This document shows positions 1 through 64,000 of a stretch of DNA of 64,000 nt, one piece after another; the stretch's first letter is position 1; each line of letters opens with the position of its first letter. The stretch covers positions 558,001 through 622,000 of the forward strand of contig NZ_JAGGML010000001.1 in assembly GCF_017875275.1 (NCBI RefSeq), written 5' to 3'. The translations under genes were made by a program, and so were the position numbers. This DNA comes from Xanthobacter flavus. Lineage in GTDB: Bacteria > Pseudomonadota > Alphaproteobacteria > Rhizobiales > Xanthobacteraceae. The notes below the pieces were generated by a model. That model saw only the letters and a program-made list of their open reading frames with translations, searched no databases and had not been told where the DNA came from.

Positions 1-2703
1 GGTGGCGAGCACCCGGGCGGTGGCGGTGTCCACGATCTCCGGATGGTCATGGGCATGGGCCAGCACGAGGTATTGGGCCAGGAACTCCACATCCACCTGC
101 CCGCCGGCGGCATGCTTCAGGTTCCAGCGATCATCCTCGCCCTTCTCGGCGGCGATGGCCCGGCGCATGTCGAGGATGTCACCCGACAGCCGGCGCGGAT
201 CCCGCGGCTGTCCCATGATGCCGCCGATGACATCGCGCACGATGGCGCCGAACTCGGGCGTGGCGGCAATCACGCGGGCGCGGGTGAGCGCCATGTGCTC
301 CCAGGTCCAGGCTTCCGCCTGCTGGTAGGCGGCAAAGGACGAAAGCCGCGTCGCGAGTGGGCCGGAGCGGCCGGAGGGCCTCAGCCGCAGGTCCACGTCA
401 TAGAGCTTGCCGGCATTGGTCAGCGAGGTGAGCGCCGTGACGAGGCGCTGGGTGAAGCGGGCGAAATATTGGGCGCCGGTGAGCGGGCGGGGACCGTCCG
501 ATGTGGGATCGGCCTCGGGATCGAAATCGTAGAGCACGATGAGGTCGAGGTCGGACCCCGCCGTCATTTCCCGTCCGCCGAGCTTGCCCATGGCGAGCAC
601 GGCCGTCTCGGCGCCGGGGATGCTGCCATGTGCCTCGCGGAAGCGCTCCCAGACGCGCCGGTGCAGGGCGCGGATGATGACCTCCGCCAGCGTCGCATAG
701 GCCTCGCCCGCCCGCGCCGCCGGCAGCGTGCCGGAGGCGATGCGCACGCCGATGAGCACATGCTGCTCCTGCCGGAAGCGACGGGCGCGGTCGAGCTGCT
801 CCTCGTCGGTCCCGGCGGTGTCGAGCAACAATTCGAGGTGCTCGGACAGGCTCGCCTCGTCGGGCAGTACGTCGAAGAAGGCGGGATCGAGCAGCGCGTC
901 GGCGAGCGAGGGCCGCCGCGCCAATGTCTCGCCGAGGCGCGGGGCGGCGGTGAGGATGGTCGCGAGCAGCCGCACCAGGTCCGGATGCCGGTCCAAAGCG
1001 GTGAGAAGATGCGGTCCCGGCAGTTCGGTGAAAAAGCGATCGGCGGCGATCAGCGCGCCGTCCGGATCGCCGCCGCGCGACAGCGCCTCCAGCATCAGCG
1101 GCACGATGCGGGCGAGATGGGCGCGGGCCGGCTCGGTCTTCAGCGCGCGCGGCACGCCCGCGAGCCAGCGCCGCACGATGGCGCTCGCCGCCGCCGGATC
1201 CTTGAAGCCGAGGCGTGCGAGGGCGGCCAGTGTCGGGCGGTCGTTCTCATCCGGGGGAAAGAGCAGGTCGGCGTCGAGCACGGCGGGGGGCGGCGCATCC
1301 TCGAAAAGATGGGCGTAGTGCCCCTGCACGGTGGTCAGGCGCTGCACGAGGGCGGCGGCGAAGGCGTCGCGGTCGCGATAGCCCATGAAGCGGGCGAAGC
1401 CCTCCATGGCCTCGCGGCTCTCGGGCAGCGAATGGGTCTGCGCATCCGCCACCATCTGGATGCGGTGCTCGACCCGGCGCAGGAAGTGATAGGCCTCGGC
1501 GAGATCGTCGCGCACCTTCGGCTCGATCCAGCGATGGGCGGTGAGCGCATCGAGGGCGTCGAGCGTGCGGCTGGTGCGCAGCAGCGGATCGCGACCGCCG
1601 GCGATGAGCTGCTGGGTCTGGACGAAGAACTCGATCTCGCGGATGCCGCCGCGCCCGAGCTTCACATTGTGGCCCTCCACCGCCACCACGTCGTGGCCCC
1701 GGAAGGCGTGGATCTCGCGCTTCATGGCGTGGACGTCGGCGATGGCCTGGAAGTCCAGCACCCGGCGCCACACGAAGGGCGAGAGATCGGCGAGGAACTG
1801 CCGGCCCACCTCGGCATCGCCCGCCACGGGGCGCGCCTTGATATAGGCCGCGCGCTCCCAGGTGGCGCCCTCGCGCTCGTAATAATCAAGGGCCGAGACG
1901 GTGGAGAGGGCGACCTGCGTCGAGCCGGGATCGGGGCGCAGGCGCAGGTCCACGCGCAGCACGTAGCCGTCGGCGGAGCGCTCCTGCAGCAGGCGCACCA
2001 GTCCCTGTGTGATCTTCACGAAGAAGGGCGAGGCGGAGACGCTGTCGGAGAGCTGCGCCTTCTCCCGGTCGTAGACCACCACGAGGTCGATATCGCTGGA
2101 ATAGTTGAGTTCCCGCGCGCCGTGCTTGCCCATGGCGATGGCCGCGAGACCGGAGCCGGCCTCGGGATCGGCGGCATCGGGCACGGTGAGCCGCCCGGCC
2201 TTCACCGCCTCGCCGAGGAGGAAGGACAGCGCCTTGCGCACCGCCGCGTCGGCCACGTCGGTCAGGGCCGCCGTCACCTCCACGAGGCCGAATACGCCCC
2301 CCATGTCGGCCACGGCGATGAGCAGGGCCGCCTCGCTGCGCATCCGCCGCAGCGCGCGCATCACATCGGCCTCGCTCCCCTCCACCGCGGCACATTCGGC
2401 GATGAGCGCATGGAGATGGGCGTGGGGCGGACGGCCGAGCACGCGCAGCAGGCGCTCCGGCTCGGAGCGGATGACCTCGGTGAGGAAGGGCGAGCTTTCG
2501 ACGATCCCGAGGCAGACCTGTTCGGCCAGCGGCGCGTCAGCCAACAGCGCGTCGAGGGCGGCGCGCGCGTCCGGCGCCAGCCGTTCGATGGCGTGGGAAA
2601 GCTTAATCTTTGCCGCCTCCGGATCCGCCACTACGGGCGTTTCCCGCATCCGCAGGGCGAGGGGCGGCTGGTCCGCCGAATCTGGTTCCGTGGGCCAACG
2701 CAT
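1..2703 (-). CDS. glnE: Glutamine synthetase adenylyltransferase/deadenylase, C-terminus cut off by the window edge
   Basis: Bifunctional enzyme that adds AMP to, and removes it from, glutamine synthetase in response to PII and glutamine, so it sets nitrogen assimilation activity. 901 codons are present from the ATG at 2703 and the frame runs off position 1; the family is usually about 950-1000 residues, so roughly the last 50-90 are missing. Both nucleotidyltransferase cores are visible: the N-terminal deadenylase motif GKHGARELNYSSDIDL (around 2085-2130) and the C-terminal adenylylation motif LGGREMTAGSDLDL (around 535-585). It lies downstream of a two-component pair on the same strand with a gap of about 155 bases. 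This degP/regulator/kinase/glnE order is known from rhizobia. Identification is firm. Confidence 0.96.
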   Translation of the reverse strand, partial: MRWPTEPDSADQPPLALRMRETPVVADPEAAKIKLSHAIERLAPDARAALDALLADAPLAEQVCLGIVESSPFLTEVIRSEPERLLRVLGRPPHAHLHALIAECAAVEGSEADVMRALRRMRSEAALLIAVADMGGVFGLVEVTAALTDVADAAVRKALSFLLGEAVKAGRLTVPDAADPEAGSGLAAIAMGKHGARELNYSSDIDLVVVYDREKAQLSDSVSASPFFVKITQGLVRLLQERSADGYVLRVDLRLRPDPGSTQVALSTVSALDYYEREGATWERAAYIKARPVAGDAEVGRQFLADLSPFVWRRVLDFQAIADVHAMKREIHAFRGHDVVAVEGHNVKLGRGGIREIEFFVQTQQLIAGGRDPLLRTSRTLDALDALTAHRWIEPKVRDDLAEAYHFLRRVEHRIQMVADAQTHSLPESREAMEGFARFMGYRDRDAFAAALVQRLTTVQGHYAHLFEDAPPPAVLDADLLFPPDENDRPTLAALARLGFKDPAAASAIVRRWLAGVPRALKTEPARAHLARIVPLMLEALSRGGDPDGALIAADRFFTELPGPHLLTALDRHPDLVRLLATILTAAPRLGETLARRPSLADALLDPAFFDVLPDEASLSEHLELLLDTAGTDEEQLDRARRFRQEQHVLIGVRIASGTLPAARAGEAYATLAEVIIRALHRRVWERFREAHGSIPGAETAVLAMGKLGGREMTAGSDLDLIVLYDFDPEADPTSDGPRPLTGAQYFARFTQRLVTALTSLTNAGKLYDVDLRLRPSGRSGPLATRLSSFAAYQQAEAWTWEHMALTRARVIAATPEFGAIVRDVIGGIMGQPRDPRRLSGDILDMRRAIAAEKGEDDRWNLKHAAGGQVDVEFLAQYLVLAHAHDHPEIVDTATARVLAT

Positions 2704-2859
2704 GGTCAGGCCTAAAGGCACCAGCGACTTGCCGCGCGCAAGCCTTCTTTCATCCAAAGGGAACTCGGGCCGGGGCGGCGCGCATCATGGTTGGGGAAGA
2801 ATGAAATGGTCATCGGAGGGGTTAACGCCCGCGCCGACGGCTTGGTTCACGCTTGGATG

Positions 2860-4308
2860 TCATTTCGTCGGCAAACGGAAAGTGGCCACCAAGCCCGGCC
2901 CGTTGTCCGAAAAGGCGAGCGTACCGCCATGCAGCCGCGCCACCGCGCCCACCAGCGACAGGCCGAGGCCGGAGCCCGGGCGGGTGCGGCTCGCCTCCAG
3001 CCGCACGAACCGCTCCACCACCCGCTCGCGGTCGGCGGCCGGGATACCCGGCCCGGTATCGGCCACCGCGAGCACCGCCTCCGCGCCCTCGCGCGTCAGC
3101 GTCACGGTGATGCGCCCCCGCCCCCCGTCGGCCGGGCGACCGTATTTGATGGCATTGTCGATGAGGTTGGAGAGCGCCTGCGCCAGCAGTTCCTTCACCC
3201 CGTGCACGGTCATCGGCACGGCGCTGACGGTGAGGTCGAGCCCCTGCTCGTCCGCCAGCGGCTCGTAAAGCTCGGACACCGCCTCGGCGATCTCGGCGAG
3301 GTCCACGTCGCCCATGGTCGCCCGCCCCTGCCCGGCCTCGGCGCGGGCGATCATCAGGAGGGCGTCGAAGGTGCGGATGAGGCCGGCGCTCTCCTCGATG
3401 GTGGTCTCCAGCGCGGCGCGCCAGTCCTCCTCGGTGCGGGCGGTGCGCAGCGCCTCCTCGGCGCGGTTGCGCAGGCGGGTGAGCGGGGTCTTCAGATCGT
3501 GGGCGATGTTGTCGGAGACTTCCTTCAGCCCGATCATCAGCCCCTCGATCCGCTCCAGCATGGCGTTGAGGGAGTGGGCGAGGCGGTCGAACTCGTCCTC
3601 CGTCCCCATCAGCGCAAGGCGGCCGGAGAGGTTGCCGGCCATGATGGTTTCCGCCGTGGCGGTCATGGAATCGATGCGCTTCAGCACCCGTCGTGTCACG
3701 AACACGCCGCCGGCAAGGCCGAGCACGACGATGAGCAACACCGCCCATTGGGCGGGCCGCGCCACGAGATCGCGCAGCGTGTCGCGTTCCTCGATGTCGC
3801 GGCCGACCAGCAGCCGGTAGCCGCCGGGCAGAAACATCGTCTGCACGAAGGCCACATGGCTCTTGGCGACGGGATCGTCCGGCCGGTTGTAGGTGGTGAA
3901 GCGGGTGCCCTCCTTGTCGAGCAGGCCGATGGGCAGGTCCGTCACGTTGGCGGCCAGCACCTCGCCCTGGAAATTGGAGAGCACGTAGATGGACGAGCCC
4001 GGCCGCCGCGTGCGCCGGTCGATGACGTAGACCAGCCGCTGGATGCCGCCGATACGGTACTGGTCGGCGAGGCCGTTCACCTCGCGGTCGAGGTCGTCCG
4101 CCACCTGTCCCTGGATCAGGGAGCGGGTATGCCAGGCGGTGTAGATGATGACCGACACCGCGAACAGCGCGAAGACGACGAGATAGGCGGCGAGCAGCTT
4201 GAACGCCGTGGTGCGCACGAGCCGAACCGCCTGGGCAATGGGACCGTGCCCCCTCCCCCCGTTGCCGGACGCGCCCGCGCCGGCGGCCGGGGCGCCCTCC
4301 CCCTTCAC
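2860..4308 (-). CDS. feuQ: Sensor histidine kinase, FeuQ-like
   Basis: Inner-membrane sensor kinase of 482 residues. Visible order: a Gly/Ala-rich cytoplasmic leader, TM helix about 36-58, a periplasmic sensor region of about 130 residues, TM about 188-205, a HAMP linker to about 258, a phospho-acceptor motif NIAHDLKTPLTRLR with the histidine near 270, and a C-terminal ATPase domain containing the GLGLSLV motif. Its start overlaps the stop of the response regulator by 4 bases, so the two are cotranslated. In Rhizobium and Sinorhizobium the FeuPQ pair sits between degP and glnE and controls periplasmic cyclic glucan export; the name here rests on that gene order and domain class, not on an alignment. 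Confidence 0.85.
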   Translation of the reverse strand: MKGEGAPAAGAGASGNGGRGHGPIAQAVRLVRTTAFKLLAAYLVVFALFAVSVIIYTAWHTRSLIQGQVADDLDREVNGLADQYRIGGIQRLVYVIDRRTRRPGSSIYVLSNFQGEVLAANVTDLPIGLLDKEGTRFTTYNRPDDPVAKSHVAFVQTMFLPGGYRLLVGRDIEERDTLRDLVARPAQWAVLLIVVLGLAGGVFVTRRVLKRIDSMTATAETIMAGNLSGRLALMGTEDEFDRLAHSLNAMLERIEGLMIGLKEVSDNIAHDLKTPLTRLRNRAEEALRTARTEEDWRAALETTIEESAGLIRTFDALLMIARAEAGQGRATMGDVDLAEIAEAVSELYEPLADEQGLDLTVSAVPMTVHGVKELLAQALSNLIDNAIKYGRPADGGRGRITVTLTREGAEAVLAVADTGPGIPAADRERVVERFVRLEASRTRPGSGLGLSLVGAVARLHGGTLAFSDNGPGLVATFRLPTK

Positions 4309-5021
4309 GCCAGCCCCGCCCGCACCATGTAGCCGGCGCCGCGGACGGTGTGGATGAGCGTCACGTCGAAGCCCTTGTCGATCTTGGCGCGCAGGCGCGA
4401 GACATGAACGTCGATGACGTTGGTCTGGGGGTCGAAATGATAGTCCCAGACGTTTTCGAGCAGCATGGTGCGCGTCACCACCTGTCCGGCATGGCGCATG
4501 AGGTATTCCAGCAGGCGGAATTCGCGCGGCTGAAGCTGGATTTCCTTGCCGGAGCGGGTGACGCGATGGGCGAGGCGGTCGAGTTCGAGGTCCGCCACCT
4601 TGTAGACGGTTTCGGCCCCCTGGCTGACACCGCGCCGCGACAGGGCCTCGACGCGCGCCAGAAGCTCGGTGAAGGCATAGGGCTTGGGCAGATAATCGTC
4701 GCCGCCGGCGCGCAGGCCCTGCACCCGGTCGTCCACTTGCCCGAGCGCGGAGAGGATGAGCACCGGCGTCGTATGCCCGCGCCCGCGCAGTTCGGTGACG
4801 AGGGAGAGGCCATCGCGGGCCGGGAGCATGCGGTCCACCACCATCACGTCGTATTTGCCGTCGAGCGCGAGGGCGAGCCCCTCCTCGCCGTCTGCGGCGT
4901 GGTCCACCACGTGACCGGCCTCGCGGAAGGCCTTGCGCAGATATTCGGCGGCGTCGCGGTCGTCCTCGACCAGGAGAAGGCGCATGGCGGAGAGCGGACC
5001 CGGATCGAGATTCGTTGTCAT
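4305..5021 (-). CDS. feuP: OmpR/PhoB-type response regulator, FeuP-like
   Basis: DNA-binding response regulator of 238 residues. The receiver domain shows the acidic pair in LLLVEDD (about 16-21), the phospho-acceptor Asp about 63 in MVVDRML and the conserved Lys in YLPKPYAF. A C-terminal winged helix follows, with LQPREFRLLEYLM and the IHTVRGAGYMV recognition wing. The ATG at 5021 is chosen because an AAAGGTGAG ribosome site lies 8 bases upstream; a GTG at 5024 abuts it, and the more conventional start just before RLLLVEDD (4985) lacks a ribosome site. It partners the kinase directly downstream. A strong terminator separates it from degP, so it probably has its own promoter in the short gap at 5022-5066. 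Confidence 0.9.
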   Translation of the reverse strand: MTTNLDPGPLSAMRLLLVEDDRDAAEYLRKAFREAGHVVDHAADGEEGLALALDGKYDVMVVDRMLPARDGLSLVTELRGRGHTTPVLILSALGQVDDRVQGLRAGGDDYLPKPYAFTELLARVEALSRRGVSQGAETVYKVADLELDRLAHRVTRSGKEIQLQPREFRLLEYLMRHAGQVVTRTMLLENVWDYHFDPQTNVIDVHVSRLRAKIDKGFDVTLIHTVRGAGYMVRAGLA

Positions 5022-5066
5022 CACTCTAGCTCACCTTTCAGGCAGGTCCATGCGAGCGGGTGCGCA

Positions 5067-5108
5067 CCAAAAAAGTGGCGCGGGAAGCCCTCTGGAGCTT
5101 CCCGCGCC
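5067..5108 (-). terminator. Intrinsic terminator of degP
   Basis: Read on the minus strand, a 12-bp perfect stem (arms 5097-5108 and 5077-5088, 8-base loop) is followed by a run of six T (complement of 5069-5074). It lies directly after the degP stop and before the response regulator, so it should uncouple the protease from the two-component genes. Confidence 0.85.
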
Positions 5109-5244
5109 TGCGGAGCCGAAGCGGCATCAGGGGCGATGGCGATATCCACCTCGGTCCGGAGGCCCGTCGCCGGGGGATGAACCCCGGCGTGTCATGCGGT
5201 CGGGCCTTGTCTCAGGCTCGGGCCAGAGGCCAGCCGATTTTGGC

Positions 5245-6822
5245 TCAGCCCTTGGCCTTGCCTTCCAGCGAGATGGCGACGAAGCGAACGCCCTCGCCAC
5301 TCTTCACCTGGATGAGCACCGCCTTGCGGTTCTCGGCCTTGGCGGCGGCGAGGCCGTCGCGCACGTCCTTCGGGGTGGCGACGGTCTTGTCGCCGACCTT
5401 CAGGATGACGTCGCCGGTCTTCATGCCGCGCTGGGCCGCCGGGCCGTTGGGCTCGACGCCGGTGACCACGACACCCTCGCCGCCGGCACCCTGCACGCTC
5501 TTGGAGGGCGCGAGCTGGAGGCCGAGGCGCGGCAGGTCCTTGTTGCCGGCGCTGTCATCCTCGCCCTTGGGGGCGTCGGTGCGCGAGGCCACCTGATCGT
5601 TCGGCAGCTGATCCAGCACCAGCTTGATGTCCATGGGCTTGGTGTCGCGGATCACGGAGAGCTGGATCTCGGTGCCCGGCTTCATCATGCCCACCTTGCG
5701 GGTCAGCTCGCGGGCTTCCTTGATCGGCTCGTTGTTGACCTTGACGATCACGTCGCCGGCCTTGAGGCCCGCCTTGGCACCGGGGGTGTTGGGCTGCACC
5801 TGAGCAACCAGCGCACCCTCCGCAGCCTTGATGCCGAGACCCGAGGCGAGGTCATCCGTCACCGGCTGGATCTGCACGCCGATGTAGCCGCGGGCCACCG
5901 AGCCCTTGTCGCGCAGCTGCGTCACCACGGTCTTCACCGTCTCGGAGGGGATGGCGAAGGCGATGCCCACGTTGCCGCCCGAGGGGGAGACGATGGCGGT
6001 GTTCATGCCGATCACCTCGCCGTTCAGCGAGAAGGTCGGGCCGCCGGAATTGCCCCGGTTGATGGGAGCGTCGATCTGGATGAAGTCGTCATAGGGGCCG
6101 GAGCCGATGTCGCGGCCGCGGGCCGAGACGATGCCGGCGGTCACCGTGCCGCCGAGGCCGAACGGGTTGCCGACCGCGATCACCCAGTCGCCGACGCGCG
6201 GGGCGCCGTCCGCCAGCTTCACCCACGGCAGGTTGGTGACGTCCGCGATCTTCAGCAGGGCCACGTCGGTACGCGGATCGGTGCCGATCACCTTGGCGAC
6301 GTATTCCTTGCCGTCGGTGGTGGTCACGTCCACCTCGTCGGCGCCGTCCACCACGTGGTTGTTGGTGACGACGTAGCCGTCAGCCGAGATGATGAAGCCG
6401 GAGCCCTGGCCCACCACCGGGCGCTCGCCCCTGGGGCCCATGCCGCCACGCGGACCCATGCCCGGGCCGCCCGGACCCATGCCGGGGCCGCGGCCTTCGC
6501 CGAAGCCGAAGCGCTTCAGGAATTCCTCGATCTGGGGCGGGACATTGCCGCCGAGGCCGTCGCCGCCCATGGCCATCTGCTGGTCGCCGATGTCCTTCTT
6601 CACCTTCACCGAGACGACGGCGGGCGAGACCTTCTCGACGATGTCGGCGAAGGAGAAGGTACCGGCCGGCTGGCTGGTGGTGATCTGGGCGAGGGCGGGA
6701 GAATTGGCGGGCGGGACGAACTGGCCGGCCACCACGCCGGCGAGCGCGAGACCGAAAACGCCCGCGAGCATGGCGCGGCGGTTGCGCTTCATCACGGAAG
6801 GGGTGGAGGGGGAGCGGGTCAT
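5245..6822 (-). CDS. degP: DegP/HtrA-type periplasmic serine protease (Do family)
   Basis: ATP-independent periplasmic protease/chaperone that clears misfolded envelope proteins. 525 residues: a basic N-terminus and hydrophobic segment (about 12-35) act as signal peptide or anchor. The trypsin-like domain has the triad His156 (TNNHVVDG), Asp186 (DPRTDVALL) and Ser259 (NRGNSGGP), followed by two PDZ domains at about 305-395 and 430-515. A Gly/Pro/Met/Arg-rich stretch at about 109-135, in the loop ahead of the catalytic core, is lower in complexity than the rest. It starts at an ATG shortly after a 140-base gap and ends at a strong terminator. The neighbouring FeuPQ-like pair suggests an envelope-stress block. 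Confidence 0.95.
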   Translation of the reverse strand: MTRSPSTPSVMKRNRRAMLAGVFGLALAGVVAGQFVPPANSPALAQITTSQPAGTFSFADIVEKVSPAVVSVKVKKDIGDQQMAMGGDGLGGNVPPQIEEFLKRFGFGEGRGPGMGPGGPGMGPRGGMGPRGERPVVGQGSGFIISADGYVVTNNHVVDGADEVDVTTTDGKEYVAKVIGTDPRTDVALLKIADVTNLPWVKLADGAPRVGDWVIAVGNPFGLGGTVTAGIVSARGRDIGSGPYDDFIQIDAPINRGNSGGPTFSLNGEVIGMNTAIVSPSGGNVGIAFAIPSETVKTVVTQLRDKGSVARGYIGVQIQPVTDDLASGLGIKAAEGALVAQVQPNTPGAKAGLKAGDVIVKVNNEPIKEARELTRKVGMMKPGTEIQLSVIRDTKPMDIKLVLDQLPNDQVASRTDAPKGEDDSAGNKDLPRLGLQLAPSKSVQGAGGEGVVVTGVEPNGPAAQRGMKTGDVILKVGDKTVATPKDVRDGLAAAKAENRKAVLIQVKSGEGVRFVAISLEGKAKG

Positions 6823-6963
6823 GCGTCGCGTTCTCTCTGTTGCCTGCCATGCCCGGCAGGTTCGAGAGGCAAGCTAAGGCTTGGATCGTTACGGCAATCT
6901 GGCGGCCGGATTAAGCTTCCGTAATGTCGCTCGCGATGCCGTGAGGTCCACGCCTGCGCGGGC

Positions 6964-7629
6964 TCAGCCGGCCCCGCGCGACACCAGATGCAGGCCGAGC
7001 ACCATGATTCCCACCGCCGCGACCCAGCTGCCCGCCGCCCTGAGCGCGATGGGCCGCCAGCCGCCGACTCCGGAGAGGAAGGCGATGGCGCAGCCGAGCG
7101 CGAGGGTGACGAAGGCGTAGCCGATCACCGTCACGCCGGAAAGGAACAGGAAGCGGTCCGTGGTCGCCACCATGGCGGCGCCGTTCTGATAGCCATCCAG
7201 CAGGCCGAGCCCCACCGCCAGCACCAGGAGCGCGGCCAGCGGCAGCCTCAGCTGCGCGGCGACCGCGAGGCCGGTGAGCGCCACCAGCGTGACACCCGCG
7301 ACCGGCGCGAAGGGCGGCGGCGGCAGGACCAGCGAGAAGGCTCCGCCGGCGGCCAGCGCCAGCGGGAAGACGAGAACCACCCAGCGCGCCGTGCGCGGAC
7401 CCTGGAAGGCGGCGAGCACCGCCAGCGCGAGCCAGGGCAGCACCTGCTCGAAATCGGTCAGCGGGTGCAGCGCGCCGGAATAGAAATCGCCGAGCCGCGT
7501 GTCCACGAGGTGCGCATGGGCAAGGCCGGGCGTGAGCGCGAAGACGAGAGCGAGCGCGCCGGCCAACCCGGCGCGCCGAACCAGGGCAACCGCGCCGGCA
7601 AGGCCGGCGCGCTGGACAAGGCGTGTCAT
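6964..7629 (-). CDS. HupE/UreJ-like membrane protein with a degenerate metal motif
   Basis: Polytopic inner-membrane protein of 221 residues, last gene of the isomerase/HupE operon; its ATG overlaps the upstream HupE stop by 4 bases. The N-terminus resembles a signal peptide and contains an internal near-duplication (RAGLAGAVALV then RAGLAGALALV). Mature protein begins near AHAHLVDT. The segment GALHPLTDFEQVL aligns with HPLTGADHI of the neighbouring HupE but has lost the Gly-x-Asp-His that is thought to bind metal, while about six hydrophobic helices remain. HupE/UreJ proteins are proposed nickel or cobalt permeases; this paralogue may be a structural partner or carry another substrate. Function is not established. 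Confidence 0.75.
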   Translation of the reverse strand: MTRLVQRAGLAGAVALVRRAGLAGALALVFALTPGLAHAHLVDTRLGDFYSGALHPLTDFEQVLPWLALAVLAAFQGPRTARWVVLVFPLALAAGGAFSLVLPPPPFAPVAGVTLVALTGLAVAAQLRLPLAALLVLAVGLGLLDGYQNGAAMVATTDRFLFLSGVTVIGYAFVTLALGCAIAFLSGVGGWRPIALRAAGSWVAAVGIMVLGLHLVSRGAG

Positions 7630-8237
7630 TCGATGATCCCGATGGCACCGAGCAGGAAGTAGACACCGAGGCAGCCGATGGCGGCGCCGCAGGCCCGCAC
7701 CGCCTTGGCCCCCGCCTCCCAGCGCACCGCCACGCCGATGAGGATGCCGAGCAGGTGGAGCATGCCGGTGGCCACCACGAAGCCCACCGCGAACGCCACG
7801 GCATCGGCCGCATCCGGCAGTTCCTTGCCGTGCGCATAGCCGTGGAAGATGGCGAACACGCCGACGATGGTCGCCGCCACCCACAGCGGCGGGCGGATGT
7901 TCAGGGCCACCATGGCACCCAGCGCGATGCCGGACAGCGCGATCATCAGCTCGACGAAAGGCAGGTCGATGCCCATGACGCCGATGAGGCCGCCCACGGC
8001 CATTACCAGCGGGAAGGTGATGGGCAGCACCCAGATGGCCGGATTGCCGAGTTGCGCGCCCCACAGGCCCACCGCCACCATGGCGATGATGTGGTCCGCG
8101 CCGGTGAGCGGATGCAGGAACCCGCTCTGAAGGCCGATCTGCACGCCCGAGCCCGTATGGGCGAGGGCAGGCGACAGCGGGATCATGGCGAGCAGACCGG
8201 CGAGGACGAGCGCCGGATTCGGACGATGGGACTTCAT
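7626..8237 (-). CDS. HupE/UreJ family metal transporter
   Basis: 203-residue membrane protein with a cleavable-looking signal (ending near SPALAHTG) and about six helices. It carries the family signature HPLTGADHI in the first helix plus a second histidine motif IFHGYAHGKE and a third in GMLHLLGI. HupE/UreJ proteins are implicated in nickel or cobalt uptake for hydrogenase or urease, but no hydrogenase or urease gene is in the window, so the usual partner is absent here. Start at 8237 (ATG) is preferred because the signal peptide follows directly; the frame stays open about 100 bases further upstream. Second-last gene of the operon, 37 bases after the larger HupE-like gene. Confidence 0.88.
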   Translation of the reverse strand: MKSHRPNPALVLAGLLAMIPLSPALAHTGSGVQIGLQSGFLHPLTGADHIIAMVAVGLWGAQLGNPAIWVLPITFPLVMAVGGLIGVMGIDLPFVELMIALSGIALGAMVALNIRPPLWVAATIVGVFAIFHGYAHGKELPDAADAVAFAVGFVVATGMLHLLGILIGVAVRWEAGAKAVRACGAAIGCLGVYFLLGAIGIIE

Positions 8238-8274
8238 GACGAATGCCCTTCCAAGGAGTTTGCCCCGAGCAGGC

Positions 8275-9282
8275 TCAGATGCGGGTGAGGAACCAGAACG
8301 AGGCGACGGAGCCGATGACATAGGCCGGAACGGCCGCACCCCAGCGGGGCAGCAGCGCCTGCGCCTGCCGGTGCGCCCACATGAGGGCGAGCACGGCCAT
8401 GACGAACATCAGCTGGCCGATCTCCACGCCCACGTTGAAGAACAGGAGGGCGATGGGCAGCGTCGCCTGCGGAATGCCGAGCGCCGTGAGCGCCGTGGCG
8501 AAGCCAAGCCCATGCAGGAGGCCAAAGGCAAAGGCGACGACCCAGGGATAGCGCGCGGTGAGTCCCGGCTCGCCCCGCTGCAGCTTCACGATCTCGACGC
8601 CGACGAAGACGATGGACAAGGCGATGGCGGCATTCAGCGGCCGTTCCGGCACGCCGACCCAGCCGAAGGTGGCGGCGGCGAGCGAGATGGAATGGCCGAC
8701 GGTGAAGGCGGTGATGGTCTTCACCAGCCGCCAGCCGCCCTTCACGATCCAGATCAGGCCGAGCACGAACAAGAGGTGGTCGATGCCGCGCAGGATGTGG
8801 TCGATGCCGAGGTTGACATAGGTGTCCGCAAGATCGGCCCACACCGCGAGATTGGTGCCGGGCTCGCTGGCCACCATCATGGAGGGCTTGGCGGCGCTCA
8901 CAGTGTAGGCGACGGGCGACCCGTCGCGCGGAACCACGCGGATGGTCGCCACCGACTGCTTGCTGCCGAGGCCCATGAAGCTCAGGCGGCCGGTCAGGCC
9001 CCGCTCGCCGCAATACAGCTCCGGCGGAGTCCAGGTGCAATGGGCTGGAAAGATGGGCTGGAGCGTCACGTCCACCGGCGGCATGGTCCACTGGCCGATG
9101 AAGCGGCCCGGCGCGATCTCGCGCAGGGTGATGACCGCCATGGTCGCCTCATGCGCCCGCGCCACCGCCGAGGGCAGCAGCACGGCGGACGCCACGGCGA
9201 GCATCGCCAGAAGCCCGGCCAGCGGACGGCGCAGGGCCGCCGCGCCGCGACGCAGGAGGACTGTCGCGCAGCGGGCGATCAT
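8275..9282 (-). CDS. HupE/UreJ-type membrane protein with an extra periplasmic domain
   Basis: 335 residues. A signal segment ending at AVARAHEA is followed by a periplasmic domain of about 130 residues containing two cysteines (CTWTPPELYC), possibly a disulfide. About seven TM helices then follow, carrying the histidine motifs GIDHILRGIDHLLF, VGHSISLA and LLHGLGFATAL that mark the HupE_UreJ_2 group. The added soluble domain sets it apart from simple HupE. It overlaps the stop of the upstream isomerase gene by 4 bases, implying translational coupling and a joint role. Substrate unknown; a divalent metal is the family-based guess. Confidence 0.85.
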   Translation of the reverse strand: MIARCATVLLRRGAAALRRPLAGLLAMLAVASAVLLPSAVARAHEATMAVITLREIAPGRFIGQWTMPPVDVTLQPIFPAHCTWTPPELYCGERGLTGRLSFMGLGSKQSVATIRVVPRDGSPVAYTVSAAKPSMMVASEPGTNLAVWADLADTYVNLGIDHILRGIDHLLFVLGLIWIVKGGWRLVKTITAFTVGHSISLAAATFGWVGVPERPLNAAIALSIVFVGVEIVKLQRGEPGLTARYPWVVAFAFGLLHGLGFATALTALGIPQATLPIALLFFNVGVEIGQLMFVMAVLALMWAHRQAQALLPRWGAAVPAYVIGSVASFWFLTRI

Positions 9283-10142
9283 GGCTCACCGCGCCGGATG
9301 ACGTAGGCATTGCCGAGATCCCTGGTCGCGGCGATGCCGAGGATGCGCCGGCGCTCGTCCTTCCAGGCGAGGGCCACCTGGGCGGACACGTCGTCGAGGT
9401 CTGTCGGATGGCCGGGCGCATAGGCATCGAGCCGCACCACGTTCCAGCCGTCCCTGGAGGGCAGCACGCGCCACTCGCCCTGCGGCAGCGCCACCAGCGT
9501 TTCCACGAACGGCGCGCCGAACGACGGCTCCAGCGACTTGCGGGGGCGCTCGCCGAAGATGAGGGCGCGGTTCTGGATCTCCTCGGGTTCCTCGCCGACG
9601 AGGATCTGCTCCAGCGTCTGGCGTGCCTCCGCCTCGGCGTTCGGGCCGGTGAAGGGCACGGAAATGAAGCTGATGGTCTCCGGCACGTCATATTGCGCGC
9701 GCCGCTTCTCGTACCAGGCTTCGAGCTCGGCGCGGGTCGGCTCCTTCACCTCGACGCCGTTGAAGATGAGCAGGCGCATCTTGTGGACGATGCGGTCGCG
9801 GATCATCTCGTCGCCCTTGTCGAGGCCCTGCGCCATGGCCTCGCGGAAGGTGATCTCGTTCAGGATCCACACGTCGACCAGCTTGCGATACTCGTCCGCC
9901 CCCGGCTCGCGGCCCTCGTGGGTGGACTTGAAGGCGTCGACGATGCTCTGGCGCACCTCGGGGGTGACCTCGATGAGCTTTTCCTTTGGCACCGCGGGCG
10001 TCACGGCCGCATGGGCCGCGAAGATCATGGCGCCGAGCACCATGAACTGGAGCAGCGGCTCGCCGATGAGCCGCCTCAGAAGACTCTTCTTCCCCGTGCC
10101 GGCCGGGCCATTCGCGCCCGCATTCAAACCCGATGCCGTCAA
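9279..10142 (-). CDS. Membrane-anchored parvulin-like peptidyl-prolyl isomerase (SurA/PpiC type)
   Basis: 287 residues, first gene of the operon with the HupE-like proteins. One N-terminal TM anchor (LLQFMVLGAMIFAAHAAV, about 30-47) places the rest in the periplasm. A helical SurA-like N-domain (about 55-140) precedes a PpiC-like region (about 150-265). The parvulin core is divergent: the usual RHIL motif is replaced by ISFISVPF, so catalytic activity is uncertain and a chaperone role is as likely. The only in-frame start is TTG at 10142, eight bases after a GGGGG run; an out-of-frame ATG lies seven bases upstream. Coupling to a HupE-like gene suggests it helps fold or gate that transporter. 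Confidence 0.8.
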   Translation of the reverse strand: MTASGLNAGANGPAGTGKKSLLRRLIGEPLLQFMVLGAMIFAAHAAVTPAVPKEKLIEVTPEVRQSIVDAFKSTHEGREPGADEYRKLVDVWILNEITFREAMAQGLDKGDEMIRDRIVHKMRLLIFNGVEVKEPTRAELEAWYEKRRAQYDVPETISFISVPFTGPNAEAEARQTLEQILVGEEPEEIQNRALIFGERPRKSLEPSFGAPFVETLVALPQGEWRVLPSRDGWNVVRLDAYAPGHPTDLDDVSAQVALAWKDERRRILGIAATRDLGNAYVIRRGEP

Positions 10143-10416
10143 GACTCATCCCCCGCCCACAGGGATGCGGAAAAGCGCATCCCTGCCACTTCGTGCTTCC
10201 GCGACTGCTGGCGGCGCATCCCCTAGCGGGCAACCGGTGTCGGCTTGATGACAGCGCCGGCACCACATCGGGCACGAGCGTGCATCGCGGACGGAGGCGC
10301 CGCCAGCTTCGCCTGGCGAGCCAATTTTCCCTTACTCTATTGCAAAATAACGAAAAACCAGCCTTTTTAATGCCAAGCTAAAGCCGTAACAGACCAGGCC
10401 AGACGGAGCGATCACC

Positions 10417-10812
10417 ATGTCATTGACGGGACGAATAGTGCTTTTTGCGGTCGCGGGAGCCATCCCGCTCTTTGCCGCTTCGGGTCCTGCCTTCGCGCAG
10501 AAAATCGATATGTAGCGCGAATATTATCAAGGACGCTGGACGTGGTATGGCGTCCACAAGGCGAGAGCTTCGCCCAACAATACGAGCCGAATCCAATTCA
10601 ATACGCCAACCCAGGCCGTCTACTTCTATGATAAGATCTGCTGGAACGTCACCATCAACAAAGGCGTCGGCGGGGATATTTTTTCGTTCGACAAGAAAAA
10701 CTACTTTGAAATGAACGTCGTCGGCTCTCAGATCAAGGCAAGGTTTTGGATCGACATGAAGCCCCCGGCACGCTCGCCCGACGCCACGACCACCTTTTCG
10801 CGGTTCAATTGA
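10417..10812 (+). pseudogene. Small secreted protein gene interrupted by an in-frame amber codon
   Basis: ATG at 10417 opens a signal peptide (MSLTGRIVLFAVAG..., cleavage near AFA-QK). The frame meets TAG at 10513-10515 (codon 33) but then continues open for 98 codons to a TGA at 10810. The downstream part looks coding: no further stops, mixed aromatic and polar residues (GRWTWYGV, FFSFDKKNYFEM-like stretch, two possible N-glycan-type NxT motifs that are irrelevant in bacteria) and one Cys. Base composition is visibly poorer in GC than neighbouring genes, and the upstream 10320-10400 is AT-rich, suggesting acquired DNA. No family recognised. Most likely a recently inactivated secreted protein; a sequencing error or amber readthrough are alternatives. 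Confidence 0.6.
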
Positions 10813-11007
10813 TAGAACGATCGAAACCGCGGCCCACAGGGCGCCTCGATCGCTGACGCTTTGCGGACAAGAACGGACTTTCTTCCGGTGGCAGATCGGC
10901 GCCCCGCGTGCCGGCTGCCACCGCATTCCAATATCTGCAGTCCCGGCATTGCCCGTCGTCGCGCCAAACGCCTCCGCCCGTTGGTTTCCCGGCTCACCTT
11001 CCATGGC

Positions 11008-11039
11008 GTCACAGAACCTTCAGCACCCGGTCACAGAAC
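11008..11039 (+). promoter_or_regulatory. Two direct repeats 22 bp apart upstream of the PHP gene
   Basis: The 10-mer GTCACAGAAC occurs at 11008-11017 and again at 11030-11039, a period of 22 bp, close to two helical turns. It lies 58 bases before the start of the secreted phosphoesterase gene. The spacing fits a dimeric regulator site, but no regulator is identified. Confidence 0.35.
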
Positions 11040-11097
11040 ACCGCTAGGAGGCCCTCACGGGCGGACTGGCGTCCGTGGGAAAATCAGGGGTTGGAGC

Positions 11098-13032
11098 ATG
11101 AAGGGCGGGGTGCTGACACAGCAGCTCATCGCGGGGGCGTCGGTCCTCGCTGTTGCCGGCGGGGCGGCGTTGATGCCGACGCAGGCGTTCGCCGACAGCT
11201 ACATGGCCGGCGACTTCCACAATCACACACCGTGCTCGGACGGCCGCTCGTCGGTCGAGACCATGGTGAAGAAGGCGGTCCAGAGCTACGGCCTGGAATG
11301 GCTCGGCGCGGCCGATCACGGCGGCTCCAGCCCCCGCGACTGCCGCGTGGACGACCCGGAGGGTGACGGTTCCACCACCGGTACCGGCCGCTTCTTCGAT
11401 CAGGTCCAGGGCCTGGTGATCAAGGGCGACACGGCCACCTCGCAGGGCCACCGCTCCATGTGGCGTTGGCAGAGCGCGGAAGAGATCATCTTCCCCGAGC
11501 TCGTGCGCCTCGCCAAGGAGACCGGCGTGCCGATGCTCTATGCCGGCATCGAAACCAACGTGCCCGGCCACGAGCACACCTCCATGACGGTCATCGGCAA
11601 TCAGAAGCCGCAGAACGCCATCGAGAAGAAGGGTCTGTTCGGCAAGAAGAACAAGGACAAGGACACCGGAGACGCCAGCGCGGTGGCCGAGTTCGAATAC
11701 CGCTTCGACCGCTCCGACGCCGACTTCGGCAAGGGCGCGCCGACCCACAATTGGGAAGGCAAGGTCGCCAATGCGTCCGGCGTCGGCTCGGGCACGGCGA
11801 ACCACCGGAACAAGGCGGTTCCCTCCGTCCAGTGGCTGCAGAAGTACTATCCGCTCGACAGCTACTACGTGCCTGCGCATCTCGAGCGCGCCGGCGTGTT
11901 CAACCCGGACAAGAACAACGGCTTCAACATCGAGCACCTGCGCGACTTCAACAACGCGGGTCCGACCGTCGCCGTGGGCTTCGAGAGCCAGCCGGGCCAC
12001 CAGGCCTCGAACAATCGCGGCGAATACCGCGCCGGCTTCTGCGGCACCGGCTGCGACTCGGTGGGCGTGACCACGTTCGGCGGCACCGGCATCTATGCCG
12101 CCAAGATCGGCGGCGTGTGGGACGCGCTGCTGGGTGAAGGCCGCAACTGGTTCTTCTACGCCAGCTCCGACTGGCACAACCGCGGCGCCTTCTCCATCTA
12201 CGAGAAGGGCACCACCAACGACTTCTACCCCGGCGAGTACCAGAAGCTCTACATCCCGCGCCCCAAGCGCAATGTGGCGCTCCGCCCGCAGGTGGTGGTC
12301 GACGGCGTGCGCTCGGGCAACTCCTACTCGGTGCAGGGCGATCTCATCTCCGGCGAGCTCACCTATTCCGCCAAGGCCGGCCTCGGCGCCAAGGCGGGCA
12401 TGGGCGAAACGCTGGTCGTGAAGCGCGGCAAGTCGGTGACGCTGACCCTCGAGGTCAACGTGCCCACCGGCACCAACTACTCGCCCTACACCTTCAACAA
12501 CCCGTCGCTGGCCCAGATCGGCATCCAGGAGCCGCTCAACAAGCCGACGCTGCGTCAGGTGCAGTTCATCAAGGGTGACGTGACCGGCGTCGTGGCGCCC
12601 ACCAGCGCCAACTACACCGCCGGCACCAATGCCTCGGCGGCGATCATCGCCACCTTCGGCCCGTCCACCTGGAAGGCGCGCGGCACCAAGCGCACCATGA
12701 CCGTCACCATCCCGAACGTGCAGAACAACATGTACGTCCGCGTGCGTGGCTCCAACCTGCCGGCCTCCGTGCCGGCCGAGACCGACGCCCAGGGCAACCC
12801 GCTCAACGACTGGGATCCGGAAAACGCCGCGCAGGGCCCGTTCGTGCCCTGCAACGACGCCGCCTGCCCCTCGCACCTCGTGGTGCGCGACGGCCAGAAG
12901 ATCTCCAGCTACGACGTGGCCGCGTGGTCGGACCTGTGGTTCTACGCGAACCCCATCTTCATCCGCGTCTCCGACCAGCCGGAACTCCTCGTCGAGACCA
13001 ACGAGAAGCTCGCGGTCTCCCTGGCCAAGTGA
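11098..13032 (+). CDS. Secreted PHP-type metallophosphoesterase-like protein (DUF3604-like)
   Basis: 644 residues with an N-terminal signal peptide ending near TQAFA-DS, so exported. The mature protein opens with GDFHNHTPCSDGRSS and, 31 residues on, AADHGG: the HxH and DH metal-binding motifs of PHP phosphoesterases. A third histidine motif SSDWHNRG lies near 355. The C-terminal half (about 430-640) appears beta-rich and includes a CNDAACPSH cysteine pair. PHP enzymes use a multinuclear metal site to hydrolyse phosphoesters; the exact substrate is unknown. The ATG at 11098 follows a CAGGGG ribosome site and the signal peptide; the open frame extends further upstream without one. Divergent from the isomerase/HupE operon and followed by a terminator. 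Confidence 0.8.
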   Translation: MKGGVLTQQLIAGASVLAVAGGAALMPTQAFADSYMAGDFHNHTPCSDGRSSVETMVKKAVQSYGLEWLGAADHGGSSPRDCRVDDPEGDGSTTGTGRFFDQVQGLVIKGDTATSQGHRSMWRWQSAEEIIFPELVRLAKETGVPMLYAGIETNVPGHEHTSMTVIGNQKPQNAIEKKGLFGKKNKDKDTGDASAVAEFEYRFDRSDADFGKGAPTHNWEGKVANASGVGSGTANHRNKAVPSVQWLQKYYPLDSYYVPAHLERAGVFNPDKNNGFNIEHLRDFNNAGPTVAVGFESQPGHQASNNRGEYRAGFCGTGCDSVGVTTFGGTGIYAAKIGGVWDALLGEGRNWFFYASSDWHNRGAFSIYEKGTTNDFYPGEYQKLYIPRPKRNVALRPQVVVDGVRSGNSYSVQGDLISGELTYSAKAGLGAKAGMGETLVVKRGKSVTLTLEVNVPTGTNYSPYTFNNPSLAQIGIQEPLNKPTLRQVQFIKGDVTGVVAPTSANYTAGTNASAAIIATFGPSTWKARGTKRTMTVTIPNVQNNMYVRVRGSNLPASVPAETDAQGNPLNDWDPENAAQGPFVPCNDAACPSHLVVRDGQKISSYDVAAWSDLWFYANPIFIRVSDQPELLVETNEKLAVSLAK

Positions 13033-13103
13033 CGCCTGCTCAGTGATGGGCAGCTGACGACAGAAGACAAGCGCCGGCCACGGCCGGCGCGAGACCTTCG
13101 GAT

Positions 13104-13135
13104 GCCGGGGGCCTTCGGGCCTCCGGCTTCTTTCG
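13104..13135 (+). terminator. Terminator after the PHP gene
   Basis: A 10-bp GC-rich stem with TTCG tetraloop (arms 13104-13113 and 13118-13127, one G-T pair) followed by a pyrimidine-rich tail. A second palindrome (13071-13090) precedes it. Confidence 0.6.
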
Positions 13136-13156
13136 CTTTCAGGGATCGTCTCGTTC

Positions 13157-15802
13157 ATGTCCCAGGTTCAGGCTTCGCAGTCCCGATCCGCCGCGTCGCA
13201 GGACCTGACGCTCGGCCGAAACGCGCGCACCGGCATCGCCATAACGCTGGTCGCGACCCTCTCGGGCTTCGCGGGCCTCGGTTACGAGATCGTCTGGACC
13301 CGCATGCTCGCCGTCAGCCTCGGCCATGAGCTGGTGGCGGTGCTGGGGGTGATTTCCGCCCTGTTCGGCGGCCTCGCATTGGGCAGCCTGCTGCTGGGCC
13401 GAGCCATCGCCGCGAGCCGGCGGCCCGCCGTCTGGTATGCCGGCCTTGAGCTGGTGATCGGCGCCTGGGCGCTGGTTCTCATCGTCGCGACGCCGCACTT
13501 CGGCGATCTCGTGCCCACGCTGGTGCCGGTGGATGCCTCGGCGCTGCGGCAATGGTCCGTCGCCTTCGCTTTGCCCTTCGTGCTGCTGCTGCCGGCGACC
13601 CTCGCCATGGGCGCCACCCTGCCGGCGCTTGAAGCCGTGCTCGCGCCGCGACTCGCCTCCGGGGCGGCGGTGGGGCACGTCTATGCCGCCAACACCTTCG
13701 GCGCGGTGGCGGGCACGCTGGCCACCGCCTTCCTCATCATCCCCGCCCTCGGCCTCAATGCGACGCTGGTTCTGTGCGCCGTCCTGAATGCGCTGTGCGC
13801 GGCAGCGATGCTGGCCGTAGCCCGGAACTCCGCAGCGGCGCCGGTCACTCGCCCGATTCGCGCGCCTGAGACCGCATCCGCCGCGCTACCCGTTCTGGTC
13901 CCCCTGTTCCTCACCGGCCTTCTCGGCATCGGCTATGAGGTGCTGACAGTGCGGGTGCTGAGCCAGATTCTCGAAAACACCATCTACACCTTCGCCATCC
14001 TGCTCGCCTGCTACCTTGCCGGCACCGCGCTCGGGGCGGCGTTCTATGCCCGGTGGGAGGCGAATCGCGGGCCGGGTGGAGAGGGCACGATCGGCTGGCT
14101 CGTCACACTCACCGCCCTCGCCTGCCTCGCCGGAGCGGCGCTGCTCGGCGCCTCCGGGGTGATTCTCTCGGGCCTCAAGGCCGTGTTGCCCGTCACAGTG
14201 GCCGGCCGGCTCTCGGCCGAGGTCGCCATCGCCGCGCTGGCCTTCCTGCCACCCACCCTCGCCATGGGCGCGCTGTTCACCGCCCTTGCCCAGCGCGCAT
14301 CCGACCGGCTCGGCGGCGTCGGACCGGGGCTCGCGGCCAATACGCTGGGCGCTGCGCTGGCGCCCATGCTGTTCGGCCCCGTCCTGCTGCCCCTGATGGG
14401 GGCCAAATACGCCTTCGCGCTGCTTGCCGCCGCCTATGTGCTGGCGCTGCCGCTCCGGAGCCGCGCGGCGCTGGCCGGCGGCGGGCTGACGCTGACGGCG
14501 ACGCTGGCGCTGGTGCTCGCGCCCATCTCCCTGCGCTTCGTGCAGGTCCCGGAAGGCGGCGCGCTGGAATGGCACCGCGACGGCGTGATGGCGGCGGTGA
14601 GCGTGGTGCGCAATTCCGCCGGCGACCGCCACCTGCAGGTGAACAACCATTTCCGCATGGGCGGCAGCGCCTCCATGCGCTCGGACCACCGGCAGGCGCA
14701 CATCCCTTTGCTGCTGCATCCGAATCCGCACAGCGCCCTGTTCCTCGGCCTCGGCACTGGCGCGACCCTCTCCGCCGCCGGCGACCATCCCGGCCTCAAG
14801 GTGGAGGGCGTGGAACTGGTGCCCGAGGTGGTGGAGAGCTTCCCCTATTTCGAGCGCACGCCGCCACGCCTCGCCGGCAATCCGGACATCCGCATCCATG
14901 TGGCCGATGCCCGCCGCTTCGTGCGCGCCGGGACGACGCCCTATGACGTGATCGTCGCGGACCTCTACCACCCCTCCGTGGACGGCTCCGGCGCGCTCTA
15001 TGCCCGCGAGCATTTCGCCGCCATCCGCGACCGCCTCGCGCCGGACGGGCTGTTCTGCCAGTGGCTGCCGCTGCACCAGCTCGACATCGCGACGCTGCGG
15101 GTGATCGTGCGCACCTTCCTCGACGTGTTTCCGGACACGACGGCATGGCTCGCCCAATTCAGCGTGGAGACGCCGCTCGTGGCGCTGGTGGGCCGCCGCA
15201 CGCCCGCCGCCTACCCGGCCGACTGGGTGGAGCGCCGCGTGCGCGACCGCGCACTCGCGGCGGGGCTGAAGGCGGTGGATATGGACGGCAGCTTCGCCCT
15301 CTTCGGCCTCCACCTCGCCGGCCCGGCGGAGCTGGCCCGCTTCGCCGGCGATGCCCCGCTCAACACCGACGACCGGCCGGTGGTGACGGCCGCCGCCCCG
15401 GGCACCGCCTATGCCGCCAGCGAGCGGCCGGCCGACCGTCTGGTGGCGCTCCTCGCGGCGCTTCATCCGGCGCCGGAGGCGCTGCTGGCCGGGGCCGATC
15501 CCGCCACGCAGGCGCGGCTCGCCGCCTACTGGACCGCGCGGGACGGCTATATCGGCATGGGCGCCCGGGCGCTGGCGGCGAAGGGTCCGCGCGACGTCAT
15601 CGGCACGCTGGCGCCGCAGCTCATCGAGCTGGTGCGCATCAGCCCGGATTTCGATGCCGCCTACGCGCCCGTGCTCGCCATGGCGCGACAGCTCGCCGTC
15701 ACTGATCCTTCGGGCGCCCGGCGGCTCCTAGAAGCATTGGATAGGGCGAACCCGAGCCGGCCCGAGGCGCGGCGGCTGCTGTCCCGGCTGCCGCCGGCGT
15801 GA
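13157..15802 (+). CDS. Fused multi-TM permease / spermidine synthase-like protein
   Basis: 881 residues. The N-terminal half (about 25-465) is a membrane domain of about 12-14 helices of the fused MFS/spermidine synthase type, starting LSGFAGLGYEIVWTRML. The C-terminal half carries a spermidine-synthase-like Rossmann fold: ALFLGLGTGATLS is the nucleotide-binding glycine loop, VEGVELVPEVV its acidic strand, and VADLYHPSVDGSG corresponds to the catalytic loop. Whether it aminopropylates polyamines is uncertain; the gatekeeper region differs from soluble SpeE. A tail of about 130 residues after the enzyme fold looks helical. It follows the PHP gene after a terminator, and its 3' end overlaps the convergent CopC-like gene by 104 bases. 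Confidence 0.85.
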   Translation: MSQVQASQSRSAASQDLTLGRNARTGIAITLVATLSGFAGLGYEIVWTRMLAVSLGHELVAVLGVISALFGGLALGSLLLGRAIAASRRPAVWYAGLELVIGAWALVLIVATPHFGDLVPTLVPVDASALRQWSVAFALPFVLLLPATLAMGATLPALEAVLAPRLASGAAVGHVYAANTFGAVAGTLATAFLIIPALGLNATLVLCAVLNALCAAAMLAVARNSAAAPVTRPIRAPETASAALPVLVPLFLTGLLGIGYEVLTVRVLSQILENTIYTFAILLACYLAGTALGAAFYARWEANRGPGGEGTIGWLVTLTALACLAGAALLGASGVILSGLKAVLPVTVAGRLSAEVAIAALAFLPPTLAMGALFTALAQRASDRLGGVGPGLAANTLGAALAPMLFGPVLLPLMGAKYAFALLAAAYVLALPLRSRAALAGGGLTLTATLALVLAPISLRFVQVPEGGALEWHRDGVMAAVSVVRNSAGDRHLQVNNHFRMGGSASMRSDHRQAHIPLLLHPNPHSALFLGLGTGATLSAAGDHPGLKVEGVELVPEVVESFPYFERTPPRLAGNPDIRIHVADARRFVRAGTTPYDVIVADLYHPSVDGSGALYAREHFAAIRDRLAPDGLFCQWLPLHQLDIATLRVIVRTFLDVFPDTTAWLAQFSVETPLVALVGRRTPAAYPADWVERRVRDRALAAGLKAVDMDGSFALFGLHLAGPAELARFAGDAPLNTDDRPVVTAAAPGTAYAASERPADRLVALLAALHPAPEALLAGADPATQARLAAYWTARDGYIGMGARALAAKGPRDVIGTLAPQLIELVRISPDFDAAYAPVLAMARQLAVTDPSGARRLLEALDRANPSRPEARRLLSRLPPA

Positions 15803-16181
15803 CGGGCGGGATTTCCCCCGCCTTTGCCACGGTGAAGGCGATGGAGCCGCCGTCCGCATGGTGGTGGCGGCGCAGATAGCCGTTCCATTCCACCAGATAC
15901 TTGCCGGGCGGCAGGGGCTGGGTCATGCGGAACGCGGTCTGGCGCACCTCCTGCGACGGACGCGCCCAATCGGTCGGCCACACGGCCTTGTCGTCGAGGC
16001 TCACCACCCGCACGTCGTCGAGCCGGAACTCGTCGGTGAAGTCGATGGTGACTTCCGGCTGCGTCTCGATCAGCACCGCGTTGGCGTTCGGAACGGACTG
16101 GTCGAACGCGCACTGGGCCTGCGCCCCTGTCGCCGCGAGGCCGACACCTAAAACGACCGCGATTGCTGCATGAAGGCGCAT
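15699..16181 (-). CDS. Periplasmic CopC-fold protein with altered copper ligands
   Basis: 160 residues; signal peptide MRLHAAIAVVLGVGLAATGA ends at AQA-QC. The mature part reads like a CopC/YcnJ-type beta barrel: PEVTIDFTDEFRLDDVRVV then LPPGKYLVEWNGYLRRHHHADGG. Classical CopC begins with a copper-binding His after cleavage; here the mature start is Gln-Cys and the usual DGH motif becomes HHHADGG, so metal binding, if any, differs. The last 30 residues are low-complexity and lie antisense to the preceding gene. Two tandem copies of the GGGAGAG ribosome site precede two possible starts (16181 and 16199); the first gives the cleaner signal peptide. Role unknown. Confidence 0.65.
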   Translation of the reverse strand: MRLHAAIAVVLGVGLAATGAQAQCAFDQSVPNANAVLIETQPEVTIDFTDEFRLDDVRVVSLDDKAVWPTDWARPSQEVRQTAFRMTQPLPPGKYLVEWNGYLRRHHHADGGSIAFTVAKAGEIPPVTPAAAGTAAAAPRAGSGSPYPMLLGAAGRPKDQ

Positions 16182-16231
16182 GGGGCTCTCCCTGAACATG
16201 GGCCTCTCCCTGAAAAGGCGTGCTCTTGCGT

Positions 16232-16909
16232 TCAAGTGAAGTGGATGGCGTAGCCGAAATTGTCGAGGCGGTCGGGAATGGCGTTGAACGCCACCGAGAT
16301 GCGCCGCCCGCCCTTGTTCACCGGCACCTCGTGCAGCAGGTAGCTCGGGAACATCACAAGATCGCCCGCGCCCGTCTGCGGCATGGCGAACTTGCCGCCG
16401 TTGAAGGCGTTGATGCGGGCATTGGGATTGGTGTTGCCGAAGATGAAGCCGCTGCCGCCGATGGCCTTGTGGAAGACGATGTTGGCGGAGGGGTGCGCTT
16501 CCGTCAGATAGACGACGCCGGAGATGAAGCTGTTGGCATGGGTGTGGATGGCCTGGTGCCCGCCCGGTTCCAGCACGTTCACCCAGATTTCCTTGATCTG
16601 CCAGCGCAGCGCCTCGCCGAACAGCACCTCGCCGAACTCCGTCACCTTGGGCAGCACCAGCGCGCCGAGCCGCGACAGCAGGGTGTCCGACTGGTCGCCC
16701 GCCACGGGCGTGTGGGAGAGCAGGTCCGAATAGGCGTTGGTGAGCGAGGTGCGGTCCGCCACCTCGGCCGCGAGCGCCGCCACGTCGGCGGGGCCGACGA
16801 GGCCCTCGACGCGCATCACGGGGGTGGGGAAAAGTCCGATGAGCTGGGTCACGACAGGCCGGCCGATGTGCGCGAGACGGGGAGACGGCGCACTTTCCCT
16901 ATGGCCCAT
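16232..16909 (-). CDS. Putative 2-oxoglutarate/Fe(II) oxygenase (TIGR02466-like)
   Basis: 225 residues resembling the TIGR02466 family of cupin-fold 2OG-Fe(II) oxygenases. Visible family marks: LIGLFPTPVM at the N-terminus, GGHQAIHTHANSFISGVVYL with candidate iron-binding histidines, and a distal FPSYLLHEVPVNKGGRRIS giving the second His and the Arg that would bind 2-oxoglutarate. Substrate unknown; relatives often sit in phage or secondary-metabolism contexts. The ATG at 16909 gives 225 residues, while a GTG at 16852 just before TQLIGLF is the closer match to where the family begins. It precedes the CopC-like gene on the same strand with a 50-base gap. Confidence 0.75.
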   Translation of the reverse strand: MGHRESAPSPRLAHIGRPVVTQLIGLFPTPVMRVEGLVGPADVAALAAEVADRTSLTNAYSDLLSHTPVAGDQSDTLLSRLGALVLPKVTEFGEVLFGEALRWQIKEIWVNVLEPGGHQAIHTHANSFISGVVYLTEAHPSANIVFHKAIGGSGFIFGNTNPNARINAFNGGKFAMPQTGAGDLVMFPSYLLHEVPVNKGGRRISVAFNAIPDRLDNFGYAIHFT

Positions 16910-16966
16910 GACCCCACGATGACGACCTGAGGTGACGCGCGGCCGGCAAACGCCCGAAGCCAACCG

Positions 16967-17656
16967 TCAATGGCTCGAATCGAGATCCGCCGGAGAGGGC
17001 TTCGTGCGGCGCGGCACCAGCACCTGCCCGGCCACCGGCTTCGCATTGCCGACCTGCGCCGCGGCGAACGGGCCTTCGGAGCCGCGCGGCGGCTGGGGGC
17101 CGCCCTTGCCGGGGGCGGGCAAGGCGAGGGTCACGGTGTCGGCACTGCCGTGCATGACCACATCGCGCGGGCCGACGCTGCGCAGCGTCCAACCGCCATG
17201 GGCATCGCCGACCTTGAGGCGCACGATCTGGCCGCTGGCCTGATCGGTGAAGATGCCGATGCTGCCGGCCGTGCTCACCACCGTGCCCATCAGCGCGAGT
17301 TGCGGACGCGGCGCGGCGACGGCGGCGGGCGGTGCGGAGGGCGGCGGAGGCGCCAGCGCCACCGGCTGATCGGGCGGGCGGCGCGAGGGCGTGAACAGGG
17401 GGCGGTCGCGGGTCGCCGACAGGCTTTCGATGGGGACCGCCCACAGGGGATTTCCGCGCTCGGGGTCGGCGCTGGCCGTGGGGGGGCGGGCGGGCGGCTG
17501 GCCGGGCGCGAGAAATTCGATCTGCGGCGGGGGCGCCTCCACCTCGGTCGAGGCCGCGGAAACAGCGGTGGCGATCCCCGCGACGGCAACCGGAAGGGCA
17601 AGGGCGAGCGCAAGCAAGCGCCGACGGCGCGCGGATGGGGGGACGAGGCGGATCAT
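16967..17656 (-). CDS. Type II secretion GspC/GspN-like inner-membrane component
   Basis: Last gene of the minus-strand secretion operon, 229 residues. One N-terminal TM (about 13-33), then a Pro-rich linker, the conserved patch LSATRDRPLFTPSRRPP, and a beta-rich domain (about 118-175: LALMGTVVSTAGSIGIFTD, VGDAHGGWTLRSV) like the HR domain by which GspC contacts the secretin. Such proteins are annotated as GspC or GspN in related genomes. Its ATG overlaps the gspM stop by 4 bases. The C-terminus is low-complexity and lacks an obvious PDZ domain, which shortens it relative to enterobacterial GspC. Confidence 0.7.
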   Translation of the reverse strand: MIRLVPPSARRRRLLALALALPVAVAGIATAVSAASTEVEAPPPQIEFLAPGQPPARPPTASADPERGNPLWAVPIESLSATRDRPLFTPSRRPPDQPVALAPPPPSAPPAAVAAPRPQLALMGTVVSTAGSIGIFTDQASGQIVRLKVGDAHGGWTLRSVGPRDVVMHGSADTVTLALPAPGKGGPQPPRGSEGPFAAAQVGNAKPVAGQVLVPRRTKPSPADLDSSH

Positions 17657-18264
17657 CGCGCCCCCCGCCAGCGGCCATGGACGGTCAGCATCACCTGGAT
17701 GCGTCCCTCCTGCCCCCGTGCTTCGGCGCCATCGCCCTGCATCCGTCCCTCGGCTCCATCCGCGTCCAGCTGCCCCAGAGCAGCGCCCTGCCCCTGGGCC
17801 TGGACCACAAGGGGATCCACGAACAGGAAGGGCTGCCCCGTCTCGATATCATATAGCAGGTTCTGCAGATCCTCCTGCCCGATATCGATGGTCGCGGCCA
17901 CCGCCACGAAGCCAGGACCCAGCGGCGAGGCGCCAAGCTCCACGCTGGAAGAGACGAGATGCCCGCCCGCCGCATCGGCGGCGGCGGCGACGCGCTCGGC
18001 CAGCGATGCGCCAGCCACCGTCACCGTCGCGCCCTCGAGGAAGGGGGAGCCGCGCTCTTCGGCCCCGGCGGCGCCGGGCCGGGGGGGCCTTCGCCCTTCC
18101 AGCCGGTCCAGCAGATCCTGCGCCTCCGCCACCGCCGCGCGCTTGGCCAGCACGTCCGCCACCTCGCCGAACGCGACGGCCAGAAGCACGGCGACGAGCA
18201 CGCCATAGCCCAGCGCGGCCAGCGCCAGCGTGCGGCGGGAACGGGCGGGCGCGGCGGCGGTCAC
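17653..18264 (-). CDS. gspM: Type II secretion system protein GspM
   Basis: 203-residue bitopic inner-membrane protein: short cytoplasmic N-terminus, TM at about 12-32, a coiled-coil segment (AKRAAVAEAQDLLDRLEG) and a periplasmic ferredoxin-like domain (about 75-150, ending DIETGQPFLFVDPLVV) typical of GspM. It pairs with GspL in the assembly platform. It starts with GTG at 18264 overlapping the gspL stop by 4 bases. The C-terminal 50 residues are Gly/Gln-rich (QAQGQGAALGQ). Confidence 0.85.
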   Translation of the reverse strand: MTAAAPARSRRTLALAALGYGVLVAVLLAVAFGEVADVLAKRAAVAEAQDLLDRLEGRRPPRPGAAGAEERGSPFLEGATVTVAGASLAERVAAAADAAGGHLVSSSVELGASPLGPGFVAVAATIDIGQEDLQNLLYDIETGQPFLFVDPLVVQAQGQGAALGQLDADGAEGRMQGDGAEARGQEGRIQVMLTVHGRWRGAR

Positions 18265-19340
18265 TGGGTCACCTCGAACGGCACGGTAATGTCGGCCTGG
18301 ATCTGGAAGCGCTCCCCCGCATCCCCCGGCTGCCGGGTGGTGGGGGCGACGAAGGTGGCGGCGGAGAAGTGCTTCGATTCCTCCAGCAGCCGGACGAGGG
18401 AGGGCGCCTCGCGGGAGACGCCGGTCAGCTCCACCTTGCCGTTCTGGATGGTCAGGGCCGAGAGATAGGTGTGGTCGGGCAGCACCTGGGAGAGCGCCTC
18501 CAGCACGAGCACGGTCGGCGCCTGCGCGCGCTTGGCCTTCTCCAGACCGCGCAGGGCCGCGCCCTCCGCGCCCAGTCCGTCGCGGGCGGCGGCGATGGCG
18601 CGGCGGCGGGCGGCGATGGCCTGGTCCAGCGTCTGCTGCTCCTCGTCGAGGCTGCCGCCCAAGAAGCCGGACACGCCGGACGCGAATGTCGCCGCGAGGG
18701 CCGCCGCCGCAAGCACGCCGAGCAACACTTGCCTGAGGCGTGCCGTGCCGGCCCCTTCGCCGGACGCGCCGGCATGAACGGTGATGGACGCGCCATCGCC
18801 TTGACGGGTCGTCAGCACCAGATGGCCGACGCCGAGCGCCTTCAGCGCATCGAGGGCGGGGGCGAGACGAGCGCGCGGGGTGGCGGCGACCATCACGCGG
18901 ATGCGGCCGTCGCCCAGCGGTTCGGGCGCCGTCCAGCCGAAGGCGGCCTCTGCCGCGCTCCAGGGCGTGAGCCGGTCGATCTGCGCCCGCACGATGCCGT
19001 CGAGATAGGGCCTCGCCCCCTCCGGCAGATCGAGCGGACGGAACAGGAAGCGGGCGGGGTCAAGCGCCAGTTCCACCTCCCGGCCCTTCAGCGACGCTGC
19101 GACCTCGGGCGGCACGCCATGCGATGCGGCGGCCGCAAGGGGGAACGGTACGGCGCCGGGAAGGACGAAGGCGCCGTCTTCCCGCTCCTCGATCCGCACC
19201 GCACGCATCCGGCCGAGCCGCGCCCGGCCGGCGGCGAGGGCCGTGGCGAGGGCCGTCGCCGTCAGGTCGACGAAGGCCGAGAAGCCATCGATGGCGCGGG
19301 TCAACAGCGAGGCGTCGGGTGCGCCCGGAACCAGGCTCAT
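18261..19340 (-). CDS. gspL: Type II secretion system protein GspL (PilM/PilN-like)
   Basis: 359 residues. The cytoplasmic actin-like half is short and divergent (ELALDPARFLFRPLDLPEG, then VRAQIDRLTPWSAAEAAFGW, a patch shared with GspL/PilM proteins). A single TM (about 205-228) precedes a PilN-like periplasmic part with a coiled coil (DEEQQTLDQAIAARRRAI) and the small fold LSALTIQNGKVELTGVS. GspL anchors the GspE ATPase to the membrane and binds GspM. Start ATG at 19340 overlaps the gspK stop by 4 bases. Confidence 0.85.
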   Translation of the reverse strand: MSLVPGAPDASLLTRAIDGFSAFVDLTATALATALAAGRARLGRMRAVRIEEREDGAFVLPGAVPFPLAAAASHGVPPEVAASLKGREVELALDPARFLFRPLDLPEGARPYLDGIVRAQIDRLTPWSAAEAAFGWTAPEPLGDGRIRVMVAATPRARLAPALDALKALGVGHLVLTTRQGDGASITVHAGASGEGAGTARLRQVLLGVLAAAALAATFASGVSGFLGGSLDEEQQTLDQAIAARRRAIAAARDGLGAEGAALRGLEKAKRAQAPTVLVLEALSQVLPDHTYLSALTIQNGKVELTGVSREAPSLVRLLEESKHFSAATFVAPTTRQPGDAGERFQIQADITVPFEVTQ

Positions 19341-20278
19341 GGCCGTCCTCCCGTCGTCTTCCGGCGGGCGGCGGGAGGCGCGTCGTCGGCAAGCTCCCGC
19401 CACGAGAGATCGCGCCACAGGAGCACGCGATAAGGATCGACACCGAAGTCCCGCAAAAGGATCACCGCCTCCGTACCCAGCCGCCGTCCGTCGTCGAACG
19501 CGACGCGCACGGTCACGCGCGCCGTGTCCCCGGCCGTGGTGGCGATGCCCGAGGCGCCCGCGACGACGCTGCCTTCGCCGCCCGCCTTGTCCTCGCCGGA
19601 GGTCGCGAAGGTGGCGGTGTCGATGTCGTCCATCCCCTGCCCCGCCTTGGCCAGCGCCGCGCGCACCATCGGCCCCGCGATGTCCGGATTCACTTCCCGC
19701 CGTCCGGCATAGACCGTGAGGTGAGGCAGCGCGGCGGCGACCACGTCGGCCGGCAGGCCCGGCACGCGGGCCAGTTCCGCCGCATGGGCGAAGGCGCCCT
19801 GCCCATGTCCCGCCTCGGCATCGCCGACCGCAGAAGACTTGTCGCCCGAGGCGGGCGCGCGCCAGGCGGCGATGCTGGCGGCATAGGCCTTTGCCGCCGG
19901 TTCCGGCACGCCCAACGCCTGGAACAGGCCGGACAGCACGGGCGGCGCGGCGGCGTTGAGATCGATGCGGGCCGCCTCGTCGGCGAAGCGGGCGGAGACG
20001 TTGGCCTCGCCCATGCGAAAGCGCACCTCGCCGCTGGTCGCCCGCTCCTGCGCCGGCACGGAGAGGAGACGCAGCGCCGCCAGTTCCACCCCCGCCATCG
20101 CCAGCCCATCCGCGCGCAGCGTCTGCGTGCGCACCGCGGAGGCCGACGCCGTGTCCGCCACATAGACCGCATAGACGGCGGTGAAGGCGGCCAGGGCGGC
20201 GAGAATCCACAGCACGGTCACGAGGATGAAGCCGCGCTCCGTCCCTGCCGGGGCGCGCCTGAGTCGGATCGCGCTCAT
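19337..20278 (-). CDS. gspK: Type II secretion minor pseudopilin GspK
   Basis: 313 residues, the large tip pseudopilin. The prepilin-type N-terminus reads GTERGFILVTVLWILAALAA, with cleavage expected after the Gly and no Glu at +5, as usual for GspK. The large alpha domain includes IDLNAAAPPVLSGLFQALG and the helix-hairpin-helix-like ELARVPGLPADVVAAALP (about 165-185), followed by TVYAGRREVNPD. It caps the pseudopilus together with GspI and GspJ, whose genes lie immediately upstream. ATG at 20278 overlaps the gspJ stop by 4 bases. Confidence 0.92.
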   Translation of the reverse strand: MSAIRLRRAPAGTERGFILVTVLWILAALAAFTAVYAVYVADTASASAVRTQTLRADGLAMAGVELAALRLLSVPAQERATSGEVRFRMGEANVSARFADEAARIDLNAAAPPVLSGLFQALGVPEPAAKAYAASIAAWRAPASGDKSSAVGDAEAGHGQGAFAHAAELARVPGLPADVVAAALPHLTVYAGRREVNPDIAGPMVRAALAKAGQGMDDIDTATFATSGEDKAGGEGSVVAGASGIATTAGDTARVTVRVAFDDGRRLGTEAVILLRDFGVDPYRVLLWRDLSWRELADDAPPAARRKTTGGRP

Positions 20279-21000
20279 TGCGTCGCTCCCCCGCCGTTGC
20301 CGCCCGCGCCGGAGACCGCTTTCGCGCGCGATCCGCTGAAGCCGATGGCGGTCCCGCAGATGGGCTTGGTGGCGTCGGCGGCGCAGAAGGCGGGCGCGTC
20401 CGAGCGGATGGTGACGGAGGTGGAGGCGCCGGTGGCCCGCCCCCCCTCGCGCACCACCATGCGCACCGCGCGCGGCAGTTCCTCCTCGCCGCGCCATTCG
20501 GCGTGCCATGCCCCGTCGCGGCCGGCATAGGAGAAGGAGACGCTGACCGGCGGGCGCAGCAGCCGCACCGGCGCGCCGAACGACGGAAGCCCCCCGGCCT
20601 CGGCCGGCGGCGCATAGGGCGCGGCGCGGCGGACCATGGCGGAGCCGCGCCCGTCCGGCACGGGCGCCAATTCGACAACCTCCAAGCCCCGCGCCGCGCC
20701 GGGCGCGAGCACTTCGCGCACGAAGACCACGCGCTCGGACGATCCCTGGAACAGGGTCTCCGCCCCACCCTGCACGGCAGGCAGGAAAGCGGCGGCGGCG
20801 AGGTCCGCCGCCATGCGGTCGAGGGCGAGGGCGACAAGTTCGCTCTGCTGCACCCGCCCCAGCCCGCGCTGCCAGGCGGGGAGCCATTTCGCCGTCACCA
20901 TGGCGATGGCGGCGAGCACCAGCCCGGTGAGCGTCATCGCCACCAGGATCTCGATGAGGCCGAAGCCGGCGCGGCGGCGGCGCGAGGCGATGGTGCTCAT
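20275..21000 (-). CDS. gspJ: Type II secretion minor pseudopilin GspJ
   Basis: 241 residues. Prepilin motif RAGFGLIEILVAMTLTGLVL (cleavage after Gly12, Glu at +5) followed by a globular beta domain (FLPAVQGGAETLFQGSSERV, VSFSYAGRDGAWHAEW) typical of GspJ. The C-terminus contains a probable disulfide pair (FCAADATKPIC) and a Gly/Ala-rich tail. Part of the I-J-K tip complex. ATG at 21000 overlaps the gspI stop by 4 bases. Confidence 0.9.
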   Translation of the reverse strand: MSTIASRRRRAGFGLIEILVAMTLTGLVLAAIAMVTAKWLPAWQRGLGRVQQSELVALALDRMAADLAAAAFLPAVQGGAETLFQGSSERVVFVREVLAPGAARGLEVVELAPVPDGRGSAMVRRAAPYAPPAEAGGLPSFGAPVRLLRPPVSVSFSYAGRDGAWHAEWRGEEELPRAVRMVVREGGRATGASTSVTIRSDAPAFCAADATKPICGTAIGFSGSRAKAVSGAGGNGGGATQ

Positions 21001-21398
21001 TGCGGCCGGCTCCGCACAAGGCGCACCGTCTCCAGCGCCACCATCTCGCCGCCGGGGCCGCGCACGCGGATGCGGATGTCGAGGGGCGTCCAGGGCGCAG
21101 TGTCCGGCAGGCCGGCGAGCGTCATAGGCTGCACGTCCATCTGCCAGCGATGACCGGCGATCTCGCCTTCGGTGCGGCCGATCTGGATGAGATCGCGGCT
21201 CGGAATGCCCGTCTCCACGGCGCGGGCGGTCTGCAGCAGCGCCACCCGCCGCTCCAGGATCCTGGTGCCGCGCAGGCTGGAGCCCGCCACCATGGCGATG
21301 GCGCCGAGAGAGGCCGCGACCACCGCCAGCGCCACCAGCACCTCGATCAGGGTGAAACCGGCGGTGCGGCGCCGGAGGCGCAGATCAGGAGCGGCCAC
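20997..21398 (-). CDS. gspI: Type II secretion minor pseudopilin GspI
   Basis: About 133 residues; prepilin signature RRTAGFTLIEVLVALAVVAA with cleavage after Gly and Glu at +5, then a short beta domain (GHRWQMDVQPM, LDIRIRVRGPGGEMVALETV). No ATG is available upstream of the motif; the GTG at 21398 gives a basic leader of 14 residues and a 14-base overlap with gspH, while a TTG at 21407 is also possible. Forms the tip complex with GspJ and GspK. Confidence 0.88.
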   Translation of the reverse strand: MAAPDLRLRRRTAGFTLIEVLVALAVVAASLGAIAMVAGSSLRGTRILERRVALLQTARAVETGIPSRDLIQIGRTEGEIAGHRWQMDVQPMTLAGLPDTAPWTPLDIRIRVRGPGGEMVALETVRLVRSRPQ

Positions 21399-21861
21399 GG
21401 GGCACAATCTCGACGCCGCCGGTGAGCCAGTTCACCCGCACCTCATAGCCCGTCCCGCCCTTGAGCATGGCCACCACGCCGCCGCAGGAGAGGCCGGAGG
21501 GGAAGAATTGCACCGAGGCGCGCGCCGGCCGGCCGTCGCAGGTCGCGGGCAGCACGGTGTCCATCTGCACGTCGCCGGGCACGCGCACCACCCGGCCGGC
21601 TGAGCCGGAGGTCATGCGTCGGCCGGTGGCATCCACCGCCGTCGCCACCGGTACGCCCCGGCGGATGGCGGCGGCGCGGTCGGCCTTCAAAAGCGCGGCG
21701 GCCTCCACAGCGAGGGATTCGAGCTTCGCCCGCGAGGTGCCCGGCGCGAGACGCGGCAGCGCGAGGGTCGCCAGCGCGGCGACGATGGCGAGGGCGCACA
21801 CGACCTCCAGCAGGGTGAACCCCGCCTCGCCGCCCCCCGCCTTTGCGCGCCCGCGCGACAT
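21385..21861 (-). CDS. gspH: Type II secretion minor pseudopilin GspH
   Basis: 158 residues. Leader MSRGRAKAGGGEAG then FTLLEVVCALAIVAALATLA, a standard prepilin N-terminus with Glu at +5. The following helix LAVEAAALLKADRAAAIRRG and the beta domain ending GYEVRVNWLTGGVEIVP fit the GspH/FimT family. It connects the GspG filament to the tip. ATG at 21861, 14 bases after the gspG stop. Confidence 0.9.
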   Translation of the reverse strand: MSRGRAKAGGGEAGFTLLEVVCALAIVAALATLALPRLAPGTSRAKLESLAVEAAALLKADRAAAIRRGVPVATAVDATGRRMTSGSAGRVVRVPGDVQMDTVLPATCDGRPARASVQFFPSGLSCGGVVAMLKGGTGYEVRVNWLTGGVEIVPRGRS

Positions 21862-21875
21862 GCGACGTCTCCGGC

Positions 21876-22325
21876 CTACCGCGCCCAGCTCGTGACGTCG
21901 GCGGCATTGCCCGTGCCGCCCTCCTGCCCGTCGGAGCCGAGGGAGACGATGTCGAACGGCCCATGCTGGCCCGGCGCGCGATAGGCGTAGGCCTTGCCCC
22001 AGGGATCGAGCGGCACGGTGCCGCCCTTCAGGTACGGCCCGTTCCAGGTCGAGACATTGCCCGGCCGCTGCACCAGCGCGTTCAGCCCTTCCGACGAGGA
22101 GGGATAGCGGCCGGCATCCAGATAGAAGAGATCGAGGGCGCTGGAGAAGCCCTGGATCTGGATCTTCGCCGTCTTCACCTTGCTGTCGCCGAGATAGCCG
22201 AGCACGCGCGGCCCCACGAGGGCGACGATGAGGCCGATGATGGTGATGACCACCAGCAGTTCCACCAGCGTGTAGCCGCCTTCGCTCTTCCGGCGACGAG
22301 AGCGGGACGGGATATGGGCCATCAT
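21876..22325 (-). CDS. gspG: Type II secretion major pseudopilin GspG
   Basis: 149 residues, the filament subunit. Prepilin motif KSEGGYTLVELLVVITIIGL (cleavage after Gly, Tyr instead of the usual Phe at +1, Glu at +5). The family hallmark C-terminus is clear: YPSSSEGLNALVQRP, then VPLDPWGKAYAYRAPGQHG and FDIVSLGSDGQEGG with the calcium-site aspartates. Start at 22325 is the first of two adjacent ATGs, ten bases after an AAGG; a GTG at 22346 is less likely. Processed by the prepilin peptidase encoded divergently at 28 kb. Confidence 0.95.
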   Translation of the reverse strand: MMAHIPSRSRRRKSEGGYTLVELLVVITIIGLIVALVGPRVLGYLGDSKVKTAKIQIQGFSSALDLFYLDAGRYPSSSEGLNALVQRPGNVSTWNGPYLKGGTVPLDPWGKAYAYRAPGQHGPFDIVSLGSDGQEGGTGNAADVTSWAR

Positions 22326-22352
22326 GGGGGCGGGACCTTGATTCACGTTTCG

Positions 22353-23561
22353 TCACCCGATGCTTTGGCTGACCGACAGCAACGCGGTCATGACCGAGAC
22401 GATGAGCCCGCCCACCACCACCGAAATGGTGACGATGGCCGCCGGGCCGATGACCGCGACCACCCTGGCGAGGGCGCGCTGGAGCTTTTCCTCGTAGAAA
22501 TCGGCGATGCGGCCGGAGAGCAGGGCCAGTTGGCCGGTCTCCTCGCCAAGGCGCAGCATGCGGATGGCCATGGGCGGCAGCACGTCGCCCTCGGCGAAGG
22601 CATCCGACAGCCGCCCGCCGTGGCGCACCCGGTCCGCCGCCTTGGCCCAGACGGAGGCCTCTTCGCCCGCCGCCATCACGTCCACGATGATGCGCAGCGC
22701 GGCGGTCAGCGTCACGCCGTTGCCGAGCAGGATGGAGAGGTTGCGGCAGAACACGGCCGAACGGCGGAACAGAAGCACCGTGCGCACCAGAGGCAGCTTG
22801 GAGAGCACGCCCGTCACCGCCCCGCGCACTTCCTTCCGCCGAAGCGCGAGGAAGGTGAGGGCCGGAAGCACCACGGCCGCGATGCCCACCTCCATGGCGT
22901 GGGCCTGCAATCCGTCCGACAGATCGAGCAGCACCTGCACCATGGGGTCCAGCTTCGCCCCCATGTCGCGCAGCACGGAGGAGAATTGCGGCATCACGAA
23001 CATGAGGAAGAAGACGAGCACGCCGCCTGCCGCCACCAGCACGAAGGCGGGATATTGCAGCGCCGACACCACCTTGCGGCGCAGCTCCTCGGCCCGCTGG
23101 CGCTCGGCGGCGACCAGTTCCAGCATCCGGTCCACGGTGCCGGAGGCCTCGCCAACCTTCACCAGCGCCACATAGACCGGCGGGAAAAGCTTGGGATGGG
23201 ACGCCAATGCCTCCGCCAGACTTTCGCCGGCCAGCACGTCCGCGCGGATCTTGCGGGCGACGGCGCGCATGCGGCCGAGGTCGGTGTCGCCGGTGAGCAG
23301 TTCCAGCGCCTCGTCCAGCCGCGCGCCCGCGCGCAGCAGCAGAGCGAGGTCGCGGGTGAAGAGGGTCACGTCCTCCGCCTTGGGCGCGCCGAAGGTGAAG
23401 CCGAAGGCGCTCTCCTTCTTCTCCTTGAGCGGCGTCGTCTCCACCGGCACGAGGCCGAGGAATTCGATGCGGCGGCGCACCTCCGCCTCGGTCGGCGCGG
23501 CGATCTCGCCGCTCACGATCTGCCCGGCCTGGGTGAGCGCGCGGTAGGAGAAAGTGGCCAT
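22353..23561 (-). CDS. gspF: Type II secretion inner-membrane platform protein GspF
   Basis: 402 residues, full family length. N-terminus MATFSYRALTQAGQIVSGEI, two repeated helical GspF domains (about 65-190 and 270-395) separated by TM helices (about 165-190, 215-240 and 370-395). The signature VALVKVGEASGTVDRMLELV occurs in the first repeat and MLRLGEETGQLALL in the second. It forms the centre of the assembly platform rotated by GspE. Starts five bases after the gspE stop. Confidence 0.95.
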   Translation of the reverse strand: MATFSYRALTQAGQIVSGEIAAPTEAEVRRRIEFLGLVPVETTPLKEKKESAFGFTFGAPKAEDVTLFTRDLALLLRAGARLDEALELLTGDTDLGRMRAVARKIRADVLAGESLAEALASHPKLFPPVYVALVKVGEASGTVDRMLELVAAERQRAEELRRKVVSALQYPAFVLVAAGGVLVFFLMFVMPQFSSVLRDMGAKLDPMVQVLLDLSDGLQAHAMEVGIAAVVLPALTFLALRRKEVRGAVTGVLSKLPLVRTVLLFRRSAVFCRNLSILLGNGVTLTAALRIIVDVMAAGEEASVWAKAADRVRHGGRLSDAFAEGDVLPPMAIRMLRLGEETGQLALLSGRIADFYEEKLQRALARVVAVIGPAAIVTISVVVGGLIVSVMTALLSVSQSIG

Positions 23562-23565
23562 GGGC

Positions 23566-25230
<1,665 letters not shown>

Positions 25231-25695
25231 GCCCACGTCCCCGAAAGCCAGAGTCCGGATCCCGCCGCGTCATGCAGCGGCACTCTTCTGAAGCTGGACC
25301 TTGACTGCTATTAACATGGACCGCATCACCGGCGAAGGTTGCGGCCGGAAAGCAATTCCAGGCGCAGTGCCGGCCCATTTGCGGTAGCCGCCTGTTGCCC
25401 GCGCGGGGCACCGAAGCCGCCAGCTTGGTATTCCCGGCTCCCGTGACGCTCGCGCGTCACCGTGATGACAATGTCACGACATTCGGACACCACCCCGGAG
25501 CGGCGATAGCCAGCTAACTGAAGCTTGGCAGCGGCTCCGGTCAACCCTTATATATCCGTCACATGCAGTCGCTAAAGGATGCGCGCCAAGGGTCGTTCGG
25601 CGCGCGCCTGCGACCTGTGGCCCTTGCATGCGGCTATCGGATCCCACGGCTCTTCTGGCCGCGCGGCTCTTGCGTTCGGAAGTAGCGGGTGATGC
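25231..25695. promoter_or_regulatory. Divergent promoter region between gspE and gspD
   Basis: 465 bases without a gene, less GC-rich than the flanks. It must hold the promoters for both secretion operons. On the plus strand TTGGCA (25525-25530) and TATATA (25549-25554) are 18 bases apart, a plausible housekeeping promoter for gspD with a leader of about 135 bases. A partly symmetric GTGATGACAATGTCAC lies at 25459-25474 and could be an operator. For gspE, CTATTAACATGG near 25306-25317 is the most AT-rich candidate. No riboswitch-like fold was recognised. Confidence 0.45.
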
Positions 25696-27978
25696 GTGAT
25701 TGAGGATTGGCGCGGCCGGTCGAGCCCACGACCGGGCACTCTTGTATTGGCGTGCGCGATCCTCTTCGCCGCGGTCCTCTCCGGCTGCTCGGGCATCATG
25801 GACGATACGAAGCCCCAGAGCACATTCGACCAGGTCCGCAACATCGATCTGTCGCCGAAGCCCATGCAGCCTGTGGCCCAGCCGCAACAGTCGACCGACA
25901 ATCGCCAGCCCATCGAATATTTTGCCACCCCCGGCGCGCAGCCCGTGACCGATCCGGCGGCGGTCGGGGCGGCGGGCGCGGCGCAGCGCGGGGCGGATGG
26001 CGGGTACGATCTCAATTTCGAGAACACCCCCGTCACCACCGTCGCCAAGGTGGTGCTCACCGATATCCTCGGCGCCAACGTCATCATCGATCCGCGGGTG
26101 CAGGGCACCATCAGCCTGTCCTCGGCCCGCCCCGTCGCCCGCACCGATCTGGCCTATGTGCTGGAGAGCGCCTTGCGCGCCAACGGCATCGCCCTCGTCC
26201 GGGATTCCTCCGGCTACCAGCTGATGCCGCTGACCGAGGCGGCCGGCTCTGGCGCCACCGATGTCGGCACATCGCGGCCGGAGCCGGGCTACGGCGTCTC
26301 CGTGGTGCCGCTGCGGTATGTCTCGGCGGAGACGCTGATGCCGGTCATCGACAGCTTCGCCACGCGGGCCGGCATGGTGCGGGTGGACCCCGGCCGGAAC
26401 GTCCTGCTCATCCAGGGCACGGCGCAGGAGCGACAGGCGGCCATCAACACCGCCCTCTCCTTCGATGCCGACTGGATGCGCGGCCAGTCGGTGGGCATCT
26501 ACCCCCTGCGCAACAGCGCGCCGGAACCGCTCATCACCGAGCTGGAGACGCTGCTCGATGCCGGCGAGGGCGGGCTCAGCCACAAGATGGTGAAGTTCCA
26601 GGCCATCAACCGGATGAATTCGGTGATGGTGGTGGCCAAGAAGCCGGACCTGCTGCGCACCGCCGCCACCTGGATCGAGCGCCTCGACCGCTCCGACAGC
26701 TCGGTGGGCGTGCGCGTCTATCGCCTGCGCTACGGCGAGGCGCGGCAGACCGCGCGGGTTTTGAACGAGCTGTTCAACGGCACGTCCTCCCAGGGGCTGG
26801 ACCAGGCCTCCAACCAGATCGCGCCGGGCTCGGGCACCTCGCTTTCATCCAATGGCGGTGGCTCGAACGGCCCCATGTCCGTGCAGCAGCGCCTCGGCCA
26901 GACGCCGCCCCAGAACCAGAGCCAGGGCCAGAACGCCCAGCCGGTGAACCGGGGCGAGACCGACAACGAACTGCAGGGCGGTCCCGGCTCCGGGCCGTCC
27001 GGTGGCGGCGGGGCGCTGCTCTCGGGCGTCCGCATCACCGCCGATCAGGTGAACAACTCCCTGCTCATCTACGCGAGCCAGGAGAACTACCGCATCATCG
27101 AGCGCACCCTGCTCCAGCTCGACCAGCCGCAGTTGCAGGTGGCCATCGAGGCGACGGTGGCGGAGGTGACGCTCAACGACCAGCTCGCCTATGGCGTGCA
27201 GTTCTATCTCACCAGCAACAATCTGGGCCTCGGCAAGAACAACGGCTCCGTGATGAACACGCTGTCCTCAAGCGTCACCGACCAGGCGATCAACCGCGTG
27301 CTGCCCGGCTTCAACCTGCTGGTCGGGCGCGAGAACCAGCCGCGGATGATCCTCGACGCCTTGCACACCGTGACCGACGTGAAGGTGCTGTCCAACCCCT
27401 CCGTGGTGGTGGTGGACAACCAGAAGGCGACACTTCAGGTGGGCGACGAGGTGCCGGTCTCCACCGGCAGCGCCACCGTGCTCACCTCCTCGAACACGGT
27501 GGTGAACACCATCGAGTACAAGAACACCGGCATCATCCTGCACGTGACGCCGCGGGTGAACGTGAACGGGCAGGTGCGGCTCGATATCGAGCAGGAGATC
27601 AGCAACGTCACCAAGCAGCCCACCGCCAACGGCAGCTCGTCCGAGAGCTCGACCCTCACCCCCACCGTCTCCCAGCGCCGGGTGAAGAGCACCATCGCGG
27701 TGACGAGCGGGCAGACGGTGCTGCTCGCCGGCCTCATCAGCGAGCGCAGCGACGGCGTGCGGCAGGGCGTGCCGGTGCTCGACCAGATCCCGGGCTTGGG
27801 CGATGCCTTCGCCCATAAGGACACCACGGTGAAGCGCACCGAGCTCATCATCTTCATCCGCCCCCAGATCATCCGCGACAATATGGATGCCCACACGGTG
27901 GCGGAGGAATTGCGCGCCAAGCTCAAGGGCACGGTGGGCGTGCTGCCGGGCGGCCCGCAGCCGCTCATCAACCGGTGA
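25696..27978 (+). CDS. gspD: Type II secretion secretin GspD
   Basis: 760-residue outer-membrane secretin. It starts with GTG at 25696, a TGA in the same frame two codons upstream excluding longer forms. The lipobox LSGC (Cys31) suggests a lipid-anchored, self-piloting secretin. N0 domain begins at YDLNFENTPVTTVAKVV (about 103), followed by N1-N3 and a C-terminal secretin domain (about 490-735) with VPVSTGS, NTGIILHVTPRV and the final TELIIFIRPQII. A Ser/Gly/Gln/Asn-rich insert of about 80 residues (about 360-440) interrupts N3. It heads the divergent half of the system and is followed by the prepilin peptidase. Confidence 0.95.
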   Translation: MIEDWRGRSSPRPGTLVLACAILFAAVLSGCSGIMDDTKPQSTFDQVRNIDLSPKPMQPVAQPQQSTDNRQPIEYFATPGAQPVTDPAAVGAAGAAQRGADGGYDLNFENTPVTTVAKVVLTDILGANVIIDPRVQGTISLSSARPVARTDLAYVLESALRANGIALVRDSSGYQLMPLTEAAGSGATDVGTSRPEPGYGVSVVPLRYVSAETLMPVIDSFATRAGMVRVDPGRNVLLIQGTAQERQAAINTALSFDADWMRGQSVGIYPLRNSAPEPLITELETLLDAGEGGLSHKMVKFQAINRMNSVMVVAKKPDLLRTAATWIERLDRSDSSVGVRVYRLRYGEARQTARVLNELFNGTSSQGLDQASNQIAPGSGTSLSSNGGGSNGPMSVQQRLGQTPPQNQSQGQNAQPVNRGETDNELQGGPGSGPSGGGGALLSGVRITADQVNNSLLIYASQENYRIIERTLLQLDQPQLQVAIEATVAEVTLNDQLAYGVQFYLTSNNLGLGKNNGSVMNTLSSSVTDQAINRVLPGFNLLVGRENQPRMILDALHTVTDVKVLSNPSVVVVDNQKATLQVGDEVPVSTGSATVLTSSNTVVNTIEYKNTGIILHVTPRVNVNGQVRLDIEQEISNVTKQPTANGSSSESSTLTPTVSQRRVKSTIAVTSGQTVLLAGLISERSDGVRQGVPVLDQIPGLGDAFAHKDTTVKRTELIIFIRPQIIRDNMDAHTVAEELRAKLKGTVGVLPGGPQPLINR

Positions 27979-27986
27979 GGCCCGCC

Positions 27987-28631
27987 ATGGCCGAAGCCGC
28001 AACGGGTGATGCCGTGCACCAGCCTTCCCTTGGCGACGGACTTCCCGGAAGCCTCGGCGCCCATCCGCGCGTGGCCAGCCGGGGCGAGGTCGCGGCCCTC
28101 GCCGCCGTCTGCCTCGCCGCCATGGGCGCGAGCCTCGCGGTGGCGGGGCTTCCCACCGGCCTGCCGCTTGCCGCTCTGGTGCCGGTGCTGGCGGCCATCG
28201 CCGTCATCGACGCGCGGCACTTCCTCATTCCCGATACCCTGAACGCCGCCGGCATCGCCCTTGGGCTTGTCCATGTGGTGCTCGCCGCCGACGACGTTGC
28301 GGAAGGGCTGATCGTTTCCGGCGTGCGCGGCATTCTCCTGGGCCTGCTCTTCCTCGGCCTGCGGACGGGCTATCGCGTGCTGCGCGGACGCGACGGGCTG
28401 GGGCTCGGCGACGTAAAGCTCGCGGTGCTGGCCGGCGTCTGGCTGGAGGTGACGGCCATTCCCCTCGCCATCGAGATCGCGGCCCTGTCCGCCCTCCTCG
28501 CCTACGCCCTGCGCCGCCGCGCGGCGGGCCGGGCGCTGCGCCTCGACGGACGGCTGCCGTTCGGCCTTTTTCTCGCGCCGGCGGTGTGGATCGCCTTCAT
28601 GATCGACGCCCTCCTCCTCAAGGCGAGCTGA
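27987..28631 (+). CDS. gspO: Prepilin peptidase (GspO, A24 aspartic protease)
   Basis: 214-residue polytopic membrane protease that removes the leaders of GspG-K. Both active-site aspartates are visible: AVIDARHFLIPD and GLGLGDVKLAVL. It lacks the N-terminal cysteine-rich methylation domain found in enterobacterial PilD, as is common for short A24 peptidases. A GGTGAGG ribosome site overlapping the gspD stop lies six bases before the ATG at 27987, which makes this start preferable to the GTG at 27975. Confidence 0.9.
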   Translation: MAEAATGDAVHQPSLGDGLPGSLGAHPRVASRGEVAALAAVCLAAMGASLAVAGLPTGLPLAALVPVLAAIAVIDARHFLIPDTLNAAGIALGLVHVVLAADDVAEGLIVSGVRGILLGLLFLGLRTGYRVLRGRDGLGLGDVKLAVLAGVWLEVTAIPLAIEIAALSALLAYALRRRAAGRALRLDGRLPFGLFLAPAVWIAFMIDALLLKAS

Positions 28632-28633
28632 CC

Positions 28634-29221
28634 ATGCGCCCGGACGAGAATTTTCCCACACAGGCCTTACGCCGCTGTGCCGCGATGCTGGCTCTGATTC
28701 TGGCGCTGGCGCTCGCCGCCGGGCCGGTGATGGCCGGCAGCCGGGACGGTCCCCAGTCCCGCGCCTACGCCGCCTATGCCAAGGGTGACTACGTGACCGC
28801 CGCCGCGCTGCTCATTCCCCTCGCATGGGAAGGGGATGCGAAGGCGCAGGGGATGGTCGGCTACCTCTACGAGACCGGAAAGGGCGTGCCGCAGGATTTC
28901 GTTGTTTCGGCCCAATGGTACGGCTGCGCCGCCGAGCAGGGCGACCCCACCGCGCAATACCTTCTCGGCCTCGCCTACGACAAGGGCCGGGGCGTGCCCA
29001 TCGACGTGGTGCTCTCGCAGAAATGGCTGATCCTCGCCGCCGCCCGCGCCGGCAAGCAGGAGCGCGACACCTTCACCCGCATCCGCGATGCGGTGGCCTC
29101 CAAGATGAGCCGGGCGCAGATCGCCGCCGCGCAGGAGCAGGCCATCCTGTGGATGCCGGCCCCGCCCTATGTGCCCCAGCCCCTCTGGCTGAACCGGCCG
29201 CGCTCGTTCACGCCCTTCTAA
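28634..29221 (+). CDS. Secreted Sel1-repeat protein
   Basis: 195 residues. A signal peptide (about 15-38, ending PVMA-GS) precedes three Sel1-like repeats: AAYAKGDYVTAAALLIPLA, GYLYETGKGVPQDFVVSAQW and GLAYDKGRGVPIDVVLSQKW, then a helical tail and a Pro-rich end (PAPPYVPQPLWL). Sel1 repeats mediate protein contacts. It starts two bases after the gspO stop, so it is part of the gspD operon and may assist secretion, for example as a periplasmic adaptor. ATG at 28634 is supported by the signal peptide. Confidence 0.85.
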   Translation: MRPDENFPTQALRRCAAMLALILALALAAGPVMAGSRDGPQSRAYAAYAKGDYVTAAALLIPLAWEGDAKAQGMVGYLYETGKGVPQDFVVSAQWYGCAAEQGDPTAQYLLGLAYDKGRGVPIDVVLSQKWLILAAARAGKQERDTFTRIRDAVASKMSRAQIAAAQEQAILWMPAPPYVPQPLWLNRPRSFTPF

Positions 29222-29270
29222 CCGGGGCGGGTGTTTGATGCCGTCCGTGATCCCGGATTGCGGAGGCGGC

Positions 29271-29699
29271 ATGGCCCTGTTCGACCAGATGATCGGCGGG
29301 CTCGTTTCGAGCGTCGTCGGCCAGATCAAGAAGAGCGGCGCCGTGGGCGGCCTGCTCGATAGCCTCCTGAACAGCCCAGCCGTCGCCGCTTTGCCCGGCT
29401 GGATCGACCGGACCATGGCCGGCACCAGCTTCGGCGGCATCGAGGGATTCGCCGAGGCCCTGCGCGCGGGCGGCCTTTCGGAGGCGCTGGACAGCTGGAT
29501 CGCCGACGGTCCGAACCTGCCGGTGGACGCGGACGCCATCGTCGCGGCGCTGGGCGAGGCACGCATCGCGGAACTCGCCGCCGCCTTCAACTTGCCGGCC
29601 GCGCCTTTGCCGGGCCTGATGGCCCGCTTCCTGCCGGTGATCGTGGACCGGCTGAGCCCGGACGGCACGTTCGAGCTGCCCGAGCGGTCCGCCGCCTGA
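29271..29699 (+). CDS. YidB family protein (DUF937-type)
   Basis: 142 residues, no signal peptide. N-terminus MALFDQMIGGLVSSVVGQIKK and the PVDADAIVAALGE / IAELAAAFNLP segment match the YidB/DUF937 family of small, helical, mostly uncharacterised proteins. The ATG at 29271 follows GGAGG by four bases; an earlier ATG at 29238 lacks such a site. Possibly the last gene of the gspD operon (49-base gap) or independent. Confidence 0.75.
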   Translation: MALFDQMIGGLVSSVVGQIKKSGAVGGLLDSLLNSPAVAALPGWIDRTMAGTSFGGIEGFAEALRAGGLSEALDSWIADGPNLPVDADAIVAALGEARIAELAAAFNLPAAPLPGLMARFLPVIVDRLSPDGTFELPERSAA

Positions 29700-29818
29700 C
29701 GTCAGCGTGTGCGGCGGGAGGCTCGCGCGCGCCGCGCGGGACCGCTATATAGAGGCAGGTCCGGTCGCGGCGCGGGGGCGCCATCGGGCCATCCTTGAGA
29801 AAGACCAGAGCCCGCACC

Positions 29819-32059
29819 GTGACCGAGCGCAAGCGTCCTTCCCTTCTCGAGCGCCTGCGCGGGCTGATGCTCGATTTCGACGCGCTGCTGGACAGCTCCC
29901 TGTTCAGCCTCGGCGCCCGCACGCGCAACATCCTGTCCGCCTATTCCGCCTTCACCGAGCGGTTCAACGTCACCGGCGTCGGGCGCTGGGCCATCGGCGC
30001 GGCCTCGGAAGGCTTCACGCTGGGCGTGGCCGGGGCCATGGTGATGCTGGCGCTGGCCATGCCGGCCTTCCGCGAGACCTCCGACGACTGGCTGAAGCGC
30101 ACCGAGCTCGCCGTCACCTTCCTCGACCGCTACGGCAATTCCATCGGCGAGCGCGGCGTCAAGCAGAACGACACCATCCCGCTGGAAGACATCCCCGACA
30201 ACCTCATCAAGGCGACCCTCGCCACCGAGGACCGGCGCTTCTACGAGCACTGGGGCATCGATGTCGCCGGCACGGCGCGCGCCCTCGTCACCAATGCGCG
30301 GGCGGGCGGCGTGCGGCAGGGCGGCTCCTCGCTTACCCAGCAGCTCGCCAAGAACCTGTTCCTGTCCAACGAGCGCACCATCGAGCGCAAGATCAAGGAA
30401 GCCTTCCTCGCCATCTGGCTGGAGTCGCGCCTCTCCAAGAGCCAGATCCTGAAGCTGTACCTCGACCGCGCGTATCTCGGCGGCGGCGCCTACGGCGTGG
30501 ATGCGGCGGCACGCTATTATTTCGGCAAGTCGGTGAAGGAGGTCAGCCTTTCCGAGGCCGCCATGCTGGCCGGCCTGTTCAAGGCGCCGTCCAAATACGC
30601 CCCGCACATCAACCTGCCGGCCGCCCGCGCCCGCGCCTCCACCGTGCTCGACAATCTGGTCGAGGCCGGCTTCATGACGGAAGGTCAGGTGTTCGGCGCC
30701 CGGCGTAATCCCGCGACGCCGGTGGACCGCCGCGACGACGAGGTGCCGGACTTCTATCTCGACTACGCCTTCGGCGAGGTGAAGAAGCTGGTGGACCAGC
30801 TTCCCCAATCCGTGGTCGAGCGCAACTTCATCGTCCGCACCGGCCTCGACCCCAACATCCAGAAGGTCGCGGACGCGGCGCTGGAGACCTCGCTCAACGA
30901 GTTCGGCCGCGACTACAAGGTGAAGCAGGGCGGCGTCGTGGTGATGGAGCCAAACGGCACCCTGCGCGCCATGGTGGGCGGGCGCGACTATGGCGAGAGC
31001 CAGTTCAACCGCGCCACCGACGCCCTGCGCCAGCCCGGCTCCTCCTTCAAGCCCTTCGTCTACACCGTGGCGCTGATGGGCGGCATGAAGCCCTCCACCA
31101 TCGTGCAGGACGCCCCCATCTGCCTCGGCAACTGGTGCCCGCAGAACTACGGGCGCTCCTACATGGGCTCCATCACGCTGAAGACCGCGCTCCAGCATTC
31201 GCTGAACACGGTGGCGGTGCGCCTCGCGGAACGTTTCACCCGTAAGAAGATCGTGGATCTCGCCCACCAGATGGGCATCAAGACCCCGCTGCCCATCAGC
31301 GCGCCGCTGCCGCTGGGCGCCGCCGAGGTGACGCTGTTCGACATGACCACCGCCTATTCGGTGTTCGCCAACGGCGGCAAGAGCGTCTACCCCCACGCGG
31401 TCATCGAGATGCGCATCGGCAACGGCGACGTGGTGTGGCGCTTCGACCGCGACGCGCCCAAGCCCATCCAGATCATCCCGCAGCAGCAGCTCTATGACAT
31501 CAACGACATGCTGAACAACGTGGTGGAGAACGGCACCGGCCGCCGCGCCCGCCTCGTCAATGCCAAGGTCGCGGGCAAGACCGGCACCACCAATGCCTAT
31601 CGCGACGCCTGGTTCATGGGCTTCACCGGCAATTACGTCTGCGGCGTGTGGTTCGGCAATGACGACTACGCCATGATGAACAAGATGACCGGCGGCTCGC
31701 TGCCCGCCATGACCTGGCAGAAGGTGATGGCCTATGCCCACCAGGGCATCGAGATCAAGCCGATCCCCGGCGTCACCACGCCCATTCCGAAGCTGGACGA
31801 GCCGCCCGCCGCCATGAACGTGCCCGGCCTCGCCGACAGCGAGCGACCCGTCACCCTCTCGCCCCGCTCGGCGGAGCGGCTGGCGGCGCTGGAGCGCATG
31901 TTCAAGGAGGCGGAGGTGAAGATGACCGACGCCGGTGCCGCAGCAGCCCCCGTTCCGGCCGCAGCGCAGGCAACGCCCGCGCCGAACGCCGCGCCCGCCC
32001 CCGCCGGCGCCCCTGCGGCGCCCGCGACCCCGATGCCGACCGCCGTGCGCCGGAACTGA
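29819..32059 (+). CDS. Class A penicillin-binding protein (PBP1A family)
   Basis: Bifunctional peptidoglycan synthase of about 746 residues. A cytoplasmic leader and one TM (about 68-88) precede a GT51 glycosyltransferase domain (about 95-270) with TLATEDRRFYEHWGID, GGSSLTQQLAKNLFL and RKIKEAFLAIWLE. A transpeptidase domain (about 370-640) follows, with the SxxK serine in QPGSSFKPFVY, SxN in QHSLNTVAV and KTGTTNAYRDAW. The C-terminal 50 residues are Ala/Pro-rich. The start is uncertain: GTG at 29819 or TTG at 29795, neither with a clear ribosome site. A CTATAT box at 29745 fits an alphaproteobacterial -10. Confidence 0.93.
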   Translation: MTERKRPSLLERLRGLMLDFDALLDSSLFSLGARTRNILSAYSAFTERFNVTGVGRWAIGAASEGFTLGVAGAMVMLALAMPAFRETSDDWLKRTELAVTFLDRYGNSIGERGVKQNDTIPLEDIPDNLIKATLATEDRRFYEHWGIDVAGTARALVTNARAGGVRQGGSSLTQQLAKNLFLSNERTIERKIKEAFLAIWLESRLSKSQILKLYLDRAYLGGGAYGVDAAARYYFGKSVKEVSLSEAAMLAGLFKAPSKYAPHINLPAARARASTVLDNLVEAGFMTEGQVFGARRNPATPVDRRDDEVPDFYLDYAFGEVKKLVDQLPQSVVERNFIVRTGLDPNIQKVADAALETSLNEFGRDYKVKQGGVVVMEPNGTLRAMVGGRDYGESQFNRATDALRQPGSSFKPFVYTVALMGGMKPSTIVQDAPICLGNWCPQNYGRSYMGSITLKTALQHSLNTVAVRLAERFTRKKIVDLAHQMGIKTPLPISAPLPLGAAEVTLFDMTTAYSVFANGGKSVYPHAVIEMRIGNGDVVWRFDRDAPKPIQIIPQQQLYDINDMLNNVVENGTGRRARLVNAKVAGKTGTTNAYRDAWFMGFTGNYVCGVWFGNDDYAMMNKMTGGSLPAMTWQKVMAYAHQGIEIKPIPGVTTPIPKLDEPPAAMNVPGLADSERPVTLSPRSAERLAALERMFKEAEVKMTDAGAAAAPVPAAAQATPAPNAAPAPAGAPAAPATPMPTAVRRN

Positions 32060-32061
32060 GA

Positions 32062-32427
32062 TCAACCCTCGTCCGGCGCCTTCGGCGTCCGCCAGATGCC
32101 ATAGGCCCAGGGCCTGTACCAGCGCCCGCCCGTGGGCAGGCATTGGGGCACCGGGTCATAACCGTGCCCGCCCCAGGGATTGCAGCGGCAGATGCGGGCG
32201 GTGGCCATCACCGCGCCGGGAAGCGCGCCGTGCCGCATCACCGCCTCCTCCGCATATTCCGAGCAGGTGGGCAGATAGCGGCACTGCCGGCCCATGAAGG
32301 CGGAGAAGGTGTAGCGATAGACGAGGATGAGCCCACGCAGGGCGAGGCGCGGGGCTTGGGCGACCTGCGCGGCAATCCCCCGCACCGGCCCTGCCGTCTC
32401 CTTTGTCCCGCTGTCATCCGCCGCCAT
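32062..32427 (-). CDS. yidD: Membrane protein insertion efficiency factor YidD
   Basis: 121-residue small protein with the YidD core: LRGLILVYRYTFSAFMGRQC then YLPTCSEYAEEAVMRHG and CRCNPWGGHGYDPVP, including three conserved cysteines and an amphipathic N-terminal helix. YidD assists YidC-dependent membrane insertion. It is usually about 70-110 residues; the first 28 here form an extra hydrophilic leader. It converges on the penicillin-binding protein gene with only two bases between the stops. Confidence 0.92.
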   Translation of the reverse strand: MAADDSGTKETAGPVRGIAAQVAQAPRLALRGLILVYRYTFSAFMGRQCRYLPTCSEYAEEAVMRHGALPGAVMATARICRCNPWGGHGYDPVPQCLPTGGRWYRPWAYGIWRTPKAPDEG

Positions 32428-32593
32428 ATGCGCCTCGGTCTTTGCCTCGATGCCCCGCCGCCCCACAATCGCCACGCTTCGGGGACGCAATGCGTCTATC
32501 CAGCCTTCATGTCGAAGTCGGGGCCGTGCTGGTCCCGATGACCCGCGCGGCCCCTGCTCTTGGGGGCTATGCTGACGCGCGAGGTGATCGACG

Positions 32594-33193
32594 ATGCCTG
32601 ATGTCTTCCCGCCCGGTTCTTCCGTCCCGCCTTTGTCCGTGGTGATGCGCGCCCTCGCCTTCGCGACGCTGCGCCACACCGACCAGCGGCGGAAGGGGCG
32701 GCGGGCGCAGCCTTATGTGAACCACCTCGTGGAAGTCGCCTTGCTGGTGAGCGAGACGACCGGCGGCGCCGATCCCAACCTCATCGCCGCCGCGCTGCTG
32801 CACGATGTGGTGGAGGACCAGGGCGTCACGCCGGAGGAGATCGCCACCACCTTCGGCCCGGACATCGCCACCCTCGTGATGGAGGTGACGGACGACAAGG
32901 GGCTGACATCGCCCGAGCGCAAGCGCCTGCAGGTGGAGCACGCGCCCCACCTGTCCCCGCGCGGCAAGCTGCTGAAGCTCGCCGACAAGACTTGCAACCT
33001 GCGCTCCCTCGCCGAGGACCCGCCGGAGGACTGGCCGCAGGCGCGCGCCCGGGCCTATGTGGAATGGTCGCGGGCGGTGGCGGCGGGGCTGCGCGGCATC
33101 AACCCGGCGCTGGAAGCGGCGTTCGATCAGGCGGCCGAGGAAGCCATCGCCGCCATCGAGACGCGGCGGGCCGAGGAATGGGCGGCGGGCTAA
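32594..33193 (+). CDS. HD-domain hydrolase related to MESH1/SpoT hydrolase domain
   Basis: 199 residues; single-domain HD phosphohydrolase. The motifs HTDQRRKGRRAQPYVNHLVEV, AAALLHDVVEDQ and KLADKTCNLRSL correspond to the metal-binding and catalytic signature of the (p)ppGpp hydrolase domain in SpoT and the stand-alone MESH1 enzymes. The synthetase, TGS and ACT domains are absent, so it could act as a small alarmone hydrolase or on another nucleotide. Divergent from yidD with a 166-base gap. Confidence 0.82.
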   Translation: MPDVFPPGSSVPPLSVVMRALAFATLRHTDQRRKGRRAQPYVNHLVEVALLVSETTGGADPNLIAAALLHDVVEDQGVTPEEIATTFGPDIATLVMEVTDDKGLTSPERKRLQVEHAPHLSPRGKLLKLADKTCNLRSLAEDPPEDWPQARARAYVEWSRAVAAGLRGINPALEAAFDQAAEEAIAAIETRRAEEWAAG

Positions 33194-33261
33194 AGCATTC
33201 TCAAGCGAAGGGGGCACCGGTTCGCGTGAAGAAAATGCGTCTCCGCGCTGACGCCGGAGGC

Positions 33262-33705
33262 CTATTCCGCGGCGGCGCGGGCGGCCTCGATCTGGCCGAT
33301 GGCGTCCACCACTGCGTCGAAGGTGAGCATGGTGGAGGCGTGGCGCGCCTTGTAGTCGCGCACCGGCTCCAGAACCTTGAAATCCTCCCAGCGGCCGGCG
33401 GGCGGCGGGCCGTTCTCCCGCAGCATCTTCCACATGGTGTCGCGCGCCTCGCGCAAGTCCTGCGCGCTGGCGCCGATGATGTGGCTGGCCATGAGGGAGG
33501 AGGAGGCCTGCCCCAGGGCGCAGGCGCGCACCTCGTGAGCGAAATCGGTCACGGTATCCCCGTCCATCACCAGATCGATGGTGACGGTGGAGCCGCACAG
33601 CCGGGAATGCGCCCGCGCGCTCGCCTGCGGCGCAGGGAGACGACCGAGACGCGGAATGTCGGCGGCGAGGGCGAGGATGCGGGCGTTGTAGACATCATTG
33701 ATCAT
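33262..33705 (-). CDS. IscU/NifU-like iron-sulfur cluster scaffold (SufU type)
   Basis: 147 residues. The scaffold fold is indicated by [21 protein letters not shown], the cysteines in SRLCGSTVT and [11 protein letters not shown], and the helix ending [16 protein letters not shown]. Two of the three usual ligand cysteines are obvious; the third position near ARHAST carries no Cys, as seen in alphaproteobacterial relatives of unclear function. ATG at 33705 precedes the conserved N-terminus; the frame extends nine codons further. Divergent from folE across a 367-base gap. Confidence 0.82.
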
Positions 33706-34072
33706 GGGCGAACCGATCAGGCGGCGTGGCACGGGCCGGAAGACCTTGCCGGACCCTGCCGCGCGGGCTTTGCCTTCTTATATAGAGACGGGAGGAACGG
33801 ACGCAAAGGTAGGCGGTCCCGGCCAATCGGATGGTGCCATCAAACCTTTGCGTGGCAACTTGAGCCGCCTCACCCTTGCGAAAATGGCCCTTCGGCCCCA
33901 TCATGGAACTTGGGCCCAGCTTTGGGCCTTCATTTTTGACACGGACGGCAAAGCCGCCGCCGGCAGGTCCGGCGGGGCGCGGTTTGAGCGACACCGCGCA
34001 AGCGAGCCGACAACCGGTGACACTCCCGCCTTTTCCCGGCCCCCTGGGATGGCGGGTCGAACGGAGTTGGTC
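33706..34072. promoter_or_regulatory. Divergent intergenic region between the scaffold gene and folE
   Basis: 367 bases. A TTATATAGAG motif at 33778-33787 resembles the CTATAT -10 box seen before the penicillin-binding protein gene. A GGCCCA/TGGGCC-type hairpin (33911-33928) and a TTTTTGAC tract (33933-33940) follow. The folE frame stays open through much of this region, but without a ribosome site or conserved protein sequence. Confidence 0.4.
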
Positions 34073-34798
34073 ATGGACGCGGTAGTCAAGTTGTTCAAGG
34101 CGCAGGCCGAGAACGAGGAGCGGGAGCGTCAGCTAAAAGCCAAGGCCGCGGCGGCTCTGCGCGCGCCCGCGCCCGATGGTGCCCCTGCCCTCCCCAAGGT
34201 GCATCCCCCCCTCTCGGACGGCAGCCCCCGTCCCTCCCGCGCGGAAGCGGAAGCGGCGGTGAAGACGCTGCTCGCCTACATCGGCGAGGACCCGGCGCGC
34301 GAAGGCCTGCTCGACACGCCGAAGCGCGTGGTGAAGGCCTATGACGAGCTGTTCTCCGGCTACGGCGAGGATGCCGACGAACTGCTCGACCGCACCTTCG
34401 GCGAGATCGGCACCTTCGACGACTTCGTGCTGGTGCGCGACATCCCGTTCCACTCCCATTGCGAGCACCACATGGTGCCGTTCGTGGGCAAGGCGCATGT
34501 CGCCTATTTCCCGGTGGAGCGGGTGGTGGGCCTCTCCAAGATCGCGCGGGTGGTGGACATCTTCGCCCGCCGGCTGCAGACGCAGGAGCACCTGACCTCG
34601 CAGATCACCAATGCCCTCGACGAGAGCCTGCGCCCGCGCGGCGTGGCGGTGATGATCGAGGCCGAGCATATGTGCATGTCCATGCGCGGCATCACCAAGC
34701 AGGGGGTGTCCACCCTCACCACCCAGTTCACCGGCGTCTTCCGGGATGATCCGGCCGAGCAGGTGCGCTTCATCACTTTGGTGCGCTCCAAGGGCTGA
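34073..34798 (+). CDS. folE: GTP cyclohydrolase I
   Basis: Converts GTP to 7,8-dihydroneopterin triphosphate, first step of folate and pterin synthesis. 241 residues: a charged N-terminal extension (about 1-60) then the FolE core with [20 protein letters not shown], the zinc ligands in [31 protein letters not shown] and the second zinc Cys in [14 protein letters not shown] ribosome site precedes the ATG at 34073, fixing the start despite the open frame upstream. Followed by hisI after 73 bases on the same strand, a pairing common in related genomes. Confidence 0.96.
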
Positions 34799-34871
34799 CG
34801 CAGGGACCGCCGTCGAAGGGCGTTCCTGCCGAGGCGGGAGCGCCCGACACGCGAGCGAAAGAGTCCAGCGA

Positions 34872-35369
34872 ATGAGCGCCGACACCGCCTTCACCTTCCC
34901 CGCCGCCGGCAAGGGCGCCGCGCTGGAGGAGGACACCCTCCTCTCCCCGCGCTTCGACGCCAACGGCCTCGTCACCTGCGTCGCCGTGGATGCGGAGACG
35001 GGCGAGGTGCTGATGCTCGCCCACATGAATGCGGAAGCCCTCGCCCTGACCATGGCGACCGGCGAGGCGCATTATTTCTCCCGCTCGCGCGGCAAGCTCT
35101 GGAAGAAGGGCGAGACCTCCGGCCACACCCAGAAGGTGCGGCAGATGCTGATCGATTGCGATCAGGATGCGGTGGTCATCAAGGTGGAAATGGGCGGCAC
35201 GGGTGCCGCCTGCCACACCGGCCGCCGTTCCTGCTTCTATCGCTCGGTTCCCATCGGCGCCGCGCCCTCCGAGGCGACCCGCCTCGCCTTCACCGGCGAC
35301 ACCCCGCGCTTCGATCCCGCCGCCGTCTACGGCAAGGGGCACACGGACGGTCACGGCCACGACCACTGA
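34872..35369 (+). CDS. hisI: Phosphoribosyl-AMP cyclohydrolase
   Basis: Third step of histidine synthesis, opening the purine ring of phosphoribosyl-AMP. 165 residues with [31 protein letters not shown], the metal ligands in IDCDQDAVV and [12 protein letters not shown]. The PRA-PH (HisE) domain is absent, as normal in this group. The C-terminus adds a His-rich tail ([11 protein letters not shown]) that may bind metal. ATG at 34872 follows a GCGA without a strong ribosome site, so coupling to folE is plausible. Confidence 0.95.
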
Positions 35370-35809
35370 CACCGGCGGCCCGTATGGCGTGACGCACCGG
35401 CGGCCGCTGTCCCATGTCGTGGGGAGGCCGGTACAGTGCCGACCCGTCGCTTGCGGGGGCGAGACGAACGGGACGAGGGCACTGCACCGGCAGCGGAGAT
35501 TGCAGGCGATCGCCCTGACGGAATCGCCTGAAACCCTAGTCCGCATCTCGTTATCGGACATTGCCCGGCAAGTTTCTCGGCATTGCGCGCACCCGCCCTA
35601 TGCAGGGGACGAATCATCCGGCTTCCCTTCCGGAAAAAAGCCCGACACGGCCAACCGACATCGCTTCGGTCGTTGACGTGGCAAAGCTTCCCTTGCGATC
35701 CTTGGCGCGCGGCATCTCTCCCGGCTTCAGGCGGGCTCCGCCGCATTACGACGACGTGCGGAACCGGCGGCTCCAGCCGCCGCCGGGCCGCAAGCCAAGC
35801 GCCGATCAG
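35370..35809. promoter_or_regulatory. Intergenic region before the AraC-type regulator
   Basis: 440 bases. CACCGGCGGCC is repeated directly (35371 and 35397), and an 8-bp inverted repeat CAGGCGAT/ATCGCCTG lies at 35503-35530. The regulator frame is open from 35561 but the early part reads as Arg/Pro-rich filler, so it is treated as leader. No RNA element recognised. Confidence 0.35.
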
Positions 35810-36850
35810 ATGCCCCAGGTTCCGACGCCAACAGCCGACACGTCCGTGCCGCAGGCCGCCGGCCTCGCCGGCGCGCTCGCGCCCGTAAGGTTCAGCACTT
35901 CCGACGTTCCGGAAGCCGATCGCATGGCGTTCGCCCTGGAGTTCTATGGCCCCGTCCTGGTCGGTCTCGAACTCGCCCCCGATCCCGACGACCCCTTCTC
36001 CATCTCGGCCTGCTTCCTCCAGCTCCCCGGCGCGATGGTCGCGCAGGGACACGCCAGCGCCCTGGTCTCGACGCGGACGACCGCCCTGCTGGCCGATGGC
36101 GTGGATGACCTCATCATCTGCCGGCCCGCTCGCGCCTATCGGGTGACCACCCCGGAGGGCCACTCGCTCGAAATCGGAGCCGGGCAAACCGGCGTGTGGA
36201 GCCTCGGCCAGCGGTCGTCGGCGCTGCTCCAGCCCGACACGGCGTTTCGCAGCGTGCAGATCTCCCGGTCGCTGCTGCGCGCCATGGTGCCGAACGTGGA
36301 CGACATCGACATGGTTCACATCGCGCCCGGCGACCCGATGCTCGACCTTATGTTCGCCTATGCGGACCTCGTCGCCGAACACCCCATCGGCTCGGAGGAA
36401 GGCGGCAGGATCGTGGCCGCCCACATTGCCGACCTCGCCGCTTTGGCACTCAAGGGCGCCGCCGGCCTGCGCGAGGGGCTGGGCCGCAGCAGCGTGCGGG
36501 CGGCGCGCCTCGTCGCGGCGAAGACGGCCATTCAGGCGGCCCTTCACCGGCCCGAGCTGTCGGCGGCCACCATCGGCGCCCAGCTCGGCATCAGCGCGCG
36601 CTATGTGCAGCTTCTGTTCGAGGAAAACGGCGAGACTTTTTCCGCTTATGTCACCCGGCTCAGGATGGAATGGCTGCGCCGGATGCTCGGCGATCCGCGC
36701 CAGACCCACCGGCGCATCTCCGACCTCGCCTTCGAGGCCGGCTTCCGCGATCTCTCCACCTTCAACCGCCAGTTCCGCCGCCATTTCGGCGAGGCGCCCT
36801 CGGCGACGCGGCGCCAGCGGGCGCCCTGGAGCGCGATCCGAGCGGAATGA
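35810..36850 (+). CDS. AraC-family transcriptional regulator
   Basis: 346 residues from the ATG at 35810. The N-terminal sensor half resembles the AraC-binding-like domain of AraC/XylS regulators (FGPVLVGLELAPDPDD-like beta strands, then LICRPARAYRV and TGVWSLG). The C-terminal AraC double helix-turn-helix is clear: LSAATIGAQLGISARYVQLL and ISDLAFEAGFRDLSTFNRQF, closing with FGEAPSATRR. Target unknown; the downstream patatin gene, 155 bases away on the same strand, is a candidate. A start at 35561 would add 83 residues of low-complexity sequence. Confidence 0.88.
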   Translation: MPQVPTPTADTSVPQAAGLAGALAPVRFSTSDVPEADRMAFALEFYGPVLVGLELAPDPDDPFSISACFLQLPGAMVAQGHASALVSTRTTALLADGVDDLIICRPARAYRVTTPEGHSLEIGAGQTGVWSLGQRSSALLQPDTAFRSVQISRSLLRAMVPNVDDIDMVHIAPGDPMLDLMFAYADLVAEHPIGSEEGGRIVAAHIADLAALALKGAAGLREGLGRSSVRAARLVAAKTAIQAALHRPELSAATIGAQLGISARYVQLLFEENGETFSAYVTRLRMEWLRRMLGDPRQTHRRISDLAFEAGFRDLSTFNRQFRRHFGEAPSATRRQRAPWSAIRAE

Positions 36851-37005
36851 ACCCATGCGCTCGGCGCGTGCGCCAGGGCGCCACGCTTCGGTCACCAGAC
36901 TTTAGTAAACGAGTCGGCACTGTAGCGGTGCGCCGGGATCGGGTCAGTGCAGGTGGGAGTGAGACGTCCCACGGCACCAGCCTCGCGGCGCGACGGGAGG
37001 CGTCG

Positions 37006-38088
37006 ATGTTTCAGTCCCTCCACTGGCGATCCGGCCCCACCGCCGCAGCGGCCGCCCCCAAAGCTGCGACGTCTTCCTCGACCAGCCCCGCGCCGACGCC
37101 GGCCGATGCCGGCACGCCCGATCTCGGCACGCCCGCCCACCCGGCACCGCGCACGTCCGCGCCCAACGGCCCGGCCATCGGCCTTGCGCTGGGCGGCGGC
37201 GCGGCGCGCGGCTTTGCCCATATCGGCGTGCTGAAGGCGCTGGACCGCGCCGGCATCCGCCCCTCGGTGGTGGCGGGCACGTCCATCGGCGCGGTGGTGG
37301 GCGGCATCTGGGCCGCCGGCAAGCTCGACACCCTGGAGGACTGGGCGCTCAGCCTCACCAAGCGCAACGTGCTCGGCCTGCTGGATTTCAATCTCGGCGC
37401 CGCCGGCCTCATCGGCGGTCGACGCCTCGTGGAGCTGATGCGCCGCAACGTGGGCGGCATCGCCATCGAGGACCTGCCCATCGTCTTCGCCGCCATCGCG
37501 ACGGAGCTGGGCACCGGCCACGAGATATGGCTGACGCGCGGCGATTTCGTGGACGCCATCCGGGCCTCCTATGCCCTGCCCGGCATCTTCACCCCCGTGA
37601 AGGTGGGCGGCCGCTGGCTGATGGACGGCGCGCTGGTGAACCCGGTGCCGGTCTCCGCCGCCCGCGCCATGGGCGCGCGCATGGTGATCGCGGTGAACCT
37701 CAATGCCGACGTGTTCGGCCGCGGCACGGTCATCCAGGACCATGGCGGGGTGGTGGAGCGCGTCGCCGAGATGGCGGTGGCCGAGAAGAAGGAGGGGCTC
37801 GCCGGCATGCTCAGCCCCGAACGGCTGCGGCGGCAGTTCTTTGCCGGCCCCTCGGGCGACGGGCCGCGCGGGCTCACCACGGTGATGATCGACGCCTTCA
37901 ACATCACCCAGGACCGCATCGCCCGCTCCCGCCTCGCGGGCGACCCGCCGGACGTGATGCTCTCCCCCAAGCTCGGCCGAATCGGCCTGTTCGAGTTCCA
38001 GCGGGCCAAGGAGGCCATCGCCGCCGGCACGGAGGCCGCCGAGCGGGCGCTGGAGGACATTTCCTCCACGATGGTCGCGCTGGGGTAG
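37006..38088 (+). CDS. Patatin-like phospholipase (RssA type)
   Basis: 360 residues. After an Ala/Pro/Ser-rich leader (about 1-58) the patatin domain shows the oxyanion loop LALGGGAARGFAHIGVL, the nucleophile elbow AGTSIGAVVGG and the catalytic Asp in LMDGALVNPVPV. These form the Ser-Asp dyad of bacterial patatins such as RssA, which act on lipids. The C-terminal 100 residues are helical. GGGAGG five bases before the ATG at 37006 sets the start. No signal peptide, so cytoplasmic or peripheral. Confidence 0.9.
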   Translation: MFQSLHWRSGPTAAAAAPKAATSSSTSPAPTPADAGTPDLGTPAHPAPRTSAPNGPAIGLALGGGAARGFAHIGVLKALDRAGIRPSVVAGTSIGAVVGGIWAAGKLDTLEDWALSLTKRNVLGLLDFNLGAAGLIGGRRLVELMRRNVGGIAIEDLPIVFAAIATELGTGHEIWLTRGDFVDAIRASYALPGIFTPVKVGGRWLMDGALVNPVPVSAARAMGARMVIAVNLNADVFGRGTVIQDHGGVVERVAEMAVAEKKEGLAGMLSPERLRRQFFAGPSGDGPRGLTTVMIDAFNITQDRIARSRLAGDPPDVMLSPKLGRIGLFEFQRAKEAIAAGTEAAERALEDISSTMVALG

Positions 38089-38212
38089 GCCCGCGCCAAG
38101 CGCGGGCACGGGTGGCGCTGGGCTGAGGCCCGCCCCATGCGTGAGTATAGGTGCCGCGCGGCGGGCGGAGCGGCTATGGTCCGGCATCTTCCGGATCAGG
38201 ATCTGCCCCGCC

Positions 38213-38848
38213 ATGTTCTATGAGCCGTCCAAGCGCAACCACGGCCTGCCCTTCTCGCCGCTCAAAGCCATCGTCGCGCCCCGCCCCATCGGCTGGATCT
38301 CCTCGCTGACGCCGGAAGGCGTCGCGAATCTCGCGCCCTATTCCTTCTTCAACCTGATCTGCGAGGCGCCGCCGCTGGTGATGTTCTCGTCCGCCGGCCA
38401 CAAGGACAGCGCGGCCAACATCGAGGCCACGGGCGAGTTCGTCTGCAACCTCGCCACCCTCGACCTGGTGGACGCGGTGAACCTCACGTCCGCCCCCGCT
38501 CCCCGCGATGTCAGCGAGTTCGACCTCGTCGGCCTCGAGCGCGCCCCCTCGCGCCTGGTGAAGCCGCCCCGCGTGGCGGCGAGCCCCTGCGCGCTCGAAT
38601 GCGTCTATGTGGAAACCTTCCGCCCCAAGGGGAAGGACGGCACGCAGCCCGACCAGCACATGATCATCGGCGAGATCGTCGGGGTCTATGTGGACGACGC
38701 CGCCATCGTTGACGGGCGGGTGGACATGCGGGTCATGAAGTCCCTCGCCCGCTGCGGCTATCTTGACTACGCCTGGGTGGAGGAGCTGACCGAGCGCGAG
38801 CGTCCGCCGGGCGGCGGGATGGACCTGAAGGCGCGCACCAAGGCCTGA
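38213..38848 (+). CDS. Flavin reductase-like domain protein
   Basis: 211 residues of the flavin reductase-like/FMN-binding split-barrel family: FYEPSKRNHGLPFSPLKAIV then the FMN-binding patch APRPIGWISSLTPEG and FFNLICEAPPLVMFSS. Members bind FMN and may supply reduced flavin or act as reductases; the substrate is not predictable. Convergent with the Fae-like gene, the two ends being separated by a perfect palindrome. Confidence 0.88.
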   Translation: MFYEPSKRNHGLPFSPLKAIVAPRPIGWISSLTPEGVANLAPYSFFNLICEAPPLVMFSSAGHKDSAANIEATGEFVCNLATLDLVDAVNLTSAPAPRDVSEFDLVGLERAPSRLVKPPRVAASPCALECVYVETFRPKGKDGTQPDQHMIIGEIVGVYVDDAAIVDGRVDMRVMKSLARCGYLDYAWVEELTERERPPGGGMDLKARTKA

Positions 38849-38852
38849 CCCG

Positions 38853-38879
38853 TCATCCCCCGGCCTGGCCGGGGGATGA
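38853..38879. terminator. Perfect palindrome between convergent genes, REP-like half element
   Basis: A 13-bp perfect inverted repeat with one central base (arms 38853-38865 and 38867-38879), beginning GTCATCCCCCGGCC. It matches one half of the paired repeats found later in the window. Its place between convergent stops suits a bidirectional terminator or mRNA-end stabiliser. Confidence 0.65.
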
Positions 38880-38896
38880 GCGGTGGGCGGAAGGGC

Positions 38897-39436
38897 TCAA
38901 TAGTCGATCACGCCATCCAGCGCGTAGTGCTTCACGCTCTTGCGGTTGGCGATCAGCTCGTCGATGGAGGGCTCGCCCTTCAGCGCGCGGGAGATGGCGA
39001 GCTTCGTCGCCTCGTAATTGGTGCGGTAGAGGTCGGCCTTGTCGAGGTTGGGGTCCTCGGTGCAGCGCGGGTCCAGCCACACCATGATGATCATGGCCAG
39101 CTCGTCCACCTGATCCTTCGGGATGATGCCCTCGCTGACGCAATCGACGATGGCGTCGCCCATGGCCGCCTGCACCACGCCGCCCAGCAGTTCCACATAT
39201 TCGGCGGTGTGGATGGTGGCCTTGGTGGTCATCATGGTCGCCGGGCGCACCATCTGGTTCAGGTCGCGCACCACGAACATGCGGGTGTGGCCCTGCACCT
39301 GCCCCATCATGGAGGCGAAGGCCTGACCCACCGGGCCGCGCACCGAGCCGATGAGCACTTCGGGCATGGCGTCCGTCACCTGCCCGTCCGCCGCCAGCAC
39401 CGTCGCCTCGCCCGCCTTGAACCAGATGTCGCTCAT
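38897..39436 (-). CDS. Formaldehyde-activating enzyme (Fae) homologue lacking the expected catalytic His
   Basis: 179 residues aligning by eye along the whole Fae fold: VLIGSVRGPVGQAF, the substrate-pocket VRPATMMTTKATIHTAEYVE, DAIVDCVSEGIIPKDQVDEL and TNYEATKLAISRALKGEPS. Fae condenses formaldehyde with tetrahydromethanopterin. In the classical enzyme a histidine lies just before the hydrophobic strand (AHIDLIIG); here the site reads AMPEVLIG, a Met in its place, so activity is doubtful and a sensor or carrier role is possible. Fae paralogues of unknown role exist in methylotrophs. ATG at 39436 is preceded by GAGGAGG. Supports a C1-using organism. Confidence 0.85.
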   Translation of the reverse strand: MSDIWFKAGEATVLAADGQVTDAMPEVLIGSVRGPVGQAFASMMGQVQGHTRMFVVRDLNQMVRPATMMTTKATIHTAEYVELLGGVVQAAMGDAIVDCVSEGIIPKDQVDELAMIIMVWLDPRCTEDPNLDKADLYRTNYEATKLAISRALKGEPSIDELIANRKSVKHYALDGVIDY

Positions 39437-39622
39437 CGTTTCCTCCTCGTTGGAGGGCGCAGGTAAGCACCCGCCGCCCCGCACGTCCAAGGCGACCGTG
39501 CGTCGCTGGTGCCAAAGGGCACGCGGGCCGCGCCTCGCCTTGAACGCGGGCGCGGGCCGTGGCACCTCTGGCGCGAGGGGCGCCGTGCGGGCGATTCGCG
39601 CCCCGGTTCGAGGGAGGCAGCG

Positions 39623-39766
39623 ATGCCCACGCTCTTCCGCATTCTGGTGGTGCTGGCCGTGCTCGGCGGCCTCGGCTACGCCGCGCTCTGGGCGCTCGCC
39701 ACCAAGGTGGAGCCGCAGGAGCGGGAACTCTCCTTCACCGTCGCCCCCGAAAAGATCGGCAAATGA
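39623..39766 (+). CDS. Small membrane protein upstream of xerD
   Basis: 47 residues: PTLFRILVVLAVLGGLGYAA forms one TM helix, followed by a short tail TKVEPQERELSFTVAPEKIG. GGGAGG lies six bases before the ATG and the stop overlaps the xerD start (ATGA), so it is expressed with xerD. Similar short one-helix proteins before xerD occur in other Hyphomicrobiales and are often mislabelled as histidine kinases. Function unknown. Confidence 0.75.
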   Translation: MPTLFRILVVLAVLGGLGYAALWALATKVEPQERELSFTVAPEKIGK

Positions 39767-40722
39767 CCGGCGCGGGCCCGGCGTCCCAGGGTCCGCTCGC
39801 GCTCTTCCTCGACATGCAGGCGGTAGAGCGCGGGGCCGGCGCCAACACGCTCGACGCCTACCGGCGCGACCTCACCGACCTCGCCGAGTTTCTGGCCCCC
39901 CGCGCCCTCGCCGCGGCGGACACCGGCGCCATCCGCGACTGGCTCGCCGATCTCTCCGCCCGTGGCTACAAGGCGACCACCGTGGCGCGGCGCCTCTCGG
40001 CCGTGCGCCAGTTCTTCCGCTTCCTCTATGCCGAAGGGCACCGGGGCGACGATCCCGCCGCCGTGCTGGAAGGCCCGAGGCGCGGGCGGCCCCTGCCCAA
40101 GGTGCTCACGGTGGAGGAGGTCTCGACCCTGATCGAGACGGCCCACGTCCGTGCGGCCGAGGCGCCAGCGGCGGAGGGCGAGGCCGCCGGCAAGGCGCGC
40201 GCGGAGCTGCTCAAGCGCCGCCGCACCGCCGCAATGGTGGAGCTGCTCTACGCCAGCGGCCTGCGCATCTCGGAACTGGTCTCCCTGCCGGCCGCCGCCG
40301 CGCGGGCGAAGGGCGATGCCATCCTCGTCACCGGCAAGGGGCGCAAGGAGCGGCTGGTGCCGCTCTCCGATCCCGCGCGGGCGGCCATGGCGGCCTATCT
40401 CGATGCCCGCAAGGCGGCGGGGCTGGAAGCCTCGCGCTGGCTGTTTCCGTCGTCCGGCGAAAGCGGCTACGTGACCCGCCAGCAGGCGGCGCGCGACCTG
40501 AAGGAACTGGCGCAGGCCGCCGGCCTCGATCCCGCCAAGCTCTCCCCCCACGTGCTGCGCCACGCCTTCGCCAGCCATCTCCTGGCCCACGGCGCGGACC
40601 TGCGCGTGGTGCAGACCCTGCTCGGCCATGCCGACGTCTCCACCACCCAGATCTACACCCACGTTCTGGACGAGCGCCTCAAGAGCATGGTGCGCGACCT
40701 GCACCCGCTGGGTGATGAGTGA
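39763..40722 (+). CDS. xerD: Tyrosine recombinase XerD
   Basis: 319 residues. N-terminal core-binding domain (about 10-95, NTLDAYRRDLTDLAEFL) and catalytic domain with the tetrad Arg in YASGLRISELV, HxxR in SPHVLRHAFASHLL, His in LLGHADVSTTQ and the nucleophile Tyr about 298 in IYTHVLD. With XerC it resolves chromosome dimers at dif. A 25-residue Ala/Glu-rich insert (AAEAPAAEGEAAGKARAELL) interrupts the catalytic domain before the first Arg, longer than in E. coli. The neighbourhood has no phage genes, so it is a housekeeping Xer rather than an integrase. Confidence 0.93.
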   Translation: MTGAGPASQGPLALFLDMQAVERGAGANTLDAYRRDLTDLAEFLAPRALAAADTGAIRDWLADLSARGYKATTVARRLSAVRQFFRFLYAEGHRGDDPAAVLEGPRRGRPLPKVLTVEEVSTLIETAHVRAAEAPAAEGEAAGKARAELLKRRRTAAMVELLYASGLRISELVSLPAAAARAKGDAILVTGKGRKERLVPLSDPARAAMAAYLDARKAAGLEASRWLFPSSGESGYVTRQQAARDLKELAQAAGLDPAKLSPHVLRHAFASHLLAHGADLRVVQTLLGHADVSTTQIYTHVLDERLKSMVRDLHPLGDE

Positions 40723-40787
40723 TCTGCAACGCAAGCATGCTCGGGCTTCGACTGGACCGAGCCATCCCTCGTCCCGCCCCCGCCACA

Positions 40788-40894
40788 GTCATCCCCCGGC
40801 TCGTCCGGGGGGATCCACCCATCCGCCTTGGGCCTTGTCCGAAATCTTGGTCCAGCCCAACCGTGGATCGCCCGGACGAGCCGGGCGATGACGG
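40788..40894. repeat. Paired palindromic repeat (REP/BIME-like), copy 1
   Basis: Two hairpins in head-to-head order. The left begins GTCATCCCCCGGCTCGTCCG and ends with GGATCCACC; the right begins GTGGATCGCCCGGACGAG and ends GATGACGG, separated by about 40 bases. It lies between the convergent ends of xerD and the nitroreductase. Confidence 0.85.
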
Positions 40895-40922
40895 TGGAGC
40901 AAGGGACGAAGACCGCGCCCCC

Positions 40923-41513
40923 TCAGAACCGCGTCACCACCGTCGCCAGCGATGGTCGCGGGCGGTCTTCGAGCTTCTGGGTGGCGGTACCGATATAGAT
41001 GAAGCCGACGAAGCGCTCGAACTCGTCGAGGCCCAGCGCCGCGCGGGCGTTGGCGTCGTAGGTCGTCCATTCGGTGAGCCAGGTGGCGCCGTAGCCGAGC
41101 GCCGCGCAGGCGACCAGGATGTTCTGGCAGCTCGCCGCCGCCGACAGGAGCTGCTCGTACTCCGGGATCTTCACGTGCGGCGCCGCCCGCGAGACCACCG
41201 CCACCACGAGGGGAGCGCGCAGGAAGCGGCGACGCTCGTCGTCGAGATGCGTGTCGGCGACGCCGGGATCGGAGAGCGCCCGCGCCTCGGCCAGCAGTTC
41301 GCCGGCCCGGGCGCGCCCCTCGCCCTCGATCACGATGAAACGCCAGGGGGCGAGCTTGCCATGGTCCGGCACTCGCGCGCCGATGGTGAGGATGGTGTCC
41401 AGTTCCTCTGCCGAGGGGCCGGGTTCCACCAGATCGAGCACGCGCGAGGAGCGGCGGGTGGAGAGGAGCGCGATGGTCTCGGGGCTCGACTTGAAAACGG
41501 CGCTGTCGGTCAT
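40923..41513 (-). CDS. Nitroreductase-family flavoprotein
   Basis: 196 residues of the NfsB/BluB-like nitroreductase fold: TIALLSTRRSSRVLDLVEPG with FMN-phosphate-contacting Arg/Ser residues, GARVPDHGKLAPWRFIVIEG and the C-terminal GFIYIGTATQKLEDRPRP. YdjA-type relatives are close in length. It binds FMN and reduces an unknown acceptor. ATG at 41513 precedes the conserved start; the open frame extends 30 codons upstream without homology. Confidence 0.9.
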   Translation of the reverse strand: MTDSAVFKSSPETIALLSTRRSSRVLDLVEPGPSAEELDTILTIGARVPDHGKLAPWRFIVIEGEGRARAGELLAEARALSDPGVADTHLDDERRRFLRAPLVVAVVSRAAPHVKIPEYEQLLSAAASCQNILVACAALGYGATWLTEWTTYDANARAALGLDEFERFVGFIYIGTATQKLEDRPRPSLATVVTRF

Positions 41514-41656
41514 GGGCAATGGCTTCCGATGAATGTCTCCGGGCAATCTACAGAGCGGTCGCCCGGTAAGGAACCGCTGGGGCGCGGCGGCAACCGGCCG
41601 CATGGGGGAATGGGGAGTGACTTGAATCCGCCCTGAATTTTGTGCACGTCAAGGGC

Positions 41657-42763
41657 ATGATCCGCTTCGCCCGCGCCTTCTCCCGGTTTGCTCGCCTCCA
41701 GCCGTTCACAGCGGCCCGGCGGAGGCCGGCGGCCAGCTGGTGGGCGAACCGGCTCGCGCCGGCGCTCCGGGCCGTTCTGATGGCGCCCGTTCTGGTCCTC
41801 GCCGCAACGCCGGCCGGGGCGCAGTCGATGCAGTTCCTCGGTCCGCCCGCCGCGCCTCCGCCGCCCGGCCCGTTCGGCACGCCGCCCGCCGCGCGGCCCA
41901 CCGGCCTGCCGCCGGGGCTGCCGCCGCCGCCCGGACAGCCCGCCCCCTCGGGCCAGCCGGGACGCGAGCCCCACGCGGTGCTGCCGCCGGCGCCTCCCGG
42001 CAAGGCGGCGCTGGGCGTCTATGCGCGTTTCGGTGCGGAAGGCGGCGCCATTCCGCGCGGCCTCGTCTGGCGCGTCTTCGCCGACCAGCCCGAGGCCTCC
42101 ACCGGCGCCTTCCCGCTGGTGGCGGAAAGCTCGGAGCCGGCGCCCGTCTTCTTCCTCAATCCCGGCGGTTACATCATCCACGTCGCCTACGGCTTCGCGA
42201 CGTCCGCGCAGCGGGTGCAGATGGGGCCGGTGTCGCGCCGGCAGGCGTTCGACGTGCCGGCCGGCGCCCTGCGCCTCGCCGCCGACGTGGACGACAAGCC
42301 GATCCCCGCGCAGAAGCTCACCTTCGACATCTTCGAGGGCTCGTTCCTGCAGGGGCGCACCTCCAGCCAGCCCTATTATCGCGGCGCCGCCGCGGGGGAC
42401 GTGGTGCTGCTGCCGGAGGGCACCTATCACGTGGTCTCCACCTATGGCGACGCCAACGCCGTGGTGCGCGCCGACGTGATCGTCCAGCCCGGCAAGCTCA
42501 CCGATGCGACCGTCCACCACCGGGCGGCGCAGATCAGCCTGAAGCTGGTGAAGGTGGCGCACGGCGAGGCGCAGGCCGACACCCAGTGGACGGTCATCAC
42601 CCCCGGCGGCGACACCATCAAGGAATCGATCGGCGCCTTCCCGACCTTCGTGCTGTCCGAAGGCGACTATTCGGTCATCGCCCGCCGGGAGGGCAAGAAT
42701 TTCAGCCGCGACATCAAGGTCGAGGCCGGCAAGAATCAGGAGGTGGAGGTTCTGGCGAAGTGA
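41657..42763 (+). CDS. Secreted Pro-rich protein with repeated beta domains, unknown function
   Basis: 368 residues. A long Arg-rich N-terminus precedes a hydrophobic segment (VLMAPVLVLAATPAGAQS) that acts as signal peptide or anchor. Then comes a Pro/Gly-rich region (PPAAPPPPGPFGTPPAA, about 65-115). The rest resembles serial Ig-like or peptidase-regulatory-like beta domains, each with a PxGxY element (NPGGYIIHVAYG, PEGTYHVVSTYG, SEGDYSVIARR). No enzyme motif seen. It probably sits at the outer or periplasmic face of the envelope. The following cytochrome c is 32 bases away on the same strand. Confidence 0.7.
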   Translation: MIRFARAFSRFARLQPFTAARRRPAASWWANRLAPALRAVLMAPVLVLAATPAGAQSMQFLGPPAAPPPPGPFGTPPAARPTGLPPGLPPPPGQPAPSGQPGREPHAVLPPAPPGKAALGVYARFGAEGGAIPRGLVWRVFADQPEASTGAFPLVAESSEPAPVFFLNPGGYIIHVAYGFATSAQRVQMGPVSRRQAFDVPAGALRLAADVDDKPIPAQKLTFDIFEGSFLQGRTSSQPYYRGAAAGDVVLLPEGTYHVVSTYGDANAVVRADVIVQPGKLTDATVHHRAAQISLKLVKVAHGEAQADTQWTVITPGGDTIKESIGAFPTFVLSEGDYSVIARREGKNFSRDIKVEAGKNQEVEVLAK

Positions 42764-42795
42764 CGCCCGTCCGCCGCCTCGTCCGGAGGGTCCCC

Positions 42796-43146
42796 ATGGT
42801 GCGTCTTCTTCCGCGCTTGGCCGGTATCGCCACGCGCGCGGTCCTCGTTGCCGCCGGCCTCGTGGCCCTGCCTCTCGCCGCCACGCCGTCTCTTGCCGCC
42901 GACGCCTCGGCCGGGCAGGCGATTGCCCAGCGCTGGTGCGCCAGCTGCCATGTGGTCGGGACCGCGCCCCAGAGCGCCGCCAGCGACGCCCCCACCTTCG
43001 CCAGCATCGCCGCGCGCGACGGCGACATTTCCGGCCCCTGGCTCGCCTTCCGCCTCTTGAACCCGCACCCGCAGATGCCGCAGGTCTCCCTCACCCGCGC
43101 CGAGGCGGCGGACCTCGCGGCCTATCTCGCGACGCTGCGGAAGTAG
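42796..43146 (+). CDS. Small secreted class I cytochrome c
   Basis: 116 residues. Signal peptide ends near PSLAA-DAS. The haem-binding motif is CASCH (in AQRWCASCHVVG, about 47-51) and the distal Met ligand lies in PHPQMPQVSL, followed by the terminal helix AEAADLAAYLATLRK typical of class I cytochromes. GGAGGG five bases upstream fixes the ATG at 42796; a GTG overlapping the previous stop is less likely. Partner oxidoreductase not apparent. Confidence 0.9.
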   Translation: MVRLLPRLAGIATRAVLVAAGLVALPLAATPSLAADASAGQAIAQRWCASCHVVGTAPQSAASDAPTFASIAARDGDISGPWLAFRLLNPHPQMPQVSLTRAEAADLAAYLATLRK

Positions 43147-43159
43147 GCGCCAAAAGGAA

Positions 43160-43185
43160 CGGGGCGCCGAAGCGCCCCGCCTGTC
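43160..43185. terminator. Bidirectional terminator between cytochrome c and thrS
   Basis: Perfect 8-bp stem CGGGGCGC / GCGCCCCG with CGAA loop (43160-43179), followed by CCTGTCTCATT on the plus strand and preceded by AAAAGG, which gives a short T-run on the minus strand. Confidence 0.75.
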
Positions 43186-43208
43186 TCATTCTCACCGGCC
43201 CGCGCGCC

Positions 43209-45185
43209 TCACGCCGCCTTCGCGGCCAGCGCCTTGCGCTTGAGGTCCGGCGGCACGGCCTCGTCGACCAGCGCGGCTATCACCTCGTCCAGAGCCCCCG
43301 AGGTCTGGGCGTTGGAGCCGAGGCGGCGGATGGAGAGGGTGCGTTCGGCCGCCTCCTTCTTGCCCGCCACCAGCAGCACCGGCACCTTGGCCAGCGAGTG
43401 CTCGCGCACCTTGAGGTTGATCTTCTCGTTGCGCAGGTCGAGTTCCGCGCGCAGCCCCGCCGCCTTCAGCTGGGCGACCACCTCGGCGGCATAATCGTCC
43501 GCATCCGAGGTGATGGTGGCGACCACCACCTGCGTCGGCGCCAGCCACAGCGGGAAGTGGCCGGCGAAGTGCTCGATGAGGATGCCGGTGAAGCGCTCCA
43601 TGGAGCCGCAGATGGCGCGGTGGATCATCACCGGCGTCTTCTTCTGGCCGTCCGCATCCACATAGAAGGCGCCGAAGCGCTCCGGCAGGTTGAAGTCCAC
43701 CTGCGTGGTTCCGCATTGCCATTCGCGGCCGATGGCGTCCTTCAGCGTGTATTCGAACTTCGGGCCGTAGAACGCGCCCTCGCCCGGCAGGATGCCGGTC
43801 TTGATGCGCCCGCCCGACTGGGCCTCGATCTCGGCCAGCACGCGGGTCATCACCTCTTCGGCATGATCCCACACGGCGTCCGAGCCGACGCGCTTCTCCG
43901 GCCGGGTGGAGAGCTTCACCACGATCTCCTCGAAGCCGAAATCGGCATAGGTGGAGAGGATGAGATCGTTGATCTTCAGGCACTCCGCCGCCATCTGCTC
44001 CTCGGTGCAGAAGATGTGCGCGTCGTCCTGGGTGAAGCCGCGCACGCGCATCAGCCCATGCAGCGCGCCCGAAGGCTCGTAGCGGTGGACCGCGCCGAAC
44101 TCGGCGAGGCGCATGGGCAGGTCGCGATAGCTCTTCAGCCCGTGCTTGAAGATCTGCACATGGCCGGGGCAGTTCATGGGCTTGAGCGCGAACACGCGCT
44201 CGTCCTTGGTCTCGTCGCCGGCCGACTGGACCTTGAACATGTTCTCCTTGTACCAGCCCCAGTGGCCGGAGGTTTCCCAGAGCGAATGGTCGAGCACCTG
44301 CGGGGCGTTGACCTCGCTGTAGTCGGCCTTCAGCCGGCGGCGCATGTAGGCCACCAGCTCCTGGAACAGGGTCCAGCCCTTGGGATGCCAGAACACCGTG
44401 CCGGGGCCTTCCTCCTGGAAGTGGAAGAGGTCCATCTCCCGGCCGAGGCGGCGGTGGTCGCGCTTCTCGGCCTCCTCCAGCCGGTGGAGATAGGCGGCAA
44501 GCTCCTTCTCATCCTGCCAGGCGGTGCCATAGATGCGGGTGAGCATGGGGTTGTTCGAATCGCCGCGCCAGTAGGCGCCCGCCACCTTCATCAGCTTGAA
44601 GGCGTTGCCGATCTTGCCCGTGGAGGGCATGTGCGGGCCGCGGCAGAGGTCGAACCACTCGCCCTGCTTGTAGATCTTCACGTCCTGGTCTTCGGGGATC
44701 GCGTCGACCAGCTCGACCTTGTAGTTCTCGCCCTTGGCGGCGAACACGCGCTTGGCCTCATCGCGCGTCCACACTTCCCTGGTGAAGGGGCGGTCGCGGG
44801 CGATGATCTCGCGCATCTTCGCCTCGATGACCGGCAGGTCTTCCGAGGTGAAGGGGGCGTTGCGGGCGAAGTCGTAATAGAAGCCGTTCTCGATCACCGG
44901 CCCGATGGTCACCTGGGTGCCCGGCCACAGCTCCTGCACCGCTTCCGCCATCACGTGGGAACAGTCGTGGCGGATCAGCTCCAGCGCGCGCGGGTCGTCG
45001 CGGGTGACGATCTCCAGCTTCGCGTCGCGGGTGATGGGCTGGGAGAGGTCGGCCAGTTCCCCGTCGAGGGTGACGGCAACGGCCTTCTTGGCGAGGGATT
45101 TGGAGATGGCGGCGGCGATGTCCGCGCCGGACGTCCCCTCGGCATAGTCGCGCTTGGCGCCATCGGGGAAGGTCAGGGAAATCAT
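43209..45185 (-). CDS. thrS: Threonyl-tRNA synthetase
   Basis: 658 residues, normal length. TGS domain (about 1-62), editing domain with [17 protein letters not shown] and [12 protein letters not shown], catalytic class II core with motif 2 [34 protein letters not shown] and [19 protein letters not shown], then the anticodon-binding domain (about 545-650). Charges tRNA-Thr with threonine and hydrolyses Ser-tRNA-Thr. The 455-base region upstream is long for this organism but shows no recognised leader RNA. Confidence 0.98.
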
Positions 45186-45640
45186 GTCTCGGCTCCTTGC
45201 GGCCCACTCCTGCGCACCTCGCAGGTAGGCCTTTTCGTTAAGCGCGCCCTTTTAGGCGAGGCCATGGCGCCGCGTAAAGCGCGGGCGGAGCGAGGCGGCT
45301 CGAACGGCGGCGAAGCAAGGTTCGCGACAGCCCCGGTCCGTGAAACCGGCGGCTTCCGCGCTCTGGATACCGTTCAGAAACCGTTCAGGGCCAAAATGCT
45401 GCACTGCTTCGGCCGCGTCCCCCCTTTCCCTCGCGCGCGGCCTCGGCTAATCGGGAAGCGGGGTCGTGAGTGTTCGCCATGCTGGCGTCGTTCCGGAAAG
45501 GTCCAGGGAGGGCCTTTTCTGGAAGGCAGGGCGGTTCACGCGGGGTGGGAAACCGGACGCGCGCTTTTCAAAGCTGCACGGCCGGCGAGGACACCGCTCG
45601 ACCGGGCTTATCGCCCGGTATGCGTCTAGAAGAGGCCGGC
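45186..45640. promoter_or_regulatory. Divergent region between thrS and the L,D-transpeptidase gene
   Basis: 455 bases. ACCGTTCAG is repeated twice with an 11-bp period (45369-45377 and 45380-45388), one helical turn, a possible operator. TTTTCGTTAAGCGCGCCCTTTTAGG (within 45231-45255) is the AT-richest part and a likely thrS promoter zone. A frame is open from 45470 into the transpeptidase gene but lacks coding character. Confidence 0.35.
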
Positions 45641-46273
45641 ATGATGCCTGTGACGATCAAGACCTTGACCTTCGCCGCCCTGCTTCAGGTGGGCGTTTTT
45701 GCCTTCGCGACCGGCGCCAGCGCGCAGGTCGGCCCGCGCGGTGGCCCCGGCGCGGTGATGGACATCGACGAGCAGCCGGGCCTCACCGCCCCGGACGACG
45801 ACATCGCCCAGCTCGATCCCCAGTTCCGCCACCAGCCGGTGTATTTCCGCACCACGGAAAAGCCCGGCACCATCGTCATCCACACCAACGAGCGCTTCCT
45901 GTACCTGGTGCAGGGCGACAACCGCGCCATGCGCTACGGCATCGGCGTGGGCCGCGACGGCTTCCAGTGGTCGGGCCTCAAGACCATCGAGCGCAAGGCC
46001 GAGTGGCCGGACTGGACTCCGCCGTCCGAGATGATCCAGCGCCAGCCCTATCTGCCGCGCTTCATGGCCGGCGGCCCCGGCAATCCCATGGGCGCCCGCG
46101 CGCTCTACATCGGCGGCACCGTCTACCGCATCCACGGCACCAACCAGCCGCAGACCATCGGCTATGCCGTGTCCTCCGGCTGCTTCCGCCTCGTGAACAG
46201 CGAGATCATCGACCTCTACAGCCGCGTTCCGGTTGGCACCAAGGTCGTGGTGCGCCAGCAAGCCGCCCTCTGA
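45641..46273 (+). CDS. L,D-transpeptidase (YkuD family)
   Basis: 210 residues, exported: signal about 7-30 (FAALLQVGVFAFATGASA-QV). The YkuD domain (about 75-208) contains IHTNERFLYLVQGD, the catalytic histidine in YRIHGTNQP (about 165) and the nucleophile Cys in AVSSGCFRLVN. Such enzymes form 3-3 peptidoglycan cross-links or attach lipoproteins. AGAAGAGG lies upstream of the paired ATGs at 45641, which sets the start. Its stop lies in the loop of a terminator hairpin. Confidence 0.92.
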   Translation: MMPVTIKTLTFAALLQVGVFAFATGASAQVGPRGGPGAVMDIDEQPGLTAPDDDIAQLDPQFRHQPVYFRTTEKPGTIVIHTNERFLYLVQGDNRAMRYGIGVGRDGFQWSGLKTIERKAEWPDWTPPSEMIQRQPYLPRFMAGGPGNPMGARALYIGGTVYRIHGTNQPQTIGYAVSSGCFRLVNSEIIDLYSRVPVGTKVVVRQQAAL

Positions 46274-46287
46274 GGGCGGCTCTTTCT
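46262..46287 (+). terminator. Terminator overlapping the transpeptidase stop codon
   Basis: Stem GCCGCCC / GGGCGGC (46262-46268 and 46274-46280) with the TGA stop in the loop, followed by TCTTTCT. It ends transcription 26 bases before aapJ. Confidence 0.7.
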
Positions 46288-46313
46288 CCGATACTTCCTC
46301 ACTGGGGGACTTC

Positions 46314-47327
46314 ATGAAGACGATCCTGGCCCTACTGGCCGGCGCGGCCGTTGCGCTCGGCGCGACGGGGGCAACGGCGCAGACCCTCAAGACCGTGAAG
46401 GACCGCGGCGAACTGGTCTGCGGCGTCTCCAAGGGGCTCCCCGGCTTCTCCGCCCAGGACGCCTCCGGCAAATGGATGGGCTTCGACGTCGACGTCTGCA
46501 AGGCGCTGGCGGCGGCCATCTTCAATGACGCGAACAAGGTGAAGTACGTGCCGCTGACCGCGGACGAGCGCTTCCCCGCCCTCTCCAAGGGCGAGATCGA
46601 CGTGCTCTCGCGCAATTCCACCTGGACGCTGGAACGCGAGGCCAAGCTCGGCCTGCTGTTCACCGCGATCAATTATTACGACGGCCAGGGCTTCCTGGTG
46701 CGCGACGCCCGCAAGGTCACGTCCGCCCTCGAGCTCGACAAGTCCAAGGTCTGCGTGCAGGCGGGCACCACCGCCGAGAGCAACACCAAGGACTATTTCG
46801 CCGCCAACGGCATGACGCTTGAGCTGGTCACGCTGCCCACCTCCGGCGAGCTGGTGAAGGCCTATGACGAAGGCAAGTGCGACACGCTCACCACCGACGT
46901 GTCGCAGCTCTACGCCCTGCGTCTGACCATGACGAAGCCCGGCGACCACATTGTCCTGCCGGACGTGATCTCCAAGGAGCCCCTCGGCCCCGTCGTCCGC
47001 CAGGGCGACGACCAGTGGGCGAACCTGGTGAAGTGGACCGTGTTCGCCATGATCAACGCCGAGGAACTGGGCGTCGCGACCACCACCCTCGACGCCGCGC
47101 TGAAGTCCCAGAAGCCCGAGGTGAAGCGCCTCGTCGGCAACGAGGGCAATTACGGCGAGGAGCTGGGCGTGACGAAGGACTTCGTCGTGCGCATCGTGAA
47201 GGCGGTGGGCAATTACGGCGAAAGCTTCGAGCGCAACGTGGGCGCCGCCTCCAAGCTCGGCATCCCGCGCGGCATCAACCAGCTGTGGAGCATGGGCGGC
47301 ATCCAGTACGCCCCGCCGGTGCGTTGA
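46314..47327 (+). CDS. General L-amino-acid binding protein AapJ-like, without its transporter genes
   Basis: Periplasmic solute-binding protein of 337 residues. Signal peptide ends at GATA-QTL; mature start TLKTVKDRGELVCGVS is typical of AapJ. Further marks: GKWMGFDVDVCKALAAAI, SRNSTWTLEREAKLG and LGIPRGINQLW at the C-terminus. In rhizobia aapJ heads aapJQMP; here no permease or ATPase gene follows and the next gene is unrelated. It may serve a transporter encoded elsewhere. GGGGGA upstream of the ATG gives a strong ribosome site; a hairpin follows the stop. Confidence 0.93.
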   Translation: MKTILALLAGAAVALGATGATAQTLKTVKDRGELVCGVSKGLPGFSAQDASGKWMGFDVDVCKALAAAIFNDANKVKYVPLTADERFPALSKGEIDVLSRNSTWTLEREAKLGLLFTAINYYDGQGFLVRDARKVTSALELDKSKVCVQAGTTAESNTKDYFAANGMTLELVTLPTSGELVKAYDEGKCDTLTTDVSQLYALRLTMTKPGDHIVLPDVISKEPLGPVVRQGDDQWANLVKWTVFAMINAEELGVATTTLDAALKSQKPEVKRLVGNEGNYGEELGVTKDFVVRIVKAVGNYGESFERNVGAASKLGIPRGINQLWSMGGIQYAPPVR

Positions 47328-47337
47328 TACGGTACCG

Positions 47338-47358
47338 GGATCGGCGGTGCGCCGATCC
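47338..47358 (+). terminator. Hairpin after aapJ
   Basis: Perfect 8-bp stem GGATCGGC / GCCGATCC with a GGTGC loop, directly after the stop; only TTACGG follows, so termination may be inefficient or Rho-assisted. Confidence 0.45.
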
Positions 47359-47392
47359 TTACGGTTAAGCTACTGGTCAAGTTTGTGTATCG

Positions 47393-47428
47393 AAGCGCCG
47401 CGCTCGCAGGGATGTGAGCGCGGCGCTT
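47393..47428. repeat. Strong 13-bp hairpin upstream of the metallo-beta-lactamase-fold gene
   Basis: Perfect inverted repeat: arms 47393-47405 (AAGCGCCGCGCTC) and 47416-47428 with a 10-base loop. No T-run follows, so it may be a regulatory or attenuating structure in the leader of the gene starting at 47500, or a second terminator. Confidence 0.6.
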
Positions 47429-47499
47429 CCGTATCGGCATCGATTTGTCTTGAAGCCTTGTCCTAATCTCCCGGCGCTTCACGCCCCGAGGAGAATTGG

Positions 47500-48546
47500 A
47501 TGACCGAGGTTTCCCGCCGGACCCTTCTGGCCGGCACGGCCGGCATCGCCGGTGCCATCGCCGGCGGACTCGGTTCCGCCGCCGCCCAGAACCCGACCCA
47601 GCCGGTCGCCGGCACCCAGTCCACCCCCGCCCCCAATCCCGACGCGGCAAAAGCCAATCCGGCCAAGGCGGCCGGCCCGGCTCAGGTGCCGAGCGCCTAT
47701 CGCTACAAGGTCGGCGACGTGGTGGTGACGGCCATCTCCGACGGCATGCGCACGATCCCGCTCTCCGACACCTTCGTGCGCAACCAGCCGAAGGACGCGG
47801 TGAACGCGGCGCTGAAGAAGGCCTATCTGCCGGAAAACCAGGTGCCCATTTCCTTCACCGTCCTGCTGCTCGACATCGGCGGGCGCAAGGTGCTGATCGA
47901 CACCGGCAACGGCGGGCAGGCGGGGCCGGTCGGCCTCGTGCGCGGCACCCTGGAGGATCTGGAGATCGACCCCGCCTCCATCGACCAGATCGTGATTTCC
48001 CATTTCCATCAGGACCACATCAACGGCCTCCTCGCCGCCGACGGCACGCCGGTCTTTCCCAAGGCGCAGCTGATGGTCCCCGAGAAGGAATGGGCCTTCT
48101 GGATGGATGACGGCCAGATGAGCCGCGCCCCGGACGGCCTCAAGGCCGGCTTCCAGAACGTGCGACGGGTGTTCAAGCCGTTCGAGGGCAAGGTGGAGCG
48201 CTACGCCTGGGACAAGGAGGTCGCGCCGGGCCTCAAGGCCGTCGGCACGCCGGGCCATACGCCCGGGCATACCTCCTTCGAGCTGGAGTCGGGCTTCGAT
48301 ACCCTGTTCATCCAGTCGGACATCACCAACCTGCCGGCGCTGTTCGTGGCCAATCCGGGCTGGCACGCCATGTTCGACATGGACGCGGCGGCGGCCGAGG
48401 CGGTGCGGCGCAAGACCTACGACCGGCTCGCGGCGGAGCGCATCCTGGTGGCGGGCTATCACTTCCCCTTCCCCGGCGCGGCCTATCTGGAAAAGCAGGG
48501 CGACGGCTACCGCTACCAGCCCATCTACTGGCGCCCGGTGCTGTGA
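47500..48546 (+). CDS. Tat-exported metallo-beta-lactamase-fold hydrolase
   Basis: 348 residues. Tat-like signal SRRTLLAGTAGIAGAIAGG with twin Arg at 6-7, then a Pro/Gln/Ala-rich linker (about 30-65). The MBL fold has the metal motif ISHFHQDHINGL (about 165-176), GHTPGHTSFEL and the C-terminal GYHFPFPGAAYLEK. The HxHxDH motif reads HFHQDH, all ligands present. Related periplasmic proteins are often annotated as lactonase-like; substrate unknown. Preceded by a strong hairpin. Confidence 0.9.
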   Translation: MTEVSRRTLLAGTAGIAGAIAGGLGSAAAQNPTQPVAGTQSTPAPNPDAAKANPAKAAGPAQVPSAYRYKVGDVVVTAISDGMRTIPLSDTFVRNQPKDAVNAALKKAYLPENQVPISFTVLLLDIGGRKVLIDTGNGGQAGPVGLVRGTLEDLEIDPASIDQIVISHFHQDHINGLLAADGTPVFPKAQLMVPEKEWAFWMDDGQMSRAPDGLKAGFQNVRRVFKPFEGKVERYAWDKEVAPGLKAVGTPGHTPGHTSFELESGFDTLFIQSDITNLPALFVANPGWHAMFDMDAAAAEAVRRKTYDRLAAERILVAGYHFPFPGAAYLEKQGDGYRYQPIYWRPVL

Positions 48547-48570
48547 GGCATTGAGGGCAAGGCGGCGGGT

Positions 48571-48891
48571 TCACCCCGCCGCCACCTCGCCGGCGATCCA
48601 GGCGAGATAGGCGGGGAGCCCGCCGTCCAGCGGCAGCACGACGATGGCCGGCACGTCGTAGGGATGGGCGGCGCGCACCGCCTCCACCACCTCGGCGGCG
48701 CGCTCGGAGGTGGTCTTCAGCATCATCACCGCCTCGGTGCCGCGCTCGATCCGTCCCTCCCAGCGGTAGATGGAGACCATCTCCGGCAAGATGTTGGCGC
48801 AGGCGACGAGACGCGCCTCCACCAGCGCGCGCGCCATCTCCTCGGCCGCCGCGACGCTGGGGAAGGTGGCGTAGACGATGCGCGCGGGCAT
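48571..48891 (-). CDS. cutA: Divalent-cation tolerance protein CutA
   Basis: 106 residues, a PII-like trimeric fold: YATFPSVAAAEEMARALVE, ARLVACANILPEMVSIYRWEG and TTSERAAEVVEAV followed by HPYDVPAIVVLPL. CutA is linked to copper tolerance, but its precise role is unsettled. CCGGAGG precedes the ATG at 48891; the frame extends 47 codons further without homology. Divergent from the NAD kinase gene. Confidence 0.95.
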   Translation of the reverse strand: MPARIVYATFPSVAAAEEMARALVEARLVACANILPEMVSIYRWEGRIERGTEAVMMLKTTSERAAEVVEAVRAAHPYDVPAIVVLPLDGGLPAYLAWIAGEVAAG

Positions 48892-49034
48892 GAGTTCCTC
48901 CGGGCGATGGGCTTCACCCGCGACCCTACCATCCCGCCCGGCGCCTCGACAGATTGCGGCGGGACCGCTAGACCGTTCCCGGCCCCTTCCGCTCCCGGCC
49001 CGCCGACCGGACGATCCTCCTGACCGACGCACCG

Positions 49035-49811
49035 ATGAGCGAACCCCGTTTTCAGCGCATTGCCTTCGTTGCCAGCCAGACGCCCGAGGCCGAGGCCGCG
49101 CGCGAGCGCCTCATCGCCCGCTACGGCCTGGTCGAGGAGGAGGACGCCGACGTGGTGGTCGCCCTCGGCGGCGACGGCCTGATGCTGCAGACGCTGCACC
49201 GCTTCCGCGAGCGTACCCTGCCCATCTACGGCATGCATCGCGGCTCTGTGGGCTTCCTGATGAACACCTTCCGCGAGGAGGGGCTGGTGGAGCGCCTCAC
49301 CGCCGCCCAGCAGGTGACCATCCATCCGCTGATGATGGAAGCCGTCACCTCCAACGGCATGCGCCACCGCGCCCCGGCCTTCAACGAGGTGTCGCTGCTG
49401 CGCCAGTCCTATCAGGCGGCGAAGCTGCGCATCTCCATCGACGGCAAGATGCGGCTGGAGGAGCTGATCTGCGACGGCATCATCGTCGCCACCCCGGCCG
49501 GCTCCACCGCCTACAATCTCTCCGCCCACGGGCCGATCCTGCCCCTCGGAACGGCGCTCCTGGCGCTCACCCCCATCTCGCCCTTCCGCCCCCGCCGCTG
49601 GCGCGGTGCGCTGGTGCCGGACCGCGCGCGCATCGACATCGCCGTGATGGAGGCCGACAAGCGCCCGGTGAGCGCGGCGGCCGACCATTTCGAGGTGCGC
49701 GACATCATCGCCGTTTCCGCGCGGCTCGACCCCACCTCCTCCGTGGACATGCTGTTCGACCCCGACCACGGTCTCGACGAACGCATCCTGCGCGAGCAGT
49801 TCGTCTACTGA
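49035..49811 (+). CDS. nadK: NAD kinase
   Basis: 258 residues, typical of the alphaproteobacterial short form. ATP/NAD-binding GGDG in [17 protein letters not shown] (about 43-46), [23 protein letters not shown] and the substrate loop [20 protein letters not shown] are present. Makes NADP from NAD. It starts divergently from cutA and is followed after 21 bases by algI, so it heads a three-gene unit with the O-acetylation pair. Confidence 0.95.
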
Positions 49812-49832
49812 CGCCCCGGGCGCCGGCGAGCC

Positions 49833-51251
49833 ATGGTCTTCTCCTCCGTCACCTTCCTGTTCTATTTCCTGCCGGCCTTTCTGCTGTGCTACTTCGCGAC
49901 CCCCGGCGTGCGCGCGAAGAACATGGTGCTGCTGGCCTTCTCGCTGGTGTTCTACGCCTGGGGCGGCATCGCCAACGTGGCGGTGCTGGCGGTGTCCATC
50001 GTCGCCAATTATGTCCTCGCCCTCGCCATCGACCGCCGCAGCGAACGCTGGCGGTTGCGCGTGCTGGGCCTCGCGGTGGCGGCGAACCTCGCCGGGCTGA
50101 TCGCCTTCAAATATTCCGGCTTCCTGGCGCAGAACATCAACGTGCTGCTGGCGCCGACCGGCCTCGCGCTGCCGGTGGTGCATCCGGCGCTGCCGCTGGG
50201 CATCTCCTTCTTCACCTTCCACGCCATCTCCTACCTCGTGGACGTGTACCGCCGGAAAGCCTCGGCCAACGGGCGGTTCGAGGAGATCGCGGTCTACATC
50301 ACCATGTTCCCGCAGCTGGTGGCGGGACCCATCGTCCGCTACTCCACCATCCATCGGCGCATCCGCGACCGCCGCACGACGCTGGGGCGGGTCTCGGCGG
50401 GACTGCGCATCTTCGTCATCGGCCTGTCCTGGAAGGTGCTGATCGCCGACGAGGTGGCCCCCGTGGTGGCGGCGGTGTTCGACAACACCGCCACGCCCAA
50501 TCTCGGCGAGGCGTGGCTCGGCGTCACCGCCTATGCGCTGCAGATCTATTTCGACTTCGGCGGCTATTCCAACATGGCCATCGGCCTCGCCATCGCCATG
50601 GGGCTGAAGTTCCCGCGCAACTTCAACCTGCCCTATGGCGCGCGCTCCATCTCGGATTTCTGGCGCCGCTGGCACATGAGCCTGTCGAGCTGGTTCCGCG
50701 ACTATCTCTACATCCCGCTGGGCGGCAACCGGCACGGCCACTGGCACACCGCGGCGAACCTGTGGACCGTCTTCCTTCTGTGCGGCCTGTGGCACGGGGC
50801 GAGCTGGACCTTCGTGATCTGGGGCGCCCATCACGGCACCTTCCTGGTCCTGGAGCGCACCCGCTTCGGCGCGTGGCTGAAGACGGCGCCGCGCGTGCTC
50901 TCCCACCTCTACGTGCTGCTGGTGGTGCTCACCGGCTGGGTGTGGTTCCGCGCCGACAGCCTGCCGCAGGCGCTGGAGCTGTTCCAGGGCCTCGCGGGCA
51001 TGAACGGCGCTGGCTATCTTTCCGCCCAGCTGGAGGTGGAGCTGAAGCCGGTGACGCTGGCCATCCTCGTCCTGGCGTGGCCCCTCGCCATGTTCGGCCT
51101 GCCCCGCCCCGGCGGGCGGAGCATGGCGCCGAAGACGCGCCTCGCCGTATTCGGCGCGGTGGACAGTCTCGTGGTGTGGGGCCTGTTCTTGCTCTGCGTG
51201 CTCTCGGTGGGCGCGGCGACCTACTCGCCGTTCCTCTACTTCCGCTTCTAG
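49833..51251 (+). CDS. MBOAT O-acyltransferase (AlgI/PatA type)
   Basis: 472 residues, about 11 TM helices. N-terminus VFSSVTFLFYFLPAFLLCYF, the conserved cluster DFWRRWHMSLSSWFRDYLYI and the catalytic histidine in LCGLWHGASWTFVIWGAHHG. Such proteins move acetyl groups across the membrane for modification of alginate, cellulose or peptidoglycan. It is paired with an AlgJ/AlgX-like protein directly downstream; no polysaccharide synthase is in the window, so the acceptor polymer is unknown. Confidence 0.93.
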   Translation: MVFSSVTFLFYFLPAFLLCYFATPGVRAKNMVLLAFSLVFYAWGGIANVAVLAVSIVANYVLALAIDRRSERWRLRVLGLAVAANLAGLIAFKYSGFLAQNINVLLAPTGLALPVVHPALPLGISFFTFHAISYLVDVYRRKASANGRFEEIAVYITMFPQLVAGPIVRYSTIHRRIRDRRTTLGRVSAGLRIFVIGLSWKVLIADEVAPVVAAVFDNTATPNLGEAWLGVTAYALQIYFDFGGYSNMAIGLAIAMGLKFPRNFNLPYGARSISDFWRRWHMSLSSWFRDYLYIPLGGNRHGHWHTAANLWTVFLLCGLWHGASWTFVIWGAHHGTFLVLERTRFGAWLKTAPRVLSHLYVLLVVLTGWVWFRADSLPQALELFQGLAGMNGAGYLSAQLEVELKPVTLAILVLAWPLAMFGLPRPGGRSMAPKTRLAVFGAVDSLVVWGLFLLCVLSVGAATYSPFLYFRF

Positions 51252-51266
51252 TTTCGGAGGGACGCC

Positions 51267-52364
51267 ATGCCGCTTCTGATGTCCTTCCGCCGCTGGTGGG
51301 CGGTGATCTTCTTCGCCATCCTCACCCTGCCCACCATCGGCCTCGTCGCCCCGGACCTGCCGGCGCCGCTGCGCACCGTCGCCGCGCCCGAGGCGCGCTG
51401 GTGGGAGGATGCGGCGCGCCGGCTCGATCCCTACATCAACAACGCCTTCGGCTTCCGCGGCGCGGTGCTTTCCGCCCACCGCTCCTACGTGCGCTTCATC
51501 GGCGACACCCAGGGCGACCTCGCGCTGAAGGGGGAGAACGGCTCGCTCTTCCTCAAGGACGAGCACGCGCTGGAGCAGTCCCTCGGCCAATTGGTGCGGC
51601 CGGAGGCGGTCAGCGGCATCGTCGCCCTCGCCGAGCGCATGAACGCCTACATGAAGGCCCATGGCGGGCGCTTCGTGGTGCTCATCCCGCCCAACGGCCA
51701 CACCACCAATTTCGAATATCTGCCCGCCTATGCCCGGCGCCTGAAGACATCGCCCACCGAGTATGACCTCGTGGCGGAGCAGATGAAGGCGGCCGGCATC
51801 ACCTTCGTGGACATGCGCCCCATTCTCGCCGAGGCGAAGAAGACGGGGCCGGTCCACTGGCGCTACGACACCCACTGGAACCAGCGCGGCCAGCTTCTCG
51901 GCTTCAACGCCGCCATGGCCGCCGCCGGCCGGCCCGATCTGGAGGTGAAGCCGGAGGACGCCCTCGGCCCGCCCGAGCCCCGCCTCACCGGCGACCTGCT
52001 GCGGGCGACCGGCTCACCCGTGCCCAACCCGCCGGACGTGATGTTCCCGCCCAAGGGGCCGATGGTGGCGCCGAAGGACCCGAAGCTCATCCCCGGCATC
52101 TTCAAGCCGGTGCCGGACAACGACCCGTTCCAGCCCTATGCCATCGACACGGGCCATGCCGGCCCGCGCATCATGGTCATCGGCGACAGCTTCTCCCAGG
52201 GCTCCTGGCGCGGCCTCGGCCAGTCGCAGGCCTCCGCCTATGCGTGGATGCACCACCGCTATTGCCGCTTCGAGATGAGCGCCATCGAGAAGTTCAAGCC
52301 TGACATCCTCATCTACGCCCCGACGGAGCGCGCCATGCCCTGCAAGGGTACGCCGGCGGAGTGA
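51267..52364 (+). CDS. AlgJ/AlgX-like SGNH-fold acetyltransferase
   Basis: 365 residues: N-terminal TM (about 9-30), then an SGNH-like domain with INNAFGFRGAVLSAHRS, VVLIPPNGHTTNFEY, catalytic Asp-His in RYDTHWNQRGQ (about 205) and the serine block IMVIGDSFSQGSW (about 305). It probably receives acetyl from the MBOAT partner on the periplasmic side and transfers it to a polymer. It starts 15 bases after the algI-like stop. Confidence 0.9.
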   Translation: MPLLMSFRRWWAVIFFAILTLPTIGLVAPDLPAPLRTVAAPEARWWEDAARRLDPYINNAFGFRGAVLSAHRSYVRFIGDTQGDLALKGENGSLFLKDEHALEQSLGQLVRPEAVSGIVALAERMNAYMKAHGGRFVVLIPPNGHTTNFEYLPAYARRLKTSPTEYDLVAEQMKAAGITFVDMRPILAEAKKTGPVHWRYDTHWNQRGQLLGFNAAMAAAGRPDLEVKPEDALGPPEPRLTGDLLRATGSPVPNPPDVMFPPKGPMVAPKDPKLIPGIFKPVPDNDPFQPYAIDTGHAGPRIMVIGDSFSQGSWRGLGQSQASAYAWMHHRYCRFEMSAIEKFKPDILIYAPTERAMPCKGTPAE

Positions 52365-52630
52365 GAGCCGGGTGGGCGACCTAGCCTAAAGGTCACGGTG
52401 ACGTTGCTGGAGCCAAAGGCGCCGCTCGGATAGGCTCCGGTTCCAGCCTCCGCGTCGGGAGGGGTCGGAGCCGCTCATTTTTTCGAAGCGGGGCCACTCA
52501 TCCACCCGGTGGGGCGCCGCGTATCGAGGGCATGAATGTCGCCGAGCCCCGTCTCCTCCGTGATCCGCCGCAGCAGCGTCGCCCTCGACAGCTGGCGGAG
52601 GCCGGCCTTCGTTTGGCGGGAGGGACGGCC

Positions 52631-53212
52631 TTGAGCGTCCAGCCCGCCGAGCCACGGGTGGCATCCTCCGGTGCCGAGCTGAGCGCGATGATCGTCGCCA
52701 TCGCCAGCCGCGCCGACCGCGAGGCCTTCGCCCGGCTGTTCCGCCATTTCGCGCCGCGCGTGAAATCCTACCTCGTGCGCAGCGGCCTCTCCGCCAATGC
52801 CGCCGAGGAGCTGGCGCAGGAAACCCTGCTGACGGTGTGGCGCAAGGCAACCTATTTCGACCCCACCCGCGCCGCCGCCTCCACCTGGATCTTCACGATC
52901 GCCCGCAACCTCTCCATCGACCTCAAGCGCCGCGAGCGCTATGGTGATACCTATCATGCCGAGACCCACGAGGACGAGGTGGACGAGACCTCGGGCGAGA
53001 CCATCCTCATGACCGCCGAGCGGGAGGCGCGCGTCCGTGCCGCCCTCGCCAAGCTGTCGGAGGAACAGGCCACCATCGTCCGCCTCTCCTTCTTTCAGGA
53101 GAAGCCCCATTCGCAGATCGCGCAGGAGCTGGGCATTCCGCTGGGCACCGCCAAGTCGCGCGTGCGCCTTGCGCTCAACCGTCTGCGCGCCTTGCTGGAA
53201 GACCTGAAATGA
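52631..53212 (+). CDS. rpoE: ECF sigma factor RpoE, paired with ChrR
   Basis: 193 residues. Region 2 (about 27-95) with FARLFRHFAPRVKSYLVRSG, EELAQETLLTVWRKA and STWIFTIARNLSIDLKRR; region 4 (about 135-188) with LSEEQATIVRLSFFQEKPHS and LGIPLGTAKSRVRLALNRLR. This is the ECF11 type that drives the singlet-oxygen response in Rhodobacter. The TTG at 52631 follows GGGAGGGA by about five bases and gives a normal length; an ATG at 52532 would add 33 poorly conserved residues. The stop overlaps the chrR start by 4 bases. Confidence 0.92.
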   Translation: MSVQPAEPRVASSGAELSAMIVAIASRADREAFARLFRHFAPRVKSYLVRSGLSANAAEELAQETLLTVWRKATYFDPTRAAASTWIFTIARNLSIDLKRRERYGDTYHAETHEDEVDETSGETILMTAEREARVRAALAKLSEEQATIVRLSFFQEKPHSQIAQELGIPLGTAKSRVRLALNRLRALLEDLK

Positions 53213-53904
53213 GTGTTTCGACCCACCCCGGCACGGAAACCCTGCTGCGCTATGCGGCGGGAACTCTGCCGGCCGGTCCCCGCCTGCTGGTGGACGTGCA
53301 TCTCGACGGTTGCCCCGAATGCCGGGCGGCGGTGCGGCGGTTCACCGCCGTCGGCGGCGCGCTGCTCGATGCCAGCGAACCGCTCGCCCTCGCCCCCGAT
53401 GCGCTCGACCGGGTCCTTGCGCGGCTCGACGGCCCGCCCGCGCGCCGCAATCCCGGCCTGCTCCACCACGCGGAAGCCGCGGGCGCGATGCCGCAGAAAC
53501 GGCACCCGCTGCCGGAAGGGCTGAAGCTGCCGCCCGGCGTCGTGCTTCCCCCCGCCATCGCGTCGCGCCGCATCGGCCGGATGGTGCCGGTGTCTCCGGG
53601 CGTGCGGCTCGGCCTGGTGCATCTGGAGGAAGACCCGGACGCGCAGGTGCTGCTGTTCCGCATCGCGCCCGGTCGCGCCATTCCCCAGCACACCCATGCG
53701 GGCCTGGAATTCACCCATGTGATCTGCGGCGGCTTCAGCGATCCCAACGGCCACTACGGCCCCGGCGATCTCGTGGAGTGCGACGCGGACATCGACCACT
53801 CTCCCCGCGTGGACGACGACGGCGAATGCATCTGCCTCGCCGCCTTCGACGGCCGCATCCGCTTCCGCGGCCTGCTCGGCATGGTGACCCGGCCGTTCCT
53901 CTGA
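53209..53904 (+). CDS. chrR: ChrR-family zinc anti-sigma factor
   Basis: 231 residues. The N-terminal anti-sigma domain has His6, His31, Cys35 and Cys38 (VDVHLDGCPEC), the same numbering as the zinc ligands known in Rhodobacter ChrR. A C-terminal cupin domain (about 120-220) carries IPQHTHAGLEFTHV and DADIDHSPRV, metal ligands of the cupin site. It holds RpoE inactive until singlet oxygen or organic peroxide triggers release. Directly followed by a perfect terminator. Confidence 0.95.
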   Translation: MSVSTHPGTETLLRYAAGTLPAGPRLLVDVHLDGCPECRAAVRRFTAVGGALLDASEPLALAPDALDRVLARLDGPPARRNPGLLHHAEAAGAMPQKRHPLPEGLKLPPGVVLPPAIASRRIGRMVPVSPGVRLGLVHLEEDPDAQVLLFRIAPGRAIPQHTHAGLEFTHVICGGFSDPNGHYGPGDLVECDADIDHSPRVDDDGECICLAAFDGRIRFRGLLGMVTRPFL

Positions 53905-53924
53905 GGCCTCCGGCCTCAGGTTTT
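53901..53924 (+). terminator. Terminator of rpoE-chrR
   Basis: Perfect 8-bp stem CTGAGGCC / GGCCTCAG (53901-53908, 53912-53919) containing the chrR stop, followed by GTTTTG. Confidence 0.85.
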
Positions 53925-54308
53925 GCGTTGCTTCCGCTCAGGCGCCGCGCGGGCTTTCTGCGTTGCTATCGCTCAGGCGCCGCGCGGGCTTTTTGCGTTG
54001 CTTTCGCTCAGGCGCCGCGCGGGCTTTTAAGGTGGTTTCGCTCAGGCGCCGCGCGGGCTTTTAAGGTGGTTTCGCTCAGGCGCCGCGCGGGCTCCCACGC
54101 GCCGGGCGCTCGGGTCCGTTCCAGAGCCGTCATCCCCCGGCTCGTCCGGGGGATCCACCCCAGCGCCCATCCGTCTTCCGTCGTCCGGGAACCGCTCGGG
54201 CCCAAAAGTGGATCGCCCGCACAAGGCGGGCGATGACGGGGAGGAGAGCCGCGCGGGCTTTATCGTTGCCTGCGCTCAGGCGCCGCGCTGGCTTTTAATG
54301 ACAGCTCC
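53925..54308. repeat. Tandem array of a 34-35-bp repeat plus scattered copies
   Basis: Core CGCTCAGGCGCCGCGCGGGC starts at 53935, 53970, 54005, 54039 and 54073, giving periods of 35, 35, 34 and 34 bp. Copies 1-3 are joined by TTTNTGCGTTGCTNT, copies 3-5 by TTTTAAGGTGGTTT. A sixth, slightly altered copy lies at 54273 and a partial one at 54248, on the far side of a paired palindromic repeat (54129-54239). The 384-base stretch has no gene and lies between the convergent chrR and DUF2244 genes. Confidence 0.9.
54129..54239. repeat. Paired palindromic repeat (REP/BIME-like), copy 2
   Basis: Left hairpin GTCATCCCCCGGCTCGTCCG...GGATCCACC; right hairpin GTGGATCGCCCGCACAAGGC...GATGACGG, about 50 bases between them. 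It sits inside the tandem-repeat stretch. Confidence 0.85.
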
Positions 54309-54848
54309 TCAGAACTGCGTGCGGGTGACGCCCTTCTTCACCACCGCCAGCGCCTCGGAGAGATCGCTCGCCAGCGCCGCCTTCTGGACGGGGCCGAGGA
54401 AGCGCCCCACAGGCACCGTGCGCTTGCCGCTGATGAGCGCGACGTCCAGCGTCCCATGCTCGTCATCGTCCTCGCGCCACAGGCGGGTCCAGAAGGGGTT
54501 GAGGCGCGTGGTGGAGGGCCGCCCCGCCGCCGGCTCGCGGCGGATTTCCACGATGCTGGGCGTGACGCGGATGTGCTCGCGCGCCCGCGCCGAGCGGAAG
54601 CTGGCGCGGAAGGCGATATAGATCAGAAGCACATCGAGCCCGAAGAAGCCGAAAATGGGCCACGCCCCCATGGCCAGGAACGCCGCGCCGGACACCAAGC
54701 TCACCGCCCCGATGACCGCCATCACCCAGAAGAAGCCGCGCCGGGAGAGGGAACGGTGCGGCGCGAGCGTGACCGCATAGACGACGGGCTCGTCTAGAGC
54801 CTGCGCGTGCGTCTCGGGTGCGATGTCTCGGTCGCTGGTCTGGGGCAT
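54309..54848 (-). CDS. DUF2244 family membrane protein
   Basis: 179 residues with two TM helices (about 39-60 and 64-82) and a C-terminal PH-like cytoplasmic part containing VTPSIVEIRREPAAG, RLNPFWTRLW and PVGRFLGPVQKAALASDL, the DUF2244 signature. Found widely in alphaproteobacteria next to the endonuclease III gene, as here (divergent, 22 bases apart). Function unknown. Confidence 0.9.
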   Translation of the reverse strand: MPQTSDRDIAPETHAQALDEPVVYAVTLAPHRSLSRRGFFWVMAVIGAVSLVSGAAFLAMGAWPIFGFFGLDVLLIYIAFRASFRSARAREHIRVTPSIVEIRREPAAGRPSTTRLNPFWTRLWREDDDEHGTLDVALISGKRTVPVGRFLGPVQKAALASDLSEALAVVKKGVTRTQF

Positions 54849-54870
54849 TGCCCGGTACTATACCCGAAAA

Positions 54871-55893
54871 ATGCCGCGCAGGATCACCCCGCCGAAACCC
54901 GCTCCCCTCCCAGAGGCTGACGCCGCTACGCAGCCACGCGCGCCGCGCCCGGCGAAGAGCGCAGGGAAAGCCCCCTCCGGCCCGGTCGGCGGCGTTAAAC
55001 GCCTCCCTCAGCGGCCGTCATCCCCCGACTCGTCCGGGGGATCCACCGCGGCTCGATCGGCCCACCCGAAGGCCCGGAAGCGCTCGGGCGGAAGCGTGGA
55101 TGGCCCGGACAAGCCGGGCCATGATAACGGAGGGGGTGGTCCCCCGACGAGGCGAGGCCGCGTCGTGCATGCTCCGGCCCCAGCTCCGCCCCCGCTCCCC
55201 CGCCGCAACAAGGCGGTGGCCAATGCGGCGGCCGCGGTGCATGGGCGCACCGTCTCGCCGTGGTCGGAGGCCGAGATCACCGAGGCCTTCTCCCGCTTCG
55301 AGGCGCAGGACCCGGAGCCCAAGGGCGAGCTGGACCACACCGACGCCTTCACTTTGCTCGTCGCCGTGGTGCTCTCCGCGCAAGCCACCGACACCGGCGT
55401 GAACAAGGCGACCAAGGGCCTGTTCGCTGCCGCCTCCACCCCGGCCGCCATGGTGGCGCTGGGGGAGGATCAGGTGGCCCACCACATCCGCACCCTCGGC
55501 CTGTTCCGCGGCAAGGCGAAGAATGTGGTGGAGCTGTCCCGCCTGCTGCTGGAGCGCCATGGCGGCGTGGTACCTCAGGACCGGGAGGCGCTGGAGGCGC
55601 TGCCGGGCGTCGGGCGCAAGACGGCGAACGTGGTGCTCAACATCGCCTTCGGCGTGCCGACCATCGCGGTGGACACCCACCTCTTCCGCGTCGCCAACCG
55701 CACCGGCCTTGCCCCCGGCGCGACGCCGCTGGCGGTGGAGCTGGGGCTGGAGGCACGCATCCCCGACCGCTTCAAGCTGCACGCCCACCACTGGCTGATC
55801 CTGCACGGCCGCTACATCTGCAAGGCGACGAAGCCCGCCTGCGGCCGCTGCCTCATCACCGATCTGTGCCGCTGGCCGGACAAGAATTTCTGA
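54871..55893 (+). CDS. nth: Endonuclease III with a palindromic repeat encoded in its N-terminal extension
   Basis: DNA glycosylase/AP lyase for oxidised pyrimidines. The core (about 128-340) is standard: DAFTLLVAVVLSAQATDTGV, the catalytic Lys in ALPGVGRKTANVVLN, Asp in VDTHLFRVANRT, and a 4Fe-4S site CKATKPACGRCLITDLC (Cys-x6-Cys-x2-Cys-x5-Cys). From the ATG at 54871 the protein is 340 residues against about 210 in E. coli. The extra N-terminus is Pro/Ala/Arg-rich, and residues about 49-87 are translated from a complete paired palindromic repeat. Alternative GTG starts at 55164 or 55214 would exclude the repeat. Confidence 0.93.
   Translation: MPRRITPPKPAPLPEADAATQPRAPRPAKSAGKAPSGPVGGVKRLPQRPSSPDSSGGSTAARSAHPKARKRSGGSVDGPDKPGHDNGGGGPPTRRGRVVHAPAPAPPPLPRRNKAVANAAAAVHGRTVSPWSEAEITEAFSRFEAQDPEPKGELDHTDAFTLLVAVVLSAQATDTGVNKATKGLFAAASTPAAMVALGEDQVAHHIRTLGLFRGKAKNVVELSRLLLERHGGVVPQDREALEALPGVGRKTANVVLNIAFGVPTIAVDTHLFRVANRTGLAPGATPLAVELGLEARIPDRFKLHAHHWLILHGRYICKATKPACGRCLITDLCRWPDKNF
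55017..55130. repeat. Paired palindromic repeat copy 3, inside the nth reading frame
   Basis: Left hairpin GTCATCCCCCGACTCGTCCG...GGATCCACC; right hairpin GTGGATGGCCCGGACAAGCC...ATGATAACGG. It keeps the frame of nth open and reads as a Ser/Gly/Asp/Pro-rich peptide. Confidence 0.85.
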
Positions 55894-55933
55894 GGGCCGC
55901 GCTGCCGACATTGGCCCTGTCCTGTGTCGCGGC

Positions 55934-56043
55934 GTCATCCTCCGGCTCGTCCGGGGGATCCACTCCTCCGCCGGCTGGGTCTCAGGTTTCCTGCCCCCCA
56001 CATGCGGCCCGGTGGATGCCCCGGACAAGCCGGGACATGACGG
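55934..56043. repeat. Paired palindromic repeat (REP/BIME-like), copy 4
   Basis: Left hairpin GTCATCCTCCGGCTCGTCCG...GGATCCACT; right hairpin GTGGATGCCCCGGACAAGCC...ACATGACGG. Located between convergent nth and the ABC exporter. A short CGCCGCCAGTCAACTCA-type direct repeat follows at 56098-56150. Confidence 0.85.
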
Positions 56044-56136
56044 TGCGAAAAGGCCTCCCCGCCCGAAAGCGGAGAGGCCCATTCATCACGCCACCAGCCG
56101 CATCACGCCGCCAGCCAACTCACGCCGCCAGTCAAC

Positions 56137-57936
56137 TCACGCCGCCAGTCCCTTGGCCAGCTCCATGGCCTGCCGCTCGAACAGGCGGCGGTAGAGGCCG
56201 CCTTCCCGGCGGACCAGCGCGTCGTGGTCGCCCTCCTCCACGATGCGGCCCTTGTCGAACACCATCAGGCGGTCGAGCGAGCGCACGGTGGAGAGCCGGT
56301 GAGCGATGACGAGGGTGGTGCGCCCCACCATCAGCCGCTCCATGGCATCCTGGATCGCCGCTTCCGATTCCGAATCAAGGCTGGAGGTGGCCTCGTCCAG
56401 GATCAGGATGGGCGCATCCGCGAGGAAGGCCCGGGCGATGGCGATGCGCTGACGCTCGCCGCCGGAGAGCTTCACGCCCCGCTCGCCCACCAAGGTGCCG
56501 TAGCCGCGCGGCAGACGGTCGATGAAGTCGGCCGCATTGGCCAGCTCCGCCGCCCGCCGGATTTCCTCGAACGAGGCATCCGGCCGGGCATAGGCGATGT
56601 TCTCCATCAGCGAGCGATGGAACAGCACCGGCTCCTGCTGCACCACGGCGATGGCGCGGCGCAGGGAGCCCTGCGTCACGTCCCGCACGTCCTGCCCGTC
56701 CACGGTGACGCGGCCGGCGGTCACGTCGTGCATGCGCTGGATGAGCTTCACGAACGTGGTCTTGCCCGAGCCCGAATGCCCCACGAGGCCCACCCGCTCC
56801 CCCGCCGGAATGGTGACGGAGAGGTTCTCGTAGAGCGGCTTGGCGTGTCCGCCATAGTGGAACGTCACGTTCTCGAACGCGATCGTGCCGTCCGTCACCT
56901 TCGCCGGCACAGCCTGCGGGGCATCGGAGACGCCGACGGTCTGGTGGTGGATCTCCACCAGCTCCTCCAGCTCGTTCAGGGAGCGCTGGAGATTGTGGAC
57001 GTGCATGCCGATGTCACGCAGGTAGGAGTGGATGACGAGGTAGGAGGTGAGCACATAGGCGACATCGCCCGCGCTCGCCTGCCCCCGATGCCACAGCACC
57101 AGCGCCGTGCCGATGATGGACGCCTGAAGCGCCACCAGCGCCAGAAGCTGCGCCGTTCCGGCCCAGGTGGCCGCCATCCAGGTGCGGTAGGTGCGGGCGT
57201 TCCACTTGCCGAGCACCCGCGTGAGCCGCTCCTCCTCGCGGGCCTCCGCGCCATAGCCCTTCACCACGGCGTTGCAGCCCACCGCATCCGCCAGCACGCC
57301 GCCGACGCGGGTGTCCCACGCATTGGAGAGGCGCGCCGCCGGGGCGACGTAGTGGACCGACAGGGCCAGCGTGAGCCCGATGAAGGCCACCGCCCCCACC
57401 GCCACCACGGCGCCCAGCACCGGCCAGTTCCAGCCGAGCAGCAGCGCCGTGCCGCCCAGCGCCACCACGGAGGGGAACAACGCCACCAGCAGGGTGTCGT
57501 GCAGCACGTCGAGGGACCACATGCCGCGCGAGATCTTGCGCACGGTGGAGCCGGCGAAGGTGGAGGCGTGCCAGTCGGACGAGAAGCGCTGCACCCGCGC
57601 GAAGGCATCCGCCGCCAGGTCCGCCATCATGCGCAGCGTGAGCCGCACGATGATGAAGTAGGTGACATGCCGCGCGCTCACCATCGTCACGCCGAGGCCG
57701 ACGATGGCGAGGAAGGCCACGGTCGCGAGATGCCAGGCCGTCTCCCGGTCGGCGAGCGACAAAGCGTCGATCAGCCGGCCGGCGAACAGCGGCACCAGCA
57801 CTTCCGCGAGGGTGGAGACGAGAATCGCCGCCATGGTGGCCGCGATGATGCCCTTCCGCTTTGCCCAGTGGGCAAAGAGGAAACCGAAGATGGCGCGGAA
57901 CGACAGCCCGCCCTTGTGGGTCTGGAACAACGACAT
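56137..57936 (-). CDS. ABC exporter, fused permease and ATPase
   Basis: 599 residues. Six-helix permease domain (about 22-310), then the ATPase: Walker A GLVGHSGSGKTTFVKLIQ (about 385), Q-loop AVVQQEPVLFHRSLMENIA, signature VKLSGGERQRIAIARAFL and Walker B ILILDEATSSLDSESE with the switch His in LVIAHRLSTV. Half-transporter type, so it works as a dimer; relatives export lipids, peptides or drugs. ATG at 57936 is preferred over a TTG at 57969. Substrate not predictable from context. Confidence 0.93.
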   Translation of the reverse strand: MSLFQTHKGGLSFRAIFGFLFAHWAKRKGIIAATMAAILVSTLAEVLVPLFAGRLIDALSLADRETAWHLATVAFLAIVGLGVTMVSARHVTYFIIVRLTLRMMADLAADAFARVQRFSSDWHASTFAGSTVRKISRGMWSLDVLHDTLLVALFPSVVALGGTALLLGWNWPVLGAVVAVGAVAFIGLTLALSVHYVAPAARLSNAWDTRVGGVLADAVGCNAVVKGYGAEAREEERLTRVLGKWNARTYRTWMAATWAGTAQLLALVALQASIIGTALVLWHRGQASAGDVAYVLTSYLVIHSYLRDIGMHVHNLQRSLNELEELVEIHHQTVGVSDAPQAVPAKVTDGTIAFENVTFHYGGHAKPLYENLSVTIPAGERVGLVGHSGSGKTTFVKLIQRMHDVTAGRVTVDGQDVRDVTQGSLRRAIAVVQQEPVLFHRSLMENIAYARPDASFEEIRRAAELANAADFIDRLPRGYGTLVGERGVKLSGGERQRIAIARAFLADAPILILDEATSSLDSESEAAIQDAMERLMVGRTTLVIAHRLSTVRSLDRLMVFDKGRIVEEGDHDALVRREGGLYRRLFERQAMELAKGLAA

Positions 57937-58107
57937 GACACGATCCGGCCGCGCCGCATGGGGCGCCAAAAGCCGGTCCCTGATTGGAACGGGAACGCGC
58001 GGCGCGCGACGCCGCGAAGGGAAGAGGACGGGGCGCGTCAGCAGCCCCCCGCCCCGCGCATCGGCGCAGGCGGGTGGCGGACTGCGGACCCCTGGATGTC
58101 CGAAAAG

Positions 58108-58215
58108 CTAGCGGCGGGAGCCGGGCTGGCGGGGAATCACATCCGTGCAGTGGGCGCGGCGCAGAATGCCGCGCGGCACGGACGGGGCTGAGGACATGGT
58201 GTTGCTCATGGACAT
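58108..58215 (-). CDS. Candidate 35-residue small protein
   Basis: A minus-strand frame from ATG 58215 to TAG 58108 reading MSMSNTMSSAPSVPRGILRR then a short basic tail. An unusually strong AGGGAGGGG ribosome site lies two to three bases upstream of the first ATG (about eight from the second, at 58209). It is basic, without TM helix. It lies between the divergent ABC exporter and zinc-finger genes. Length makes chance occurrence possible; no family recognised. Confidence 0.4.
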   Translation of the reverse strand: MSMSNTMSSAPSVPRGILRRAHCTDVIPRQPGSRR

Positions 58216-58369
58216 AACCCCTCCCTGCCGGAATGTTGATCCCGCGCGGCCCCGGAGCGGGGCGGCGCCTGCAGTATGGCCGGCCGATCTGCCGCGGACC
58301 AGACCCTTTCGCAGGCGGCCATCAGACGCTAAGGTCGCGGCGCTTTTTTGGACAAGCATGGGCGGAACC

Positions 58370-58630
58370 ATGGCGGACACCGGCATTCCCCACTTCTGCA
58401 ACGACCTCGGCGTCACCGTCATCGAGGTGGGCAGCAAGGAATTCATGTGCATCGGTGCGAAGCCGCCCTTCGACCATCCGCACATCTTCATCGACCTCGG
58501 CGATGACGACGAGCACGTCTGCCCCTACTGCTCCACGCTCTACCGCTACACCCCGGCGCTCGCCCCCGGCGCGGCGAAGCCGGAGGAGTGCGTGTGGCAC
58601 GACGAGCCGGTGGCCAAGTCCGCCGCGTGA
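58370..58630 (+). CDS. Small zinc-finger protein (zf-CHCC, NDUFS6-like)
   Basis: 86 residues. The motif HPHIFIDLGDDDEHVCPYCS followed by TLYRY carries the His-x-Cys-x2-Cys zinc site shared with the NDUFS6-type accessory subunit of complex I. In alphaproteobacteria the free-standing gene is common and linked to complex I assembly. GGGCGGA five bases before the ATG at 58370 supports this start over the ATG at 58358. Confidence 0.9.
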   Translation: MADTGIPHFCNDLGVTVIEVGSKEFMCIGAKPPFDHPHIFIDLGDDDEHVCPYCSTLYRYTPALAPGAAKPEECVWHDEPVAKSAA

Positions 58631-58799
58631 CGCGCCGGCCCGGTAACGGCCTGCTCACAAGACAAGCGGCCTGACCGCCGCAGAACACCTCCCCGGCCTG
58701 ATGCTCCTTTAGACGCATCTTGGGCCTGACCGAGGCGGCCTGATCGCCGCCGCAAAGAAAGACTATCCGGCCGGCTCCTCATTGGAGCCGGGTCCAGCC

Positions 58800-59987
58800 A
58801 TGGCCGATCCCATCCCCTTCCGGGCGAAACCCCGCACCGCCGCGCGCAGCGCCGTGGTGGTCGGCGCGGGTATCGGCGGGCTCGCCTGCGCCATCGCCCT
58901 GCGCCGCGCCGGCCTCACTGTCCAGGTGGTGGAACAGGCGCGCAAACTGCGCGAGGTGGGCGCCGGCCTCCAGCTCACCCCCAACGCCACCCGCATCATC
59001 CGCGACTTCGGCCTGCTGACGCGCCTCGAACAGGTGGCGGTCACGCCGCGCTCCCTCGACGTGCGCAGCGGCGCCAGCGGCGCCACCATCACCCGCGCCC
59101 ATTACGGCCCGGCCGCCTCGCGCTATGGCGCGCCCTTCCTCGTGGTGCACCGGGCGGACCTGCAGAATCTCCTCGCCGAGGCGGCGCAGGCCGAGGGCGT
59201 GCTGATCGCGCTCGGCTCCGAACTCACCGCCGTCGAGCCCGCCTTCGGCGGCGTGCGCGCGGTGGTGAAGCAGGGCGAGAACCTCATCGCCCACGGCGCG
59301 GACATCCTCGTCGGCGCCGACGGCGTGCGCTCGGCGGTGCGGGCGCATCTCGGCGTTGCCAAGCCCCCGGTGTTCGCCCAGCGGCTCGCGTATCGCGCCA
59401 CCATTCCCGTGCCGGCCCGCCATCCGCCGGACGTGCGGCTCTACATGGGGCGGGACGCGCATCTCGTGGTCTATCCGGTGAAGGGCGGGGCGACGCTGAA
59501 CCTCGTCGCCATCGTCAAGCACACCGAGCCGGTGGCCCGCTGGAGCGCGCCGGGCGACGGCGCCGCCGTCCACGCCGCCTTCGCCGATTGGGCGCCGGAG
59601 GTGCGCGAACTGCTCAAGGCCGCGCCGCATTTCCTGTGCTGGGGCCTCTACGACATCGATCCCCTGCCCCGCTGGAGCACCGGGCGCGTGACGCTTCTGG
59701 GCGATGCCGCCCACGCCATGCTGCCCTTCCTCGCCCAGGGCGCCGCGCAGGGCATCGAGGATGCGGCAGCCCTCGCCCGCGCGCTCCAGAAGGAGACCGA
59801 CGCCGCCACCGCCCTCAAGGCCTACGAGACCGAGCGGCTGGGCCGCACCGCGCGCATCCAGTCGGAAGCGCGGCGCAACGGCATGGTCTACCACCTCTCC
59901 GGCGCCCCCCGCCTCGCCCGCGATCTGGTGCTGCGCCGGCAAGGCGCCGCGCTGCTCGATCGGTATGGGTGGATTTATCGGGCGTGA
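58800..59987 (+). CDS. FAD-dependent monooxygenase (UbiH/salicylate hydroxylase type)
   Basis: 395 residues. FAD dinucleotide site VVVGAGIGGLACAIALRRAG near the N-terminus, the mid-domain DG motif ILVGADGVRSAVR and the C-terminal RVTLLGDAAHAMLPFLAQGA: all three group A hydroxylase motifs. It oxygenates an aromatic ring or similar substrate using NAD(P)H; 3-hydroxybenzoate or salicylate enzymes are closest in type. ATG at 58800 follows a GGAG nine bases or more upstream. Confidence 0.92.
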   Translation: MADPIPFRAKPRTAARSAVVVGAGIGGLACAIALRRAGLTVQVVEQARKLREVGAGLQLTPNATRIIRDFGLLTRLEQVAVTPRSLDVRSGASGATITRAHYGPAASRYGAPFLVVHRADLQNLLAEAAQAEGVLIALGSELTAVEPAFGGVRAVVKQGENLIAHGADILVGADGVRSAVRAHLGVAKPPVFAQRLAYRATIPVPARHPPDVRLYMGRDAHLVVYPVKGGATLNLVAIVKHTEPVARWSAPGDGAAVHAAFADWAPEVRELLKAAPHFLCWGLYDIDPLPRWSTGRVTLLGDAAHAMLPFLAQGAAQGIEDAAALARALQKETDAATALKAYETERLGRTARIQSEARRNGMVYHLSGAPRLARDLVLRRQGAALLDRYGWIYRA

Positions 59988-60053
59988 CCTAAGCTCGCGC
60001 ACTGCGAAATCGTCGAACCACCTTCTCTGATTTTGCGTGTCATCTTTTCGCCT

Positions 60054-60160
60054 GTCATCGCCCGGCGTGTCCGGGCGATCCACCCCGCCGCCTTGCGCGC
60101 TGTCCCTGGGGATTACCCCAGCCCATCCGTGGATCGCCCGGACACGCCGGGCGATGACGG
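60054..60160. repeat. Paired palindromic repeat (REP/BIME-like), copy 5
   Basis: Left hairpin GTCATCGCCCGGCGTGTCCG...GATCCACC; right hairpin GTGGATCGCCCGGACACGCC...GATGACGG. Forms the first half of a larger direct duplication with copy 6. Confidence 0.85.
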
Positions 60161-60378
60161 CGATTTGGGGGAACAGCCCCTCTCCCCCCGAACCGCCCGT
60201 GCCCCCTCTCCCCTTGCGGGAGAGGGCTGGGGTGAGAGGTGTGGCGTCCTTTGTCCCGGCGCCTCCCAAGCCTAGCCAGCCCGCTCACCCCCGGCCCCTC
60301 TCCTGCGAGGGAAGAGGGAAGAGGGAAGAGGGAAGGCCAAGCGGCGCCCTCACGCGGTGATGCTCTCCCTTTTCGCGT

Positions 60379-60484
60379 GTCATCGCCCGGTTCATCCGGG
60401 CGATCCACCCCGCCGCCTGCGCGCTGTCCGTGGGGATTACCCCAGCCCATCCGTGGATCGCCCGGACACGCCGGGCGATGACGG
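60379..60484. repeat. Paired palindromic repeat (REP/BIME-like), copy 6
   Basis: Left hairpin GTCATCGCCCGGTTCATCCG...GATCCACC; right hairpin identical to that of copy 5. The inner spacer (TGGGGATTACCCCAGCCCAT) is also shared with copy 5. Confidence 0.85.
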
Positions 60485-60526
60485 CGCTTTGGGGGAACAG
60501 CCCCTCTCCCCCCGAACCGGCCGTGC

Positions 60527-60612
60527 CCCCTCTCCCGCCCGAACTCGGCTGTTGCCGAGTTCAGTTCGTGAAGGGCGAAGTCGGCAACAGCCGACTTCGC
60601 GGGGAGAGGGGA
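60527..60612. repeat. Nested palindrome: two complementary hairpins inside a CCCTCTCCC hairpin
   Basis: Outer arms CCCCCTCTCCC (60527-60538) and GGGGAGAGGGG (60601-60611) enclose two hairpins: GAACTCGGC/GCCGAGTTC (60541-60562) and GCGAAGTCGGC/GCCGACTTCGC (60575-60600). The hairpin cores TCGGCTGTTGCCGA and TCGGCAACAGCCGA are exact reverse complements, so they can also pair with each other. Confidence 0.8.
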
Positions 60613-60804
60613 GGCATCCCCCCCCGCTGGACCTTCCGCGCGGGCCATGCTATCCGCCCGCCTTTCTCGTGAGGGACTTATGGGCCTTCGGCTTCAGCGA
60701 CGACGACAGGGCACGGTGCGCATCCGCGCACGCGCCGTCACGCCTGCCTGAAGCCGGCCCGCCGAACTTGCGGGCCTTCCGCCCTGCCCTGCGAGTTTCT
60801 CCTT

Positions 60805-61305
60805 ATGACCGAGCTTCCCCTCTCCATCGCCGTCGAGACGGCGGCCGACGATGCGGCTATCGACCGGCTGCATGAGCGCACCTTCGGCCCCGGCCGGTTC
60901 GCCCGCACCGCCTTCCGCATCCGCGAGCAGACCGGACACGAGCGCGCGCTCTCCTTCACCGCGCGCGTCGGCACCATGCTGGTGGGATCGGTGCGGCTCA
61001 CGCGCATCACCATCGGCGGCACGCCCGCTTTGCTGCTCGGCCCGCTCACCGTGGAGCCGCCGTTCCAGTCGGTGGGCATCGGCGCGCGGCTGATGGAGCA
61101 CGCGCTCGACGTGGCGCGCCAGCAGGGCCACCGGCTCGTGGTTCTGGTGGGGGACGAGCCCTATTACGCCCGCTTCGGCTTCCGCCGCGTGCCCTTCGGC
61201 CAGGTGACGCTGCCCGGCCCCGTGGACCCCGGCCGCCTCCTCGTCTGCGAGCTGGCAGACGGCGCCTTCGCCGGCGTCGCCGGCATGGTGAGCGGTGCGC
61301 GCTGA
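60805..61305 (+). CDS. GNAT-family N-acetyltransferase (YhbS type)
   Basis: 166 residues. Acetyl-CoA site in QSVGIGARLMEHALDVARQQ (motif A, about 90-110), preceded by LTVEPPFQ and followed by VVLVGDEPYYARFGFRRVPF, the pattern of the YhbS subgroup. Substrate unknown. It follows the repeat-rich gap, with no clear ribosome site (TTCTCCTT upstream). Confidence 0.9.
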   Translation: MTELPLSIAVETAADDAAIDRLHERTFGPGRFARTAFRIREQTGHERALSFTARVGTMLVGSVRLTRITIGGTPALLLGPLTVEPPFQSVGIGARLMEHALDVARQQGHRLVVLVGDEPYYARFGFRRVPFGQVTLPGPVDPGRLLVCELADGAFAGVAGMVSGAR

Positions 61306-61490
61306 CACGCGACGGTTACGCCCTTGGTCTAAGGCACAACTGGCGGGGCGGCTCTCGCTCCGGTAGCGTGGTCACGAGATGCGAAACGGTTCGTCAGGTT
61401 TCTGAACAGCCAGGGGAGGACGGCGCCGCCACGGTGCCGGCCAATGCGTTCCCGCGCGCCGCATCCGCGATGGAAGAGGGAGGAAGGACG

Positions 61491-62711
61491 ATGACGTCTT
61501 CGATCATGCGGCATTCGCGCGCCTTGCTGGCGGCGGCGGCGATCGGCGCGCTGCTGACGGGCGCGGCCCGGGCCGACGACACCACGGTGAAGCTCGGCGT
61601 GCTCAACGACATGTCCGGCGTCTATGCCGACATCTCCGGCCCCGGCTCGGTGGTCGCGGCGCAGATGGCGGCCGAAGACTTCATGGCCAAGAACAAGGGC
61701 TTCAAGGTCGAGGTGGTCGGCGCCGACCACCAGAACAAGCCGGACGTGGGCGCCTCCATCGCCCGCAAGTGGTACGACCAGGAGAATGTGGACGCCGTCA
61801 TGGACGTCACCACCTCCTCGGTGGCGCTGGCGGTGAGCGACATCACCAAGGAGAAGAACAGGATCTTCCTCGTCTCCGGCGGCGGCACGTCCGACCTCAC
61901 CGGCGCCAAGTGCTCGCCCAACACGGTCCACTGGACCTACGACACCTGGGCGCTGGCCAACGGCACCGGATCGGCGCTCACCAAGCAGGGCGGCTCGCCG
62001 TGGTTCTTCATCACCGCCGACTACGCCTTCGGCGCGGCGCTGGAGCGCGATGCCTCGGCGGCGGTGAAGGCGGCCGGCGGCAAGGTGGCGGGCAGCGTGA
62101 AGCACCCGCTCTCCAACACCGACTTCTCCTCCTTCCTGCTGCAGGCGCAGTCCTCCGGCGCGAAGGTCATCGGCCTCGCCAATGCCGGCAACGACCTCAT
62201 CACCGCGGTGAAGCAGGCGTCCGAATTCGGCATCACCCAGGGCGGCCAGCAGCTCGCCGGCCTGCTCATCTTCTCGTCCGACGTGAAGGCCCTCGGCCTG
62301 CAGGCGGCGCAGGGCCTGGTGCTCACCGACGCCTTCTACTGGGACCTGAACGACGACACCCGCGCCTTCTCCAAGCGCTTCGGGGCCAAGTTCAACGGCA
62401 AGATGCCCACCAGCGCCCAGGCCGGCGTCTATTCCAGCGCCATGCACTATCTGAACGCCATCAAGGACGCCAAGACCAAGGACGCGCCCAAGGTGATGGA
62501 GCAGATGCGCGCCACCCCCATCAATGACCCGCTGTTCGGCAAGGGCGAGATCCGCATCGACGGCCGCGCCATCCACCCCATGTACCTGCTCAAGGTGAAG
62601 AAGCCCGCCGACAGCAAGGGCGAGTGGGATCTGTTCGAGGTCGTCTCCACCATCCCCGCCAACGAGGCCTTCCGCCCCCTCAAGGACGGCAACTGCCCGC
62701 TGGTCAAGTAA
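61491..62711 (+). CDS. Type I periplasmic binding protein (branched-chain amino acid/amide type), orphan
   Basis: 406 residues. Signal peptide ends at GAARA-DDT; the mature start TVKLGVLNDMSGVYADISGP is typical of Leu/Ile/Val or urea/amide binding proteins. Further marks are FLVSGGGTSDLTGAKCSPN and WFFITADYAFGAALERD. A disulfide is possible. No permease or ATPase genes lie in reach, so the transporter must be elsewhere or the protein acts in sensing. GGAGGAAGG precedes the ATG at 61491; a strong terminator follows. Confidence 0.93.
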   Translation: MTSSIMRHSRALLAAAAIGALLTGAARADDTTVKLGVLNDMSGVYADISGPGSVVAAQMAAEDFMAKNKGFKVEVVGADHQNKPDVGASIARKWYDQENVDAVMDVTTSSVALAVSDITKEKNRIFLVSGGGTSDLTGAKCSPNTVHWTYDTWALANGTGSALTKQGGSPWFFITADYAFGAALERDASAAVKAAGGKVAGSVKHPLSNTDFSSFLLQAQSSGAKVIGLANAGNDLITAVKQASEFGITQGGQQLAGLLIFSSDVKALGLQAAQGLVLTDAFYWDLNDDTRAFSKRFGAKFNGKMPTSAQAGVYSSAMHYLNAIKDAKTKDAPKVMEQMRATPINDPLFGKGEIRIDGRAIHPMYLLKVKKPADSKGEWDLFEVVSTIPANEAFRPLKDGNCPLVK

Positions 62712-62747
62712 GCCCAAGGCGGCCCCGCCGCCAATCCCGACCGGAAA

Positions 62748-62775
62748 GGCTCTCCCTCGCGGGAGGGCCTTTTTC
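62748..62775 (+). terminator. Intrinsic terminator after the binding protein gene
   Basis: Stem GGCTCTCCC / GGGAGGGCC (one G-T pair) with TCGC loop, followed by TTTTTCTTT. Strong Rho-independent signal. Confidence 0.9.
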
Positions 62776-62834
62776 TTTGCCACCGCCATGTGAAGCTGTA
62801 TCTTCAAGCAACAACACGCCGGGCGGGAGCGACC

Positions 62835-63920
62835 ATGCGCATGATTGCCTCGCTCGCGCTCCTGCTGATCTCCACCGGGATCGCGCGAGCCGAGATCGTC
62901 CGCTCCCCCACCAACTGGCGGGTGGACCCGGCTCCGTTCCGCACCGACAAGGACGCGAACACCAGCATCAGCGGCGCCGCCTGCGCCACCGGCACGTCCA
63001 CCTGCCTCGTGGTAAACGACGAGACGCGCTTCGCCCAGTTCTTCACCCTCGGGACCGGCACCATTTCGCCCGGCGCGGTCATAGGACTGCTGCCGAAGAA
63101 GGTCGACGGCGCCCGGATGAAGGAGCTTGACGCCGAAGGCGCCGCCTATGTGCCGCCGAGCACGCCGGGCGCGCCCGGCCATTTCTACGTCACCGGCTCC
63201 CATGGCGCCTCGCGCGAGAACGGCGTGCAGCCGTCGCGTTTCTTCCTGCTCCGCTTTCCCGTGGATGCCGCCACCGGCCTGCCCACCTTCGCCTTCGGTC
63301 CCGGCGACCCGCCGCGCGAGATCCAGCAGACCTCCGCGCTACGGGCGGCGCTCGCCCGCCTGCCGGAGATCGGGACCTATGCCAAAAAGCCGCTGGATGA
63401 GAACGGCCTCACCGTGGAAGGCTTCGCCATCCTCGACGGCGAAGCCCTTTTCGGGCTGCGTGCGCCGTGCATCGGCGGTCGGGCCTTCGTGGTGCGCGCC
63501 CCGCTCGATCCGCTGTTCTCGGGCGCGCCGGTCACCGCCCGGACGAGCAGCCTTGCGATGGGCGACAACACCGGCATCCGCGACCTCGCAGCCGTGCAAG
63601 GCGGCGTCCTGATCCTCACCGGCCGGAGCAATGATGCGCGGCGCGGAAAGACCTATTCCTGCGAGCGCCCCGTCTCCGACACGGCAAACGACGCCATGGC
63701 CGGCGTGCCGGACGCCAAGGTCTGGTTGTGGAGCGGCAAAGACGCAGACGCGCCCCTTCTGCTCGGCGCCTTGCCCGGCGTGTCCACCGGGATGAAGGCC
63801 GAGGGCCTTCTGGTGCTCGCGGAAGACGCGGCCGGCTATCGCATTCTCGTCTGGTTCGATGGCCCGCCGGACGGCGGGCCCCTGGAATTCACCGTGACCC
63901 GCCCTGCGGCCGGCAAGTAG
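62835..63920 (+). CDS. Secreted DUF3616 family protein
   Basis: 361 residues; signal peptide MRMIASLALLLISTGIARA. The repeated beta segments (CLVVNDETRFAQFFTLG, FYVTGSHGASRENG, VEGFAILDGEALFGLRAP, KAEGLLVLAEDAAGYRILV) fit DUF3616, a predicted beta-propeller related to esterase-like phytase domains. Role unknown. GGGAG precedes the ATG at 62835; it stands alone after a strong terminator. Confidence 0.82.
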   Translation: MRMIASLALLLISTGIARAEIVRSPTNWRVDPAPFRTDKDANTSISGAACATGTSTCLVVNDETRFAQFFTLGTGTISPGAVIGLLPKKVDGARMKELDAEGAAYVPPSTPGAPGHFYVTGSHGASRENGVQPSRFFLLRFPVDAATGLPTFAFGPGDPPREIQQTSALRAALARLPEIGTYAKKPLDENGLTVEGFAILDGEALFGLRAPCIGGRAFVVRAPLDPLFSGAPVTARTSSLAMGDNTGIRDLAAVQGGVLILTGRSNDARRGKTYSCERPVSDTANDAMAGVPDAKVWLWSGKDADAPLLLGALPGVSTGMKAEGLLVLAEDAAGYRILVWFDGPPDGGPLEFTVTRPAAGK

Positions 63921-64000
63921 GTGACGCCGGCGATCCGGCTTCGAGCGCGCCTCCCGCAGGCGCGCCCGTGCCCCCTCACCCCTACAGCAGCGCGGCCGCC
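63921..64000. other. Terminal 80 bases, no gene assigned
   Basis: After the DUF3616 stop there is a GGCGCGCC-type palindrome (AGCGCGCCTCCCGCAGGCGCGCC). On the minus strand a TAG at 63982-63984 preceded by GCGGCCGCGCTGCTG could be the end of a gene lying beyond the window, but only five codons are visible. Confidence 0.25.

Follow-up and report, generated by a model that had tools for sequence, protein, structure and literature searches.

A parvulin-like protein and a HupE_UreJ_2 permease accompany two families of PHP-like metallohydrolases: a candidate envelope maturation pair

The genes listed in Table 1 lie in the window, a stretch of 64,000 nucleotides of Xanthobacter flavus DNA. Four of them form a minus-strand series with two 4-base overlaps and a 37-base gap, an arrangement reported in an earlier, sequence-only reading and reproduced here with likely start codons; the corresponding Pfam-matched ORFs, on the same strand, span 6967-7635 and 7629-8288 (both PF04955), 8278-9282 (PF13795) and 9282-10142 (PF13145). 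Cut-offs were 23 bits for HupE_UreJ (PF04955) and 27 bits for Rotamase_2 (PF13145). These matches bear out the degenerate HupE, HupE, HupE_UreJ_2 and parvulin-like protein assigned to 6964-13032, and a structural match does the same for the divergent PHP-fold protein. The boundary drawn at 13032 was too narrow, however, as the conserved unit reaches 16963 and takes in the synthase-like, CopC-like and 2OG oxygenase genes. Known RNA elements were absent from the window in an Rfam search.

Table 1. Genes of the conserved unit and its optional parts in the window
Feature	Coordinates	Strand	Remarks
Degenerate HupE (HupE3)	6964..7629	-	Optional part; PF04955 51.8 bits; travels with classical HupE
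Classical HupE-type permease	7626..8237	-	Optional part; PF04955 203.4 bits
HupE_UreJ_2 permease	8275..9282	-	Core part; PF13795 173.9 bits; short periplasmic beta domain
Membrane-anchored parvulin-like protein (Rotamase_2)	9279..10142	-	Core part; PF13145 56.6 bits
Secreted PHP-fold presumed metallohydrolase, C-terminal beta-sandwich	11098..13032	+	Presumed client; coordinates from its ATG
Membrane protein fused to spermidine-synthase-like domain	13157..15802	+	Core part of PHP variant; NF037959 97.4 bits (cut-off 40)
CopC-like periplasmic protein	15699..16235	-	PF04234 36.3 bits; in alphaproteobacterial loci
2OG-Fe(II) oxygenase, TIGR02466 family	16232..16963	-	Core part of PHP variant; PF13759 76.7 bits, TIGR02466 65.3 bits

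By its fold and ligand residues, the presumed hydrolase is a divergent member of the PHP superfamily, despite a score against Pfam PHP (PF02811) of 17.1 bits, under the 26.4-bit cut-off. Its predicted model aligned with 3e38 (Z 13.7 over 227 residues), 2anu (13.5) and 3e0f (10.3), the next entry listed standing at 4.5, and a Foldseek search returned no match at E <= 0.001 in the PDB or among viral structures. PHP enzymes present their metal ligands in a recognizable motif order; here the expected ligand positions His40, His42, Asp47, His73, Glu151, His157, His159, His260, Asp357 and His359 are identical in 82 of 82 homologous ORFs. A hydropathy plot places one hydrophobic segment at the N terminus, and on this ground the protein is presumably secreted. 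The nearest named family, the CehA/McbA metallohydrolases (NF038032), scored 42.6 bits, under its curated cut-off of 80. Membership in DUF3604 was ruled out for the window enzyme by the absence of a PF12228 match at E 0.01. PF12228 was in fact absent from the whole window genome; the control genomes of that run were also unmatched, but the same profile search matched 25 of 398 sampled Pseudomonadota genomes.

The parvulin-like protein has a single hydrophobic segment, judged by hydropathy. In the permease encoded next to it, residues His44, Glu45, Cys82, Cys91, His162 and Asp168 are each found in 75 of 76 ORFs, and HX5DH, which together with FHGxAHGxE is a motif of HupE proteins, is retained in 74. 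His44 directly follows a presumed signal peptide, with an AxA-like stretch preceding the presumed cleavage site. The predicted permease model had a pLDDT of 83.6 and was least certain at residues 38-45, the N-terminal His region. Foldseek found nothing for it in the PDB at E <= 0.001. With VIA-align its periplasmic domain weakly resembled zinc-binding ZrgA (Z 6.4) and PA4063 (Z 5.8); since no row for the permease reaches Z 9 and chloroplast TIC chains score highest (8.5 and 7.9), the resemblances to ZrgA, PA4063 and ZIP proteins are leads only.

We examined the neighbourhoods of homologous PHP genes in the best 80 of 127 relatives, fetched with two PHP peptides; 82 loci were counted, 50 of them with enough flanking sequence. 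ORFs were called by a script without a gene finder, and their starts are therefore often too early. Among the 50 loci, the PHP gene was joined by the parvulin-like gene in 48, HupE_UreJ_2 in 48, the oxygenase in 47 and the synthase-like gene in 45, and all five occurred together, in shuffled order, in 43. HupE_UreJ_2 was present in 76 of the 82 loci; in all 76 it lay on the same strand as the parvulin-like gene, with a median ORF gap of -3. The genome of NaphS2 has the PHP protein and lacks a parvulin match. Records from alpha-, beta- and gammaproteobacteria, and a few from deltaproteobacteria, contain the set again, in keeping with the proposal of the sequence-only reading that these genes form a functional unit. 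Two of the loci that carry it, L017 and L018, are from Xanthobacter autotrophicus. Simple inheritance of a coincidental gene order would account for the closest of these loci, from Xanthobacter and its kin, in which the PHP protein is 77-95% identical and the flanks are shared. Elsewhere, though, order and strand vary by lineage while the set persists, and the DegP and GspC-like genes of the flanks are not kept with it (3 and 9 of 85 loci), which makes mere neighbourhood scarcely credible.

Not all of the unit persists to the same extent. The three HupE-type genes had been read as one unit, and HupE_UreJ_2 does belong to the core, but the other two are optional, each being present in 14 of the 50 well-flanked loci. 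Both HX5DH and FHGxAHGxE occur in 18 of the 19 ORFs taken as classical HupE, and the nineteenth (in locus L025) is actually the HupE3 ORF; HupE3, though it matches PF04955, shows HX5DH and HGxAHGxE in 0 of 19 and is accompanied by the classical HupE in 18 of 19 loci. The earlier reading saw neither hydrogenase nor urease among these genes. Another HupE stands about 11 kb from the NiFe hydrogenase of this genome; a role as hydrogenase helpers is therefore improbable for the window HupEs, and we set it aside.

Spermidine synthases have two catalytic Asp residues. Of the 67 synthase-like ORFs that reach the position of the second Asp in the D..D of 1inl, 62 have His there and 5 have Gln; a canonical polyamine (spermidine) synthase was rejected on this basis. 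The oxygenase passed the TIGR02466 cut-off of 62.5 bits, and of 68 ORFs, 68, 67, 65 and 65 keep positions 140, 142, 211 and 221 of its HxH...H...R motif, with X or a gap in the others. The CopC-like gene was found in 9 of the 50 loci. Canonical CopC binds copper through an N-terminal His and ligands of the DxH type. All 11 mature CopC-like proteins start with Gln instead of this His, DGH is absent from all 11, and HxH and D of an HxHxDG stretch are kept in all 11, so that some metal binding is possible. PCuAC-like copies have the full Met/His motif in 0 of 39 cases and one HxM anywhere in 5. A canonical copper-chaperone system was set aside on these two motif losses. They weaken a copper role, yet HxHxDG is kept and the related permease RbAng-1a (9gce) binds Cu and Ni (PMC12537917).

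The parvulin-permease pair has a second partner. Across the 398 Pseudomonadota genomes, all 30 copies of the parvulin (E <= 1e-30; profile A7, built from PHP-linked rows only) adjoin HupE_UreJ_2, and DUF3604 lies within 6 kb of the parvulin in 26 of them. These counts omit two parvulin rows, at E 1e-11 and 4e-11, as well as 11 HupE_UreJ_2 rows with E > 1e-30, and use 81 of 86 permease genomes. The parvulin is present in 24 of the 25 DUF3604 genomes (Fisher p = 4e-35, uncorrected for kinship); conversely, 24 of 26 parvulin genomes have DUF3604 and one more has the PHP protein. The window genome is one of the two with the parvulin and without DUF3604, and carries the PHP protein instead. The earlier hint of PHP/DUF3604 genes was a useful one: the pair adjoins DUF3604 in other genomes, but the window enzyme is not of that family. 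Two genomes are exceptions, G348 with the pair and no DUF3604 match, and G122 with DUF3604 pieces and no parvulin. In a parvulin tree the two client types separate cleanly, 72 sequences on the PHP side and 17 on the DUF3604 side (support 1.0), where two of the 17 (L111, L114) have no DUF3604 nearby; the tree omitted four Xanthobacter loci and short ORFs, and ORFs were trimmed to the last 300 or 330 residues. In our reading of the alignments the ligand order HxH, H, E, H, H, DxH is similar in DUF3604 and the PHP clade. Both also touch the NF038032 model below its cut-off of 80, DUF3604 in one of four proteins at 18.2 bits. A profile comparison of the two gave 12% probability, and a PDB sequence search with DUF3604 found no match. 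As 77 of the 107 HupE_UreJ_2 copies in the sampled genomes have no such parvulin, these permeases must, as a family, have other roles.

The frequency of the synthase-like and oxygenase genes in the PHP loci could mean that the hydrolase and these two proteins process one substrate in a metabolic pathway, with the parvulin and HupE proteins as general helpers and any role of metal incidental. Two loci (L044, L089) with PHP and synthase matches but no parvulin, permease or oxygenase nearby fit such an operon, as does NF038032, the sub-threshold nearest family, which we take to include carbamate hydrolases. Yet among 27 loci around HupE_UreJ_2 from the sampled genomes (17 with the parvulin; 20 of the loci hand-picked from long-form rows), none had the oxygenase and the synthase was limited to one 61-bit fragment, while parvulin and permease stayed paired. 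With the parvulin subfamily nearly confined to the two client types, we judge a pathway operon quite improbable.

Another reading centres on metal acquisition. In the periplasm or outside the cell, the PHP-like enzyme would degrade a metal-binding or metal-containing compound, the HupE-type permeases would import the freed metal, and the parvulin would only aid envelope assembly. Characterized HupE proteins import metal, and known HupE is an uptake permease; further HupEs accompany the set as described, TonB receptors occur in 17 of the 50 well-flanked loci, and in 2 of 82 loci such a receptor has NikR beside it. Metal capture and uptake are also what the 2025 anglerase study proposes for related permeases (PMC12537917). 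On the other hand, NikR and TonB receptors are in the minority, the window has no known RNA element, and Rfam found no metal riboswitch in 6 loci bearing TonB receptors, where a cspA element was the only one detected. Uptake alone would also leave unexplained why parvulin and permease are never parted (30 of 30 copies, 76 of 76 loci), and we regard scavenging as unlikely.

The occurrence of the same pair with two secreted enzyme families suggests a system, so far not described, that provides such enzymes with their metal. We give an even chance to the proposal that the parvulin-like protein and HupE_UreJ_2 constitute an envelope maturation or metal-supply module dedicated to secreted PHP-like metallohydrolases. 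In this maturation module the hydrolase would be exported unfolded, and the membrane-anchored parvulin-like protein would hold or fold it beside the permease, which would supply a transition metal for the active site through its periplasmic domain with the N-terminal histidine. The association of the genes, its two kinds of client, the folds and the motifs are established by the data; the physical interaction, the metal and its transfer, the direction of that transfer and the reaction are what we infer. The proposal draws on the loci with all five genes, the counts in the 398 genomes, the similar ligand order of the two client families and their sub-threshold contact with NF038032, the weak likeness of the permease domain to ZrgA and PA4063, the retention of HX5DH and the clean split of the parvulin tree. 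DUF3604 would be the usual client in the sampled lineages, and another PHP clade in the window and some 80 further loci; the spermidine-synthase-like membrane protein and the 2OG oxygenase probably work on what the hydrolase consumes or releases. A broader version, in which a parvulin-like holder and a translationally coupled HupE-type permease, with a metal-fishing domain of its own, form a general, undescribed periplasmic machine that metalates whichever secreted PHP-like hydrolase is present, is offered tentatively and is somewhat doubtful; if true, one module serves two enzyme families without detectable profile similarity. Import of metal by HupE sits against maturation, as loading a periplasmic enzyme requires metal outside. 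The exceptional genomes (G348, G122, NaphS2), the low profile probability and the uncertain His region of the permease model likewise count against a maturation module.

To our knowledge, and copper enzymes apart, it is poorly understood how exported metalloenzymes obtain the right metal in the periplasm. With a module of only two genes that follows two families of secreted hydrolases, this question becomes testable, and the association offers a clue to the role of DUF3604, whose function is unknown. It also shows a set of HupE/UreJ-type proteins in company that their name, which suggests hydrogenase or urease, would not lead one to expect. Literature searches, judged by titles and the starts of abstracts, found no description of the PHP-parvulin-HupE_UreJ_2 set or of the DUF3604-parvulin-permease association.

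Among known systems, the HupE of the Rhizobium hydrogenase is a nickel permease. It has HX5DH and FHGxAHGxE in common with the window HupE, whose gene is not near the hydrogenase of its genome, which has another HupE nearby. The structures 3e38, 2anu and 3e0f, which share the fold of the PHP protein, bear titles that call them predicted or putative phosphoesterases; they are smaller than the window protein, which is presumably secreted. Loci with DUF3604, Rotamase_2 and HupE_UreJ_2 have the same parvulin subfamily and permease as the window and a similar ligand order in the enzyme, whereas the synthase and oxygenase are extras of the window set and its enzyme lacks PF12228. The nearest published work concerns the Ang-1 HupE/UreJ-2 "anglerase" (Nat Commun 2025, PMC12537917). 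Its available text names DUF4198, indigoidine-synthase-like and PfkB proteins as neighbours of Ang-1 and leaves parvulin, PHP and DUF3604 unmentioned. By sequence, the window HupE_UreJ_2 found no PDB match at E <= 10, the crystallized Ang-1 domain (RbAng-1a, 9gce) in the library included, whereas a permease without a parvulin partner, used as positive control, found 9gce at 2e-28. The distance from mature start to HX5DH also differs, being about 120 residues in PHP-linked permeases (median, 71 measured) and about 130 in the 13 measured forms linked to DUF3604, against 163 and 170 in the two measured forms without the parvulin. Ang-1 nonetheless resembles the window protein, insofar as it is described there, in its PF13795 membrane part, its periplasmic beta domain and the His directly after the signal peptide, and V. 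cholerae ZrgA is the nearest structural neighbour of both domains, weakly so for the window domain (PMC12537917).

The five genes that the sequence-only reading had grouped at 6964–13032 were all found as described; the window occupies 558001–622000 of a genome of 5.35 Mb in one contig. They encode a membrane-anchored parvulin-like protein (Rotamase_2), a HupE_UreJ_2 permease (PF13795), HupE, a degenerate HupE (HupE3) and a PHP-fold protein, and three further genes follow.

Genes of the unit, in window positions
Product	Position	Strand	Databases
HupE3 (degenerate HupE)	6964–7629	−	
HupE	7626–8237	−	
HupE_UreJ_2 protein	8275–9282	−	
Parvulin-like protein	9279–10142	−	
PHP-fold protein, presumably secreted	11098–13032	+	
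Membrane protein with spermidine-synthase-like domain (synthase)	13157–15802	+	Pfam, NCBIfam
CopC-like protein	15699–16235	−	Pfam, NCBIfam
TIGR02466 2OG oxygenase	16232–16963	−	Pfam, NCBIfam

Between the parvulin and PHP genes, about 720 bases (10263–10982) are unmatched in the two nearest relatives, loci L014 and L015, which have 27–35 bases there. The stretch contains a small plus-strand ORF (10417–10812) with a signal-peptide-like start and an early in-frame stop; no convincing relative was found among the fetched loci. Directly after the unit, the minus strand carries type II secretion-like genes (16967–25236); GspM passes its NCBIfam cut-off, and K, F and E pass those of Pfam. A GspK cluster occurs in 9 loci (the window, Xanthobacter kin and Hyphomicrobium), a hint that type II secretion may export the PHP protein there.

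We scanned genome contigs with two PHP proteins as queries, obtained 127 relatives and kept the best 80 loci. These come from Xanthobacter, Hyphomicrobium, Methylocapsa, Rhodospirillales, many Burkholderiales and some gammaproteobacteria, with a few delta-type records (NaphS2, a Sorangium MAG, a Myxococcales record and a deltaproteobacterial MAG); in the closest, from Xanthobacter, the PHP protein is 95% identical to that of the window. A Comamonadaceae plasmid and the window bring the set, from which profiles were built, to 82 loci, 50 of them with at least 7 kb on either side of the PHP gene. The plasmid order is NikR, TonB receptor, two small genes, PHP, synthase, parvulin, HupE_UreJ_2, 2OG oxygenase and a PCuAC-like gene, and its five proteins shared with the window are 47, 44, 32, 45 and 45% identical.

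Within the 50 loci, the PHP gene is accompanied by parvulin in 48, HupE_UreJ_2 in 48, the oxygenase in 47 and the synthase in 45. All five genes occur together in 43. The earlier proposal of a functional unit is well supported, and the unit is wider than proposed, taking in synthase and oxygenase. Gene order and strand differ among lineages. As a control, of 85 loci (four distant plasmid loci included), 3 have the window-flanking DegP gene and 9 the GspC-like gene. Optional partners among the 50 are PCuAC-like (26), small PEP-CTERM (21), TonB receptor (17), HupE (14), HupE3 (14), small lipoprotein (10) and CopC-like (9) genes; NikR is present in 2 of 82 (L009, L058).

Exceptions, in genomes that are partly drafts or MAGs, were traced individually. 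The L053 and L044 genomes have a parvulin match away from the PHP locus, in L053 adjoining a synthase gene on contig C4, and in L062 the synthase lies on a different contig. No synthase match was found at E ≤ 1e-30 in the L022, L023, L028 and L047 genomes, nor a parvulin match at E ≤ 1e-5 in NaphS2 (L089).

HupE proteins are known as nickel importers. The nickel motifs are kept in 18 of 19 HupE ORFs (script-called, as throughout) and in none of 19 HupE3 ORFs; since the two co-occur in 18 of 19 loci, one subunit may be active and the other inactive. The synthase-like domain can be aligned with spermidine synthases, but in the 67 ORFs the place of the second Asp of their catalytic D..D is taken by His (62) or Gln (5). 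The oxygenase HxH...H...R is kept in nearly all ORFs, and two structures related to this protein, 3bvc and 2rg4, are uncharacterised. For parvulin, the sole PDB match at E < 0.2 was cell-binding factor 2 (3rfw, profile positions 82–183), overlapping the isomerase domain (135–253) in part only. Many beta- and gammaproteobacterial loci (39 of 82; for example L034 9180–9728 and L009 15253–15711) have a PCuAC-like protein that lacks the full copper motif, and the alphaproteobacterial loci (11 of 82) a CopC-like one. A small secreted PEP-CTERM protein lies near the PHP gene in 32 of 82 loci (for example L073 2489–3139), its sorting signal having been checked in one.

The parvulin–permease pair extends beyond PHP loci. 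Among 398 evenly drawn Pseudomonadota genomes, the window genome included, 86 have HupE_UreJ_2, and the window genome alone has a full-length PHP-clade protein (892 bits; partial matches in 8 others, at most 228). Parvulin directly adjoins the permease in 13 of 20 hand-picked long-form permease loci, and all ten large adjoining ORFs tested were DUF3604 (PF12228), another secreted family, at E < 1e-200. At E ≤ 1e-30, 26 genomes together carry 30 copies of the parvulin subfamily, every copy with HupE_UreJ_2 within 1.5 kb and 26 copies with a DUF3604 match within 6 kb (a fragment only in genome G162). For the other four, DUF3604 is 41 kb away (1), on another contig (1) or absent (2: G348 and the window genome, which has the PHP protein). 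Conversely, 24 of 25 DUF3604 genomes also have parvulin (Fisher p = 4e-35, not an exact probability since genomes are related). Locus L119 has three genes assigned to DUF3604 by their coordinates, together with parvulin, HupE_UreJ_2, HupE and a small protein that looks HupE3-like by eye. In unrooted trees, one branch separates 72 PHP-linked from 17 other pair-forming parvulins (FastTree, support 1.0), and the 71 PHP-linked permeases are set apart with one stray (0.999). DUF1254/DUF1214 (Pfam) or sulfatase-like ORFs (by eye) lie beside DUF3604 (L095 2454–4112, L104 12138–13754, L105 6341–7864), a possible lead to the substrate.

Profile comparison of the two client families gave 12% probability and an unconvincing alignment. 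In both we nevertheless read one shared order of the PHP metal ligands, HxH; H; E; H; H; DxH, the pairing being our own. The ten positions are unchanged across 82 of 82 PHP-clade ORFs, and their DUF3604 counterparts do not vary among 10 sequences. The CehA/McbA model matched below cut-off the window protein (42.6 bits), three further PHP-clade members (36–48) and one of four DUF3604 proteins (18.2). The predicted window PHP structure (pLDDT 74.9) resembles PHP phosphoesterases (3e38, Z 13.7; 2anu, 13.5; 3e0f, 10.3), the remaining structures among the matches listed reaching Z ≤ 4.5.

Parvulin and permease are mutually inseparable and go with either of two different secreted PHP-like families, whereas synthase and oxygenase were observed alongside just one of these clients; on these grounds, our preferred reading is that the pair serves the secreted enzyme. 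From the HupE family, the His at the N-terminus and a client type that depends on metal, we infer that it would supply metal, with Ni, Cu, Zn and Mn as candidates; scavenging, also raised in the sequence-only reading, is the main rival.

The permease model (pLDDT 83.6) has an N-terminal helix, a beta domain (48–137) and a helical membrane part, with residues 38–45, around the presumed mature N-terminus, below pLDDT 50. His44 and Glu45 directly follow Ala-Arg-Ala and, with Cys82 and Cys91, are present in 75 of 76 ORFs; His162, Asp168 and His169 (HX5DH), His197, His257 and Glu287 are present in 72 to 75, shortfalls being mainly gaps from cut ORFs. DUF3604-linked permeases have His or Asp at the mature start. 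Two zinc proteins, ZrgA (Z 6.4 over 87 residues) and PA4063 (5.8), resemble the beta domain, and BbZIP, a ZIP transporter, resembles the membrane part (6.2); TIC chains outrank all three (8.5), and by Z alone these resemblances could reflect a common arrangement. Short-form HupE_UreJ_2 proteins (~230–260 aa; L115 7202–7900, L117 10753–11487, L121 near 9835–10290) lie beside ORFs resembling metal RND efflux genes, named by eye; in the window genome one lies ~3 kb from a NicO/RcnA-like ORF (by eye).

Titles and abstract openings of the open-access papers listed gave no description of the combined gene set, and among the papers covered DUF3604 turns up in one, PMC11925237, as a table annotation. 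According to PMC8561739, PA4063 may act as a zinc chaperone or sensor. The HupE/UreJ-2 structure 9gce was matched by a parvulin-less permease (2e-28) and by neither the window permease sequence nor its profile, so parvulin-linked permeases appear, by sequence, to form a separate branch. For a related HupE/UreJ-2 protein, a 2025 study describes a periplasmic domain that binds Cu and Ni, with an N-terminal His and ZrgA as nearest structure, and proposes metal capture and uptake (PMC12537917). The window permease is like that protein in that ZrgA is nearest, though by a weak match, to its periplasmic domain, and in its presumed N-terminal His.
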